Shown here one piece after another: positions 1 to 64,000 of a DNA stretch of 64,000 bases. The translations under genes and the position numbers were made by a program. The notes below the pieces were generated by a model, which did not search any database, had not been told where the DNA came from, and saw only the letters and a list, made by a program, of their open reading frames with translations. This DNA is from Ilex aquifolium (taxonomy: Eukaryota; Streptophyta; Magnoliopsida; Aquifoliales; Aquifoliaceae): the NCBI GenBank assembly GCA_951799425.1, contig OX637391.1, positions 23,298,551 to 23,362,550 of the forward strand. Direction: 5' to 3'. The stretch's first letter is position 1; each line of letters opens with the position of its first letter.

Positions 1-1437
1 TGAGGGGTAGTCATGAGGATCTAGCCGGGGTACTTGCCTTGAACTGATGAGTCTTTCTATGCAAGAGTCATCTGTGTCATAGAAAGAACCCATAATTATA
101 CAAAGTACCCTAGCTTTGCTAGATGCAATCAATCATCCAATAACAAGAGGAAATAAGCGTCAAGCATAGAAACATTGCACAAATATGATTCCCGGATAAC
201 TTATACATGCCCTTCTCCTCTTACTAAAGAGTGAATGAGAAACTACTCACTCTTCATGGCTTGGGTAAAGCTAGAAAAGTGAGTGATGCTCATCCCTCCA
301 AGTAGAGAACTTATAAGATAAAGTAACAACAAATGCGTAGCCAATCTTTAACAAAGAATGGGTGAATCACATTCCACCCTTCACGGCTTTGGTAAAGCTC
401 TAGAAAAGTGGAAGAGTTTCACTCTTCTAAGAAAGAAAGAAGCGCAAGCAATGGAAGTGAAATGTATGAACAATAAAAGTAGAAGAAAGCTAGTCACATT
501 TGGAGGGTGGCTTCCTCAACCAAGAATTGGAGGGTTGCTTCCTCAACCAAAAGGTGAGTTATCTCTCTTCTATACATGAAAAATGAAAGCATAAACATAA
601 GCATAAACATAAAACTACTGTTATAACAAGCAAGAGATGTTGGACTAAAGCCAAACTAATCTCTAAAATAAAGACTTCATACAAGGGAAATGAGCTAAAT
701 CTACAATGAGAGTGGGAGTCTAAGCCTCCATCAAATTTCCTACTTCCTACTTGGCTCCCATAACTCTCCAACAAGGGGAGTATTTATAGGCAAGAGGAGG
801 AGACAAGGGGGGGGGGGGGGGTGAATGAATAGTGTTTGCCGCCCAAGTCCAAGTGAACAGTCAACAACTCTGCTGCCAGTCTGTGAATAACGTTCGAACG
901 TGAGTTGGCGTTCGAACGTTCTTTCTGTTTTTGCACTAAGGGCGTTCGAACGTTTACTGCCGTTCGAACGTTTCTTCTGTTTTTGCACTGAGGGCGTTCG
1001 AACGCCAGATTTGCTTTGACCCTATCACTCGAGTAGTCTGGTGGTCTTCTATGAGGTTCAGTTCCAACTCTTTGCAGTGGTCTGGTCTTCCATCAACTCA
1101 AGTGTACGTTCGAACGTGAGTTGGCGTTCGAACGTGACACTCAAGTGCTTCAGAGCTCCAGTCTTCTTTCCTAATTGCAACACGCCTTCTCTTCAGCAGT
1201 TGAGTCTGCCACAGTGCAATGTGGATGTTCGAACGTGATTTGGCGTTCGAACGTTCTGGCTGTGCTCCAAGCTTTTCCAATTTTGGCCCTAATGTGCTGG
1301 TGCTGCATCCAAGTGTGGTACTTGTTGTTCTTGGGTCCTTGTTCAATTTAGGGCCTGAAATGACATCACTTAAACTCCATTAAAGTACAATTAGTCTTAA
1401 AATGTTATAATAACATGTCAATTTTAAGTACTAATCA
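1..1437 (-). repeat. Element A 3' LTR (left copy, truncated by window edge)
   Basis: It matches the right LTR at 6392-7825 almost base for base and ends in ACTAATCA at 1437. On the minus strand the LTR begins TGATTAG. The promoter parts are visible: nine CGTTCGAACG-type palindromes between 891 and about 1255, and on the minus strand a TATA box (complement of tatttatagg, 781-790) downstream of them. A run of G at about 807-822 lies near the TATA box. Confidence 0.93.
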
Positions 1438-1453
1438 CACTCCCCAACCTAAA
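1438..1453 (-). other. Element A polypurine tract
   Basis: The minus strand reads TTTAGGTTGGGGAGTG directly before the 3' LTR start TGATTAG. This is the expected plus-strand primer of an LTR retrotransposon. The same sequence abuts the LTR in element B. Confidence 0.8.
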
Positions 1454-3258
1454 TATTGCTAGTCTCTAGTAATACGAAAAAGAAAAATCTACTCCTAATG
1501 CCATTTTCGTAGGTCATCCGGTTGCATTTAGCTTATGCAACAAGCCGTTGAACCACTAGGTTTACCCTAGCGGACGAGTGTTGTCTCGTGAGGGTTTCCA
1601 GGGAAGCTACCCACAAACTTCTGTCAAACAGATGTGCATAGGAGAGTGCTGACAAAAGTAAATTAGCATCATGGTCGTTGGGACACCAGATTCTCAATTT
1701 TGACTTGTCTCACACGTCCTTATTTCACAGGTATTCATTCTATGCAAAACTTATCATTTGTTACATTGGTATTTGAAATTCTCAATGCAGTAGGAATGAT
1801 CATTCAAGCAACAGGAATTGTTGTGTAACAAATACTCCCTTTTATCACCTTCCATGGATAGTTTCGATTTCACAAACCTCACATATTATACCCTCAGCAA
1901 AAGTTCACTCTGATTATAGTGACTTGTTTCTCACAGATCATGTGATCAGAAGATGGCCAATCGAAAAATCACATGCACAATTTAGGAAAGGAGTGAAATT
2001 TTTAAGAAGCAACTACTTATGTTTGGCATAACCTCATGAAATAATATTAACGCAATTAAAAGGAATGCTATTTACCATATCCCAATTGTGATTATCAACA
2101 CATGCATGTAACAGACTTGAGATCAAATAAGGCTTTTCATAGGTTGTAGCGTGGCCAGAGGTCAGTGGCTAACGAAACGACGTCAGGGATTTTCAAAAGC
2201 TATCTTTTGTTTACGTATTGTAGCACACCTTTTTCTAACTTCTTGATATTCTGCCGAGAGATGACATTTCTTTCTTTCATTTTTCTCATTTTTCACTTTC
2301 TTGGCAAGTTCTTGCCTTTTTGCTTCTTGTTTTGTTTCAATTGTTCCAATCAACTCTTCTTGGATGATAATCTCGAATGCTTCTTTTTCTTTTTCTTTTT
2401 CTGTATCATCTTACAAAGAGGATGTAAGAAAATTAGATAGCCAAGGTATGTCAAGTATGTTTTCTTGTGGATTGGTAATCATATAGGTTTTATCACAGAA
2501 AAATTTATATATTGATGGCTCAAACATGGCTAACGAGGGATAAATTTTGTCAAAGAAAGGTCTAAGGCTCAATATTATATCAAAGATGGCCTAAGATCAT
2601 TTCTCAAGCATGTGCACATGTATGTGTCGTATGCGATGGTTCCTTGTGGGATATGTCAATAGATCACTTTTAAGTGCGTCAATCAAAGCAAGGTTAATGA
2701 GATCATTCAAAAATTGAGAGTGAACAGAATTTACTTGAGTAAACATTGATTGTCTCTCAAAAGCATCGTTAGGTTCGAAACTCACCCTGGTGTTCTTTGT
2801 TATCTCCACTGTGTATATCGGGTTTTCCAGGGGGTATTGGTTATATACCAATTCCATTTTCGAGTCAGATCCTCCTGTACCTTTAAAATAACAAATATCG
2901 ATGTACCTATGACAATTTAAGTATAGAGAGAATACCAATTTTTTTCAAGAAATGTGGTTTTAAGTCTCAGTTGATAAATGGAGGTGTCAAACCGATCATG
3001 TGCAAATTTACTCTAGCGAGCATTCTTAATATCCACATGTGTTCCATCACCTTTTAATTTTTATGCTAAATCTACAAATGCATTAAAACAAATAAAAGTG
3101 ATAAATGGAACCATTCATTTCAAAATATCATCTTTTAATATCAACAGTTCGATTCATTCACAATTGCACAAAAACTTACAACTATCAAAGAAGAAATTCA
3201 TAAAAAGAAGCACTTTAAACAAACATAAAAACAAGAACAAGAATAGAAATCCTCTCTC
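1454..3258 (-). other. Element A 3' spacer, conserved but non-coding
   Basis: No convincing ORF is present. A 113-codon frame at 2597-2938 is broken in B and is not supported. The stretch near 2500-2610 on the minus strand (GATCTTAGGCCAT, then GAGCCTTAG, then TTTATCCCT, then TTGAGCC) recurs in elements B, D and E. So does a block near 2135-2160 (GGCCACGCTACAACC). In D and E this spacer lies before the accessory ORF, whereas here it lies after it. Confidence 0.7.
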
Positions 3259-4365
3259 TCACTCTCCTCCTTGTGCACCATCTCCTCTATGTTCACCATG
3301 TCCACCCCTCAAAAGCCTAAGGATCTCATCGTGCTTAGCTTCAATGCTAAGCATGATGTCCAATAAGGAGCGTCGGGTGCTGGTGCTGGTGCTAGGTCCC
3401 GCCTCTGCTGGCTGATCTCCCTCTCTCTCCATCTCTCTCTCCATCTCATCAAGCTCCTCTTGTACCTCATCCACTCCGTGGGCCGGGGGCTCTTCTTGCC
3501 TTGCCGCTGGGCCACCACTATGACTTTGGCTTCTCCGGAAGGAAACCTTGTTCAGTGGCCCCATTGGCTTTTGGATTTCCATCTTGGGCTTCACCCTTAC
3601 CCCATGTTCCGTGCTCATTTCAGTCACCAAAGTAGCAAAATGGAGTGCACTCCTCTTTACATCACACCCCTTCTTCATTTCATTCAGGATGAGAGAGGGG
3701 AGGTCGATGCTATGTCCTTTTCCAATGGCATACAAAAGTCGGGCCATGTCGGGTAAAATCTCATTCTTTCTTCCTACAGGAGCGAAGTTGGACACCGCAA
3801 TCAAATTCATCATTTTATATTTGTCGGTGAGCTCCCTTTGCCTAAAAAATCTCCTCCCTGCCCATGAAAAGTCAGCTACCCCCGTCAATTCCTTTCCCAC
3901 CACATTCATTGCTATGTCCTTCTTTGGGGGGTAGGTAGGGTTTTGCACTCGAGGTATTTCCTCTCTTATTTCAATGATGTATGCTTCATCCACATCAATG
4001 TGGGTACCCCTAACATATGTCCGGATTGCGCCGTTGATGATCTCAGCGTTGGAGTAAAACTCCCGCACCAAGTCAACAACGGCGTCTCCACCATTCCTCA
4101 AATACCAGACCCACTCCCTCCTCTCCATTTCTTGCCTTATTCCAATCCCAGCAAAGTCATCAATTACAACATCTCTCTCACAAACAATTGCATGCTTATG
4201 GTAAAAATTTTCATACCTTTCAGCCTTTAAGGCATTGGGAAACCTGGTCCTGTCATATCTCTTTGTCCTTTGCCTTCCTTCCCTTTCTTCTATCACCTCT
4301 TCTACAATGTTTGGATCTTGGTTCACAGGTGGAGCACGCCTGGCAGGGAGTTTCATCCTTGGCAT
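3259..4365 (-). CDS. Element A accessory ORF (putative plant transposon protein domain, 368 aa)
   Basis: This is an intact frame downstream of the pol position. An upstream Met at 4374 exists, but the start shared with element B (MPRMK/MPRVK) is at 4365, and a decayed palindrome lies right before it. Visible parts are a basic, proline-rich N terminus, then a globular region with ERDVVIDD, VREFYSNA and YVRGTHIDVDEA, which align with REFYKK and TNVRGKSFEV in D. The LTDKYKMMNLIAVSNFAPVG stretch aligns with D's MNKVLHYNLMPQG. An acidic tail with GPSTSTSTRRS and a short leucine-rich helix close the protein. It looks like the domain often called putative plant transposon protein, found in Athila elements. 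I see no transmembrane segment. The function is unknown, and binding to nucleic acid is only a guess. Confidence 0.82.
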   Translation of the reverse strand: MPRMKLPARRAPPVNQDPNIVEEVIEEREGRQRTKRYDRTRFPNALKAERYENFYHKHAIVCERDVVIDDFAGIGIRQEMERREWVWYLRNGGDAVVDLVREFYSNAEIINGAIRTYVRGTHIDVDEAYIIEIREEIPRVQNPTYPPKKDIAMNVVGKELTGVADFSWAGRRFFRQRELTDKYKMMNLIAVSNFAPVGRKNEILPDMARLLYAIGKGHSIDLPSLILNEMKKGCDVKRSALHFATLVTEMSTEHGVRVKPKMEIQKPMGPLNKVSFRRSQSHSGGPAARQEEPPAHGVDEVQEELDEMEREMEREGDQPAEAGPSTSTSTRRSLLDIMLSIEAKHDEILRLLRGGHGEHRGDGAQGGE

Positions 4366-4583
4366 GTCGTTCAAACGTGGGTCTTGGTTTGAGAGGGTGC
4401 TGAAAAGTGCTGGAAACTTAGGGTTCTTGGTCTGGGATTGATGATTTTGATGTGGAGAGGAGTTAGGGAGGGTCGAATTTGGGTATTCTTGGGGAATGAG
4501 GGCGAGTTGAGGTCTGTGGAGTGAAAATGAGTTCTAGGGTTTTGAAAGAATTTGGGGATTTTGGCTGAAAATGACGAACCAGG

Positions 4584-4867
4584 CTTTTATAGCCTGAGTT
4601 GTATCGTTCGAACGTTGGTGACGTTCGAACGTTGGTAGAAGGATTTTAAATAGACCGTTCGAACGTGGTATGGCGTTCAAACGTGGTGAGCTCCCAGTAC
4701 TTTTGTGTTCTGTCAGAGGCCAAAGTACTGTAAGTTCTCTTCGTTCGAACGTTCTATTGGCGTTCGAACGGACTGAGCTCCTAGTACTTTTAAGTTCTAG
4801 CAAAAGTTTCATCAGAGGCTGAGTACTGTAAGCAGTCAACGTTCGAACGTTACCTGGCGTTCGAACG
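4584..4867 (-). promoter_or_regulatory. Element A internal promoter-like block: four palindrome pairs and TATA box
   Basis: CGTTCGAACG-type palindromes start at 4605, 4622, 4656, 4674 (decayed to CGTTCAAACG), 4742, 4761, 4840 and 4858. That makes four pairs spaced 17-19 bp. On the minus strand the consensus TATA sequence TATAAAAG (4584-4591) lies downstream of them, about 220 bp before the accessory ORF start. CAGTACTT/AGTACTG blocks separate the pairs. The layout copies that of the LTR promoter. Promoter activity is inferred. Confidence 0.62.
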
Positions 4868-5138
4868 TTGAACCAAAATTAAAGTTTTTTCTCTACTACA
4901 CTATATACAATCAAAGAAAACAAAACACACAAATTTAAATCAAGAAAAACTAAGGCGTCTCAAGATGAACCCCTACCCACGCTTCAGGTTGGTATTTTGG
5001 GGCATTCCTTACTCGGCCCATATTTTCATTTCAGTCAAAAGAATTTATACAAAAAGATTTTTACACTTTTTTACAACAAATTCGGACCTTTGGCATTCAC
5101 TCCCCCAACAAAAGTACAAATTTCCTACAGAAAATTAT

Positions 5139-5483
5139 CTAATCCGAGTCTCCCTCTGTGTCTGTGTAAAATGGACAACCAGTAACTCTCCCAACTTCCT
5201 CTCTCACAAATCGGTTAAGCACAGTACCAGAATAGTATGGCGTATTAGGGTAATCCTTACTCAGCCCATTCACTATCCAGTCTAATCGATCAAGTGCGCG
5301 ATCGGAAATTGGTTCAGAACACTGGTTGTACCTTTTTTCGTGAAAGAATCTGCCACACTGTTTACAGGCACCAAGCCTTTTTGCACGACGACGTTTGGCA
5401 AAGCTTCTTCTGCCACAGAGGGGTTTCACTTGTTTTTCTTTGATTTCAGCCTTCCTTACTAATCTTGCTTTTCTCAGGATCAT
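5139..5483 (-). CDS. Element A small basic zinc-finger-like protein (114 aa)
   Basis: An intact frame lies between the pol position and the larger accessory ORF. The N-terminal half is strongly basic (RKARLVRKAEIKEK, then KRRRAKRLG). It is followed by CKQCGRFFHEKRYNQC, a CX2CX4HX6C pattern close to but longer than a retroviral zinc knuckle (CX2CX4HX4C). The tail is acidic (TDTEGDSD). Element B has the same N terminus and cysteine pattern from its start at 31509, followed by a different C terminus caused by a frameshift. Persistence in an element that lost gag-pol hints at a use. A nucleic-acid-binding role is inferred from charge and cysteines. I do not recognise the family. Confidence 0.55.
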   Translation of the reverse strand: MILRKARLVRKAEIKEKQVKPLCGRRSFAKRRRAKRLGACKQCGRFFHEKRYNQCSEPISDRALDRLDWIVNGLSKDYPNTPYYSGTVLNRFVREEVGRVTGCPFYTDTEGDSD

Positions 5484-5731
5484 AATATGTACATCAGATG
5501 GAAAAGTACGTAGAACTCCTAGGCTAAACCAAAAAAGATTTACATCGATGATTATTAAATTTTAAGACTCACTATCTGGTTCTTTAACGTCTGCCAGTCA
5601 CAAAGACGATTGAAGCTGATTCATAAGCATAATCATCAATTTATACAATCAATGTACAAACATGATTAACAGCGACAATAAAAATTTAAAAATTTACGAA
5701 AATTATGAACGAAAAAGAACTGATGAACTGA

Positions 5732-5770
5732 TCATACCCCCCAACCTAAACTGAACATTGTCCCCAATGT
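5732..5770 (-). other. Element A internal polypurine-like tract
   Basis: The minus strand contains CATTGGGGACAATG and then TTTAGGTTGGGGGGTATGAT. The second part is nearly the same as the real PPT-LTR junction of this element (TTTAGGTTGGGGAGTG followed by TGATTAG). The motif follows pol in B, D and E too. Confidence 0.6.
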
Positions 5771-5849
5771 TTCGAATTTACCGGTTCATGGAGTGTGGAG
5801 ACGAGGTTGAATGGTATAGATCTGTTCACCGCTGAGACCTTTTAAAGAT

Positions 5850-5867
5850 TCCCCGGCAACGGCGCCA
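5850..5867 (-). other. Element A primer binding site (tRNA-Asp)
   Basis: The minus strand reads TGGCGCCGTTGCCGGGGA, the complement of the 3' end of plant tRNA-Asp. It lies six bases inside the 5' LTR. It proves the minus orientation and supports Athila-type priming. Confidence 0.9.
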
Positions 5868-5873
5868 AAAACT

Positions 5874-7825
5874 TGATGCTTGATCCGAAATGTGTACACC
5901 CAAGTGCAGGCGGTCAAGTTGTAGTAATAATCCGGTTTGAGTCCGGAGTCGAATCCACAGGGAACTTTTGTTGATATTTCTGAGGTGAGCAGTGGTAGAG
6001 ACCTATTGATTGTAACCTTTGAGATTTGCTGTGAGATATGAGTTTTTCTGGACAGAATATAAGATTCTTTCCAGGAAGATTTTCTTAACAAAATAAGTGC
6101 TAATAAAAAAAGTCACTCTTTAGTGCAAGGATCTGAACATGTAGCTAGTTATCCGGTTTGTCATAATTGTGCTTGATAACTCAATTAACTCATGTGTCAA
6201 CAGCAAGTTAATCGGAAGATAAAGATGGATTGTGAGAATTAAGAACATGATTCCGATGTCTTTCTAGAAGTTTACAAGAATTTCCTGTGCCGAGACTTAA
6301 CCCGTCTACAAACAAGCAAGTGTTTCTACAAGACATCCAATCATGATATTAATATTTCATTCTTTAAATGAAGTACAATAAGGGGGAAGATTGAGGGGTA
6401 TTCATGAGGATCTAGCCGGGGTACTTGCCTTGAACTGATGAGTCTTTCTATGCAAGAGTCATCCGTGTCATAGAAAGTACCCACAATTATACAAAGTACC
6501 CTAGCTTTGCTAGATGCAATCAATCATCCAATAACAAGAGGAAATAAGCATTAAGCATAGAAACATTGCACAAATATGATTCCCGGATAACTTATACATG
6601 CCCTTCTCCTCTTACTAAAGAGTGAATGAGAAACTACTCACTCTTCATAGCTTGGGTAAAGCTAGAAAAGTGAGTGATGCTCATCCCTCCAAGTAGAGAA
6701 CTTATAAGATAAAGTAACAACAAATGCATAGCCAATCTTTAACAAAGAATGGGTGAATCACATTCCACCCTTCACGGCTTTGGTAAAGCTCTAGAAAAGT
6801 GGAAGAATTTCACTCTTCTAAGAAAGAAAGAAGTGCAAGCAATGGAAGTGAAATGTATGAACAATAAAAGTAGAAGAAAGCTAGTCACATTTGGAGGGTG
6901 GCTTCCTCAACCAAGAATTGGAGGGTTGCTTCCTCAACCAAAAGGTGAGCTATCTCTCTTCTATGCATGAAAAATGAAAGCATAAACATAAGCATAAACA
7001 TAAAACTACTGTTATAACAAGCAAGAGATGTTGGACTAAAGCCAAACTAATCTCTAAAATAAAGACTTCATACAAGGGAAATGAGCTAAATCTACAATGA
7101 GAGTGTGAGTCTAAGCCTCCATCAAATTTCCTACTTCCTACTTGGCTCCCATAACTGTCCAACAAAGAGAGTATTTATAGGCAAGAGGAGGAGACAAGGG
7201 GGGGGGGGGTGAATGAATAGTGTTTGCCGCCCAAGTCCAAGTGAAAAGTCAACAACTCTGCTGCCAGTCTGTGAATAACGTTCGAACGTGAGTTGGCGTT
7301 CGAATGTTCTTTCTGTTTTTGCACTAAGGGCGTTCGAACGTTTACTGTCGTTCGAACGTTTCTTCTGTTTTTGCACTGAGGGCGTTCGAACGCCAGATTT
7401 GCTTTGACCCTATCACTCGAGTAGTCTGGTGGTCTTCTATGAGGTTCAGTTCCAACTCTTTGCAGTGGTCTGGTCTTCCATCAACTCAAGTGTACGTTCG
7501 AACGTGAGTTGGCGTTCGAACGTGACACTCAAGTGCTTCAGAGCTCCAGTCTTCTTTCCTAACTGCAACACGCCTTCTCTTCAGCAGTTGAGTCTGCCAC
7601 AGTGCAATGTGGACATTCGAACGTGATTTGGCGTTCGAACGTTCTAGCTGTGCTCCAAGCTTTTCCAATTTTGGCCCTAATGTGCTGGTGCTGCATCCAA
7701 GTGTGGTACTTGTTGTTCTTGGGTCCTTGTTCAATTTAGGGCATGAAATGACATCACTTAAACTCCATTAAAGTACAATTAGTCTTAAAATTTCATAATA
7801 ACATGTCAATTTTAAGTACTAATGA
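5874..7825 (-). repeat. Element A 5' LTR (right copy, 1952 bp)
   Basis: It starts TGATGCTTGATCC on the plus strand and ends at ACTAATGA, where the expected terminal CA has changed to GA. It carries the same palindrome array (about 7279-7640) and TATA box (7172-7181, minus strand) as the left copy. A short plus-strand frame at 6749-6970 recurs in every LTR copy of this family, but it is antisense to the element and is not called as a gene. Confidence 0.9.
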
Positions 7826-8740
7826 CTTCCCTATAAGGCCCAACTCAGGCGAGAGTGTCACGTCAGTGAGGATGCCCTTAACCTTGTTTTATCGACAAAT
7901 CTTTGTGACATGGTGGGCATAAGGAAGGTTCGCCCACGGGTTCGTAGCTTGGGCGTAGTCCTTCATCACATCCTAGATCATCAAGGCTATGTCCAACCTA
8001 GTGCCAACCATGAACTCATAGAAGAGGGCTAGTTTCTCCTCCCCTGCTGTCTTCTCCGCACCCCGAGGCAAAAGGTTGTAATGAAGTACTTTATTCATCA
8101 CCCCATAGGAATGCTTGAGTGCCCCAACTTGAATTTTTCTATTGAACTCCACAGGGTCCTCATACATCAGGCTCACATACTCTTAGAGTGATTTCCTCCC
8201 TCGGGTTTTATGGGGAAATACAGGGGTGTTGGCAGCAGGCCTTTGATACTACAATGCCTCAGTGATGACTGCGGGGGTGACCTCAATTACCTTCCCCCTC
8301 ACATTCGTCTTTAACAGACAAAAATCTTTATCTGCCACCCCCAACCTTTGATAAAATTCCTGACAAATGGGAAGCACATACCCCTCGACTGCCCGGAACC
8401 AAACGTGTAGGTCATGGCCCTCAATCTCTTGAACCACCTCATCGTGTGGCTCGAGGGTGGGCCTATCCACTTGTCACTCGCACGTCACATTCTTGGCTTT
8501 AATGCTCTTCGTGTGAGGGTCATTCTGCCTTTTCTTCCTTTGTTCCCCACCACTGGGGCTCGACTCCTCAGCCCTTTTACGGGACCCGGTTCCTACTTAA
8601 GGTGGTGAGACAGAGCCCATTTGTTTAGTGCGGGCCATTACAATAAAAAATGCCCCGATGGCGAATAACAGTAACAACCAACCCCAAAATAACTCAAAAA
8701 TACCAAGAGATAAAGGTGGAGACTTACCCATTCTAGCCAT
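7826..8740 (-). pseudogene. Element E accessory (env-position) ORF, broken, with N-terminal membrane segment
   Basis: The start at 8740 opens a 47-codon frame (stop TAA at 8597-8599). Its first 42 residues align without gaps to the D accessory protein: MAR, then a hydrophobic stretch WGWLLLLFAIGAFFIVM, then ARTK. After further stops the homology resumes with FYQRLGVADKDFCLLKTNVRG (8249-8470) and LKHSYGVMNKVLHYNLLPRG (7973-8176). It runs to PELGLIGK at the element A boundary. One stop is TGG to TAG (LMI, then stop, then DVM). In D this family is a single open frame of 549 codons. The rest of the gene would lie left of element A, outside the window. Confidence 0.82.
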
Positions 8741-9043
8741 TGTTAAAAAATCCAAGCTTTGAGTGAAAATCACGGCTTTTGATGGATTGGGTGATGCTTT
8801 GTGGAGAAGAGAGGATGTTTGGGGTATTTAAGAGAAAAGAAGTTTGGGAAGCGAAAAGAAATCAAGGGGAATCAAAACTTGAGGGAGAAAATTGATGGAT
8901 TTGGAGGATGCCCAATGTTTCTTTAAATGTTTGGAAGATTTTGAGAGAGGAGAGTGTTTTTGAAAGGGAGATCAATAAGGGAGATGAAAGGTTTTCCCGA
9001 AAAATTGGGTTTAAAACCCTCGTTTTTTAAATTTTGGGCACGA

Positions 9044-9173
9044 GCTATGGTAGATGACCCTTCTAGAAAACTTCTACCAGTAGGTCATGCTTATGCTACC
9101 AATAGCTTCCCCTTCTACTATTCTAGCCATTCTGTCATGAGCTACCGGTAGGTCATAAGTCTTCTACCGATAG
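9044..9173 (-). promoter_or_regulatory. Element E decayed CTACCGGTAG palindromes upstream of accessory ORF
   Basis: CTACCAGTAG (9074), CTACCAATAG (9096), CTACCGGTAG (9142) and CTACCGATAG (9164) form two pairs, each with 22-bp spacing. CTATGGTAG at 9044 looks like a shortened fifth site. They lie about 300 bp before the ORF start, where D has CTTCCGGAAG sites at the same 22-bp spacing. Three of the four full-length sites differ from the perfect palindrome only by G-to-A changes. Confidence 0.5.
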
Positions 9174-9456
9174 CTTGTTCAATTTCAACAAAATTTTACC
9201 GTTTTCTCATCCTCATTCCCACTCCAAGTTTATTCAACTCCAAAGCATTCTAATGACCTATTTCCTAACTCAACTATCCAAAAACATGATCCATGCTAGT
9301 GAACCACGCTGTATGACTATGCCCAAATTCATTTACAAATTTGCAATGCAATTTGAGTGTTGATGCTTTCAAAACACATGACATAGAATTCTAAATTCAA
9401 CAAAATGAACACCCAATACGTAAAGCACAAACTAAAGTAAATAGAGTGTTCCTCTT

Positions 9457-10883
9457 TGCTACAACTTTAGAATTGATCACCCAAGTGCAGGTTGTTGCGA
9501 AGTAATATAATACTCGAAAGTCTGAGGTCGAACCATAGGGAATTGAGAAAAAATTAGAACACAAAGAAAAATAAAAGAAAATTATTTTGAAAAAAATTGT
9601 TGTAGAGATTTTGAAATTAGAAAACAATAAATTTGGTTTTAAAACAATAATTGAAAATACTAAAGCATCGGTGATTCCCTTTCAAATTCACATAGTAATT
9701 ATTAATGATATATTTTTCGATCCCAATTGAAAATCAGCTGAGGAGTGATCCTAATCGGAATATTTAGTGGTGATAATATGAAAACATCAAAAGTTATAAT
9801 TAATGAATTATCTGAATAAATATAAGAATTTACTTGTAGATCACAAGCATTCACCGTGCCCAGAGTCTACGATAAATCAAGCTTTTTAACAGGTAAACCT
9901 TATTTTATTGCAAATAGTAGATCAGCTATCTTATGAAAAATTCTAATTAATTAATTCAAGCATGAAATAACTAGTTATTTGACTCGCAGGGAATTTCAAA
10001 CATTCGATGTACGTGGCACAACAAATCAATAAATTATACAGAGCAAAAACTTTACTGAAAGACAAGAATTAAATTAAAAGAATATATCATGCATTAAAAA
10101 GAACATTGAATCAATAATAAATACTATGTTTCATTGAAAATATCTCCCCTAACTTTAGTTGGGCTTTTAGCAAGCCATAGAACTATAACAAAAACTAGAA
10201 AAGAAAAGATGGGAAGAAAATAATAATCATAATCATCTCTCAATAGATGAGAGCATTTATTTATACTAAAATAAATCCTAGGTATATGTAAAAATATAAG
10301 GATGGATTGGGAAGAATTCCTTTCCAAAAAGAAGTCTTTTAAGGTTAAATCCCGTACATAAAATCTTAGGGGCGCGGGTACAAAATCTATCCAGACTTAG
10401 AGCTTGAATTTCGCATATTTAGAGGCCGATTCACGTGTCGTGAAATACACTTTTGTAGAAATTGAAGCCTTCTTTTCAACCCCGCAAAAACAAGATTAAT
10501 AGGATATCGGAGTCAAAAGTAATGATTAAAATACTGAAGACATATCAAATTCTTATCTTCTAAGATACTTTCCTAATCCAACTTTAAATAAGTTTTCTTC
10601 TAAATTGGACTCTTATAACGATTAAATTGTTGCTTTATCTTCAAATCTTCCTATCTTAATCTTGACTCTTCAATCCTTATCAATTTTGATTCTTCCTCTA
10701 GTGATTGATTCACTTGCCTTATTCATTATTACTTTAAATCAACCAATTCACCTGCAAAATAAACTAAACAACTAGAAAAAGTATCAAACTAGAAAATCAA
10801 GGAATTTAAAACATTTAATCACAAATAATATGCAATTAACCAATCTTTAAATATAATAAAATAGCATTTTTTATGGTTAATCA
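9457..10883 (-). mobile_element. Solo LTR S1 (1427 bp) inserted in element E
   Basis: The unit begins TGCTACAAC and ends GGTTAATCA. It is flanked by identical CTCTT at 9452-9456 and 10884-10888. It has no coding capacity. Near its left end, the minus strand holds the usual LTR 3' end (CCCTATGGTTCGACCTC, later CACTTGGGTGATC). That end is also seen in A and B, so S1 points to the minus strand. A TATA-like GTATAAATAAATG lies at about 10253-10265 on the minus strand. A solo LTR is what recombination between two LTRs leaves behind. Confidence 0.88.
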
Positions 10884-10888
10884 CTCTT

Positions 10889-12642
10889 TCTTTCCCATAT
10901 CTAAAATTTGAGCAATATTCCCTTTTCCTACTAGCTCTGGTTTGCCAGACACAATTTTTCAAACACCCGAACCAATCACACATGAGTTTCACCATAGTTT
11001 TAAATTCTATTCTAGATTATACACCTACACGTATCCTATTAAACTCGTGTGTGTGTGTGTGTGAAATGAAATTGCAATTTAGACTTTTACTCAACAGAAT
11101 CCACATTCATTTAGCTATCCAAATTCAGCTTTGATGCAATTCTCACCAATGATTTCTCTAAAAAAATGAATAACTCTATGATTATTCTGGCATGCGATCC
11201 ATGTGTATATGTGAGATGGAATCTTGTGCATAAACCAAAATATGCACATATAATCCAAAAAAAAATTGACATGCATACATAACAATTGAATCGACCTTGG
11301 CATTAATGTCATGAATGAAATGTTAGTGCAGTAGATAGTCAGACCAAATTTTCTTTCCATTTAAAGTGTGTTCTCGCCATGCTTTCTCTAGATCATTTAG
11401 GGCTTTCATGGGTTGTAATGTGGCCTTGGGGTGATATTTGGGTTAAGTGAAATGAAGGGCAGAGGGAGACAAAAAAGGGTTATTCTAAGGACATGACCTT
11501 TGTTATCAAAAATCTTTTTTTTTTTTTGTCGATTTTTTAGCTTTACACCTTCATGTCAACTTTATGTCTCTTTTTCCTTCTTTCCTCGACATTTTTCTTC
11601 TCTTTTTCTTTTCTTTTCATTTCTTTTCTTTATTATTTTTCATTCAAAATTTGAATTCAGCGCCATTTATCCCTTTTTGGGTTTCCTCACACCACATTTC
11701 CTTTTCTTCATGATTAATCATGGTTAGTCTTGGAAAAACCAAGGTGTGGTAATTATAATCATTTTGCACTGGCTCGATAAAACATGTGGCATGGAAACGA
11801 ATTTTCAATTAAGGCTCAATCACGGCACTATGGATAAATTTTTCACAAGAAAATGGCTAAGGCTCAGCACAATTCAAAGATTGCCTAAGATCCTCTCTAG
11901 ATAAGCATGGGGAGGCATATTGTCATTTCAAGACAAAGTCAATCAACTATCTACATGCACTCTAACCAAAGCGAGAATAATGAGATTATTGAACAGATTT
12001 TGAATTTGAAAAATTGTTCCTTTGATTAAATGTAGGTTCCCTCCAAGAAAGATTGGCACTAAAGCTCACATGGGTACTTACTTTATCTTCACTATGTATG
12101 TCAAGCTCTAAAATGTGGATCCAATCAGTAAATCACCGAAATTATACATTCAGGGTGCACTATGGTTGAGTTTGAATGAAAACACATATATGCTACTCAG
12201 GCATAGAATAAACTTATGTGGTGTACTCATGTATTCAAAGTTCAAAGCGAAGATCAAGCTATCACTGACCCCATAACAATTTAAATAGGGGAATATGGTT
12301 CAACATTCAGATATTTTCCACAAAAAATTTTAAATTTGTTCAAAATTTTCCACATATTTCCAACTATTCTATACAAAAATTGGTGTATCATACAAATGGT
12401 GCACCTCACCCCAAACTTGAACTACACATTGTCCTCAATGCAACAAAAAGACAATCAATGAGATGATGAAATTTAAAAGACACAAAGTGGAAGAGAACAA
12501 CACACAATGACCGTTAACAAAAACATCACTATCTGCACACATGAAGAAAAAATACTATGTACAGATGAAAATAAGTAAAAAATTTAACTTGTAAAGTAAA
12601 GGACAAATGCAAACAATTGTACACTAATGTCTTCTTGAATAG
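10889..12642 (-). other. Element E spacer between pol and accessory ORF
   Basis: No gene is seen. On the minus strand the stretch at about 11800-11900 (GATCTTAGGCA, GAGCCTTAG, TTTATCCATAGTGCCGTGAT) closely matches D at 50110-50200 and A and B in their 3' spacers. An internal polypurine-like tract, GAGGACAATG followed by AAGTTTGGGGTGAGGTGC, lies at 12401-12440. Other features are a GT microsatellite at 11047-11063 and a pyrimidine-rich stretch at 11515-11640 that matches a purine-rich stretch in D. Confidence 0.65.
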
Positions 12643-13203
12643 TTATGCCTCAACAACATCCGAATAGACCGGATCCTCCAACTCCTCCTTGACTCCTTGA
12701 ATTTCAAAATCCTCAAAGAATGGTTTAAGTCTTTGACCATTGACCTTGAATGTTTTACCATCTTCGGGGTTTTCTATGTCCACGACTCCATGTGGTTAGG
12801 CCACCTTGATAATGTAGGGGCCATCCCATCTCAATCGGAGTTTTCCTTGGAAAATGGAGAAGCGAGAATTATACAAGAGCAATTTTTGTCCGGACTTGAA
12901 TGTTTTTCTCAAAATGGATTTGTCATTGAAAATTTTGGCCATTTCCTTGTGAATTCTAGAGCTCTCATATGCATCTCTGTGAATTTTCTCCAATTCATTT
13001 TACTCTAACTTCCTATGTTCCCTAGGTAGTCTCAGGTTGAAATTCAAGGTTTTTATGGCCCAATATGCCTTGTTCTCCATTTCTACCGGCAAGTGACAAG
13101 TCTTATTGTAGATTAGCCGATAGGGAGACATACCAAGAACGACCTTATTGTAGATTAGCCTAATGCTATATATCATTCTATCTATAATTATTACGTACTC
13201 CAT
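12643..13203 (-). pseudogene. Element E integrase C-terminal fragment
   Basis: The minus-strand frames read [32 protein letters not shown], then, after a stop, DAYESSRIHKEMAKIFNDKS, LLLYNSRFSIFQGKLRLRWD and GPYIIKVA. These match the end of the D polyprotein ([40 protein letters not shown]). At least two in-frame stops are present, after RKLE and after KVA. The stop at 12643 matches the end of pol in D. The core catalytic part of integrase is absent because an LTR relic abuts at about 13205. Confidence 0.85.
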
Positions 13204-13205
13204 GC

Positions 13206-13805
13206 ATGATACGATGATGCATGCAGTTGGACTTTATGTAACAGTCGGGAGATTGGTTATAGACGGGTTAAATCTCGCCATAGCCAATGCTTTTGATTCA
13301 ATGCATAAGCCGGAACTCCATCATCATTGAATCATCAACCTGACAATTGAATAGCTAGAGTAAACCTTTTGAATGGTTCATCTTCGGATTTACTAGGATT
13401 ATTTGATTGTTGCATGGTAAATAGACCTTCCGGCTAACCTAACCAATTGTTTTGATATAGTTCAGTATACATTAAACCTACCAGTTGACTTTGTAGTAAA
13501 ATGTGAGTTAATTATTGTAAGGTGACATTTTCATAAATAAACAATATAAAACATGTTGGATCTCCGAACTGAAGAGTACCTTTTATCATTGTTATCCAAA
13601 GTTTTAGTTAAGTATTTATTTGATAATTCTAAGCTCACACCACAAACTATTTTGCTGCACACTAAACACACATGAAAATTTTACCTTTCTCTATTTTGAA
13701 TACCAACAGTTAGCTCCCTGTGGGTTTGACCTCGGACTTAACCGATAAATATTATAATTTGACCACCTATACTTGGGTGTATGATGTAAATTAGGTCAGA
13801 TCACA
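13206..13805 (+). repeat. LTR relic (3' part), plus orientation
   Basis: The right half contains CTCCCTGTGGGTTTGACCTC followed by ACTTGGGTGTATGATG and ends near GGTCAGATCACA. This is the 3' LTR end shared in form with A, B and S1. The left boundary against the E integrase is abrupt. I found no matching target duplication, so it is treated as a truncated LTR. Confidence 0.5.
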
Positions 13806-14150
13806 GTCAGACTATTCTAACTTAACCAATATTCTTTGCTAATCCAACTCCAAATAAGCTAGAAATGACTTAGGAAAACCACAAAATCAATTCAAAGCAC
13901 TTATGTTGATGTTGACAAGGCTCGTTAGTGCTCAGCCAACTCAAAAGGTGAGTCAAGCATGATGAAGAGCAACTAAGACAACACAAAAGTTATTCAAGCT
14001 CAAAACTACAATATTCAATAAAGAGAGCAATGCAATGATTAAAAAGGAAAGTTGTTTATTGATGAACTTGAGGATTCATTACAAAAAAAAAAAAGGACGC
14101 AAAATATATGACATCTTAAAAAAGGGAGAAAAGGAAGAAGATCCACAACC

Positions 14151-16890
14151 CTACTTAACCTCATTGCTCTCTTCCGCGTTTTTGGACTGCTCAGCCTTCT
14201 CCTCATTCTTCTCATTGACCTTTTGTTTGACCTCTTTGTAACGGTGTACCTTCCCAATGGTCAGAGCAAGATTCCTGGTCACTGATTGGTTGGAAATGCG
14301 TTGTTGTATCCTAACCTCTAAACATCATCCCTAAATGTGTGTATGGCTTATAGGAATGGGTGAGTGTCACTCTCACTCGGAATGATGCAAAAGATTAGGC
14401 AACAACGGAATGGTGGTGGATGGAAATGTGGAATGAACAAAATATGTGGAATGAAATGCGTGTGTGGTGAACAAAAGTGCTCCCCAATCGCAAGGAGTCT
14501 TTCGTTGTCGGTGTTTTACTTGGAAGAGTATTCCAAGGTCGTCTCCTCAGGGAAGGAAAGGGAGTTTTGTGAAAGTGATTTTGCAAAAGTGAAAAGAAAA
14601 TGTAAAATCTTTTGTTTGAGTTTTGTGTTTGGTTTGTAAATGAAAATGCAAATAAAGCAAGTGTTGGCTAATCCAAAAGGTTCATTCCAATGGGAATACC
14701 AAATCAACTCAAAGCCTTCCTCCGATTGAGCATGAATGAATGATTGATTCGGGGGAAGCTAGGGACGAGATTGGTGAGTATCTAAGCATAAACCGTGACT
14801 AGGCCTACGGAATATCAAAGGCTCACCAACTCATCCACTCTCAACCCCGTCAAACCGAACCATTTGACTCTAAAGGGAGGAATGAAGAAGAGTTGAAAAT
14901 GGTATTCCCAAGAGGAATTTTCCCTTGGATTAACCAACTTAAATCCTAGCTACTCATATTAAAAATGCAAGACAAGCATAATGTAAATAGACATGTAGAA
15001 GAAATGAAGATTAAAACTTAACTCAATGCAAGAAAACTTAAACTAAGAAGAAAAATATTCAAAACCCATTTCAAAGCTTGAAAATGAAGAACACTTATAT
15101 AACAATGGTGAAATCTAAAACATGCAAGTAAACTTGGAATAAACTTGAAACAACTAAGATTAAAGTGCAAGGAATGAAGATTACAAGAAGTTTAAAGCTT
15201 ACAACAATTGAAATGGAAAGGAAAATGCAAAAACATAAACTTACATTACACTATTCATTATCTTCTACATGGAACTAAAACTAAGCTTAGGTAGCCAACG
15301 CCCAATGTGTTGTGAATGCTGAAATATATAGAGTGTAGAGACATGCCAAAACGTCCAAGAGGCTCCCCCCTAGCTGTGTGTACGAGCTCCCATCAAGAGA
15401 GGGCTGAATGGATGGCTTGACAGGCTAGGAGATCATAGCCCTGGCAGCCCACTTCTTTCCCATCCTCCAACAATGCATTGGCCTTCCAAGTCTTCCACTT
15501 GAGTGTAGGAGGCCTGCAAATGTGTAAGGAAATGTTGGGATAGGCGTGGGAGAAGTGTAGGTGGGACCCCCAAGCCTCAAAGTTGAGTTACAGGCTATTT
15601 TCGCGACCAGAAGGTCCGGAGTACCAGTACTGTTTTTCTGCACTGGACCACCTTCGGTAGAATCGGCATAAATCTTGATCCAACCGTTAGATTGGGCTGA
15701 AATTTTGACACCAAACAGAAGACACCCATATCTACAACTTTCATGTTTTGAACTTTTCCAAATTCTGAGTATATCATGGTCAAAATGGAGTAATTCAGAG
15801 GCATTGCTTCCAGTTGTTGCTGCAGCTGGTGCCCTTGTTCCCAAGCACCAATGCCTTCTTGATTTCTTCACTTTTAAGCCTCCAATTCTTCATGTATTGT
15901 GTCCATGCCTTCACCACACATCCATCAAGGTTGCAATGTCCTAAAATCAATCATTTAAGCTATAAAAGGTTGCAACATCAAAATATCAACATTATAGACA
16001 ATTTTGGCTAACACTAAGTATTTAAATGCAAAAGTTGAGTTATAATGCATGTAATGAGCCCTTCAAATATGCAATATTATGCGCTCATCAGTCACCTAGG
16101 CCAACCTGTGGTTGAAAGTGGCCTTTATTTCCTCCTCATGAATGAATTCATGGATCCTGGCCATAACCTCCTCCATGTTGTTCTTTATGGTTGTCATCTC
16201 GGCCTCAGAATCTACAGAGGGCTTGGGAGTAGTTTCTTTTCTCTCCTCAACCCCTCAAAGACTTTAACCTTTCCCCTTGTCCTTGGAATAGGAACAGTTT
16301 GTAAATCCACCAAAGGAACCTACAAAAGAATGTCTTTTTCCTGGTAGACGGCCATGAGATTGACCCCCTTTTCTTCGACAGTTTTGGAGTTCGGAGGAGT
16401 TATTGGCAAAGTAATGGAGCTCAGGGATGTCCCTTTAGCTTGAGAAGGAGTCACCCTAGGCCTCTTGCATTAAGGCGAGCCACTATCAAAGGCCCTCCTA
16501 GCATGGATCTCCTTAAGGATTTTCTTGTCAATAGGTTTGTGAGTCATAGCTAATACAAAGCAAGAAAAGGATCACAGAAGGTCAATTTAAGATGGAAAGT
16601 TGAAAAGCAAGAGCTATACCACTAGAAGGAGAGGTGCTTGGAGCTGGGGTATACAAAGTTATAGGGTTATGACCCAATTTGCAATCAAAATAATCACCAG
16701 CTCGAAGAGATCCTTGGTATGATAAGCAAGATCCCTGTCAACTTTGTACTTTAGCTCGGGGGGAAAGGATTGGACTTGCCTATGCCACTAGTACAACTTC
16801 AATTCAAATAAGGGATAAGAATCCTCTAATAACCTAACCAATTAGCCTATAAAAGTGAAAATTGGAGATCATCCAGGTACGTAACACTAA
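14151..16890 (-). pseudogene. Unrecognised decayed coding region, split by solo LTR S2
   Basis: Across S2, the minus strand gives a lysine- and glutamate-rich, coiled-coil-like stretch. It includes NNMEEVMARIHEFIHEEEIK before the LTR and VTRNLALTIGKVHRYKEVKQ and EKNEEKAEQSKNAEESNEVK after it, ending at TAG (14151-14153). Farther upstream are QSFPPELKYKVDRDLAYHTK and, near 16550, MTHKPIDKKILKEIHARRAF. A stretch starting GTATAGCTC and ending TTGTATTAG (about 16545-16625) looks like an intron. Several stops and frame changes make it a pseudogene. It may be a retrotransposon accessory ORF or a host-derived fragment, and I do not recognise it. Confidence 0.4.
14283..16090 (-). mobile_element. Solo LTR S2 (1808 bp), related to the LTR of element D
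   Basis: It begins TGATTGGTTGG and ends GCGCTCATCA, with identical GTCAC duplications at 14278-14282 and 16091-16095. It aligns in reverse with the D LTR: GTGCTCCCCAATCGCAAGGA, TTTTACTTGGAAGAGTATTCC, and a block with CTAAGCATAAACCGTGACTA. A TATA-like stretch is at about 15325 on the minus strand. It lacks the CTTCCGGAAG array that fills the corresponding part of the D LTR. ORFs at 15425-15871 and 15675-15944 fall within it and are not supported. Confidence 0.88.
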
Positions 16891-17193
16891 TCCCAGCTAA
16901 ATACTCTCTTGCCTCAATTATTTTCTAACTTAAGCATTGGTTCAACCCCTAGAGCCCCTCCGGTCTTTGACTTGCTCTTTTAGGTGCTTCTTTTGGCCGG
17001 TCAAAACTTAATTCTAGTCAACCACTTGCTCAAAGCTCAGTAAGAATTTTATGGCATCATCATGCTACATCTAATTTATTATTGAAGTTAGTTGGTTACA
17101 TAGAACTCCACCCAATTTATATGGTGAGTAATTAAATAAGATAATTAATTTCTTAATTTTGTATTTTGCCACGAAATTGTCAAAGGGGAAGAT
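16891..17193 (+). other. 3' internal end of a copia element, with polypurine tract
   Basis: This is decayed DNA with only vague traces of a copia 3' end. The last bases, AAAGGGGAAGAT (17182-17193), form a polypurine tract directly before the copia LTR that follows. Confidence 0.45.
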
Positions 17194-18747
17194 TATTAGA
17201 TCACATTTTGTAATTGGCTAATTTTGTGGAGCCCATTGTAAATCTCAACATTTTCCTTGCACATGATGTTATCAAGTTAAAGATACGAAATCGTCTCTGA
17301 AAGGAGGAGATCAAGCGCCAAAGCAACATCATTCAAACTCTGTATGCACCTTTATGCTTAGAACAAAGGTAATCACAAAGACATCTAAGATGAAACCTTA
17401 GTTCTTTTAACTTAGGATGATAAGGCTGAAAATGGAATTGGAAGCAATCTGAGTATGGCTCCTAGGCGTTTTCAAAAAACAAAAATTTTAATAAACAATT
17501 TCTTGTTTTGAAAACACAAATTGAACCATTATCTGACCCCTCTAGAGCATCACTCATTAATGTTCAAGAGGACAAGTTTTATAGTTAGTTTTATGCTTTA
17601 AAAATCAGTAAGGACTAATCTATGTTCACCAGCCTTCACTAGAGTGATCTCTTTATGACTTAGGGAATAAGATGGAGAAAATCCACGGATGAGTACACAA
17701 ATCTCACTAAAGAGGTTTTTCATGGTCTCTCAAGCGGTGCTCATGGTCGCTCAAGCGGTGTATACTCCTACACAGGTTTGAACCATGATTTTCATTCTAG
17801 TACCAACCGCCCTCCCACTAATCGAGCGGTAGTTCATGAATCTGAAGTTTCTTATTTACTAATACTACCCTTATTTCGGACCCATAAATAGGGAGAGCAT
17901 TTTGCACAACTAGGTTAAGCCTCTTGTCATATTTTTGAAAAAGAAAACACATCTTCTATCTTGAGTGCTTCCACCACTAACCTAGATCCCTAAACCTAAA
18001 GGCTACAACTAGTGATTCTACCCAATCTCATAACTCGGTGATAAAGATCTTGATGGTTTAGAACCAAACCCATTGGTGTGTGCATACTAGGAATCATTGG
18101 TGTACCCATGATTGCTCGACCTAGACAAAATGTATGGCGGGGAGGTCCAAGTGAAGCTACGCTAGACAAAGACAGAGTTCCTTGGGCTGAGAGACAACAT
18201 GAAAAATAGCATCTAGCAATGACATTGGTTGAGACATAGGACTCGGGTACTTGTATGTTGACATAGTGAGAAATGAATTAGGTTTTGGTGAACCCTGAGT
18301 GGTTCTCCACGGTTTTTTCCGAAGAGGATTTTTTGCGTCAAAAAATCACTTGTGTTATTTATTGTTTATCACATATACTTGTGATTGTTAGCACACACGC
18401 TCACTATGTGTTTGTGAAATGATTGTTTGACTATATATCTATTCATAGTTGTGCAATTTAGGTTTGGGATTTGGGATCGACGTGAGATTGATTGTGAGCA
18501 AATTAATTAAAGATTAATTAAAATCAATCATCATGTGTGAAATGAGTTGTGGTGACTAAAGAGGTTCTCACATTAATTGTTATATCTTTGTGGGAAGAGG
18601 TAATTGTGATGGTTTAGGTTTTTATTGACTCTCAACTGGGCTAAAATTGAAAAACCTATTCATCCTCCGTCTGGGTAAAGTGTCTATAACTCCACATGTA
18701 TAATCGTGAGGTAAGATCTGCATCGGGTTACCCCTCCTAGAATAACA
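17194..18747 (+). repeat. Copia LTR copy 1 (plus orientation, 3' LTR of a lost element)
   Basis: It follows a polypurine tract, begins TATTAGATC (from TGTTAGATC) and ends AATAACA. It aligns along its length with copy 2. CGCTCAAGCGG-type palindrome relics at about 17728, 17748 and 17822 lie upstream of a TATA-like CATAAATAG at about 17885. The CGCGTCAAAAAATCACTTGTG region near 18340 is typical of copia LTRs. It is heavily mutated. Confidence 0.65.
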
Positions 18748-19516
18748 ATAAATGTCACTCATACTTATCATCTATATTTACCCAAACTAGCTAGTGCTAG
18801 ATCTCTTTGAATCTTATCACTATCTCTATCACTCCCCCCTCAAGTCGGTACACTGGAAAGATTGGTTAAAGTGTACAACTTAAACTAAAATACAAGAGTG
18901 GTTGCCATATTGCAAATTTCGACTCTTTGATTCCATCATAAGCAATTCTATCGGATTTGAGCAACATTTGTCGGGACTGCAGAAGTGTAGATACCAATAT
19001 AGTGGCTGTAATCGTGGCTTTGATGAAGTTATTGATGATGTAGTTCTGGTGATGAAAGTCCCCCTAAATAGCAGGTCGGGAGAAAATGTGCATGGAATAT
19101 TCATCCTACATAAAAAATTTATTCTTTTTGGTATTTTTTTTAATTTTTTCTCTCTATATTCTCTTTTCCTTTCCTTTCCTCATCTGAATCCCTTTCTGCT
19201 TTCCAAATCAGTTAGTTAGATATGAAATTGGGTGAATTGAACCAAAATAGACTTGGCTTGGACAGTCAAATTCATAAAGGAGATTCCAACCGAGGGTGCC
19301 AATTAGAACTACTCAAGATCAGATGGTTGGATATAGGCATGAATTTCTGACCTCAATAGATGTCTAGGATGGGGCTTGAATAGTTCTTTTAAGAACTTCT
19401 GAATCACCACTAGCTTATAAGCTCCTAGTAGGTTGACACAATCTAGACCTTATGTTGCACATGAATAAGGAGGATTCAAGTTGGATGGCATCAGCAAAGT
19501 GGAAGCAAATTGAAAT
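18748..19516. other. Unassigned sequence between two copia LTRs
   Basis: I see no gene. CACTCCCCCCTCAAGTCGGTA at about 18832 resembles sequence often found inside copia elements. A 105-codon frame at 18902-19219 has no recognisable motif. The last bases before 19517 (CAAAGTGGAAGCAAATTGAA) may be a degraded polypurine tract. Confidence 0.4.
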
Positions 19517-21040
19517 TGTTATATCATGTTTTCTAATTGGCTAATTTCGTGGAGTCCTTTATAAATCAATATATTCTATGGTCATGATGCTACAACGATG
19601 AAGATCCAAAAACATTACTTGAAGGAAGGAGATCATGCGTCACAGTTATATAAAAAGTACTTTGTATGCACCTTATTTCTTAGGATAAGGTAATAGCCTG
19701 GAGACCTAAAATGATCTCTAGGTTTAGTAACTTAGGAGGATTAGTGTTAAAAAAAATTCTAAACCTTTTGTGTGTTTTGAAAACATAGAATTGAGCCATC
19801 ATCGGATCTCTCTTGAGCAACACTCTTAGTATTTAAGAGGATAAACTTTTTTCTGGTTTTTGGCTTTAAAAACTAGTAAGGACTGCCCTACGCTCACAAG
19901 CCTTCATTACATCGATCTCTTCATGACTTAAGAAAATATTGGGCAAAGGCTAAATGGAGGACAACATGGGTTGCCCTCAGAGGTCGCTCGAGTGGTCTCA
20001 AAGGTCAGTCGAGCAGTCCCCTGGTCGCTTGAGTGGTCTTACTCTCCTAGGTCGGTTCAGAATTTATTTTTCACTCTAGTGACCACCGCCCTCCCAATGC
20101 TCGAGTGGTCGTTTATGAATTTGTGTGCGTCTTGTTGACCAAGATTGCTCTTATTGCAGACCTATACATAGGGAAACCTTTCTTATACCTAGGGTAACCC
20201 TCTTGTGAATATTTGGAGAGAGAAAACTTATATTCTACCTTGAGAGCTTCTAACACAACCCTAGATCCCTAAATCCGAGGCTACCATCTAGTGATTCTTA
20301 TCCAACATCACAACTTGGAGAAGAAGAACTTACATGGTTGAAGCCCAAACCCATTGGAGTGTGCATACCGATGTTCATGGGTTCGTCCTGTGAATGCTCA
20401 AGGCTTAGAGGATCCATTGTGGTGGAGAATCCAAGTGAAGCTACCCAAGATGTCGAAGAGGCACTTTGGCTGAGGTATAAACCTAGAGTACTTATAAACT
20501 AATTTTAGGGTAGTGGATTATGCATTGGTAAACCCTAGAGTGGTTCTCCAAGGTTTTTCCTGAAAAGGGTTTCCGCGTCAACAAATTGTTTGTGTTCATC
20601 ATATTTTCATAGACACTTGAAATTTGAGCTCACACTCGCACTATGTGTTTGATTGAGTTATTGATTGAATACACACACACATATATATATATATACATGT
20701 ATATATATACATACATATATCATCCATAGTTGTGCAACAAGGGATTGGGTCATTGGGTTGCGATCCCCATGAGTGGTTGAGTGTTTAAGTATTTAAATGA
20801 AAAATTAATAACACTAATCATCATGGGTTCATGTGATCGTTGTAGTTAAAAGGGGATTCTCACTATTAATTGTTTAATCTTTGTGAGAATAGGTAATTGC
20901 GGTAGTAATAGGATTAAAATTGGTAGTTGTCCAAGCTTAATGTTTAAGAACCTATTCACCCACCTTTAGGTAATGTCATCCAATCCACGTGTATAATTGT
21001 GAGGGAAGATTCACATATATCTCCCCCTCTAGGAACAACA
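19517..21040 (+). repeat. Copia LTR copy 2 (plus orientation, 5' LTR)
   Basis: It begins TGTTATATC and ends GGAACAACA, and a primer site follows three bases later. Palindrome relics related to CGCTCGAGCG lie at about 19983-20105. A degraded TATA (CTATACATAG) follows at about 20161. An AC/AT microsatellite occupies about 20672-20724. Confidence 0.68.
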
Positions 21041-21042
21041 AT

Positions 21043-21054
21043 TGGTATCAGTGC
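21043..21054 (+). other. Copia primer binding site (initiator tRNA-Met)
   Basis: TGGTATCAGTGC differs by one base from TGGTATCAGAGC, the complement of the 3' end of initiator tRNA-Met. That tRNA is the usual primer of plant Ty1/copia elements. It lies directly after LTR copy 2. Confidence 0.7.
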
Positions 21055-21162
21055 GTGGTTACCCTAAGTTGCACAAGATACTTGTAGGCGTATTTTGTAA
21101 TTGCTTGCATACCTAGATTGTTTGCCTTCTAGATATCTATTGTTACTACTTGTTAGTATCTA

Positions 21163-21230
21163 ATGGAGTCTCAAAAGGAAGGCGGTTCAATTACACGACC
21201 AACTCTCTACGTGTACTTGGTTTTTTGAAT
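21163..21230 (+). pseudogene. Copia gag start fragment
   Basis: ATG at 21163 opens MESQKEGGSITRPTL, the usual start of a copia gag (small hydrophilic leader, then GGS and RP). It decays into stops within about 25 codons. It follows the primer site at the expected distance. Confidence 0.45.
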
Positions 21231-21549
21231 TGTTACAAAGATCACATTATCTGAGCACACTAGGGTGAAAGAGAATTGGTTAAAGGATCATGCACTAAAA
21301 ACTCATAACCACTAAGTTCTTTATCCCATAATATGGCTCTTAGTAATGTACATAACTTTGATTGAAGATGAATACACTATAAATCAAACCAAAAGTGTGA
21401 TTACCGTGATTAATAAAAGAAAATATTTTTCCTTTTTCTTTTTTCCAATGTTTTTGATTTTCATATACCAAAAGCAAAGTAAATAAATAAAGAAAAATTA
21501 GTTACAATGCATGAACCTAGGATGTAAGATGCAATTCATGAATATGCAC

Positions 21550-22095
21550 CTAGGTCCATACTCTCAACTCACCTACCTTTTAGGTGACTCAACTTCCTTG
21601 GTAGCCTTTGGGACTTCTAACTTAGTTGAGTTGTTGAGCTTCTCAAGGTCCTCACATCTCACCAAAAATTGTTTTCCCTTAAAATCTCTCAAGTTAGCTT
21701 GGAAAATGGGTGAATTGCTCTGTCTCTCTTAATTTCACCTTTTGAAGTTTCTCTCGGGGGGAAGGAGTGTGAGCCTACTAAAACCATGAACTCTTCTTCA
21801 TCTTCTTGAGAGGAAGTCTCACAAATTGTGGATTAGGGCTCACTATCGCTCCTTTCAACCTTCATTGCCTTTCTCCTTTCTATGGGAAAATTTTTCTTCT
21901 TCTGATTAGGACATTAGAAGCTATTTGTCCAAACCCTTGACACTTGTAGCATTGGAGTCATTTCCTCTCTTTCTTCTCCCTATATTTTTTTCCTCATTCC
22001 TTGGAAAATTTAGGTCTACTCGATTTGTCTTTTGACTCTAACGAATCAACTCTTGTACCCTTGACATGCTTCATAAAATTTCTTGTAAGGTAGGC
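21550..22095 (-). pseudogene. Copia gag fragment with degraded zinc knuckle (minus strand)
   Basis: The minus strand encodes a frame with QCYKCQGFGQIAS followed by PNQKKKNFPIERRKAMKV, in more than one frame. This is the nucleocapsid region of a copia gag with the last Cys of the knuckle lost. Stops and frame changes are present. It probably belongs to the minus-strand element represented by LTR copy 3. Confidence 0.5.
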
Positions 22096-22099
22096 ACAG

Positions 22100-23484
22100 T
22101 CATCGATTATACATGAAGAATCACACGCTAGACCTAGAAGGGGGGAATGAATAGGTTAATTTCAATTCGGCTTGGAAGAACACCAATTTTAACCTAATTT
22201 TACCACAATTACCACTTTCCAAATTAATTACTCAATTAAATGTGGTAACACCCTTTTATCATGAACAACCCATTAAGAGTATAAATGGATGAATATGTAA
22301 TAAATGACAACCAATTACCATTCTCCTTCAGTTGCAACCAATCCAACCAAGGCCAAATCACAAAAACCTTCTCAATAATAGGAATGAAAATCAATCAAAC
22401 CATCAAACACAAGGAGTTCAATTGTGCGTAAAATTCAAGTGTGTAAGCAAATAAAGCAATAAAGAACACAAGCAACTGTTGATGTGGAAACCCTTCTTGG
22501 GAAAAACATGGGGGACCACTCTAGGGTTCCCATGGTTAGAATCTCATTTCCTTTAATAAATCTCTCCACTAAAACTCTCTCTTAGATGTTATGGATAGCT
22601 TCACTTGAACTCTCTGCCGCACGGTTCGTTTAGGCCTTGAGCAATCTTCAAGGCTTCATATCCAATACTCTTGGAATGCACACTTCTCTAAGTGGGTTTT
22701 GGTTTACATCAATCAAGACCATTTTTTTTTCAATTTGTTCGGTTGAATGGAAGAATCAAGATGGTTTTCCTTCTTGGACTTAGGGATCTAGGTTTGTTCT
22801 TGAAGCTCGCAAGAAAGGTTTGAGCCTTTTGTAGCTCATAGAGGCTCACCCTAGCATAGGAAAGACACCCTCTATTTATATACTCGAAATAGGGTTTGTT
22901 TTGCGAACCAAGAAAACACAAATTCATGAATGAAAATTCGAGTAGTGGCATAAAAAAATGATCAAACCATAGCAGTAGAGCGGAGAATGTTCGAGCGAAC
23001 TCATAACTGCTCTATCTATCTCAAGACTACTAAAGCAGCCTTAGATCGATCCAGAGGGTGGTCTCCACCATCCACTCGTTTAGCCTTTTTTCGATTTTAT
23101 CCCTAAATATTTAGAGATCGCTTCAGCGAAGGCTAGCGAATATATAGGGCAGTCCCTACTAGTTTTTTAAGCCTTAAATAAAGCAAAAAAATTCCACTTG
23201 AGCATTGAAAGGTGTTGCTCAAGTAAGGTCCAATTATTACTCAAACTATATTTTTAAAACACAACAAGGTTTAGAGAAATTTTTCTTTGAAAATCCCTAA
23301 GAGCAATACTCAGATTAATCATTAACTCCATTTTAAATCTAATGATCCTAAGTCTAATAAACTAAACCAAGGGTTCTTAGGTTACTAAGATCATTATCTT
23401 TATCCTAAATAAGAAGGTGCATAGGAAGAGTCTTTTGATATTGCTTGAAGTTTGATCTCCTCCCTTCCATTGACGCTTTATTTT
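22100..23484 (-). repeat. Copia LTR copy 3 (minus orientation)
   Basis: In reverse it aligns with copies 1 and 2, including the GAACTCCTTGTG-type and AACCCTAGAGTGGTCCCC regions. A TATA box (complement of tatttata, 22873-22880) has palindrome-like GTTCGAGCGAAC (about 22988) on its upstream side. Both ends are blurred, and copy 4 abuts on the right. Confidence 0.62.
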
Positions 23485-24892
23485 TGTTACGGGGGGTAGA
23501 TTATATGGATCTATCCTCACGGTTAAACACGTGGATTGCTAGACACTATTTAGAGTGGGGTAAATAGGTTAATTAAAATTAAGCTTCCACAAATATCAAT
23601 TTTAACCTAATTCTACCACAATTACCTCTTCAATCATCACAACCCCTTTATCCATAAAGATTGGTGTATTGTTTATTATTTTGTTGCTCATTGAAGATTG
23701 GTATAGCGATATAATCAATAATGAAGATTGGTGTATTGATTATGTCAATTCAACTCTCAACACTCAATCTCTCACGACAATCCCAACCCAATGGCAACAA
23801 ACCAAACCAAGCAACTCAATGCAAGAAATTTCTTAATGCATAAACCCTCCTCGAGAAAAATCGAGGGAAACCTCTCTAGGGTTCACCAAAGCCTAATCCA
23901 CTGTCCCAAAGTAAGTTTACAAATACTTGAAACTTATAACTCAACCAATACTATGGTTAGACACTCCTTTCTTTCAATAAACATCTATTGAAAGTTAGCT
24001 TCACTTGAACTCCCCACTGCACGATTCATTTAGGCCTCAAGCGATATTTTCCAAAAAGATCCTCGGTACACACACTTCCAATGGGTTTGGTTTAACCAAC
24101 CAAATTCTTCTTCTCTAATGTATGAGATGGGATAGAAATCAGAAGATGGTAGCTTTTGGATTTTAGGGATCTAGGGTTGTTTTGAGATTTCTTAAGATTT
24201 AGAGGCAAGAAATAAGGTTACAAAAGAGATTCACCTAGCTTGGGAAGTCTCTTTCTATTTATAGGCTCGGAATAGGGTTTGTCTTGGGGTCCAAAAAAAT
24301 ATAAATTCCTAAACGAATGCTCTAGAAGTGGGAGGGCGATGGTCACTAGAATAAATTTTGAAATCAAACTAGAACTACATAGTAGGGACCGCTCGAGCGG
24401 CCGCAGGACTGCTCGAGCAGCCTGAGGGCGACCCTCTCTGCCGCATGATTAACTTTTTTCCCAAATTTTTTTCCTAAGTCTTTATAGACTGTTGTAGCGA
24501 AGGTTAGAGAACATATGGTGGTCTCTACTAGTTTTTTAAGCCTAAAACAAAATAACAAAACTAGTTCTCTTGAACAATAAAAGGTATTGCTTACGAGGGG
24601 TCCGATAATAGCTCAAGCTATGCTTTCAAAACATAAAGAAGTTTAGAAAAAAATTCCTTTGAAAATCATCTAGGAGCAATACACAGATCAACACTGATTC
24701 TATTTTAATACTAATCATCCTAAGTCTAATAAATTAAACCAAGGATTCTTAGGTTACTAAGGTCATTACCTTGTCCTAAGCAAGAAGGTACATACGGAGA
24801 GTTCTTTTGATATAACTTGAAGCATGATCTCCTCCCTTCCATTTGACTATTTTGGATCTTCATCATTGTAGCTTCATGACCATAAAATAGGT
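23485..24892 (-). repeat. Copia LTR copy 4 (minus orientation, 5' end truncated)
   Basis: It begins TGTTACGGGG on the plus strand (LTR 3' end on the minus strand). It is cut near 24892 where copia G coding sequence begins. It keeps the best palindromes of this family, CCGCTCGAGCGG at 24389-24400 and CTGCTCGAGCAG at 24409-24420. These lie upstream on the minus strand of a TATA box (complement of tatttatagg, 24256-24265). Confidence 0.65.
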
Positions 24893-24895
24893 TGA

Positions 24896-25514
24896 GACCA
24901 ATTCAAGACTTATGAAAGTTCTGCAGATCAACAAGTGCTTATGGGAAATTATAACCCTGCAAAAGTGCTTGGAGAAGGGACTGTTGAACTTCAATTCACT
25001 TCTGGGAAAAAACTAACTTTGGTCAATCTTCTGCATGTTCCAGAAATTATGAAAAATATTGTATCTACTAGTCAGTTGTGCAAGAAAGGCTTTAAAGCCA
25101 TTCTAGAGTCCGATAAGTTGATTCTTTCTGAGAGTGGGATCTTTGTAAGAAAGAATTATTCAAGTGATGGGATGTTTAAACTTAGTCTTGATAATATTAA
25201 TAAAAAGTCTCCACATTCTGCTTATATTGTTGATTCTTCTTATATATGGCATGCTAGGTTAGCACATTTAACTTACAAGTTTTTAAGTTATATGTGTAAG
25301 CATGGATATATTTCATATAAGCATAAAGAAAATGATAAATGTGAAATATACATTCAAGTCAAAATTACAAAGAAGCCTTTTTCCTAAGGCAGAAAAAAAA
25401 TACATAAATATTAGAATTAGTGCATTATGATATTTGTGAATTAAATGGAGTTCTAACAAGAAATTAAATGGTACTTTATAACATTTATAGATGACTGTTT
25501 GAGATATACATATG
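24896..25514 (+). pseudogene. Copia G GAG-pre-integrase and start of integrase
   Basis: The frame reads FKTYESSADQQVLMGN, then GEGTVELQFTSGKKLTLVNL and LHVPEIMKNIVSTSQLCKKG, then IWHARLAHLTYKFLSYM. The last piece is the histidine-bearing GAG-pre-integrase region. It stays open from 24935 to 25387, then decays (a stop after KKPFS). The following KMVLYNIY-like and DCLRYTYVY traces mark the start of the integrase core before element B interrupts. Confidence 0.82.
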
Positions 25515-25519
25515 TGTAC

Positions 25520-27466
25520 TGTTCTTGATCCGAAATGTGTACACTCAAGTGCAGGCGGTCAAGCTGTAGTAATAATCCGGTTTGAGTCCGGAGTCGAATC
25601 CACATGGAACTTTTGTTGATATTTCTGAGGTGAGCAGTGGTAGAGACCTATTGATTGTAACCCTTGAGATTTGCTGTGAGATATGATTTTTCCTGGACAG
25701 AATATAAGATTCTTTCCAAGAGGATTTTCTTAACAAAACAAGACATAAGTGCTAATTAAAAAGAGTCACTCTTTAGTGCAAGGATCTGGACATGTAGTTA
25801 GTTATCCGGTTTTTCATAATTGTGCTTGATAACTGAATTAACTCCCGTGTCAACAGCAAGTTAATCGGAAGATAAAGATGGATTGTGAGAATTAAGAACA
25901 TGATTCCGATGTCTTTCTAGAAGTTTACAAGAATTGTCTGTGCCGAGACTTAACCCGTCTACAAACAAGCAAGTGTTTCTACAAGACATCCAATCATGAT
26001 ATTAATATTCCATTCTTTAAATGAAGTATAATAAGGGGGAGGATTGAAGGGTAGTCATGAGGATCTAGCCGGGGTACTTGCCTTGAACTAATGAGTCTTT
26101 CTATGCAAGAGTCATCCGTGTCATAGAAAGAGCTCACAGTTATACAAAGTACCTTAGCTTTGCTAGATGCAATCAATCATCCAATAAAAAGAAGAAATAA
26201 ACGTTAAGCATAAAAAAAATGCACAAATATGATTCCCGGATAACTTATACATGCCCTTCTCCTCTTACTAAAGAGTAAATGAGAAACTACTCACTCTTCA
26301 TGGCTTGGGTAAAGCTAGAAAAGTGAGTGATGCTCATCCCTCCAAGTAGAGAACTTAAAAGATAAAGTAACAACAAACACGGAGCCAATCTTTAACAAAG
26401 AATGGGTGAATCACGTTCCACCCTTCACGGCTTTGGTAAAGCTCTAGAAAAGTGGAAGAGTTTCACTATTCTAAGAAAGAAAGAAGCTCAAGCAATGGAA
26501 GTGAAATGCATGAACAATAAAAGTAGAAGAAAGCTTGTCACATTTGGAGGGTGGCTTCCTCAACCAAGAATTGGAGGGTTGCTTCCTCAACCAAAAGGTG
26601 AGCTATCTCTCTTCTATGCATGTAAAATGAAAGCATAAACATAAGCATAAGCATAAAACTACTTTTATAACAAGCAAGAGATGTTGGACTAAAGCCAAAC
26701 TAATCTCTAAAATAAAGACTTCATACAAGGAAAATAAGCTAAATCTACAATGAGAGTGGGAGTCTAAGCCTCCATCAACTTTCCTCCTTGGCTCCCTTTA
26801 GCTCTCCAACAAGGGGAGTATTTATAGGCAAGAGGAGGAGAGAAGAGGAGGTGAAGGAATAGTGTTTGCCGCCCAAGTCCAAGTGAAAAGCCAACCACTC
26901 TGTTGCCAGTCTGTGGAGAATGTTCGAACGTGAGTTGGCGTTCGAACGTTGTTTCTGTTTTTGCACTATGGGCGTTCAAACGTTGACTGCCGTTCGAACG
27001 TTTCTTCTGTTTTTGCACTATGGGCGTTCGAACGCCAGATTTGCTCTGACCCTTTCACTCGAGTGGTCTTTTGGTCTTCTGTGAAGTTCAGTTCCAACTC
27101 TATGCAGTAGTCTGGTCATCAATCAACTCAAGTGCACGTTCGAACGTGAGTTGGCGTTCGAACGTGACACTCAAGTGCTTCAGAACTTCAGTCTTCTTTC
27201 CTCACTGCAACACGCCTTCTCTTAGCAGTTGAGTCTGCTACAGTGTAATGTGGACGTTCGAACGTGAGTTGGCGTTCGAACGTTCTGGCTGTGCTCCAAG
27301 CTTCTCCAATTTTGGCTCTAATGTGCTGGTGTTGCATCCAAGTGTGGTACTTGTTGTTCTTGGGTCCTTGTTCAGTTTAGGGCCTGAAATGACATCACTT
27401 AAACTCCATCAAAGTACAATTAGTCTTAAAATGTCACAATAATATGTCAATTTTAAGTACTAATCA
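25520..27466 (-). repeat. Element B 3' LTR (left copy, 1947 bp)
   Basis: It begins TGTTCTTGATCC and ends TACTAATCA. The palindrome array spans about 26921-27285. The TATA box (complement of tatttatagg, 26819-26828) is downstream on the minus strand. It is followed on the right by the polypurine tract. Confidence 0.95.
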
Positions 27467-27482
27467 CACTCCCCAACCTAAA
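27467..27482 (-). other. Element B polypurine tract
   Basis: The minus strand reads TTTAGGTTGGGGAGTG immediately before the 3' LTR start TGATTAG. It is identical to the tract in element A. Confidence 0.85.
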
Positions 27483-29293
27483 CATTGCTAGTCTCTAGCA
27501 ATACGAAAAAGAGAAAAATCTACTCCTAATGCCATTTTCGTAGGTCATCTGGTTGCATTTAGCTTATGCAACAAGCCTTTGAACCACTAGGTTTACCCTA
27601 GTGGACGAGTGTTGTCTCGTGAGGGTTTTCAGTGAAGCTACCCACAAACTTCAGTCGAACAGATGTGCATAGGAGAGTGCTGATTAAAGTAAATTAGCAT
27701 CATGGTCGTTGGGACACCAGATTCTCAATTTTGACTTATATCTCACACGTCCTTATTTCACAGGTATTCATTCTATGCAAAAATTATCATTTTTTACATT
27801 GGTATTCGAGATTCTCAAAGCAGTAGGAATGATTATTCAAGCAACAGGAATCGTTATATAACAAATACCCCATTTTACCACCTTCCATGGATAGTTTCGA
27901 TTTCACAAATCTCACGTAGTATACCCTCAGCAAAAGTTCACTCTGATTATAATGACTTGTTTCTCACAGATCATGTGATCAGAAGATGGCCAATCGAAAA
28001 ATCACATGCACAATTAGGAAAGGATTGAAATTTTAAAGAAGCAACTACTTATGTTTGGCATAATCTCATGAAAGAATATTAACGCAATTTAAAGAAATGA
28101 TATTTACCATATCCCAATTTTGATTAACAACACATGCATGTAACAAACTTGAGATCAATTAGGGCTTTTCATAGGTTGTAGCGTGGCCAGAGGTCAGTGG
28201 CTAACGAAACGACGTCAGGGATTTTCAAAAGCTATCTTCTGTTTACGTATTGTAGCACACCTTTTTGTAAATTTTTGATATTTTGCCAAGAGATGACATT
28301 TCTTTCTTTCACTTTTCTCATTTTTCACTTTCTTGGCAAGTTCTTGCCTTTTTGCTTCTGTTTTGTTTCAATTGTTCCAATCAACTCTTCTTGGATGATA
28401 ATCTCGAATGATTCTTTTTCTTTTCCTTTTTCTGTATCATCTTACAAAGAGGATGTAAGAAAATTAGATAGCCAAGGTATGTCAAGTATGTTTTCCTGTG
28501 GATTGGTAATCATATAGGTTTATCAAAGAAAAATTCATACATGGATGGCTCAAACATGGCTAACGAGGGATAAATTTTGTCAAAGAAAGGTCTAAAGCTC
28601 AATATTATATCAAAGATGGCCTAAGATCATTTCTCAAGCATGTGCACATGTATGTGTCGTATGCGATGGTTCCTTGTGGGATATGTCAATATATCACTTT
28701 TAAGTGCGTCAATCAAAGCAAGGTTAATGAGATCATTCAAAAAATTGAGAGTGAAAAGAATTTACTTGAGTAAACATTGATTGTCTCTCGAAAGCATCGT
28801 TAGGTTCGAAACTCACCCTGGTGTTCTTTGTTATCTCCACTGTGTATGTTGGGTTTTCTAGGGGGTATTGGTTATATACCAATTCCATTTTCGAGTCAGA
28901 TCTTCCTGTACCTTTAAAATAACAAATATCGATGTACATATGACAATTTAAGTATAGAGAGAATACCAATTTTTTTCAAGAAATGTGGTTTTAAGTCTCA
29001 GTTGATAAATTGAGGTGTCAAACCGATCATGTGCATATTTACTCTAGCAAGCATTCTTAACATCCACATTTGTTCCATCACCTTTTAATTTTTATGCTAA
29101 ATCTACAAATGCATTAAAACAAACAAAAGTGATAAATGGAACCATTCATTTCTCAGAATATCATCTTTTAATATCAACGGTTCGATTCATTCACAATCAC
29201 ACAAAACTTACAACTATCAAAGAAGAAATTCATAAAAAGAAGCACTTTAAACAAACATAAAAACAAGGACAAGAACAGAAATCCCTCTTTCTC
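27483..29293 (-). other. Element B 3' spacer, conserved with A, non-coding
   Basis: It aligns with 1454-3258 of element A. It carries the GATCTTAGGCCAT and GAGCCTTAG block (about 28540-28640) and the GGCCACGCTACAACC block (about 28170-28195). The plus-strand frame at 28197-28517 and the minus-strand frame at 28733-28969 are not kept between A and B, so I call no gene. Confidence 0.68.
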
Positions 29294-30358
29294 TCACTCT
29301 TCTGCATGTCCACTAGCTCCACCATGTCCACCATCCCTCATAAGCCTAAGGATCTCATCCTGCTTAGCTTCAATGCTAAACATGATGTCCCGTAAGGAGC
29401 GTCGGGTGCTGGTGCTGGTGCTAGGGCCTTCCTCTGGTGGCTGATCTCTCTCTCTCTCCATCTCTCTCTCCTCCTCTACATCAAGTTCCTCTTGTACTTC
29501 ATCCACTCCGTGGGCAGGGGGCATCTCCTGTCTGACTGCTGGGCCGCCACTATGACTTTGGCTTCTCCGGAAGGAAGCCTTGTTCAGTGGCCCCATCGAC
29601 TTTTGGATTTCCATCTCGGGCCTCACCTTGACCCCATTTTCCGTGCACATTTCAGTTACTAGGGTGCCAAAAGGAAGGGTGCTCCTCTTCACGTCACATC
29701 CTTTCTTCATTTCACTCAGGATGAGGGAGGGGAGATCAATGCTTTGCCCTTTTCCAATCGCATAGAGCAATCGGGCCATGTCAGGTAGAATTTCATTCTT
29801 TCTTCCTACGGGAGCGAAGTTGGACACCGCAATCAAATTTATCATTTTGTATTTGTCGGTGAGCTCCCCTTGCCTCAAAAATCTCCTCCCTGCCCATGAA
29901 AAGCCAGCTACCCCCGTCAATTCCTTTCCCACCACATTCATTGCTATGTCCTTCTTTGGGGGGTAGGTCGGGTTTTGCACTCGAGGTATTTCCTCCCTTA
30001 TTTCTACGATGTATGCTTCATCCACGTCAATGATCTTAGCGTTGGAGTAAAACTCCCGCACCAAGTCAACAACGGCGTCTCCACCATTCCTCAAGTACCA
30101 GACCCACTCCCTCCTCTCCATTTCATGCCTTATTCCAATCCCAGCAAAATCATCAATCACAACATCTCTCTCACAAACAACTGCATGCTTATGGTAGAAA
30201 TTTTCATACCTTTCAGCCTTTAAGGCATTGGGAAACCTGGTCCTGTCATATCTCTTCGTCCTTTGCCTTCCTTCCCTCTCTTCTATCACCTCTTCTACAA
30301 TATTTGGATCTTGGTTCACTGGTGGAGCACGCCTGGCAGGGAGTTTTACCCTTGGCAT
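29294..30358 (-). CDS. Element B accessory ORF (putative plant transposon protein domain, 354 aa)
   Basis: It is collinear with the A accessory protein and starts MPRVKLPARRAPPVNQ. It lacks about 12 residues relative to A: where A reads AEIINGAIRTYVRGTHIDVD, B reads AKIIDVD. The VRG motif kept in A, D and E is therefore gone through an in-frame 36-bp deletion. The C-terminal part keeps the acidic, coiled-coil-like tail. A perfect CGTTCGAACG palindrome sits at about 30361-30370, right before the ATG. The frame is open, but the deletion makes loss of function plausible. Confidence 0.8.
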   Translation of the reverse strand: MPRVKLPARRAPPVNQDPNIVEEVIEEREGRQRTKRYDRTRFPNALKAERYENFYHKHAVVCERDVVIDDFAGIGIRHEMERREWVWYLRNGGDAVVDLVREFYSNAKIIDVDEAYIVEIREEIPRVQNPTYPPKKDIAMNVVGKELTGVAGFSWAGRRFLRQGELTDKYKMINLIAVSNFAPVGRKNEILPDMARLLYAIGKGQSIDLPSLILSEMKKGCDVKRSTLPFGTLVTEMCTENGVKVRPEMEIQKSMGPLNKASFRRSQSHSGGPAVRQEMPPAHGVDEVQEELDVEEEREMERERDQPPEEGPSTSTSTRRSLRDIMFSIEAKQDEILRLMRDGGHGGASGHAEE

Positions 30359-30576
30359 AGCGTTCGAACGTGGGTTTTGGTTTGAGAGGGTGCTGAAAAG
30401 TGCTGGAAACTTGGGGTTCTTGGTGTGGGATTGATGATTTTGATGTGGAGAGGAGTTAGGGAGGGTCGAATTTGGGTATTTTTGGGGAATGATGGGGAAT
30501 TGAGGTCTGTGGAGTGAAAAGAGTTCTAGGGTTTTGAGAACAATTTGTGGATTTTGGCTGAAAACGACGATACAGG

Positions 30577-30900
30577 CTTTTATAGCCTGAGTTGTAACGT
30601 TCGAACGTTGGTGACGTTCGAACGTGTGTAGAAGGATTTTAAACAGACCGTTCGAACGTGGTTTGGCGTTCGAACGTGGTGAGCTCTCAGTACTTTTGTG
30701 TTCTGTCAGAGGCCAAAGTACTGCAAGTTCTGTTCGTTCGAACGTTCTATTGGCGTTCGAACGTTAATCTCGTTCGAACGGTCTATTGGCGTTCGAACGG
30801 ATAGAGATCCCAGTACTTTCACGTTTCATCAGAAGCTTCATCAGAGGCTGAGTACTGTAAGTAGCTGACGTTCGAACGTTACCTGGCGTTCGAACGTTGA
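30577..30900 (-). promoter_or_regulatory. Element B internal promoter-like block before the accessory ORF
   Basis: CGTTCGAACG-type palindromes fill about 30598-30897, mostly in pairs 17-19 bp apart. The minus strand carries TATAAAAG at 30577-30584, about 220 bp before the ATG. The block is the counterpart of 4584-4867 in element A, with an extra palindrome pair near 30757-30800. Function is inferred from layout. Confidence 0.62.
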
Positions 30901-31230
30901 ACCAAAAATTAAAATTTTTCTCCACTACACTATATACAATCAAAGAAGGCAAAACACACAAATTTAAATCAAAAAAACTAAGGCGTCTCAGGATGAACCC
31001 CTACCCACGCTTCAGGTTGGTACTTTGGGACAGTCCTTACTCGGCCCATATTTTCATTCTAGTTAAAAGAGTTTATACAAAAAGATTTTTACACTTTTTA
31101 CAACAACTTCGGACCTTTGGCTTTCACTCCCCCAACAAAAGTACACATTTCCTACAGAAAATTATCTAATCCGAGTCTCCTTCTGTGTTTGTGTAAAATG
31201 GACAACCAATAACTCTCCCAACTTCCTCTC

Positions 31231-31509
31231 TCACAAATCGGTTAAGCACAGTATCGGAATAGCATGGCGTACAAGGTAATCCTTACTCAGCCCATTCACT
31301 ATCCAGTCTAATCGATCAAGTGTGCGACCAGAAATTAGTTCAGAACACTGGTTGTACCTTTTTTCGTGAAAGACTCTACCGCACTGTTTACAGGCACCAA
31401 GCCTTTTGGCACGACGGCGTTTGCCAAAGCTGCTTCTGCCACAGAGAGGTTTCGCTTGTTTTTCTTTGATTTCAGCCTTCCTTACTAATCTTGCTTTTCT
31501 CATGATCAT
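31231..31509 (-). CDS. Element B small basic zinc-finger-like ORF (C terminus altered)
   Basis: The start shared with A is at 31509 (MIMRKARLVRKAEIKEKQ). An upstream Met at 31575 is not preserved in A. It keeps KRRRAKRLGACKQCGRVFHE and the CX2CX4HX6C pattern. After GLSKDY a frameshift replaces the A ending (PNTPYYSGTVLNRF) with LVRHAIPILCLTDL. The ORF lies between pol and the larger accessory ORF. Function is unknown. It may be damaged. Confidence 0.45.
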   Translation of the reverse strand: MIMRKARLVRKAEIKEKQAKPLCGRSSFGKRRRAKRLGACKQCGRVFHEKRYNQCSELISGRTLDRLDWIVNGLSKDYLVRHAIPILCLTDL

Positions 31510-31750
31510 AGTATGTACATCAGATGGAAAAGTACGTAGAACTCCTAGGCTAAACCAAAATTTTTTTACATCCATGATTGCTAAGTTTTAAGACTCACTA
31601 TCTGGTTCTTTAACGTCTGCCAGTCACAAAGACGATTGAAGCTGATTCATAAGCATAATCATCAATTTATACAATCAATGTTCAAACATGATCAACAACG
31701 ACAATATAAAAAATTTTAAAAATTTACGAAAATATGAACTAATGAACTGA

Positions 31751-31788
31751 TCATACCCCCCAACCTAAACTGAACATTGTCCCCAATG
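31751..31788 (-). other. Element B internal polypurine-like tract after pol
   Basis: The minus strand reads CATTGGGGACAATG, then TTTAGGTTGGGGGGTATGA. It matches the real PPT-LTR junction of B (TTTAGGTTGGGGAGTG followed by TGATTAG), including the first LTR bases. Confidence 0.6.
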
Positions 31789-32063
31789 TTTCGAATTTAC
31801 CGGTTCATGGATTGTGGAGACGAGGTTGAATGGTCGAGATCTGTTCACCCGCTGAGACTTACAAATAAAAACACAAAAATTACTCATCTGTGTGCAGATC
31901 TGGATTTCGAGTAGGCTAAAAATCCTTATGTGTGAGTGCGAACAAAAGAAGAACACCCATGAGCAAATATAAGATTAAAATGCAAAACATGAAACAAAAT
32001 ATCGTGTTTGTGGAGTGTGTGGTCATGGGTGGTTTCTCGGATAACAGAGAACTCGAAGACGAA

Positions 32064-32139
32064 CAGAAGGAAGAAGAAGAAAAGAAAAATAAGAAAAAGA
32101 AAAAGAAGAGGAAGAAGAAGAAAAAAGGGGGGGGGGGCC
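32064..32139 (-). repeat. Purine/pyrimidine tract just after pol in element B
   Basis: The plus strand is almost pure purine: GAAGAAGAAGAAAAGAAAAA continuing to a run of eleven G. On the coding strand it is a long pyrimidine tract 35-110 bp past the pol stop. It could form unusual DNA structure, and several frames read across it are artefacts. Confidence 0.7.
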
Positions 32140-32171
32140 AACTGCGGCGGCTGGGAGAAAAAGTGGGTGCC

Positions 32172-34892
32172 TTATAAAGGCGCCTCAGTGGGTCGGGTTG
32201 GAGTAGATTTTTCCTGACCCGATCCACTGGAGTGTCGGCAGGCGCGAATTTCAGAGGAGTACTCTGGTTCCATTAAAAGAATGGTTTCCACATTTTTAAC
32301 AAAATCCTCCAAAAATGGTTTTAACTGCTGACCATTAACAGTAAAATTATTACCGTTTGTTGGGTTTTCCACTTCAACGGCTCCATGTTCAAACACCTTT
32401 TTGACAATATAAGGCCCAGTCCATCTTGATTTCAACTTACCAGGAAAGAGGCGGAGTCTTGAATTAAATAGCAAGACTTTTTGAGACGGCTCAAAAGATT
32501 TCCGCACAATGTGTTTGTCATGAAAAATTTTCATCCTGGTTTTAGCAATCTTAGCATTTTCATATGCTTCATTTCTTAATTCCTCCAATTCATTTATCTG
32601 GAGTTTCCTTGCTAGCCCAGCCTTATCCAAGTCAAAATTCATTGCTTTAATGGCCCAGTATGCCCTATGTTCCAATTCCATAGGCAAGTGACATGGCTTT
32701 CCATAGACTAATTGATAAGGAGACATACCTAAAATTGTTTTAAAAGCAATACGGTATGCCAAGAGCGCATCAGTTAGTCTTAACGACCAATCTTTGCGAT
32801 CTGGATTCACCGTTTTTTCCAAAATTAATTTGATCTCCCGATTAGCTAACTCAGCTTGTCCACTGGTCTGTGGGTGATAAGGGGTTGAAATTTTGTGAAA
32901 AATCAAGTATTTTTTCATTAAATTCCAGAAAGGACGATTGCAAAAATGAGCACCCTCATCGCTTATGATTGATTTCGAAATTCTAAACCGGGACAAAATA
33001 TTTTCTTTCAAAAATTTGATCACTGTTTTGTGATCATTGTTTCGGCATGGAATTGCTTCAACCCATTTGGATACATAGTCTACAGCCACTAAAATGTACA
33101 GATAGCCAAAGGAAGGGGGAAATGGTCCCATAAAATCGATGCCCCAACAGTCAAAAATTTCAATTACCAGAATGGGGTTTAAGGGCATCATATTTCTTTT
33201 AGAAATGTTTCCCAACCTTTGACACCTATCACAAGTTAAACAAAAGGCATGGACATCTTTGAAAAGTGTGGGCCAGTAAAATCCACACTGCAATATTTTT
33301 GCAGCTGTTTTTCTTGATGAAAAGTGGCCACCGCATGCTTCAGAATGACAAAATGTTATTACCTGGCTACTTTCATGAGCAGGGATGCAAGGTCTTATGA
33401 TTTGATCTTTACAGTACTTGAATACATAAGGATCCTCCCAAAAGAAGTTACGAACCTCCCTCAGAAATTTATTTTTGTCCAACATGGTAAAGGATGGAGG
33501 GAATGTACCAGTAGCAAGAAAGTTAGCAATGTCTACAAACCATGGTGTCCTATCAATCATGAACAGTTGTTCATCGGGGAATTTCTCATTGATTGGCAGT
33601 CCATCCTCATGAAATTCATAGGTTAGTCTGGACAGATGATCTGCCACCACATTCTCAACACCTTTCTTGTCCTTAATGACAAGATCAAACTCTTGGAGAA
33701 AAAGTATCCATCTCAAGAGTCTTGGTTTGGCGTCCTTCTTTGTGAGCAAAAATTTTAGGGCTGCATGGTCAGTGAATACAGTAACAGAAGAACCAACAAG
33801 ATAAGAACGGAATTTTTCCAGTGCAAAAACTACAGCAAGCAAATCTTTCTCAGTTGTCGAATAATTCATTTGAGCATCATTCAAAGTTTTGCTTGCATAG
33901 TAAATCACATGGGGTTTCTTATCTTTTCTTTGTCCCAATACAGCACCTACAGCAAAATCACTTGCATCACACATTAGTTCAAAGGGGAGATTCCAGTCAG
34001 GCGATTGCATTATTGGTGCAGAAATTAACATGTTTTTTAGCTTGTCAAAGGCTTTTTGGCATGCTTCATTCCAATCAAAGATTACATCCTGACTTAGGAG
34101 GTGACACATGGGTTTTACTATGGTACTGAAATCTTTTATGAATCTCCTGTAGAAACCTGTATGTCCTAGGAATGATCGAACATCCTTTACAGTCTTAGGG
34201 GTAGACAAATTTCCAATCAGATCTATTTTTGCCTTGTCAACTTTCATGCCTTCAGACGACACAATGTGACCAAGGACAATGCCCTGTGTTACCATAAAAT
34301 GGCATTTTTCCCAATTGATCACTAGGTTGGCTTCCTTACATCTGATCAGTACTTTCTCCAGATTGGTTAAACACAAATCGAAGGAATCACCATAGACAGA
34401 GAAGTCATCCATGAATACTTCCAAAAAATTTTCAATCATGTCACTGAACAAGCTTAACATACATCTTTGGAATGTTGCAGGAGCGTTACAAAGTCCAAAT
34501 GGCATCCTTTTGAATGCAAAGGTGCCAAAGGGGCATGTGAAGGTTGTTTTCTCCTGATCATCTAGGGCTATCTCAATTTGGTTATACCCTGAATACCCAT
34601 CTAAGAAACAGTAAAATGCATGACCTGCAATTCTCTCTAGGACTTGGTCAAGAAATGGGAGAGGAAAATGATCTTTTCTAGTGACCAAATTGAGTTTTCG
34701 ATAATCAATGCACATTCGCCATCCTGTGACGACTCGAGTTGGTACTAGTTCATTTGCATCATTTTTTACCACTGTGACCCCAGATTTTTTTGGCACAACT
34801 TGGGTTGGACTAACCCATTTACTATCTGAGATAGGGAAGATTATCCCTGCATCTAAGAGTTTGAGTACCTCAATTCTCACAACTTCCTTCAT
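32172..34892 (-). pseudogene. Element B pol: reverse transcriptase, RNase H, integrase
   Basis: This is a 906-codon open stretch in the same frame as gag and protease, separated from protease only by a TGA at 34905-34907. Reverse transcriptase has [19 protein letters not shown] and the catalytic FMDD (about residues 160-163). RNase H follows with [16 protein letters not shown] and VADHLSRL (about 305-430). The integrase zinc domain is seen in [14 protein letters not shown] and CLTCDRCQ. Its core has [21 protein letters not shown] and [16 protein letters not shown] for D, D and E. The C-terminal part keeps [16 protein letters not shown] and SRWTGPYIV. All catalytic residues seem kept, so this half could be functional apart from the stop before it. 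Confidence 0.9.
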
Positions 34893-34904
34893 GTGAGGGT
34901 TCAG

Positions 34905-36203
34905 TCATCGCTGCATTTGACGAGAGGGTTTTGAATCCTCTTCAAGGTATATGGCATGATTGCAGATTAATGGGCTTATACCTTTCAAGTCAGCGATGGT
35001 CCATCCAATGGTACTTTTATGACTTCGAAGAACTTCAATCAGTTTGGGTGCCCATGTCTCAACAGTATGAGTAGGGCCACTTGGTGGATTTGGGTCATCA
35101 TCTGTTATTTCTGATGAGATGAGTTCTAACAGAGATGATTCAGTAGGATCCTCACAGAATGTATCATCCAGATGTTCCTGTATCAAAGATTCTATGGAGT
35201 TTACTTCCCTTTCTTCCTTTTCTTCTTCTGGATGTTTAGCAATATTGAAAATGTTCATTTCGAGAGTCATATTCCCAAAAGTTAATTTCATGACTCCATT
35301 CCTGCAATTGATTAAGGCATTTGAAGTTGCTAGGAATGGCCGACCAAGAATGACGGGAATTTGGTTCTCCTTATTTATTGCTGGTTGAGTATCCAGAACA
35401 ATGAAGTCAACAGGGAAGACAAAACTATCTACTTGGACAAGCACATCTTCAACAATCCCTCTGGGGGTTTTGACAGATCTGTCAGCCAACTGGAGTGTGA
35501 CACAAGTGGGTTTAAGTTCACCCAAACCCAACTGCTGATAGACATAGTAGGGTAGCAAATTAACGCTGGCTCCAAGGTCTAACAATGCTTGTTCAATCCT
35601 GAAGTTCCCAATGATACATGAGACAGTCAGACACCCCGGGTCTTTGTATTTTGGAAGGGTTTTATATTGAAGAAGAGCACTAGCTTGTTCCGTTAGGAAA
35701 GCTCTCTTTTGGACATTCTGGCTTCTCTTGATTGTGCACAAGTCTTTTAGAAACTTGGCATAAGACGGGACTTGTTTGATTGCATCCAGAAGTGGGATGT
35801 TGATATTTACTTGCTTAAAAAGCTCATAAATTTCAGGCTGATTTTTCACTTTATGTTTGGTTTTGAGTCGATGAGGAAACGGAGCCGGAATGAGATACGA
35901 AGGTTCCCTTTTCTCAGAAGGTTCTGGCTCTTGTTCAATCATAGGCTCAGGGTCTTTCTCAAGTTCAGTCTCAATTGGTTCAGATGATGGATTGGTTGAG
36001 CTTGACTCAGGTCTTGGCTTGGGAATGAGTATGTCTCTGATTGTCTTGTCAATCACCTTGCCACTTCTTAATGTCGTGACAACTTGGGCTTGGTCTTGGG
36101 TGTTTCCTGTTGTTGAAGGGTTCCCTACATGGAATTGGCCTTGTGGTTGTTTTGGTTGGGCAGGAAACTTGCCCTTTTCGTGTATGACCATGGACTGAGT
36201 CAA
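34905..36203 (-). pseudogene. Element B protease region of the polyprotein
   Basis: It is in frame with the flanking parts and bounded by TAG (36246-36248) and TGA (34905-34907). It holds VVTTLRSGK (common before Athila protease), APFPHRL, and the aspartic protease motif ALLDLGASVNLLPYYVYQQL near residue 210, with DLGA in place of the usual D-S/T-G-A. It continues PVILGRPFLATSNALINCRN, the second conserved protease part. It ends KPSRQMQR before the stop. Element D has RRLNP at that point, so the stop most likely replaced an arginine codon. Confidence 0.88.
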
Positions 36204-36245
36204 CTTTTGGATGTGGCTTTTAAGATCCTCAAAAGATTGAGTGGT

Positions 36246-37562
36246 CTAGGTTTTGAAATCAGTGAAAGCCTGTGTGGAATTATTGTTATAATTCATTTGG
36301 CTTTGCATGAACTGATTTAGTGTGTCCTCAAGGTTCCTCTTTTGTGGTGGTTGATATGGTTGATATGCAGGAGGTCCTTGGGGTGGTGGGTATGGCCCTT
36401 GTTGTTGGTTCATGGGTATTGGTTGTGTGTTCTTCCAACTGAAGTTAGGGTGGTTTCGCCACCCTGGATTGTATGTTTCAGAATATGGGTTGGAGTAGGG
36501 CTTGTCGAAGTTGGAAACTGCATGTGTTTGTTCCAACAAGACTTCTTTGAATGCTGGGATGGTGGGACACTCCCCAGTAAGGTGTCCTGTTAGCGCACAG
36601 ATTCCACACACTTGCTCGGTGGAAGGGCTAACATCAACTTGATGGACTTTCTTCATCTCCAAAGCTTCAAGTTTTCGAGACAATGTGGACATTTTTGCTT
36701 TCAAGTCATCATCCTCTCTCAAGACATATTTTCCTCATTGGGACATAGATGGTCTGGCTTCTACAGTGGTAGGGGAGGCTGAATCCCACATCTGAGAACT
36801 GTCAGATATGGTGTCGAAAAAATTGAATGCCTCCTCCGGACTTTTTCCCATGAATTCTCCTTGGGCCATCATTTCGACAAACTGACGTAGTCTAGAGGGT
36901 AAGGAGTCATAGAAAAATCCTACCAAAGTCCAATTTTCAAAAGCATGATGTGGGCAGGATTGGAGCAGATCTTTGAATCTCTCCCAACTTTGATAAAAAG
37001 TTTCTCCTTCTTTAATCGCAAAATTCATGATTTGCCTTTTTAGTGCATTTGTGCGGTGTAGAGGAAAAAACTTTCTAAAAAATTCATTTTGTAATGCTTG
37101 CCAGTTGGGTATTGAAAAAGCTTTTAAAGAATTTAACCATTGTTTGGCTCTATCCCTCAAGGAGAAAGAAAACAGTTTCATTTTGGCCAATTCAGAATTG
37201 TCTTGAAATGTTCCATACACTTCCTCAAAATCTTTCATATGCAGATATGGATTTTCTGCATCCAATCCATGAAACACGGGTAATAACTGCACTGTCCCCG
37301 GCTTTACAGTAAAGAGGGGAGCATTTTCAGGAAAAATAAAACAAGAGGGGACACTATTTCTTGTGGGATTTAAGTAATCCCGCAAAGTTCGGATGTTAGG
37401 GACCTCCTCCTCTCTCATAGGGACTTCTCCATTTCTTTCATTATTTGTCATACTACCCTCACAAGAGTCTGCTACTGATCTAGGTGAATTAGGTTCAGGC
37501 TGATTCACGGACTCACACGATTCTGCCGGCAAATTTTGGAAGCGAGGAGTGCCCTCAGTCAT
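36246..37562 (-). pseudogene. Element B gag and nucleocapsid, with in-frame stop
   Basis: The start at 37562 opens 275 codons ending at TGA (36735-36737), and the same frame continues to TAG at 36246-36248. The capsid-like part has LRDYLNPTRNSVPSCF, LLPVFHGLDAENPYLHMKDF, KLFSFSLRDRAKQWL, FFRKFFP and SWERFKDLLQSCPHH, as in Athila gag. The zinc knuckle CGICALTGHLTGEC fits CX2CX4HX4C exactly. The TAG lies in FKT-stop-TTQS, where glutamine fits, so CAG to TAG is likely. gag and pol share one frame with no programmed frameshift. Confidence 0.88.
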
Positions 37563-37657
37563 AAAGAAAATAAAACAAAGTTATTTACAGTAAACCAAAG
37601 AGTATACACAACGTTGAAGGTCTTTTTACCTTTCACCTTAAAACACCTTTTAAAGGT

Positions 37658-37675
37658 TCCCCGGTAACGGCGCCA
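37658..37675 (-). other. Element B primer binding site (tRNA-Asp)
   Basis: The minus strand reads TGGCGCCGTTACCGGGGA, one mismatch from the tRNA-Asp complement found in A and D. It lies six bases inside the 5' LTR. Confidence 0.9.
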
Positions 37676-37681
37676 AAAACT

Positions 37682-39628
37682 TGTTCTTGATCCGAAATGT
37701 GTACACCCAAGTGCAGGCGGTCAAGCTGTAGTAATAATCCGGTTTGAGTCCGGAGTCGAATCCACATGGAACTTTTGTTGATATTTCTGAGGTGAGCAGT
37801 GGTAGAGACCTATTGATTGTAACCCTTGAGATTTGTTGTGAGATATGATTTTTCCTGGACAGAATATAAGATTCTTTCCAAGAGGATTTTCTTAACAAAA
37901 CAAGACATAAGTGCTAATTAAAAAGAGTCACTCTTTAGTGCAAGGATCTGGACATGTAGTTAGTTATCCGGTTTGTCATAATTGTGCTTGATAACTCAAT
38001 TAACTCCCATGTCAACAGCAAGTTAATCGGAAGATAAAGATGGATTGTGAGAATTAAGAACATGATTCCGATGTCTTTCTAGAAGTTTACAAGAATTGCC
38101 TGTGCCGAGACTTAACCCGTCTACAAACAAGCAAGTGTTTCTACAAGACATCCAATCATGATATTAATATTCCATTCTTTAAATGAAGTACAATAAGGGG
38201 GAATATTGAGGGGTAGTCATGAGGATCTAGCCGGGGTACTTGCCTTGAACTGATGAGTCTTTCTATGCAAGAGTCATCGGTGTCATAGAAAGAACCCACA
38301 ATTATACAAAGTACCCTAGCTTTGCTAGATGCAATCAATCATCCAATAACAAGAGGAAATAAGCGTCAAGCATAGAAACATTGCACAAATATGATTCCCG
38401 GATAACTTATACATGCCCTTCTCCTCTTACTAAAGAGTGAATGAGAAACTACTCACTCTTCATGGCTTGGGTAAAGCTAGAAAAGTGAGTGATGCTCATC
38501 CCTCCAAGTAGAGAACTTAAAAGATAAAGTAACAACAAACACGGAGCCAATCTTTAACAAAGAATGGGTGAATCACGTTCCACCCTTCACGGCTTTGGTA
38601 AAGCTCTAGAAAAGTGGAAGAGTTTCACTCTTCTAAGAAAGAAAGAAGCTCAAGCAATGGAAGTGAAATGCATGAACAATAAAAGTAGAAGAAAGCTAGT
38701 CACATTTGGAAGGTGGCTTCCTCAACCAAGAATTGGAGGGTTGCTTCCTCAACCAAAAGGTGAGCTATCTCTCTTCTATGCATGTAAAATGAAAGCATAA
38801 ACATAAGCATAAGCATAAAACTACTTTTATAACAAGCAAGAGATGTTGGACTAAAGCCAAATTAATCTCTAAAATAAAGACTTCATACAAGGAAAATAAG
38901 CTAAATCTACAATGAGAGTGGGAGTCTAAGCCTCCATCAACTGTCCTCCTTGGCTCCTTTTAGCTCTCCAACAAGGGGAGTATTTATAGGCAAGAGGAGG
39001 AGACAAGAGGAGGTGAAGGAATAGTATTTGCCGCCCAAGTCCAAGTGAAAAGTCAACCACTCTACTGCCAGTCTGTGGAGAACGTTCGAACGTGAGTTGG
39101 CGTTCGAACGTTGTTTCTGTTTTTGCACTATGGGCGTTCGAACGTTGACTGCTGTTCGAACGTTTCTTCTGTTTTTGCACTATGGGCGTTCGAACGCCAG
39201 ATTTGCTCTGACCCTTTCACTCGAGTGGTCTTTTGGTCTTTTGTGAAGTTCAGTTCCAACTCTATGCAGTAGTTTGGTCATCAATCAACTCAAGTGCACG
39301 TTCGAACGTGAGTTGGCATTCGAACCTGACACTCAAGTGCTTCAGAACTTCAGTCTTCTTTCCTCACTGCAACACGCCTTCTCTTAGTAGTTGAGTCTGC
39401 GACAGTGTAATGTGGACATTCGAATGTGAGTTGGCGTTCGAACGTTCTGGCTGTGTTCCAAGCTTCTCCAATTTTGGCTCTAATGTGCTGGTGTTGCATC
39501 CAAGTGTGGTACTTGTTGTTCTTGGGTCCTTGTTCAGTTTAGGGCCTGAAATGACATCACTTAAACTCCATCAAAGTACAATTAGTCTTAAAATGTCACA
39601 ATAATATGTCAATTTTAAGTACTAATCA
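37682..39628 (-). repeat. Element B 5' LTR (right copy, 1947 bp)
   Basis: It begins TGTTCTTGATCC and ends TACTAATCA, with TGTAC duplicated outside. Its length equals that of the left LTR. The plus-strand frame at 38564-38800, repeated in all four LTRs of this family, is antisense and not called. Confidence 0.95.
38981..39444 (-). promoter_or_regulatory. Element B LTR promoter: palindrome array and TATA box
   Basis: Palindromes of the CGTTCGAACG type start at 39083, 39101, 39135, 39153, 39187, 39299, 39317, 39417 and 39435. Four pairs are spaced exactly 18 bp, and the first three groups start 52 bp apart. The TATA box (CCTATAAATA on the minus strand, 38981-38990) lies about 90 bp downstream. 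CTGTTTTTGCACTATGGG separates groups. Each perfect site holds three CpG. Confidence 0.65.
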
Positions 39629-39633
39629 TGTAC

Positions 39634-40507
39634 TAAATGCGAACCAAAGATGAAGCATTTAGTTTCTTTAAATGTTACAAAACGAAAGTAGAAAATCAAT
39701 AGGAAAAAAAATAAGATTTTCTGCAGTAATAGGAGTGGAGAATAATTTCCCAATGAATTTTCTACATATTGTGAAGGGCATGAAATTATACAACAAACAT
39801 TAGCACTGTATACACGTCAACAAAATGGTTTGGCTGAAAGAAAAAATAGAACATTAGTTCACATGATTAATGCAATGATTTTATCTGCAAAATTTCCATT
39901 AAATTTATGGGGTGAAGCATTACTTGATGCATGTCATGTACACAATAGAATTCCACCGAGGCAAATGCATGTTTCACCTTATGAGTTATGAAATGGAAGA
40001 AACCCAAATTTTGACTATCTTAAAGTGTGGGGGTGCTGGGCCTTTTTATAGGGAACCTGATATAAAGAGAACTAAACTAGGGCCACGAGCGATTAGAAGT
40101 GTGTTTATGGGATATGCACAGAATTCAAAAGTATACAAATTATTGAACTTGGAGTCTAATGTTATAGTGGATAAGAGATGGAAAATTTATATAAGATAAA
40201 TAATGTACTGATTTTGTGCCTATACCTATAACCCCAAAATTGATAACACGCAACCTTCACAAGCTGACTTACCTCTTATCACACTTGATATTGAGATGAA
40301 TCAGAGGAAAAAAAATAATATCTCTTCTAAACCAAGGAAAAGTCAGAGAATTAGAAAGAAAAGAATTTAAGTCTTGATTTCATTTTATAACAATCTATAG
40401 TCTTTCTGGTTGAAGGTAACTGAACCACCATATTTCATAAGATACACATTTTATTGAATATTGAAGATGATCCTAAGACTTATAATAAGACAGTATCATC
40501 TAGAGAT
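39634..40507 (+). pseudogene. Copia G integrase fragment
   Basis: After element B the copia frame resumes with TKDEAFSFFKCYKTKVENQ, then NEFSTYCEGHEI, then TRQQNGLAERKNRTLVHMIN and LWGEALLDACHVHNRIP. This is the integrase core with its QQNG-AERKNRTL signature, and more decayed sequence runs on to solo LTR C at 40508. Numerous stops are present. The canonical T-P-QQNG has changed to T-R-QQNG. Confidence 0.82.
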
Positions 40508-41118
40508 TGTAACACCCCAAAACACACCCTGGACGGCATTACATTCTAAAACATTCATATCATGAGAGCACTAATATAATTCCTTAAGAAATGAGACTTC
40601 ATTTGCCATCCACAATATTTACAAAGTAATCCAAAAGAATAAGCTCAAATTATGGCTATTACATCTCAAAAATTAATTAAAGTAGCACAGCGGAATAAAC
40701 AAAAGAAACTAGACTACACAATGTTCCAAAAGAATGTCCTAGTCTAGTACAAAAGGAAAGGAGGTCGCTCGATGCGTCCACCTCGGGATCCACACTCCCG
40801 TCCAGTGGAGTATCCCAAGTAGCGGGCTCCTCGACCCTTACGTCCTCCTCAAGCAGGTAATCTGAAAAATGTTAGCGGTAGGGGGTGAGCACAAAGCTCT
40901 GTAGAAAAATTCTCTTAAACCCATACAAGGTTTAGAAAAGCATTTAAAACGGTCGGTCTCATTTTTAACATAACATAGATACATAATCTGAAATAAAACA
41001 GTGACATTTAAAAAGGATCTCAAGTTTATGTAAAAACATTACTTAAATGAATAAACAAGTACCACATACAAATAATCACCATTTATTTGCCATAAACACT
41101 TTCCAACAATTCTTTCGG

Positions 41119-41257
41119 TAGGTGGCATACTTTAGGGTAACCTCCACCCCCATTATTTCGGTAGGTGGCATACTTTAGGGTAACCTCCACCCCCATTCAT
41201 TTCGGTAGGTGGCATACTTTAGGGTAACCTCCACCCCCATTCATTTCGGTAGGTGGC
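41119..41257. repeat. 43/44-bp tandem repeat, left part (split by element D)
   Basis: Units begin CGGTAGGTGGCATACTTTAG and continue GGTAACCTCCACCCCCATT. Three full units and the first bases of a fourth lie here. The rest of the fourth unit and five more follow at 55924-56177. Element D cut the fourth unit and duplicated GTGGC from it. Confidence 0.9.
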
Positions 41258-43365
41258 TGATTAGCACATAACAATGACATGTATGGTGTGCTAATGTGCT
41301 TTTGTTTCACCTTTTTTGTCAATAAATGGGAGTGTTTTGGTTTTGTTTGTGGCTTGATGGAATTTTGGGTGAATGCATGTAAAATGATGTAAATGACATG
41401 ATTTAAACCCCCATGGTGTTATATGAGGCTAATGGAGTGTATGGGGTAGCTTTAAGGATGGTTTGGAGGGGAAAGAAATCCAATTTTTGCTCACAGTCTG
41501 AAAACCTTCCGGAAGGTGTATGTCGGCCTTCCGGAAGGTTTTGCTAAAAACCCTGGAAGCCTTGTTCACAGCTAATACCTTCCGGAAGGTTTTGTCCATT
41601 GGAATGAACCTTCCGGAAGATTTTAGCTACTGGAGTAAAACCTTCCGGAAGGACTTGTCTACTGGAATGGACCTTCCGGAAGGTTTTGCCTTGGGTTTCT
41701 TTTTTACTGCCAAAATCTTCCGGAAGGTTTTGTTTTCTGGAATGAACCTTCCGGAAGATTTTAGCTACTGGAGTAAAACCTTCCGGAAGGACTTGTCTAC
41801 TGGAATGGACCTTCTGGAAGGTTTTGCCTTGGGTTTCTTTTTGACTGCCAAAATCTTCCGGAAGGTTTTGTTTTCTGGAATGAACCTTCCGGAAGGTTTT
41901 GGCTACTGGAATGAACCTTCCGGAAGATTTTTGCTACTGATGTCGACCTTCCGGAAGTTCTTGCATTTGATTCTTTTCATTTAACTGTTCTTTCAGCGAC
42001 CTTCCGGTAGGTGTATGTCGACCTTCCGGAAGGTTTTTGCACTTTTCTCCAGACAGCCTGTAACTCAACTTTGCGGCTTGGAGGGTCCCACATGCACTTC
42101 TCCTACATGCTTCCTGACATCCCTTACACATCTTGGAGCCTCCCTCACCCCTGCATTGATTTGGATGAGTCTTGATAATTAATGAAGAGAGAGAAGAAGA
42201 AGGAAGCTTGGTGGGCAGACAGCTCTGCCTCACCCCCTGTCCAGCCCATGTTGCTGCACCCCTAGTGATGGAGATCAACTCTGTAGACCTCCCTCTCTCT
42301 CCAGGCACGTTTTGGGGGGAAAGCAAGAGTCTCCTTGGGGGGGTATTCATGGATGATGTATTGTATGATATAGTTTGAGAGAGAGGAGCTCTAGGAGAGA
42401 AGAAGATGAATAGTGGTTTTTAGAGAGAGAAAGTGACGATTTTACCATTTCTCCTACTGCATTTGTCTTGTAATCTTGAGTAAGAATCTTAGTAGTTCAT
42501 TGAATGCCATAAATGTTGTTTTCCCTTCATGTTTGGTTAGTTGAATGCTCCCATTTATGTTCTACCATTAATGCTTTCAAGATTATTCTTGTTCATAGAT
42601 ATAAAATAGCTTTTCATTTCATTCACTTCTAGTCTAGGATTTCTTGCACTTAGTTACTTAAAAACTCCATAGCCTTAGAATGCATTACCTTTACATTATC
42701 ATGTCTAGTTCAAGTATGAGTAGCTAAGCACTTTTTGTTGGCAAGACCAAGGGGAATCCTCATTGGGGTATACCATTTCAACTCTTTCTACACCCTCCCT
42801 TTAGAGTCCCATGGTTCGGTTTGACCGGATTGAAGGTGGATGATTTGGTGAGTCTTTGATAACCCGCAGGCCTAGTCACGGTTTATGCTTAGGCACTCAC
42901 CATCATCATCCTCGGCTTCCCGTGAATCAACCGTTCATTCTTGCTCAATCGGAGGAGTGTTTTGAGTTGAGATAGTATACCCATTGGAGGGATCTCTTGG
43001 AATTGCCAACACTTGTTTTCTCATTCTAATTTCACCAACACACACTTCACCAAACAATTTCCAACAACAAGAATTTTACACTTTCTTTTGCACTAAATCA
43101 CTTTCACATTTGCTCACTTCCTTCCCTGTGGAATCGACCTTGGAATACTTTCCAAGTAAAACACAACTCACGAAAGTCTCCTTGCGATTGGGGAGCATTT
43201 TTGTGCATACACATTCCATATCTACATCATCCCATTTCCCTTTCCTATTGCCCTTTCTTTTCACACTATCCCAAAGGGGGAGAAATCCTTCCTTCCGCTC
43301 ATACATTGCATCATTTGAAGGATAGTAGTTAAAGGGTTAGGAATAGGATTGTTTTTTATCAATCA
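41258..43365 (+). repeat. Element D 5' LTR (2108 bp)
   Basis: It begins TGATTAGCACATAAC and ends TTTATCAATCA. The first third is filled with CTTCCGGAAG palindromes. A TATA-like ATATAAAATA is at about 42598, but I cannot fix the promoter start. The long plus-strand frame at 41520-41984 and the minus-strand frame at 41934-42350 arise from the repeats and are not genes. Confidence 0.95.
41506..42032 (+). promoter_or_regulatory. Element D LTR palindrome array with heat-shock-element matches
   Basis: About 14 perfect CTTCCGGAAG sites and two near copies (CTTCTGGAAG, CTTCCGGTAG) occur, most spaced 31-32 bp. Where the preceding bases are TGAAC the result is tGAAccTTCcgGAAg, an exact nGAAnnTTCnnGAAn. 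Such sites are at 41605-41619, 41743-41757, 41881-41895 and 41912-41926. Part of the array is a tandem copy of a unit of about 138 bp. Heat induction is inferred, not shown. Confidence 0.6.
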
Positions 43366-43369
43366 TTTT

Positions 43370-43387
43370 TGGCGCCGTTGCCGGGGA
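43370..43387 (+). other. Element D primer binding site (tRNA-Asp)
   Basis: TGGCGCCGTTGCCGGGGA is an exact complement of the tRNA-Asp 3' end and lies four bases after the 5' LTR. Confidence 0.93.
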
Positions 43388-43524
43388 AGGCTAGTGTCAA
43401 ATCAAGGAAGTGATTTTCGAACAACGGAGGTAAGTCCCGTGATCTTCATCACGGGCTGAGGTACGTTGTCTTGTGTACATATTCTTGTTTGTTTATAATT
43501 TCATTTGTATAGATATCTTGTTGC

Positions 43525-44778
43525 ATGTGGGGAAGGGACGACTATCACCGATTAGTTAGACAACCCTTAGACCCCAACATGAACATCGACCAAGACCCAC
43601 CCGAAGATGCGGGTGACAATTTTGAAAATGTGGATGCCAACCCAAACATCCAAGGGGGTGGAAATTTTGAAAATGTTGGTGCAAATCCAAATGTTCAAAG
43701 GGGTGGGGGATTACCCGAACATAGGATGCCTAACCCAAGAATGCAATATCCCCCTCCCGATGCTTTTGATAATGAGGATGCTAACCCGAATAGGCAAATG
43801 GGTGGGGGATTCCAACAACCTAGGATGCCCAACCCACGAGTGCAATTTCCCCCACCTAGTAATGAAGGGAACATCCAACTTGACCCTCCACCAAGGACAA
43901 TGCGGGAGTTCCTTCAGCCGACCCGTAGCTCCACACCATCATGCCTTGTCCTTCCTGTCCAAGCACATCTCTTTGTAATCAAACCATGGATGTTGCAACT
44001 ACTCCCTAAATTCCATGGGGTTGAGAAGGAAAACCCTTATAGTCATTTAAAGTCTTATGAGGAAATAGTTGCAACCTTTATCCCAAATTACAACATGGAA
44101 GAGATTGCAAGGATGAAACTTTTCTCTTTTTCCTTGGAGGGTAAGGCAAAGATTTGGTTTGATTCCATGGGACCTCGGACCATGCTATCTTGGGACCATA
44201 TAGTTTCATTCTTTTTGAAAAAGTTTTTTCCGGTTCATAGAACCACTTCATTGAAAAAAGACATTCAAAACTTTTCTGAAAAACCCAATGAACAATTCTA
44301 TCAGTGTTGGGAGCGATATAGAGATTTGATTCAATCCATACCACATCATGGTTTTAAATCGTGGCAATTGGTGAGTTTCTTCTATGAAGGAATCTCACCA
44401 AACCATAGGCAATTTATTGACATGATGTGCAATGGTGAATTTTTGAACAAAGACCCTGACGAGGCCCTTGACTACTTTGGTACCTTGGCTGAAAATGCAC
44501 AATCGTGGGATGTTAGGGATCCAAGTGATGTACCTAGGACAATGCCAGTGAGTAGTCAACCACCACGGGGAGGGATATATGATCTGAAAGACCGGGAGGA
44601 CCTACTTTCCCAAATTTCCAAATTGTCTAGGAAAGTAGATAGCCTTGAGGTGGAAAGGAGACGAGAGGTGTCTCATGTGTCAAGAGCCGAGGAGGCTTGC
44701 TCTATTTGTGGGGGTGTCGATCATTCCACGTCGGAGTGTCCGAGCATTCCGGCACTTAAAGAGACATACCATGAATAG
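43525..44778 (+). pseudogene. Element D gag and nucleocapsid (ends at premature TAG)
   Basis: The first Met at 43525 opens 417 codons. An Asn/Pro-rich N-terminal part with imperfect repeats (NPNIQGGGNFENVGANPNVQ, then MPNPRMQ and MPNPRVQ) precedes the capsid-like domain: MREFLQPTRSSTPSCLVL, LLPKFHGVEKENPYSHLKSY, KLFSFSLEGKAKIWF, CWERYRDLIQSIPHHGF, FFYEGISP. The zinc knuckle CSICGGVDHSTSEC fits CX2CX4HX4C. The stop TAG at 44776 follows YHE, where B has EQTH, so it is probably CAG to TAG. The same frame continues past it into protease, so gag and pol were one polyprotein. Confidence 0.9.
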
Positions 44779-47331
44779 GCCAATGCCTTCAACCAACCGA
44801 GGCAATCATTTCCTCAAAATTCCAACACTTACAATTCAGGGTATCGTGATCACCCTAATTTCAGTTGGAGGAATGAGAACCCCATTCCTTATGGCTCAAA
44901 CACATATACACCTCCCGCACCTCCTAGGCAAAGCCAATTTCAATCCCAGGGTCAAGGGCAAGCCTCTAACTCCCAATACCCACGGTCTAATCCGCAAGGG
45001 TATCAATCCAATCCTCCCCCACAAAATTTCTCCCAACAAGGTCCGTCTAGTTCTTCCATCTACCAACCCCCTCATAAGAAGAATTTGGAAGATATGCTCC
45101 ACAATTTTATTCAAACCCAGACCACCCTCAATCAAACCTTCACTAATTTCATGCAAAGCCAAACCACCTTCAATAAGGACATTTCGGCCCAACTCACCAA
45201 GATCACCAATGCCATTGGGTTGTCTCAACAAGAGAAGGGAAAATTTCCCTCTCAACCCCAACAAAATCCCAAGGGTCAAAATGTGGTTGAGTTGGCTGAG
45301 ACTTCCCAGGAGGGTTTTGAGCAACTCAAAGCTGTCACCACACTTAGGAGTGGTAAACAAATTGAAAAGATGGTGGTGCCAAAGTTGACACCAAAGGCCG
45401 CATTGCCAAAAGAAAAAGAAAGTGATAGTGAGGCCAAAGAAAGTGTGGTCGACAAGGGCGAGTCGAGTGAAAAGAGTGAGAGAGATGGGGTTGATAAAGA
45501 ACATGTGTTTGATGATGGTTTATGCTTTCCTTCTATGTCCGCCCCTTTTCCCCATCGGTTGAAGCCACCTCTCAAGGTGGCTAATTATTCTGACATTTTG
45601 GATTTGTTTAAGCAGGTAAAGATCAACATCCCGCTCCTTGATGCCATCAAGCAAATTCCGTCATGTGCCAAGATATTGAAGGACCTATGCACTGTGAAAA
45701 GGAAGTTGAATGTCCGGAAGAAGGCATTTATCACTGAACAAGTGAGCTCTATATTGAGGACCAACACTCCTCCAAAATTCAAGGATCCCGGTTGTCCAAC
45801 AATTGCGATCACCATCGGGAATTGCCGGGTTGAGCAGGCATTGCTTGACTTGGGGGCGAGCGTCAATCTTCTTCCTTACTCAGTGTACCAACAACTCAAG
45901 CTTGAAGAGTTGAAGCCCACCTCAGTTACACTTCAACTGGCGGATCGGAGCATACGCACACCAAGGGGAGTAGTGGAAGATGTGCTTGTCCAAGTTGACA
46001 ATTTTTACTTTCCAGTCGATTTTATTGTATTAGATACACACCCGGTTGCTAACCTTAATTCCCAAATCCCCGTTATTCTTGGAAGACCTTTCCTTGCTAC
46101 CGCTAACACAGTGATTAATTGCAGGAATGGTCTAATGAAGTTGGCTTTTGGGAACATGACCATGGAGCTGAATGTATTCAACCTAGCAAAACAACCCGGG
46201 GATGATGTGGAGGTGAACGAGATCAATAGAATCGACACTTTGATTGAGGAGCAAGTGAAGTTAGAAGGAATGTTGGACTGCATGGAGGAGGACTTTGTTG
46301 AACTTGTAAAGTTAGATGAGGAAGAGAGCGTGGAAGGTTTGAAAGGGGTGGATAAGTGGATCCCAACATTTGAAAGACTCCCACACCAAGAGAAGAAGAT
46401 ATTTCCATCCGATGTACAAAAGCCTACCTTGGAATTGAAGCCACTACCTTCCCACTTAAAGTATGCATATCTTGGGGAAGATGAATCATTCCCGGTGGTG
46501 ATTAGTTCGACATTGGATGCAAAGCAAGAAGGAGATCTCTTGGAGGTGCTGCGAAGACATAAGGGAGCAATTGGGTGGACAATTGTGGATATCAAGGGGA
46601 TAAATCCTACCATTTGCACACACCGGATCTACCTTGAAGAAGATGCAAAACCATCTCGCCAGCCACAAAGGAGATTAAATCCGATCATGAAGGATGTGGT
46701 ACGGGATGAGGTTTTGAAACTACTTGACGTGGGCATTATCTTTCCAATTGCCGACAGCAAGTGGGTTAGTCCCACGCAAGTAGTACCCAAGAAGTCGGGT
46801 GTGACTGTGGTAGAAAATGAGGAGAATGAACTCATTCCAACAAGGGTAATCACTGGATGGAGAGTGTGTATTGATTACCGGAAGCTCAACTTGTGCACAA
46901 GGAAAGACCACTTTCCAATCCCATTCCTCGATCAGGTGCTAGAACGGGTAGCGGGGCATCTTTTCTATTGCTTCTTAGATGGATACTCTGGCTACAATCA
47001 GATAGAGATTGCCCTTGAAGACCAAGAGAAAACCACTTTCACTTGCCCCTACGGTACCTTTGCGTATCGTCGCATGCCTTTCGGGCTATGTAATGCCCCT
47101 GGAACATTCCAACGTTGCATGATGGGGATTTTTAGTGATATGGTGGAGAAGATTGTCGAGGTGTTTATGGATGACTTCTCAGTCTTCGGGGATTCTTTCG
47201 AGGGGTGTTTGGGGAATTTGAAGAAGGTGTTAGAAAGGTGTGAGGAGAAGAATCTAGTTCTGAATTGGGAGAAATGTCACTTCATGGTGACACAAGGAAT
47301 TGTGCTCGGGCACATCATCTCGGCAAAAGGG
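44779..47331 (+). pseudogene. Element D protease and reverse transcriptase (ends at frameshift)
   Basis: It is in the gag frame. A Gln/Pro-rich linker is followed by AVTTLRSGKQIEKMVVPK, then protease (ALLDLGASVNLLPYSVYQQL, PVILGRPFLATANTVINCRN). Next come WTIVDIKGI and SRQPQRRLNPIMKDVV, then reverse transcriptase with [40 protein letters not shown] and catalytic FMDD (about 47167). At AKG an extra G in the run at 47329-47331 shifts the frame. The expected IEVDKSKVEAISNLPTPK is found in the next frame. The shadow frames at 44645-45388 and 44896-45504 should be ignored. Confidence 0.9.
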
Positions 47332-49345
47332 AATCGAAGTGGACAAATCAAAGGTGGAGGCCATCTCCAACCTCCCTACGCCAAAGGTCATCAAAGATAT
47401 CAGGTCGTTTCTGGGCCATGCAGGTTTTTACCGTCGGTTTATAAAAAATTTTAGTGCATTGGCCCGCCCGTTGACCAATTTGTTATCCAAAGATGTCCCT
47501 TTTGTTTGGTCGGATAGTTGTGAGGCATCTTTTTCAAAACTTAAGAGTATGCTTGTCACGCCTCCAATTATGCGACCACCCAAGTGGGACTTACCTTTTG
47601 AGCTTATGTGCGACGCAAGTGATTATGCGGTCGGTGCAGTGCTCGGTCAAAGGGAGGATAATAGACCATATGTAATATACTATGCTAGCAAAACTCTGAA
47701 TGAGGCCCAAATGAATTATACCACCACATAAAAGGAGTTGCTAGCAGTAGTATTTGCATTAGATAAATTTCGGTCTTACATCATTGGTTCACCGATAATT
47801 GTTTTCACTGATCATTCTGCTTTAAAGTATCTACTGTCTAAGCAGGATGCCAAACCAAGGCTTATCCGGTGGATCCTCCTACTTCAAGAGTTCAATCTGA
47901 TAATCAAAGATAAGAAAGGAGTAGAGAACGTGGTGGCGGGCCATCTATCTAGATTGGTGGTGCAAGAGGCTGATGAGCACACTCCAATTCCTGATTCTTT
48001 TCCCGATGAGCATTTATTGTCCATTCATTCTCATTGTCCTTGGTATGCTGACATTTGCAATTATCTTGCAACAGGACAAATACCACCGAAGTGGAGCCCT
48101 GAAGATAAAAGGAGGTTTATGGCGGACGTTAAGTACTTCTACTTCGATAATCCGTATCTGTTCAAGTACTGCCCAGACCAAATCATGAGGCGATGTGTGC
48201 CTGAAAATGAGCAGCGGAATGTCCTTGCCTTCTGTCACTCCCAAGCCTGCGGTGGCCACTTCTCCGCCAAGAAAACTTCTTCAAAAATTCTCCAATCAGG
48301 TTTCTACTGGCCTTCTTTAATTAAGGATTGTATTTCATTTTGCAAAGAATGTGATAGATGCCAACGTTTGGGGAATGTGACCCGGAGGAATATGATGCCC
48401 CTCTCCCCTGTACTTGTCATAGAGATATTCGATTGTTGGGGCATTGACTTCATGGGTCCCTTCCCTATGTCGTTTGGCTATCTATACATTCTGCTGGCAG
48501 TGGACTACGTGTCCAAATGGGTGGAGGCTATCCCAACCAGGACTAACGACCACCGGGTTGTAGTCAAGTTCTTAAAAGAGAACATTTTTTCGAGGTTCGG
48601 GATGCCTCGTGCTTTGATTAGTGATGGTGGATTACACTTTTGTAACAGGCCAGTTGCATCATTATTGTTCAAATATGGCGTTACACATAAAGTATCCACC
48701 GCTTATCACCCACAAACAAATGGCCAAGCCGAGCTAGCCAATAGGGAGATCAAGACCATCCTCGAAAAAACAGTTAACCCCAATAGGAAGGATTGGTCTG
48801 AGAGATTGATTGATGCCCTATGGGCATATCGTACGACCTACAAGACAGTTTTGGGCATGTCTCCCTATCGGCTTGTCTATGGAAAGGCTTGCCATCTGCC
48901 GGTAGAAATGGAACACAAGGCCTATTGGGCCATCAAGACTTTAAATTTCAATATGAGAATGGCCGGTACACATAGGATGTTAGAAATGAATGAATTGGAA
49001 GAGATTCGGCGGGATGCATACGAGAGTTCAAAAATTTCAAAGGAACGGGCGAAAATCTTTCATGATAACTCCATAGTGAGGAAATCATTCGAGCCCGGGC
49101 AAAAGGTACTCTTGTATAATTCCCGCCTCTCCATTTTTCCTGGAAAGCTAAGATCCCGTTGGGATGGCCCTTACCTCGTCAAGGTGGCCTACCCCAATGG
49201 AGCTGTTGAGATCACCAACCTCAAAGATGGCCAAACATTCAAGGTCAATGGCCAAAGACTTAAGCCATTCTTTGAGGGCTTTGAAAACCAAGTGGTGGAA
49301 GAGGAGTTAACCGACCCGGTGTATCCGGAAGTGATTAAGGAATGA
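47332..49345 (+). pseudogene. Element D RNase H and integrase (one stop, one lost catalytic residue)
   Basis: It resumes with IEVDKSKVEAISNLPTPKVI. RNase H shows [16 protein letters not shown] and [15 protein letters not shown] at 47729-47731 replaces the E of TTEKELLA (B keeps TTEKDLLA), a catalytic glutamate. The last catalytic Asp of VADHLSRL reads VAGHLSRL. Integrase follows: [67 protein letters not shown], and a C-terminal part with [13 protein letters not shown]. It ends with TGA at 49343-49345. Integrase itself looks complete. Confidence 0.9.
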
Positions 49346-49554
49346 CAATTGGTCCCTTGTTCGCATGTACAGTTTCTTTTATTTTAATTATGTCATGTTT
49401 TTATGTTATGTCACTTACTTGTTGTTGGTGTATAGCCTTGTTTTCTTTTGAATCCAGATCTTGGTGCTTTTGTCGAAAGCGAAATTGCGAGGTGCTCTCT
49501 TACCTTATCTATCCCTTTTATTGTCTTCCATTGCATATTATATCTTTTTGTTGC

Positions 49555-49588
49555 ATTGAGGACAATGCATGGTTCTAGTTGGGGGGTG
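49555..49588 (+). other. Element D internal polypurine-like tract after pol
   Basis: ATTGAGGACAATG is followed by TAGTTGGGGGGTG. The last 13 bases match the real tract of D (AAGTTGGGGGGTG, 53804-53816) at 12 of 13 positions. The same pair of motifs follows pol in A, B and E. Confidence 0.62.
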
Positions 49589-51409
49589 AGGTGCACCATT
49601 TGTATGATACACCAAGGTTATTTGAATTTCTTTTGATTTTTGCTTGCAATTGTGAAAAATAGGTGAATTTTTGTTGAAAATTTTTGATGAAAGATACCTT
49701 TAAGTTGATCTGTATTCCCTTATGAAGCGAGTATGAACTGGATGACATGTTGATTGTTGTTGTGAACCTTGTGCACATGAGCTTACTATAGAAATGGATC
49801 CTATGCATAAATATCACATATGTATTGATTTTCAAACTCATCTGTATGCGATTTCTGAATTTGTAATTTCAGTGATTTACGGGTTGGATTCATGTTTTAA
49901 GCTTGACATAAGTAGTGGAGATGAGTAAGGACCCATGAGAGTTTTAGTGCCAAACCTTTTTGGAGGGAACTTACGTTTACTCAAAGAACAATTTTTGATA
50001 TCAAGTTTGTTCAATAGTCTCATTATGCTTGCTTTGGTTAGTTGCATTTGGTTAGTAGACTGATTTGTCTTGATCATGTAATGCTCTCCCCATGTAGACC
50101 TGGAAGTGATCTTAGGCCATTTTTGAATACTTTGAGCCTTAGCCCTTTTTCTTGAGAAAATTTTATCCCTAGTGCCGTGATTGAGCCCATTTTAAAATTC
50201 GTTTCTATGCCACACATATTAACCAAGCCAATGCAAGATGATAAAAAAATCTACCTCACCTTGGTTGTTCCTAGAGCTGAATATGAGTGATTGCAAAAGA
50301 GAAGGAAGTATGGTGTGGAAACTCCAACAAAAAGGGATGAATGATTTGAAACTCAAGGAGTTGAATGAAAATCCAAGAAAAGGAGAAAAAGGGGTGAAAA
50401 GAATAAAGAGTGATCAAAAGAAAAGGAAGATGTTAAGAAAAATAAAGAAAATAAACAAGGGGTGTGGTGATGGTGAGAAAATCAAAATCCCATGAAAAAG
50501 GAAGTGTTTTTCCAACATTAAAGTCTCTCACTCGGAACAACCCTCTTTGTTGTCCTTTTTCCTTCATTTCTTTTACCTAGATATCACCCCAGGGCCCCAT
50601 TACAACCTTTAAAGCCCTAAGTGATCTAGAGAAGCATGGGAGAAGCATGTTTGTAAAAAAAAAAAAATGATAAGTTTAGTCTTACTACCTAATGCACTAA
50701 CATCCTATTCATGAGACTATGCCAAGGTTGCCTCATTTTCACATATGAACTTCATTTTTGGATTACATGTGAGCACTTTGTTTTGAATACAAGATTCTAT
50801 ATCACATGTACACATGGAGTGCATACCTGTATAACGTGAGTGCGGTTTTTGCTTAAGAGTGTCCCTTGGTGAGTTTTGCATTGAAACTGAGTTTGTCTAG
50901 CCTGTCGAATGTGAATTCTGTTTTGTAAATGCCCAAATTACTTGTTTAAATTCACATGCACACGAGTTGAAAATTAATTGGTAGGTGCATACTTCTGACT
51001 AGCATTGGGGACTATGGTTTTGCTCATGTGCATCTAGTTCATTCAATTGAGAAATTTGTTTAAAAAGCTCCATGCTCGCAAGAATGAGGAAATATTTCTC
51101 AAGTTTCAGATATTTGAAGTAATGTAGGGATGCGTGAGTTTTTAATTATCTGATTTGCATGTTTAGGTGTCATTTTGATTGATAAAGGTTGTAATCAAAT
51201 CCTTGAACATTGAATGTATAAAAATCTTAAATCATTTTGCAAGTTTGGAAATGACTGTGGGCATGATCAATTGTGGTTGATTGATGTGATCCAAGTTTGT
51301 GGGTGGCTTAGATGTCCTTAGATAGGTGCTTGAGGGGTTGGAATGGAGGAAGAATGGTTTGGAAGTGATTTTGTTGAATAAAGGATAGGTTTTGCTGGAA
51401 AGGTAACAT
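49589..51409 (+). other. Element D spacer between pol and accessory ORF
   Basis: It is non-coding and conserved with E, and with the 3' spacers of A and B: GTGATCTTAGGCCATTTTTG at about 50110, GAGCCTTAGCCC, TTTATCCCTAGTGCCGTGAT, and CCCATTACAACCTTTAAAGC at about 50598. A purine-rich stretch lies at 50370-50510. The small frame at 50238-50495 within it has no recognisable motif. Confidence 0.65.
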
Positions 51410-51546
51410 CTTCCGGAAGGTTTTGCCCAGTAAGTAAAACCTTCCGGAAGGTTCACATAGACCTTCCGGAAGATCTTACCTACTGACTGTTTTAAATTAG
51501 GCAGTGAGTAAAACCTTCCGGAAGGTTCACATCGACCTTCCGGAAG
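51410..51546 (+). promoter_or_regulatory. Element D palindromes upstream of accessory ORF, two exact heat-shock elements
   Basis: CTTCCGGAAG starts at 51410, 51441, 51463, 51515 and 51537 (gaps 31, 22, 52, 22). At 51441-51455 and 51515-51529 the sequence cTTCcgGAAggTTCa is an exact nTTCnnGAAnnTTCn. The block ends 297 bp before the ORF start. A TTTTAAAT at about 51578 is shared in context with E and may serve as a TATA box. Confidence 0.58.
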
Positions 51547-51842
51547 ATCGAGTCTGAAACCCAAAAAAAAAAACAAGGGTTTTAAATCTAATTTTTTCGG
51601 AAACCCTTTCATTGCCTTTCTCAAATCCGACTCCCCCAAACTCTCTCCTCTCCTCCTCCTCCTTCCTGAGCTTCGAAATTCCTCTCCAATCATCTTTGCC
51701 TCCTATTTTCCCTTGATTAAGGGTGAATCTTGGAACTTTTGAGCCGAAATCCCAAGAATTTCTTGCAAAACCCTAAGGTTTATTTCCCCCCCAAAGTTCA
51801 CCACTTTTCCATCCCCTCTCCAAATCACCCTACTCAACTACC

Positions 51843-53492
51843 ATGGCTCGATTGAATGAGGCAACCATGGACGCATGGGGGGCCCTTGAAAACATATGGT
51901 GGTGGTTCATGATCGCTTTGGGGTTTGGTGTGTTTTTCTCGCTCATGGCCAAGACGAAGAGGACTGGCCCTGAGTCTCCACCCCCCTCTGGCTCAGCTTC
52001 TAAGAAAAGGACCGGGGAAGGTCCTAGCTCTCAGGATAGGGCGGAGCGGAGGACAAAGGCAAGGCATGATGAACGAACGAAGAGGATTGAGGACAAAGGT
52101 GTGACGTGTGAGAGGTATGTTGATAAAATCTCCCTTGGTGTTACGGATGAGGTTGTGAAAATTATTGAGGAACGGGGTTTGGATTTTTGGTTTGTTGAGG
52201 TGAAGGGGTACAACCTGGGAATGTGCCGAGAATTTTATAAAAAATTGTTTGTTTTTGGGGATGACAGGGGTAAGTTGAAAACTAATGTGAGGGGGAAATC
52301 ATTTGAGGTCACCCCTGATACAATTGCCACGGCAATGGGGTATGCGAGACCTCCCGCATCCACCCCTGTCTACCCACACAATGTGGATGGGAACAAAACA
52401 CTTGAGGAGTATGTGAACCTCACGTATGAGGACCCAACCACGTTTAAGGGAACGACATTCGTCGGGGGCCTCAAGCACACTTATGGGGTAATGAACAAAG
52501 TACTACATTACAACTTGATGCCCCAGGGTTCGGAGAAAAATCCAAACGTGGAGAAGTTGTCCCTACTGCATGCTTTTATGACAGGGGTGGCGTTTGATGT
52601 GGCCTACTATATTTGGTTGGAGATGCAGGAGTTTGCCCGGACGGAGAAGCCAAAGGCGAACCTACCCTTTCCCAACCTGGTCACTAAGTTGTGTGATCAG
52701 GCGAATGTGAAGCACTATGGCCAGGAAAAGCTGCTCCCTCCAGAGTTTGGAGCAATTGGGATGGCCAGCAGTCAGAAAAGGGCTGCCAGGGCTAAGGGTG
52801 AGAGGAGCAGGGATCCAGGACCCCAGCCACAGCCACAGCCGTCTGATGCTGGAACTTCTACTGAAGCCCCTCCTACAGCACCACCTCCTACGGCACCACC
52901 TCCTACGGCACCAGCCCCTGCACCAACTCCCGATCATGCTATTCCACAGCGCCTCGATGCACTGGTGGGTGAAGTGCAGGGAATTAAGGGAGAAGTTCAA
53001 GGAATCAAGAATGAGGTGCATGGGATGAAAAAGACGGTGCAGGGGATCGCTGCCATGATGACACAGCTCTTTCAGCGCAAGTTCCCAGGGAACCCCATTC
53101 CTGGAACTTCTACTGAAGCCCCTCCTACAGCACCACCTCCTACGGCACCAGCCCCTGCACCAACTCCCGATCATGCTATTCCACAGCGCCTCGATGCACT
53201 GGTGGGTGAAGTGCAGGGAATTAAGGGAGAAGTTCAAGGAATCAAGAATGAGGTGCATGGGATGAAAGAGACGGTGCAGGGGATCGCTGCCATGATGACA
53301 CAGCTCTTTCAGCGCAAGTTCCCAGGGAACCCCATTCCGGGCCAGGGTAGCTCAACCTCCCCCTATCATTTTGCCTCTACCATGGTTGAGATTGGAGACA
53401 CTGATGAGGAGTCTGAGGAGGAGACTGAGGGGGAGAGTGATTTTGACCTACCTCCTAATCCTAATGATGATGATGGTGGTAGTGAGAAGTAG
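51843..53492 (+). CDS. Element D accessory (env-position) protein with N-terminal membrane segment, 549 aa
   Basis: The ORF is intact. The start lies in good context (ACCATGG) and is shared with E. Residues 18-35 (NIWWWFMIALGFGVFFSL) form a likely membrane segment. Met35 begins AKTKRTG, where the A and B proteins begin MPRMK or MPRVK. The central domain (about residues 80-300) has CREFYKKL, TNVRGKSFEVT, GLKHTYGVMNKVLHYNLMPQ and NLVTKLCDQ, shared with A, B and E. It looks like the putative plant transposon protein domain. Next come a basic QKRAARAKGER and a Pro/Thr-rich linker with a coiled-coil-like EVQGIKGEVQGIKNEVHGMK, present twice. The tail is acidic. The position matches env-like ORFs of Athila, but I see no envelope fusion features. 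Function unknown. Confidence 0.85.
   Translation: MARLNEATMDAWGALENIWWWFMIALGFGVFFSLMAKTKRTGPESPPPSGSASKKRTGEGPSSQDRAERRTKARHDERTKRIEDKGVTCERYVDKISLGVTDEVVKIIEERGLDFWFVEVKGYNLGMCREFYKKLFVFGDDRGKLKTNVRGKSFEVTPDTIATAMGYARPPASTPVYPHNVDGNKTLEEYVNLTYEDPTTFKGTTFVGGLKHTYGVMNKVLHYNLMPQGSEKNPNVEKLSLLHAFMTGVAFDVAYYIWLEMQEFARTEKPKANLPFPNLVTKLCDQANVKHYGQEKLLPPEFGAIGMASSQKRAARAKGERSRDPGPQPQPQPSDAGTSTEAPPTAPPPTAPPPTAPAPAPTPDHAIPQRLDALVGEVQGIKGEVQGIKNEVHGMKKTVQGIAAMMTQLFQRKFPGNPIPGTSTEAPPTAPPPTAPAPAPTPDHAIPQRLDALVGEVQGIKGEVQGIKNEVHGMKETVQGIAAMMTQLFQRKFPGNPIPGQGSSTSPYHFASTMVEIGDTDEESEEETEGESDFDLPPNPNDDDGGSEK
52848..53340 (+). repeat. Tandem duplication inside the element D accessory ORF
   Basis: A segment starting CTGGAACTTCTACTGAAGCC occurs at 52848 and again at 53100. 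It encodes GTSTEAPPTAPPP, the linker, and the EVQGIK coiled-coil-like part through KFPGNPIP. The copies are nearly identical: the first has one extra PPTAP unit (15 bp), and the second has KE where the first has KK. The length keeps the frame. The near-identity shows the duplication is recent. Confidence 0.9.
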
Positions 53493-53816
53493 AAGCAGGA
53501 TTTGGTTGTTTTTGTTTGTTGTGTCTGGTAAGGGTGGAGCAGAGAATTAGGGTTACTCTCTTTTTGGTGTCGGCCTATAGAAGTGTCCTTAAGTTCTGGC
53601 CGTTTTTTTTTTTGTTGTGATTATGCCCACATTGTAATGAACTTGTCTATGAAATACCACAATGGGTTGATTGTCGTTGTACAAAGTTAAAACCATATTT
53701 GCAATATGATTTTGTTGATTTTACCTTGTTGAGATTTTATAAATGTATGTGTGCATATTGGTTTGGGATTGGAAATTATATTTGCTACGGACTAGCAAAT
53801 CGCAAGTTGGGGGGTG
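53493..53816 (+). other. Element D 3' untranslated part with polypurine tract
   Basis: No gene is seen in the 324 bp after the accessory ORF. The last 13 bases, AAGTTGGGGGGTG (53804-53816), are the polypurine tract that abuts the 3' LTR. Confidence 0.8.
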
Positions 53817-55923
53817 TGATTAGCACATAACAATGACATGTATGGTGTGCTAATGTGCTTTTGTTTCACCTTTTTTGTCAATAAATGGGAGTGTTTTGGT
53901 TTTGTTTGTGGCTTGATGGAATTTTGGGTGAATGCATGTAAAATGATGTAAATGACATGATTTAAACCCCCATGGTGTTATATGAGGCTAATGGAGTGTA
54001 TGGGGTAGCTTTAAGGATGGTTTGGAGGGGAAAGAAATCCAATTTTTGCTCACAGTCTGAAAACCTTCTGGAAGGTGTATGTCGGCCTTCCGGAAGGTTT
54101 TGCTAAAAACCCTGGATGCCTTGTTCACAGCTAATACCTTCCGGAAGGTTTTGTCCACTGGAATGAACCTTCCTGAAGATTTTAGCTACTGGAGTAAAAC
54201 CTTCCGGAAGGACTTGTCTACTGGAATGGACCTTCCGGAAGGTTTTGCCTTGGGTTTCTTTTTGACTGCCAAAATCTTCCGGAAGGTTTTGTTTTCTGGA
54301 ATGAACCTTCCGGAAGATTTTAGCTACTGGAGTAAAACCTTCCGGAAGGACTTGTCTACTGGAATGGACCTTCCGGAAAGTTTTGCCTTGGGTTTCTTTT
54401 TGACTGCCAAAATCTTCCAGAAGGTTTTGTTTTCTGGAATGAACCTTCCGGAAGGTTTTGGCTACTGGAATGAACCTTCCGGAAGATTTTTGCTACTGAT
54501 GTCGACCTTCCGGAAGTTCTTGCATTTGATTCTTTTCATTTAACTGTTCTTTCAGCGACCTTCCGGTAGGTGTATGTCGACCTTCCGGAAGGTTTTTGCA
54601 CTTTTCTCCAGACAGCCTGTAACTCAACTTTGCGGCTTGGAGGGTCCCACATGCACTTCTCCTACATGTTTCCTGACATCCCTTACACATCCTGGAGCCT
54701 CCCTCACCCCTGCATTGATTTGGATGAGTCTTGATAATTAATGAAGAGAGAGAAGAAGAAGGAAGCTGGGTGGGCAGACAGCTCTGCCTCACCCCCTGTC
54801 CAGCCCATGTTGCTGCACCCCTAGTGATGGAGATCAACTCTGTAGACATCCCTCTCTCTCCAGGCACGTTTTGGGGGGAAAACAAGAGTCTCCTTGGGGG
54901 GGTATTCATGGATGATGTATTGTATGATATAGTTTGAGAGAGAGGAGCTCTAGGAGAGAAGAGGATAAATAGTGGTTTTTAGAGAGAGAAAGTGACGATT
55001 TTACCATTTCTCCTACTGCATTTGTCTTGTAATCTTGAGTAAGAATCTTAGTAGTTCATTGAATGCCATAAATGTTGTTTTCCCTTCATGTTTGGTTAGT
55101 TGAATGCTCCCATTTATGTTCTACCATTAATGCTTTCAAGATTATTCTTGTTCATAGATATAAAATAGCTTTTCATTTCATTCACTTCTAGTCTAGGATT
55201 TCTTGCACTTAGTTACTTAAAAACTCCATAGCCTTAGAATGCATTACCTTTACATTATCATGTCTAGTTCAAGTATGAGTAGCTAAGCACTTTTTGTTGG
55301 CAAGACCAAGGGGAATCCTCATTGGGGTATACCATTTTAACTCTTTCTACACCCTCCCTTTAGAGTCCCATGGTTCGGTTTGACCGGATTGAAGGTGGAT
55401 GATTTGGTGAGTCTTTGATAACCCGTAGGCCTAGTCACGGTTTATGCTTAGGCACTCACCATCATCATCCTCGGCTTCCCGTGAATCAACCGTTCATTCT
55501 TGCTCAATCGGAGGAGTGTTTTGAGTTGAGATAGTATACCCATTGGAGAGATCTCTTGGAATTGCCAACACTTGTTTTCTCATTCTAATTTCACCAACAC
55601 ACACTTCACCAAACAATTTCCAACAACAAGAATTTTACACTTTCTTTTGCACTAAATCACTTTCACATTTGCTCACTCCTTCCCTGTGGAATCGACCTTG
55701 GAATACTTTCCAAGTAAAACACAACTCACGAAAGTCTCCTTGCGATTGAGGAGCATTTTTGTGCATACACATTCCATATCTACATCATCTCATTTCCCTT
55801 TCCTATTGCCCTTTCTTTTCACACTATCCCAAAGGGGGAGAAATCCTTCCTTCCGCTCATACATTGCATCATTTGAAGGATAGTAGTTAAAGGGTTAGGA
55901 ATAGGATTGTTTTTGATCAATCA
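53817..55923 (+). repeat. Element D 3' LTR (2107 bp)
   Basis: It is collinear with the 5' LTR, with about 20 single differences and one 1-bp gap by eye, mostly transitions. The heat-shock-like sites at 54164, 54302, 54440 and 54471 keep the nGAAnnTTCnnGAAn pattern, although some palindromes have decayed (for example CTTCTGGAAG, CTTCCAGAAG). The frames at 54079-54543 and 54493-54909 are repeat artefacts. Confidence 0.95.
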
Positions 55924-56177
55924 GTGGCATACTTTAGGGTAACCTCCACCCCCATTCATTCGGTAGGTGGCATACTTTAGGGTAACCTCCACCCCCATTC
56001 ATTTCGGTAGGTGACATATTTTAGGGTAACCTCCACCCCCATTCATTCGGTAGGTGGCATACTTTAGGGTAACCTCCACCCCCATTCATTTCGGTAGGTG
56101 GCATACTTTAGGGTAACCTCCACCCCCATTCATTCGGTAGGTGGCATACTTTAGGGTAACCTCCACCCCCATTCATT
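55924..56177. repeat. 43/44-bp tandem repeat, right part
   Basis: It holds the rest of the unit cut by element D and five more units. Units alternate between endings CATTCATT (43 bp) and CATTCATTT (44 bp), which suggests duplication as pairs of 87 bp. One unit has GTGACATATTTT in place of GTGGCATACTTT. Confidence 0.9.
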
Positions 56178-56197
56178 TCGGTCATCTTTGATTCTCA

Positions 56198-56335
56198 AGC
56201 ATCCTTACAAGGAACCTCTTGAGAATGGGTGAGCATCCTTACAAGGAACCTTCCACCAATCACTTCATTGTTTCCCCAAGCATCCTTACAAGGAACCTCT
56301 TGGGAAGGGGTGAGCATCCTTACAAGGAACCTCTC
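56198..56335. repeat. Four copies of AGCATCCTTACAAGGAACCT in solo LTR C
   Basis: The 20-bp motif recurs four times at uneven spacing, with ends CTTGAGAATGGGTG or CTTGGGAAGGGGTG between some copies. The core CCTTACAAGG is near-palindromic. Confidence 0.75.
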
Positions 56336-56907
56336 ACTCATGTGCATCACAAACCACCCAACCAAGCATACAATTCCAACATTTATCTCAATTTACAATC
56401 ATCTAACCAAAGTCCCCAAAATATAACATATAACAATTCCACAACCAACTAAGAAAAATATATGAGATCACAATAACATCATTTTTCTACCCAACACAAA
56501 ACACTAAGGTTTCGAAAATCCATAATAAAGAAAGCATTTAAGAAGGAAATACATCACTCTCCAAAAATGAGGGTTTTAAAACTAGAGAAGAGATTTTATG
56601 GGTATTAAACCCTAACTTGGTTCAAAACATGTAATCTTTGCCAAGAAGCCTAAGAGAGGATGATTCCATAGCGTATATATACCATTGATAGCCAAAACAT
56701 ACATATATAAATACCCTAGCCTCAATGTAAGAGAGTGAGAGAAAACCCCTACCTTCTTCTTCCTTAGTGTTCTTGAAAAACTTGAAGTTTTGATCTTCTT
56801 CAAGGTGCAATTCCTCCTTTGATCTTGTGTTTTCCCCTTCTTTCCTCCTCTCTAAGTCTTCCTTGGGTTAGAAATGTTGAAATGATGCAAAGAGAGGCAT
56901 CCTTATG

Positions 56908-57099
56908 TATTTATAGGGTGAGAAATGGTCTCTTGTACGCGATTTCTGAAACCCAGATTCGTCATTGGCGTTCGAACGGTTGTTGCTCCCAGTACTTTGG
57001 TTTTTCCATCAGACAAGAGTACTGGAACGCACTTTCGTTCGAACGTTTATTCACGTTCGAACGTCGATTCACGTTCGAACGTCGATTCACGTTCGAACG
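56908..57099 (-). promoter_or_regulatory. Solo LTR C promoter: CGTTCGAACG array and TATA box
   Basis: CGTTCGAACG starts at 56969, 57036, 57054, 57072 and 57090, the last four in an exact 18-bp register. On the minus strand the TATA box (complement of tatttatagg, 56908-56917) lies about 50 bp downstream of the nearest site. GCTCCCAGTACTTT and AGTACTGG blocks beside the array resemble those of the A and B accessory promoter. The rest of this LTR does not look like A or B. Confidence 0.62.
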
Positions 57100-57499
57100 G
57101 AATTCCTGTTTCTGCTGCAACTTCCAGTGAAGTTTTGGCCTATTTAGAGATTGATTTGGAAATTTTTCATGAAATACACTTTTGTAGCCCTGGAAGTATA
57201 CTATCTACTGTAAAAATTTCAGATCAAATGGACATCAGGATAAAAAGTTATGATCCAAACACTAAGGCAGTGTCTAAAATTCTTCTACCTAAAATATCTC
57301 TAAAATGCGATTTCACTCCAAAATACTTCCAACTTTCTACAACATACACTATTACCTCCACTAACCTTTTATTTCTACTCTTATCATCTACGTAGCTCAT
57401 GCATACATCATTACATATATATTAGCATTTCAAAAACATAATTACGTTACTATATATCTATATATATATATAAAAGAAAATGTGGGGTGTTACAGAGAT

Positions 57500-58990
57500 G
57501 CAGTTTTTTGGAAAGAGGCTATCAATAATGAAATGGACTCAATATTGTCGAACAATACTTAGGTTCTAGTGGACTTGCCTCAAAGGTCAAAACCTATCGG
57601 ATGTAAGTAGGTATTTAGAAAGAAATATAATACGGATGGAAATTTACAAACCTTCAAGGCTAGATTAGTAGCCAAAGGGTTCTAAAAAAAAGAAGGCATA
57701 GAATATTTTGACACATATACACTAGTAGCAAGAATAACATCCATTAGACTACTTCTGACTTTAGCATCAATTCATAATTTGTATATTTATCAAATGGATA
57801 TTAAGATTGTATTTTTAAATGGTGATCTTAATGAGGAAGCCTATATGAAACAACCTGAGGGGTTTGTTCTTCCTGGAAATTAAAATGAAATCTATAAATT
57901 GATCAAGTCTTTGTATGACTTAAAGCAAGCACCGAAACAATTACATGAAAAGTTTGATTCTGCAATTTTATGTAATCACTCATAATTGTGCTGATAAATG
58001 TATTTATTCAAAATTTGCAAAAAATTATGATGTGATTATTACTCTATATGTTGATGAGTTGTTAATATTTGGGACCAATTTAGAAGGTGTACTTGAGACT
58101 AAGAAATATCTAATTTCTCAATTTAAGATGAAAGATCTTAGTGAAATAGATATTATCTTGTGTATAAAAGTTAAAAAGCATAATGGAGGATATGCTTTGA
58201 GTCAGTCTCATTACATTGAGAAACTGTTGCTTAAATATAGACATCTTGGAAAAAAGGAGGCTAGTATGCCTTATGATTCAAATGTTAAGTTAACATAGAA
58301 TCCTAATAGAGTAGTGGTGCAACTAGAATATGCTAGTGCTATTAGAAGTTTAATGTATGGAATGCATTGTACCAGGCCAGAAATTGCATTTTTAGTATGC
58401 AAACTAAGATACACCAATAAACCTAGTACATACCATTGGAAAATAATTAATAGAGTTCTTGGATACCTCAAGAAGACAGTTAACTTGAGATTATTTTACT
58501 TTGACTATCTAGCTATACTAGAAGGATACACTGATACAAGTTGGATTACTAGTGTAAGTGATCATAAATCCACATCAGATTGGATTTTTATGCTAGGAAG
58601 TGGAGCAATTAGTTGGGCATCTAAGAAACAAACTTGTATATCATATTCAACTATGGAATCTGAATTTATAGCCCTTACGGCTGCAGGAAAGGAAGCCGAA
58701 TGGTTGAGAAATTTAATGTTAGATATCAAGTTATGCCCTTTACCGATACCCCCTATTTTCCTTTCATTGTGATAGTGAAACACTTACGTCTAGAGCATAT
58801 AGCAAGATTTATAATGGTAAATCTAGACATATTAGTTTAAGGCATGAATATGCAAGACAGTTAATAATGGATAGTATTGTAACCATTAACTATGTAAGCT
58901 CTAGCAATAATTTGGCAAATCCTCTAACTAAAGGATTTTCAAGGGAGTTGGTTAGAGTTACATCAACTCAAATGGGACTGAAACCCTTCT
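57500..58990 (+). pseudogene. Copia G reverse transcriptase and RNase H
   Basis: After solo LTR C the frame resumes with AVFWKEAINNEMDSIL, then FKARLVAKGF, YQMDIKIVFLNGDLNEEAYM, KSLYDLKQAPKQ, and LYVDELLIFGTNLEGV, where the catalytic YVDD reads YVDE. RNase H follows with RSLMYGMHCTRPEIAF, YTDTSWITS, GAISWASKKQTCISYSTMES, EFIALTAAGKEAEWLRNL and, in another frame, SRHISLRHEYARQLI. Several stops and at least two frame changes make it inactive. Confidence 0.9.
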
Positions 58991-59565
58991 TTTTTCTTTC
59001 TTAATTGTCACCAGTAATGGTAACCCATCCTTGTTCTAACAAAAACTAGTTCTAAGGTTTAAAAGGTAAAAACAAGTTAGTGTTATGTGACAGAGAAAGC
59101 ACTAAACCTTATATTAAGTCCCAATTGGAATTTAGTGTTGACTGCTACGATAAATAGAGGATGAATGTGTACTCTTAATGGAATTAAATTTTACGAATGT
59201 CTATAATAACAGGAACAATAATGGTAAAAGAATTCCACCTATATGAATATAGAAGTGATGCATCTTTTAACAAGAGTTTAAGGTTTATTCTTGCAAATAT
59301 TCATGAACCTAGGATTAGAACATGTCCATAATAGTGTTGAGCGACATATGTTGAAATCTATATGAAAAGGATGTTAGTTTGTGTATGGTATTTCCGGTTT
59401 TATCGCATAAAATACTGGTTTAATGCTAAGGCAACCAATGACTTTGATAAAACTTTGATGTACTTATACCAATTGAAGATTTAAGTTAAAAACACCTTCT
59501 TGTATTCAAAATGACATATATTCTGAATGAGAGATATTCAAAATTATACAATCAAAGTGGGGGAT
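58991..59565 (+). other. Copia G 3' untranslated region with polypurine tract
   Basis: No gene is seen. It ends in AAAGTGGGGGAT (59554-59565), the polypurine tract that abuts the LTR. Confidence 0.75.
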
Positions 59566-60144
59566 TGTTGAGACTCTATTTATTATTTGATTGAATAATT
59601 GATTCATTTTGAATGGTTATGACTATTAGGAAATTTTAATATTTGAATAGTTATGACCATTAGGAAAAGACACTATTGAAGAAATGTGATCATTGGGAAA
59701 AAGGCATATCATTAGAAGAGCGTGTCTTTTAAGAAAATACACCTCTTTAAAAGGGTCGTGACTATTAACCAATAGACACTTCTTTAGAAGGGTCATGTAT
59801 TTTAATGAAAAGGTGCATACTCGAAAGGTTGTGACTAAGAAGTCTATAAATAAGGCCCTAGACTTCACTCACAACTACACTTGAGTCTTGTATAACTCAT
59901 CTCACTTTCCCTCTCGCTCTCTCTCAAAATAAAAACTTTTCAAGGAGAGTTATTTGGAAGTTCTTCAATATTGCTAATTGCAGTTCTTCTCCCAAAGGCT
60001 TTGTTGTATCTTGTAAGTGATTTACCACGAATCCTTTAGCAAACTCTGAGTGAAGGTATATATCACTTTAAAGAAAGCGATCTTACGTGGGTCAAAGCCT
60101 TGATTCTATTTTATTTTATATCTACTCGAAGCAATTTCCCAACA
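59566..60144 (+). repeat. Copia G 3' LTR (579 bp)
   Basis: It begins TGTTGAGACTC after the polypurine tract and ends TTTCCCAACA, with short inverted ends TGTTG/CAACA. A TATA box, TCTATAAATAAGG, is at about 59850. Short repeats of the type TTATGACCATTAGG and TTTAGAAGGGTC lie upstream of the TATA box. I saw no perfect palindrome array here. The 5' partner is lost. Confidence 0.82.
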
Positions 60145-60489
60145 AATTTTCCTGCCGGAGTTGGCTTAGACTTGGGTGTGTTTCACTGTCTAATTTTGGA
60201 TGATACCTTATATTTGAGTGTATTTCACCATCTAAATTGGACACTAAAGTTTTATAATCAGGTGTTAAACTTCAAATTTCGCTACTATATTTTGAATTGT
60301 TTCACCACTTTCCTTTTTATTATCAACTATGATCTCAAATTACAGTACTTCACTAATTTTAGTGAAATTGAATATTTCACCATTAATTTGGACAGTGAGA
60401 TGGTATTTTATAATTGAATTTTTTTTCTTCCTCTTTTTTTTCATAGTTTTTTTCTACACAAATGAGGTCTATTTAAATGTATAGACAAT
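60145..60489. other. AT-rich sequence, no gene seen
   Basis: TTTCACC and AATTTTGGA/AATTGGAC fragments recur loosely, and weak inverted similarity exists between about 60178 and 60395. The 105-codon frame at 60100-60417 is AT-rich chance coding. Confidence 0.5.
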
Positions 60490-60943
60490 AAAATTAGACA
60501 TTAAAATATTTATTTCACTATCCAAGACAACAAATTAATGAATTTATTTGTATTATAGACTTTATTTTCCATAATTTTTTTTTTTTTGATTTTATCTATT
60601 TTAATAAATCTTACATTTTAAAAATTATTTTAGGTCAATTTATTTGTATTAATAAAACTTTGATTTCCATTATATGTAACATGAATTTATCTGTATTATA
60701 AAATTTGATTTTCATGATTCTTTTATTTTGAATTTATCTGTTTTAATAAGTTTTGAATTTTTAAAACTATTTAGGTCAATTTATTGTATTAATAAAACTT
60801 TGATTTCGATTATATATAACATGAATTTATCTGTATTTTAAACTTTTTTCTTCATGATATTTAAAGTGAATTTATCTGTTTTAATAAAACTTAGATTTTT
60901 AAAACTATTTTAAGTGAATTTATGTGTATTTATAAAACTATAT
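60490..60943. repeat. Diverged tandem repeat, period about 140 bp
   Basis: Units with TCAATTTATTTGTATTAATA, AAACTTTGATTTC, AACATGAATTTATCTGTATT and TTTTTAAAACTATTTAG recur with starts near 60632, 60773 and 60912. A more decayed unit precedes them. It is AT-rich and non-coding. Confidence 0.65.
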
Positions 60944-61411
60944 AATTAATTGCATTGGAGATCCCCAAAATATAGAATTTGTCTCATTTTTGTTCTCAAT
61001 ATTTCAATTGCATTATTTTAGTCCCTGAAGTATTGAATATATTTCTATTTGGTCCCTCAAGTAAACAACATCTAAATTACTAACAATTTTTTATCATAAA
61101 TTTGTCACGTGTTATCTAAATATGGGTAAAAAATAATTTGGGACATGATCATAACTATGTAATTTAGATAGCTCTTTCACCAAAATTTGGGTAGAAATTT
61201 GGTCAAAAGTTATCCAAATTATTTTTTACCCATATTTAACTATTACGTGACAAATTTATAATAAAAAATTATTAACAATCTGGACACTGTCTGCTTGAGG
61301 GACCACGTATAAATATATTCAATATTTTAGAGACTAAAATGATGCAATTGAAATATTGAGAACTAAAATGAGACAAATCTCATATTTTAATAACCTCCAA
61401 TGCAATTAATT
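60944..61411. mobile_element. Fold-back (long inverted repeat) element, about 468 bp
   Basis: The ends AATTAATTGCATTGGAG and CTCCAATGCAATTAATT are exact inverses. Inverted similarity runs about 200 bp inward: GTCTCAT and ATGAGAC, TGGTCCCTCAAG and CTTGAGGGACCA, GTCACGTG and ACGTGACA. Only a short loop near 61145-61205 is left. No protein is coded. It is a MITE or fold-back element. I could not fix a target duplication. Confidence 0.72.
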
Positions 61412-61688
61412 CAATATTTTATTATACGAATTTATATGTATCAAAATACCAATCTAATAAGTGTGTTAGAGAGAAAAAAAAAAAGACACATTACCTTCAC
61501 AAACACAAATTTAGTGTAAAAAAAAAAGGACAGATTTGCAAACATCACTAGATTCCAATACATGGGTCTAGTAACAATACTTTTTTAAGTGCGGATAGCT
61601 CAATAAATGATGAATAAGTTTCATCTGAACAATTTTGAGTAGGAGATTTTGGTATGTCAAGGTATTACCAAAGAATGCGAGATATGAA
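61412..61688. other. AT-rich sequence, no gene seen
   Basis: There are homopolymer A runs at about 61477 and 61521. Nothing else is recognised. Confidence 0.5.
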
Positions 61689-61800
61689 TGGGACATAAAT
61701 TGGTGTCCTCGAGACCCACTGGGTATGCGTCGGCAGCTTCATGGTGGGACATAAATTGGTGTCCTCGAGACCCACTGGGTATGCGTCGGCAGCTTCATGG
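61689..61800. repeat. Perfect 56-bp tandem duplication
   Basis: TGGGACATAAATTGGTGTCC continuing to GGCAGCTTCATGG occurs twice in direct succession (61689-61744 and 61745-61800) with no difference seen. It lies in a GC-richer island running to about 61965. No gene is recognised in the island. Confidence 0.93.
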
Positions 61801-61983
61801 ATGGTAGCGATGACGGAGCTTTGAAAACAGAGTCGTGATTTATGGAGGCATCAACATGGTCGTGGGTGGAGACAATATTGCAAGAGCACTAGTGGACAAG
61901 GGCATCTGAGGGACATCGGGGCCACGTTGAGCACTACTCTTTGCACCGGGAACAGAGAGTGCATAAATTGATGAAAAAAAAGG

Positions 61984-62152
61984 GGTAATGTTATATTTAT
62001 TAAATTTTTTTATTAATTTTTTATCTCAAATAATGTGGTGAAATTTTTTACCATCAAATAAATAAGTCTCATTATTATTTAATGACGGAAACTGTGTCAT
62101 ATCATTTGGAATAAAAAATTTAGTAAAAAAAATTGATAAGTACAACATTTTC
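61984..62152. mobile_element. Small MITE-like inverted-repeat element
   Basis: GTAATGTTATATTTATTAAA at the left and AATTGATAAGTACAACATTT at the right are inverted relatives, with similarity extending about 50 bp inward through TTTTTTATCTCAAATAATG and CATTTGGAATAAAAAATTT. No target duplication is certain. The AT-rich content makes chance similarity possible. Confidence 0.45.
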
Positions 62153-62387
62153 CAAAAAAAAAAAAAATTTGCAAAGAAAGTGCACCGCCTTATTTAAAAG
62201 GCATTCCACGACCATAAATATATATATTTTAAGGGCATTTGTGTCTTTCTGCCTGAATTTGTCCTTGTAGACGCAAAAGTTATTTATTAGCTCGTACCTA
62301 ATATTCCAAAAGTTTCTAATAGTGGACTTGTGGTGTCTTTTCTCTAGTTTATAGGAAGTGACTGACACCTCCATTTTAGATTTTGGC

Positions 62388-62612
62388 CATTTGAATTTTG
62401 TGGCTCCTAAACTGAATCCAAATCAAACCAATTTTTTTGGGCAATTGAATTTTGTGTCTCTAAAACTGAATGCAAATCAAACCAATTTTTTTGAGCAATT
62501 GATTTTTGTGACTCTAAAACTGAATCCAAATCAAACCAATTTTTTTGGGCAATTGAATTTTGTGTCTCTAAAACTGAATGCAAATCAAACCAATTTTGTG
62601 TCTCTAAAAGAA
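62388..62612. repeat. 54-bp minisatellite (about four units)
   Basis: AATTTTGTG starts at 62394, 62448, 62502 and 62556, giving an exact 54-bp period. Units alternate (ACTGAATCC versus ACTGAATGC), so 108 bp is the higher-order unit. As 54 is a multiple of three, one frame (62358-62618) stays open with an 18-residue repeat containing LKLNPNQTNFF. I treat the frame as a by-product. Confidence 0.85.
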
Positions 62613-62618
62613 TGTTAG

Positions 62619-63112
62619 GTAACTAAACAACAAAAATGATTAAAAATTAAGTATTATCGAAATACAAATACGAACATGGATCTATCTTATTACCAATGAC
62701 ACCAGCCCCAGCCCCCCCCCCAAAAAAAAAAAAAAGACACCATTTATTTGCTTTGTTACCTAACAGGCTTGTCACAACATAAAAAAAAAAATATGAACGC
62801 AAAACGTTACATCAAAGTCATTGAATGTGTCTTTATCTTTATATATATATAATTATTAGTCATCCATATGTCACTCAATCGATTACGTAACTAAATGTTC
62901 ATAATCATGAAGATTGCAAGTAATATGATGTGGCTAAGTAGATAAAATTGAATAGTATCTTAACATATATAATCTAAGAAAACAAAAAAACATAAGGTGG
63001 TCTGCTACACCTGATCCAATGGTTGCTCCCCCATAATTAGGAGCGGGAAAAGAGGTATTCAGTTGTGGAGGAGGGCCATTACCCTTTTTCCCTATGAAAA
63101 AATGTCTTAACC
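62619..63112. other. Low-complexity sequence, no gene seen
   Basis: A C-run followed by an A-run lies at 62712-62735, and a TA microsatellite at about 62840. Nothing else is recognised. Confidence 0.5.
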
Positions 63113-63120
63113 TTCTTGGT

Positions 63121-63449
63121 TAGGGCTATTAATCAAACTGAGCTACTCGAGCTTGGCTTGAGTTCGGCTCGGGTTCGGCTCGTTCAGGCTCGACTCGTTT
63201 TCTAAACGAGCCCGAACTTGAACAAGTTTTTAGGCTCGTTTAGAAAACAAGTCCTACAAGCTCGGCTCAAACTCGACAGGCTCGACTCGTTTATGTGCAA
63301 ATACTCGGGCTCGGCTCGGGCTCGACTTGTTTTTTGCTCGTTCAGGCTCGGCTCGTTTCCTAAACGAGCCAAGCTTAAACAATTTTTTAAGCTCGATTAA
63401 GAAACAAGTTTTTAAAGCTCGGCTCGGACTCGTTCGACTAACAGCCCTA
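63121..63449. mobile_element. hAT-type MITE with CTCG-rich interior (329 bp)
   Basis: Inverted ends TAGGGCTATTA and TAACAGCCCTA are flanked by an exact 8-bp duplication, TTCTTGGT, at 63113-63120 and 63450-63457. Eight-base duplications are the mark of hAT elements. The interior is built of GGCTCG, GCTCGTTT and AAACGAGCC repeats in both orientations. Short frames at 63218-63400 and 63254-63463 are by-products. No transposase is coded. Confidence 0.85.
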
Positions 63450-63457
63450 TTCTTGGT

Positions 63458-64000
63458 TGACACTCTACCAACAACAAAATGAATAAAAAATTATCTTATC
63501 AATTTAAATTTAAATTTTACACATCATTCATCTAACACTATATTCGAGGGAATTGAAAAAAAAGGAGTAATGAAGGGAATATGAATCCCTTAAAAATATC
63601 TTTTAATCATATAGAATAAACCCAAATATCACAAGCAAAATAAATTGAGATTGGAGCAAGTTACAAGCTATTGGCTCATTAAAACCACCGTAAAAGTTGG
63701 TCTTTCTTGAGTTTTAATGCTCGCTATTTGTTTATGCCTTTTGGATACACAAAAACATTCAAATCTGGTTACAGCAACGCCAGCCAGATAAGAACAGACA
63801 ATTACTCTATGTACGAATTTGAAAATGGGCTTCTCTTGGTCAAAAGTACCTAATCATTCAAACAGTTGATAGCATACACATGCCAAAGAGTTTGACTTAA
63901 TCATTAAACATATTAAATATATAATGGGAGAACCTGTTTTTGATCGTAATGGAGAGAAGATTAATCGAGATACGTATAAGTTGACTCTAATATTCTTAAC
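63458..64000. other. Right-end sequence, no gene seen
   Basis: It is AT-rich with no long frame and no recognisable repeat end. Confidence 0.5.

Follow-up and report, generated by a model that had tools for sequence, protein, structure and literature searches.

Family-specific palindrome arrays at the LTRs and upstream of a post-pol accessory gene in nested plant Ty3/gypsy retrotransposons: candidate operators for a dimeric protein

Why do retrotransposons nested within one stretch of plant DNA carry the same short palindromes over and over, with different words in different families? The window analyzed here, which comprises 64 kb in total, contains many nested LTR retrotransposons, and the original prediction held that several separate LTR families, both gypsy and copia, bear arrays of family-specific palindromes 50–150 bp upstream of a clear TATA box as part of one recurring regulatory design. 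We could confirm this view in part: the arrays exist and lie far above chance, but their placement, the independence of the families and the strength of the copia case fell short of what had been proposed. The features on which the following analysis is based are collected in Table 1.

The repetition of family-specific words was readily borne out. Exact copies of CGTTCGAACG were present 51 times in the 64 kb, compared with 0.00 expected from shuffled sequences, and exact copies of CTTCCGGAAG 30 times compared with 0.03 expected, while the copia word CCGCTCGAGCGG occurred once in its exact form, in addition to relics. Altogether, the window holds 158 perfect palindromes of 10 nt, 81 of which are accounted for by CGTTCGAACG and CTTCCGGAAG; in 30 simulations with a first-order Markov model, the mean was 69 such palindromes, and no single word exceeded five copies. 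Because CGTTCGAACG and CTTCCGGAAG had been chosen by eye, we also ran an unbiased scan, in which every palindromic 10-mer with at least four G/C residues and up to two mismatches was scored in 200-bp scanning windows. Four or more sites were found in 82 of 1276 scanning windows of the real sequence and in 8 of 6380 simulated ones, which, along with the single-word maximum of five in the simulations, upholds the claim that the arrays are not due to chance. Most of these site-rich scanning windows (65 of the 82) coincide with the arrays described below, and 14 of the 17 lying elsewhere fall into other local repeats; the one at 15301, in the solo LTR F, comprises four loose matches to TGGCATGCCA. 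The arrays also differ in their ratio of observed to expected CpG, which ranges from 1.2 to 1.8 in family A, equals 2.3 in C, lies between 0.64 and 0.89 in D and drops to 0.34 in E, against 0.49 for the whole window.

Table 1. Elements, palindrome arrays, TATA boxes and accessory ORFs in the 64-kb window.
Feature	Position	Strand	Remarks
Element A1	1..7825	-	3' LTR runs past window edge
A1 3' LTR array	891..1253	-	8 of 9 sites perfect; TATA 788-781
A1 accessory ORF	3259..4365	-	368 aa; PF20167 (Transposase_32); open frame
A1 lone palindrome site directly before accessory ATG	4368..4377	-	one CpG transition
A1 internal promoter TATAAAAG box (TATA)	4584..4591	-	13 bp from array
A1 internal array, upstream of accessory ORF	4605..4867	-	8 sites, 7 perfect
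A1 5' LTR array	7279..7641	-	7 of 9 sites perfect; TATA 7179-7172
E internal array	9074..9173	-	third palindrome, CTACCGGTAG; upstream of broken accessory ORF
Solo LTR F	14283..16090	-	target duplication GTGAC; D relative, 78% over 538 bp
Copia copy 2 relic array	19982..20110	+	first three sites 21 and 20 bp apart
Copia copy 4 sites	24387..24422	-	GACCGCTCGAGCGGCC and GACTGCTCGAGCAGCC, 20 bp apart; TATA 24263 (minus), 123 bp away
Element A2	25520..39628	-	target duplication GTACA (5 bp); LTRs 97.6% identical
A2 3' LTR array	26921..27282	-	7 of 9 sites perfect; TATA 26826-26819
A2 accessory ORF	29294..30358	-	354 aa; PF20167; dN/dS 0.20 against A1
A2 11th internal site, before accessory ATG	30361-30370	-	perfect
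A2 internal array	30598..30896	-	10 of 10 sites perfect; TATA 30584-30577
A2 5' LTR TATAAATA box (TATA)	38981..38988	-	94 bp from array
A2 5' LTR array	39083..39444	-	9 sites, 6 perfect CGTTCGAACG
Solo LTR C	40508..57494	-	interrupted by D; target duplication ATCTC; termini TGTAACACCCC/GGGGTGTTACA
Element D	41258..55923	+	target duplication GTGGC; LTRs 99.0% identical; nested in C
D 5' LTR array	41506..42032	+	16 sites, 14 perfect CTTCCGGAAG
D internal array, upstream of accessory ORF	51410..51546	+	5 of 5 sites perfect
D accessory ORF	51843..53492	+	549 aa; PF20167
D 3' LTR array	54065..54591	+	16 sites, 11 perfect
C array	56969..57099	-	5 of 5 sites perfect CGTTCGAACG; TATA 56915-56908, 53 bp away
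Outlying site-rich 200-bp scanning windows (17)	15301; 48701-48751; 55901-56251; 62351-62401; 63101-63251		1 (solo LTR F); 2 (D); 8 (C repeats); 2; 4

Element A2 encodes gag, protease, RT, RNase H and integrase, followed by an accessory ORF in which Pfam detects PF20167, and the frame at 32172-34904 carries RT, RNase H and then integrase, which is the order of Ty3/gypsy elements. A1 belongs to the same family but has lost gag-pol: the BLAST-based alignment of the two elements jumps over A2 positions 31859-37644, whereas the primer site, the accessory ORF (the only ORF of at least 150 aa in A1), the internal promoter and the LTRs are kept. In D, Pfam identifies gag, protease and RT, followed by a PF20167 ORF, in the same order as in A2. 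E is a degenerate relative of D, whose matching pieces lie between 8052 and 13140 and through which A1 apparently cut; its broken ORF matches the accessory ORF of D by BLAST and is preceded by CTACCGGTAG sites at 9074, 9096, 9142 and 9164 (with 1, 2, 0 and 1 mismatches, respectively). The stretch at 14283-16090 could have been taken for an E 5' LTR without an array; this was ruled out, and we assigned it to a solo LTR of another family (F), because it lies between copies of the target duplication GTGAC and is not followed by a primer site. Arrays of the A, D and E type were looked for in this LTR and none was found, which makes F a negative case.

The arrays were expected to reside in LTRs, and those of A, C and D do, yet three further arrays, one each in A1, A2 and D, are internal and lie upstream of the accessory ORF. 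Hence, both A and D carry one and the same palindrome at two places, within the LTR and a second time shortly before the post-pol accessory gene. As the LTR of E is outside the window, this dual placement is visible in two families only. Between LTR and internal sites, the 10-bp core is 97% identical in A1 and 99% in D, while the 14 bp flanking it on either side agree at only 32–38%. Paired palindromes are spaced by 17–19 bp in A and by 18 bp in C, and D has a 138-bp higher-order unit.

The proposed distance of 50–150 bp to a downstream TATA box holds for the LTRs of A (94–102 bp), for C (53 bp) and for copia copy 4 (123 bp), but not for the internal promoters of A, where the array ends 13 bp from the box. 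A strict TATA box on the correct strand, 13–102 bp away, accompanies all seven A and C arrays, only three of which are independent; by chance, such a box would be met at 1.4% of positions if array-linked boxes are excluded and at 2.6% if they are included. No strict TATA box was found at the LTR arrays of D or at the internal arrays of D and E, and the D LTR has a GATATAG sequence about 335 bp downstream of its array. The notion of a general design, in gypsy and copia elements alike and at a constant place just upstream of a TATA box, thus goes too far, given the D LTR without a strict box, F without arrays of the A, D or E type and copia sites that are mostly decayed.

The copia LTR copies, located between 17.2 and 24.9 kb, contribute little. 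Copy 4 carries one perfect site and one with two mismatches, and copies 1 and 2 retain relic sites spaced by 20–21 bp, in agreement with the predicted arrays or relics, but the matches in copy 3 are of chance quality (5–6 mismatches in 16). Copies 3 and 4 have a strict TATA box in promoter position; copies 1 and 2 do not, contrary to the clear box that had been ascribed to copy 1.

To what extent do the remaining families represent separate cases? The two A elements constitute one family, and C shares with A not only the palindrome but also, in its LTR promoter, about 100 bp that lie in A's internal promoter; these are 78.6% identical and contain a CAGTACT...AGTACTGGGAGC stretch. BLAST gives this shared segment the same orientation relative to the TATA box in both, and the stretch is near-symmetric and aligns in reverse as well. 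The LTR families thus do not amount to four independent cases. The common segment suggests that a promoter module was passed between element families. C itself is a solo LTR with no accessory gene in view within the window, and its termini, TGTAACACCCC and GGGGTGTTACA, are presumably those of chromoviruses.

If the words matter to the elements, they should change less than their surroundings. For family A, we compared A1 with A2, considering both LTRs of each element. Fixed differences between the two elements were absent from the LTR palindromes (0 of 90 positions) but present in the spacers (22 of 272; Fisher p 0.002 for palindrome versus spacer) and in the rest of the LTR (34 of 1060). Variable, unfixed columns numbered 9 of 90, 6 of 272 and 47 of 1060, respectively, and the McDonald-Kreitman-like table of palindrome versus spacer (0:9 versus 22:6) gave a p of 4e-5, which is inflated because CpG-rich words mutate faster once silenced and so raise the nine unfixed columns. 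When the palindromes were set against all other LTR positions, the contrast was weaker (p 0.045 for fixed differences and p 0.003 for the table). Eight of the nine unfixed palindrome columns are CpG transitions, as would be expected of methylated, silenced copies, and one of the nine, at 7615, is not private, as A1 and A2 share it in their 5' LTRs. The internal arrays of A1 and A2 behaved in the same manner, with 2 of 90 palindrome and 22 of 183 spacer positions differing (p 0.006), both palindrome differences being C-to-T changes at CpG in A1. CpG transitions account for 11 of the 12 deviations found across the 61 A and C sites, compared with only 3 of 7 among the near-perfect D sites. With LTRs that are 99% identical, D by itself yields no signal of selection. 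From these comparisons, the words of one family, A, appear to have been kept by selection, and we read the pattern as that of words that would have been preserved while the elements were active and that decay after silencing.

The D and E words offer a further view on what may read them. Their half-sites, CTTCC/GGAAG in D and CTACC/GGTAG in E, differ by one base per half, in a mirrored fashion. Pairs spaced by 22 bp make up 2 of 15 intervals in the D LTR, 2 of 4 in the D internal array and 2 of 3 in E, and GAC precedes the second member in three of four D pairs (5' LTR and internal array combined) and in both E pairs. Each D LTR also contains one half-changed site, CTTCCGGTAG (42001 and 54560). 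A binder with two-fold symmetry would call for just such a mirrored change, in which case array turnover must have spread it from site to site. The idea of a recurring regulatory design is thus sustained by the dual placement in A and D, by the absence of fixed changes in the A LTR palindromes and by the mirrored D/E change, but not as a design general to gypsy and copia elements.

Because the words are dyad-symmetric, lack a spacer, are conserved and lie beside two promoters, we favor the hypothesis, with a probability of roughly 0.6, that the arrays serve a dimeric, sequence-specific DNA-binding protein as operators, acting at two promoters per element: the one in the LTR (U3) and a second, separate one inside the element that drives the post-pol accessory gene. 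This estimate draws on one 64-kb window, with dual placement in two families and the selection test in one. That the palindromes serve as protein-bound cis-regulatory sites is likely, and it is reasonable to infer that each array would be bound by a family-specific factor, as originally predicted. Binding by such a dimer might activate or de-silence both promoters, the internal ones of D and E being putative.

Which protein could bind them? The element's own PF20167 product is the most likely candidate, although we put it at somewhat below even odds. We prefer it as the binder because the word precedes the gene in A, D and E, because the words differ between them, and because the gene is constrained in A and outlives gag-pol in A1. 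A comparison of the two accessory ORFs of family A gave a dN of 0.052 and a dS of 0.265 over 352 codons, a ratio of 0.20 that indicates constraint on the protein as well, and the frame is still open in A1 despite the loss of gag-pol. If so, the PF20167 protein would act on the LTR as well as on the promoter of its own gene, and would do so specifically for its family. For the extra gene of Athila-type elements, an env-like role has often been proposed. Pfam assigns PF20167 to the accessory proteins, with additional weak hits under the curated cut-offs for D only, and the protein database, at E values up to 0.001, returned a single relative each for the A1 protein and for the segment of the D protein that spans residues 85-320. 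Structure models, with a mean pLDDT of 34 and 44, were too poor to reveal a DNA-binding fold, and no close relative was found among solved structures, where the weak hits were 4fi5 (E 0.0067) and 7ase (E 0.018). A more far-reaching and rather doubtful scenario would see the PF20167 proteins as family-specific regulators, a retrotransposon counterpart of the VANC proteins, that bind their own palindrome at their own promoter and at the LTR and lift the silencing of their own family only; mirrored half-site changes (CTTCC versus CTACC) would switch specificity, A1 would persist without gag-pol as a carrier of the regulator, and other elements, among them C, would tap the system through the shared promoter module.

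Alternatively, a host transcription factor could bind the arrays, in which case the elements would exploit a signal of the host, for instance stress, with distinct factors recruited by the individual families. The heat-shock element consists of the half-site pair TTCnnGAA, which D's TTCCGGAA fits; A's TTCGAA and E's CTACCGGTAG fall outside this pattern. That plant LTRs do borrow host activators is illustrated by heat-activated ONSEN and the heat shock factors (PMC12859917), and Sirevirus motifs, in the part of the study considered here, matched mainly stress-related PLACE sites (PMC2829016). Yet, the same account reports that linker copies of the motif were present in nine of nine motif-bearing elements with an env gene and in none of four without (PMC2829016), and here three different words in A, D and E each precede the accessory gene, which speaks against a borrowed host signal. 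We therefore consider a host factor unlikely.

A role in the RNA appears improbable. According to this explanation, neighboring copies would form hairpins, which would serve the dimerization or packaging of the genome or give rise to small RNAs. Folding is strong, with energy z scores against shuffles of -6.5 for the A LTR, -8.0 for the A internal array and -15.8 for the D LTR, but it does not decide between DNA and RNA, because repeated self-complementary words must fold strongly. The palindrome regions of maize Sireviruses are, according to two later accounts, small-RNA hotspots (PMC5311732, PMC10760457). However, a hairpin requires two complementary arms rather than a palindrome in every unit; perfect units also occur far from any partner (995, 30361 and 56969), and the internal arrays of A end just before the TATA box, where a promoter role is expected. 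The latter two observations favor a role in the DNA. Finally, minisatellite expansion without function, which would fit the short-period arrays called in parts by a tandem repeat finder, the higher-order unit of D and the other, non-palindromic tandem repeats nearby, is very improbable in view of the poor agreement of the flanks around near-identical cores, the unchanged A LTR cores and the three different words at matching internal places.

We also searched for relatives of the operator candidates and their elements in public sequence collections. In viral contigs, the paired word of A was not found, eight contigs matched the paired pattern of D, and patterns from the D integrase region matched in 13 stretches, among which no relative was confirmed. 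Scanning genome contigs with the A2 pol yielded 16 stretches with two confirmed relatives, L009 (72% identical in pol) and L010 (39%), which look like plant contamination, L009 coming from a contaminated MAG. In L009, the 1.74 kb following the pol stop is free of repeated palindromes; an array at the spacing of A2 (1.28 kb) would have been visible there, one at the spacing of D (2.07 kb) would not. No accessory ORF was found in L009, and a comparison with five accessory proteins gave no convincing match (best E 0.10). The top palindromes in L010 are single copies.

How do these arrays relate to known systems? The VANC proteins of Arabidopsis VANDAL elements, initially put forward as the parallel, share with our case short, family-specific tandem-repeat motifs in noncoding parts that differ between related families (PMC5735166, PMC10398659), and the presence of the VANC6 motif in the unrelated AT9TSD1 (PMC5735166) resembles the sharing of A's word by C. 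The reported VANC motifs (YAGTATTAY, AGTTGTCC and AGTTGTAC) are, however, not described as palindromes in the passages concerned (PMC5735166, PMC10398659), and the repeated motif of Sireviruses is the closer counterpart. Moreover, VANDALs are Mutator-like DNA transposons, for which protein binding and demethylation have been shown, whereas A2 and D, each flanked by a 5-bp target duplication, belong to the LTR retrotransposons and were studied here at the sequence level.

By their gypsy pol order and a PF20167-type ORF 3' of pol, the present elements display features of the Athila lineage, the link between PF20167 and the Athila ORF1 being taken from PMC11728184. Sunflower Athila elements have a PF20167 ORF in the same place (PMC11728184, PMC12844716), with a predicted nuclear localization signal (PMC11728184), but these accounts, in the sections we draw on, mention neither a palindrome array nor an internal promoter. 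Whether Athila-encoded proteins shape their own methylation was left for investigation in a 2026 paper (PMC12844716). Within the open-licence literature covered by our word searches (titles, starts of abstracts and passages), we recognized no report of palindrome arrays at Athila accessory promoters.

The closest likeness is to the Sireviruses. Bousios et al. (2010) described palindromic repeated motifs in 13 of these elements, upstream of the LTR TATA box; in the nine with an env-like gene, the motifs are also found in the linker, where 77 of 79 copies lie upstream of that gene, and the four without env have no linker copies (PMC2829016). As far as that account goes, the correspondence extends to many-copy palindromes that differ between elements, cluster upstream of the LTR TATA box (here in A and C, the D array being without a strict box) and recur before the env-like or accessory gene (here in A1, A2, D and, as relics, E). 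The Sirevirus motifs are also rich in CpG; of the arrays here, those of A, C and D exceed the CpG ratio of the window and that of E falls below it. In maize, Sirevirus LTR palindromes that cluster in the LTR cis-region are small-RNA targets (Bousios et al. 2016, via PMC5311732 and PMC10760457), and a palindrome that copia elements there have in common with Helitrons (PMC10760457) parallels the module shared by C and A; those are copia elements with small-RNA data, as opposed to the gypsy elements characterized here at the DNA level. The present elements differ from Sireviruses in being Ty3/gypsy, with integrase after RT instead of the Ty1/copia order, and in carrying a PF20167 ORF. Their palindromes have no spacer, and CGTTCGAACG, CTTCCGGAAG and CTACCGGTAG lack the CGG...CCG order reported for all but one (Tnd-1) of the 13 Sirevirus motifs (PMC2829016). 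While the Sirevirus study could not conclusively identify an internal promoter (PMC2829016), family A has an evident internal TATA box, and selection on the words was tested here. New in the present case are the occurrence of a Sirevirus-like design among Ty3/gypsy elements, the internal promoter visible in A, the test for selection and the mirrored change of motif that separates two relatives. As the same palindrome stands in the LTR and before the accessory gene, with words that differ by family, the system lends itself to a direct test of the binding protein, and it would be a source of new sequence-specific DNA-binding proteins from plants, together with their matched sites. If the Sireviruses are counted in, two superfamilies of retrotransposons would then share one design.

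Several repeats lie within the solo LTR C, which is interrupted by the Ty3/gypsy element D (Table). Four copies of TCCTTACAAGGA, a gapped palindrome, follow one another at spacings of 34, 47 and 34 approximately 600 bp downstream of the TATA box of this LTR, which also contains a tandem repeat divided by the D insertion. In solo LTR F, a relative of D, a single 200-bp window contained four loose matches to TGGCATGCCA, which are possibly due to chance. Towards the right end of the window, an inverted repeat with arms of around 207 bp (84% complementary) adjoins AT-rich 47-bp tandem repeats. The GGCTCG-rich repeat pair further right, for which no element was identified, carries several TCGAGCTCGA-like sites, and its two copies are 79% identical.

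Table. Positions of additional features within the window
Feature	Position	Unit
TCCTTACAAGGA copies, solo LTR C	56202-56328	
Tandem repeat, solo LTR C	41109-41257 + 55924-56182	~44 bp
TGGCATGCCA matches, solo LTR F	15301-15500	
Inverted repeat	60935-61420	
GGCTCG-rich repeat pair	63144-63432	~130 bp
snoR71 match	36940-37039	
Accessory ORF start, D	51843-51968	
Accessory ORF start, E	8738-8621	
Duplication, D accessory ORF	52884-53338	237 bp

Opposite in strand to the gag region of the Ty3/gypsy element A2, a marginal match to plant snoR71 was found in Rfam (41.1 bits vs. a gathering threshold of 40). The pol of A2 is 72% identical to one encoded on a contig (L009) assigned to Candidatus Nomurabacteria, which probably represents plant contamination of the MAG.

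The accessory ORF of D contains a near-perfect (99%) duplication that copies a proline-rich stretch and the sequence after it. In both D and its degenerate relative E, this ORF starts with a hydrophobic segment, after which comes a second methionine; from this residue the sequence reads MAKTKR in D and MARTKQ (read by eye) in E. A relative (P0005) begins with MVRSKR and has no hydrophobic stretch. Histone H3 starts with ARTKQ, a likeness to the E sequence that may have arisen by chance.
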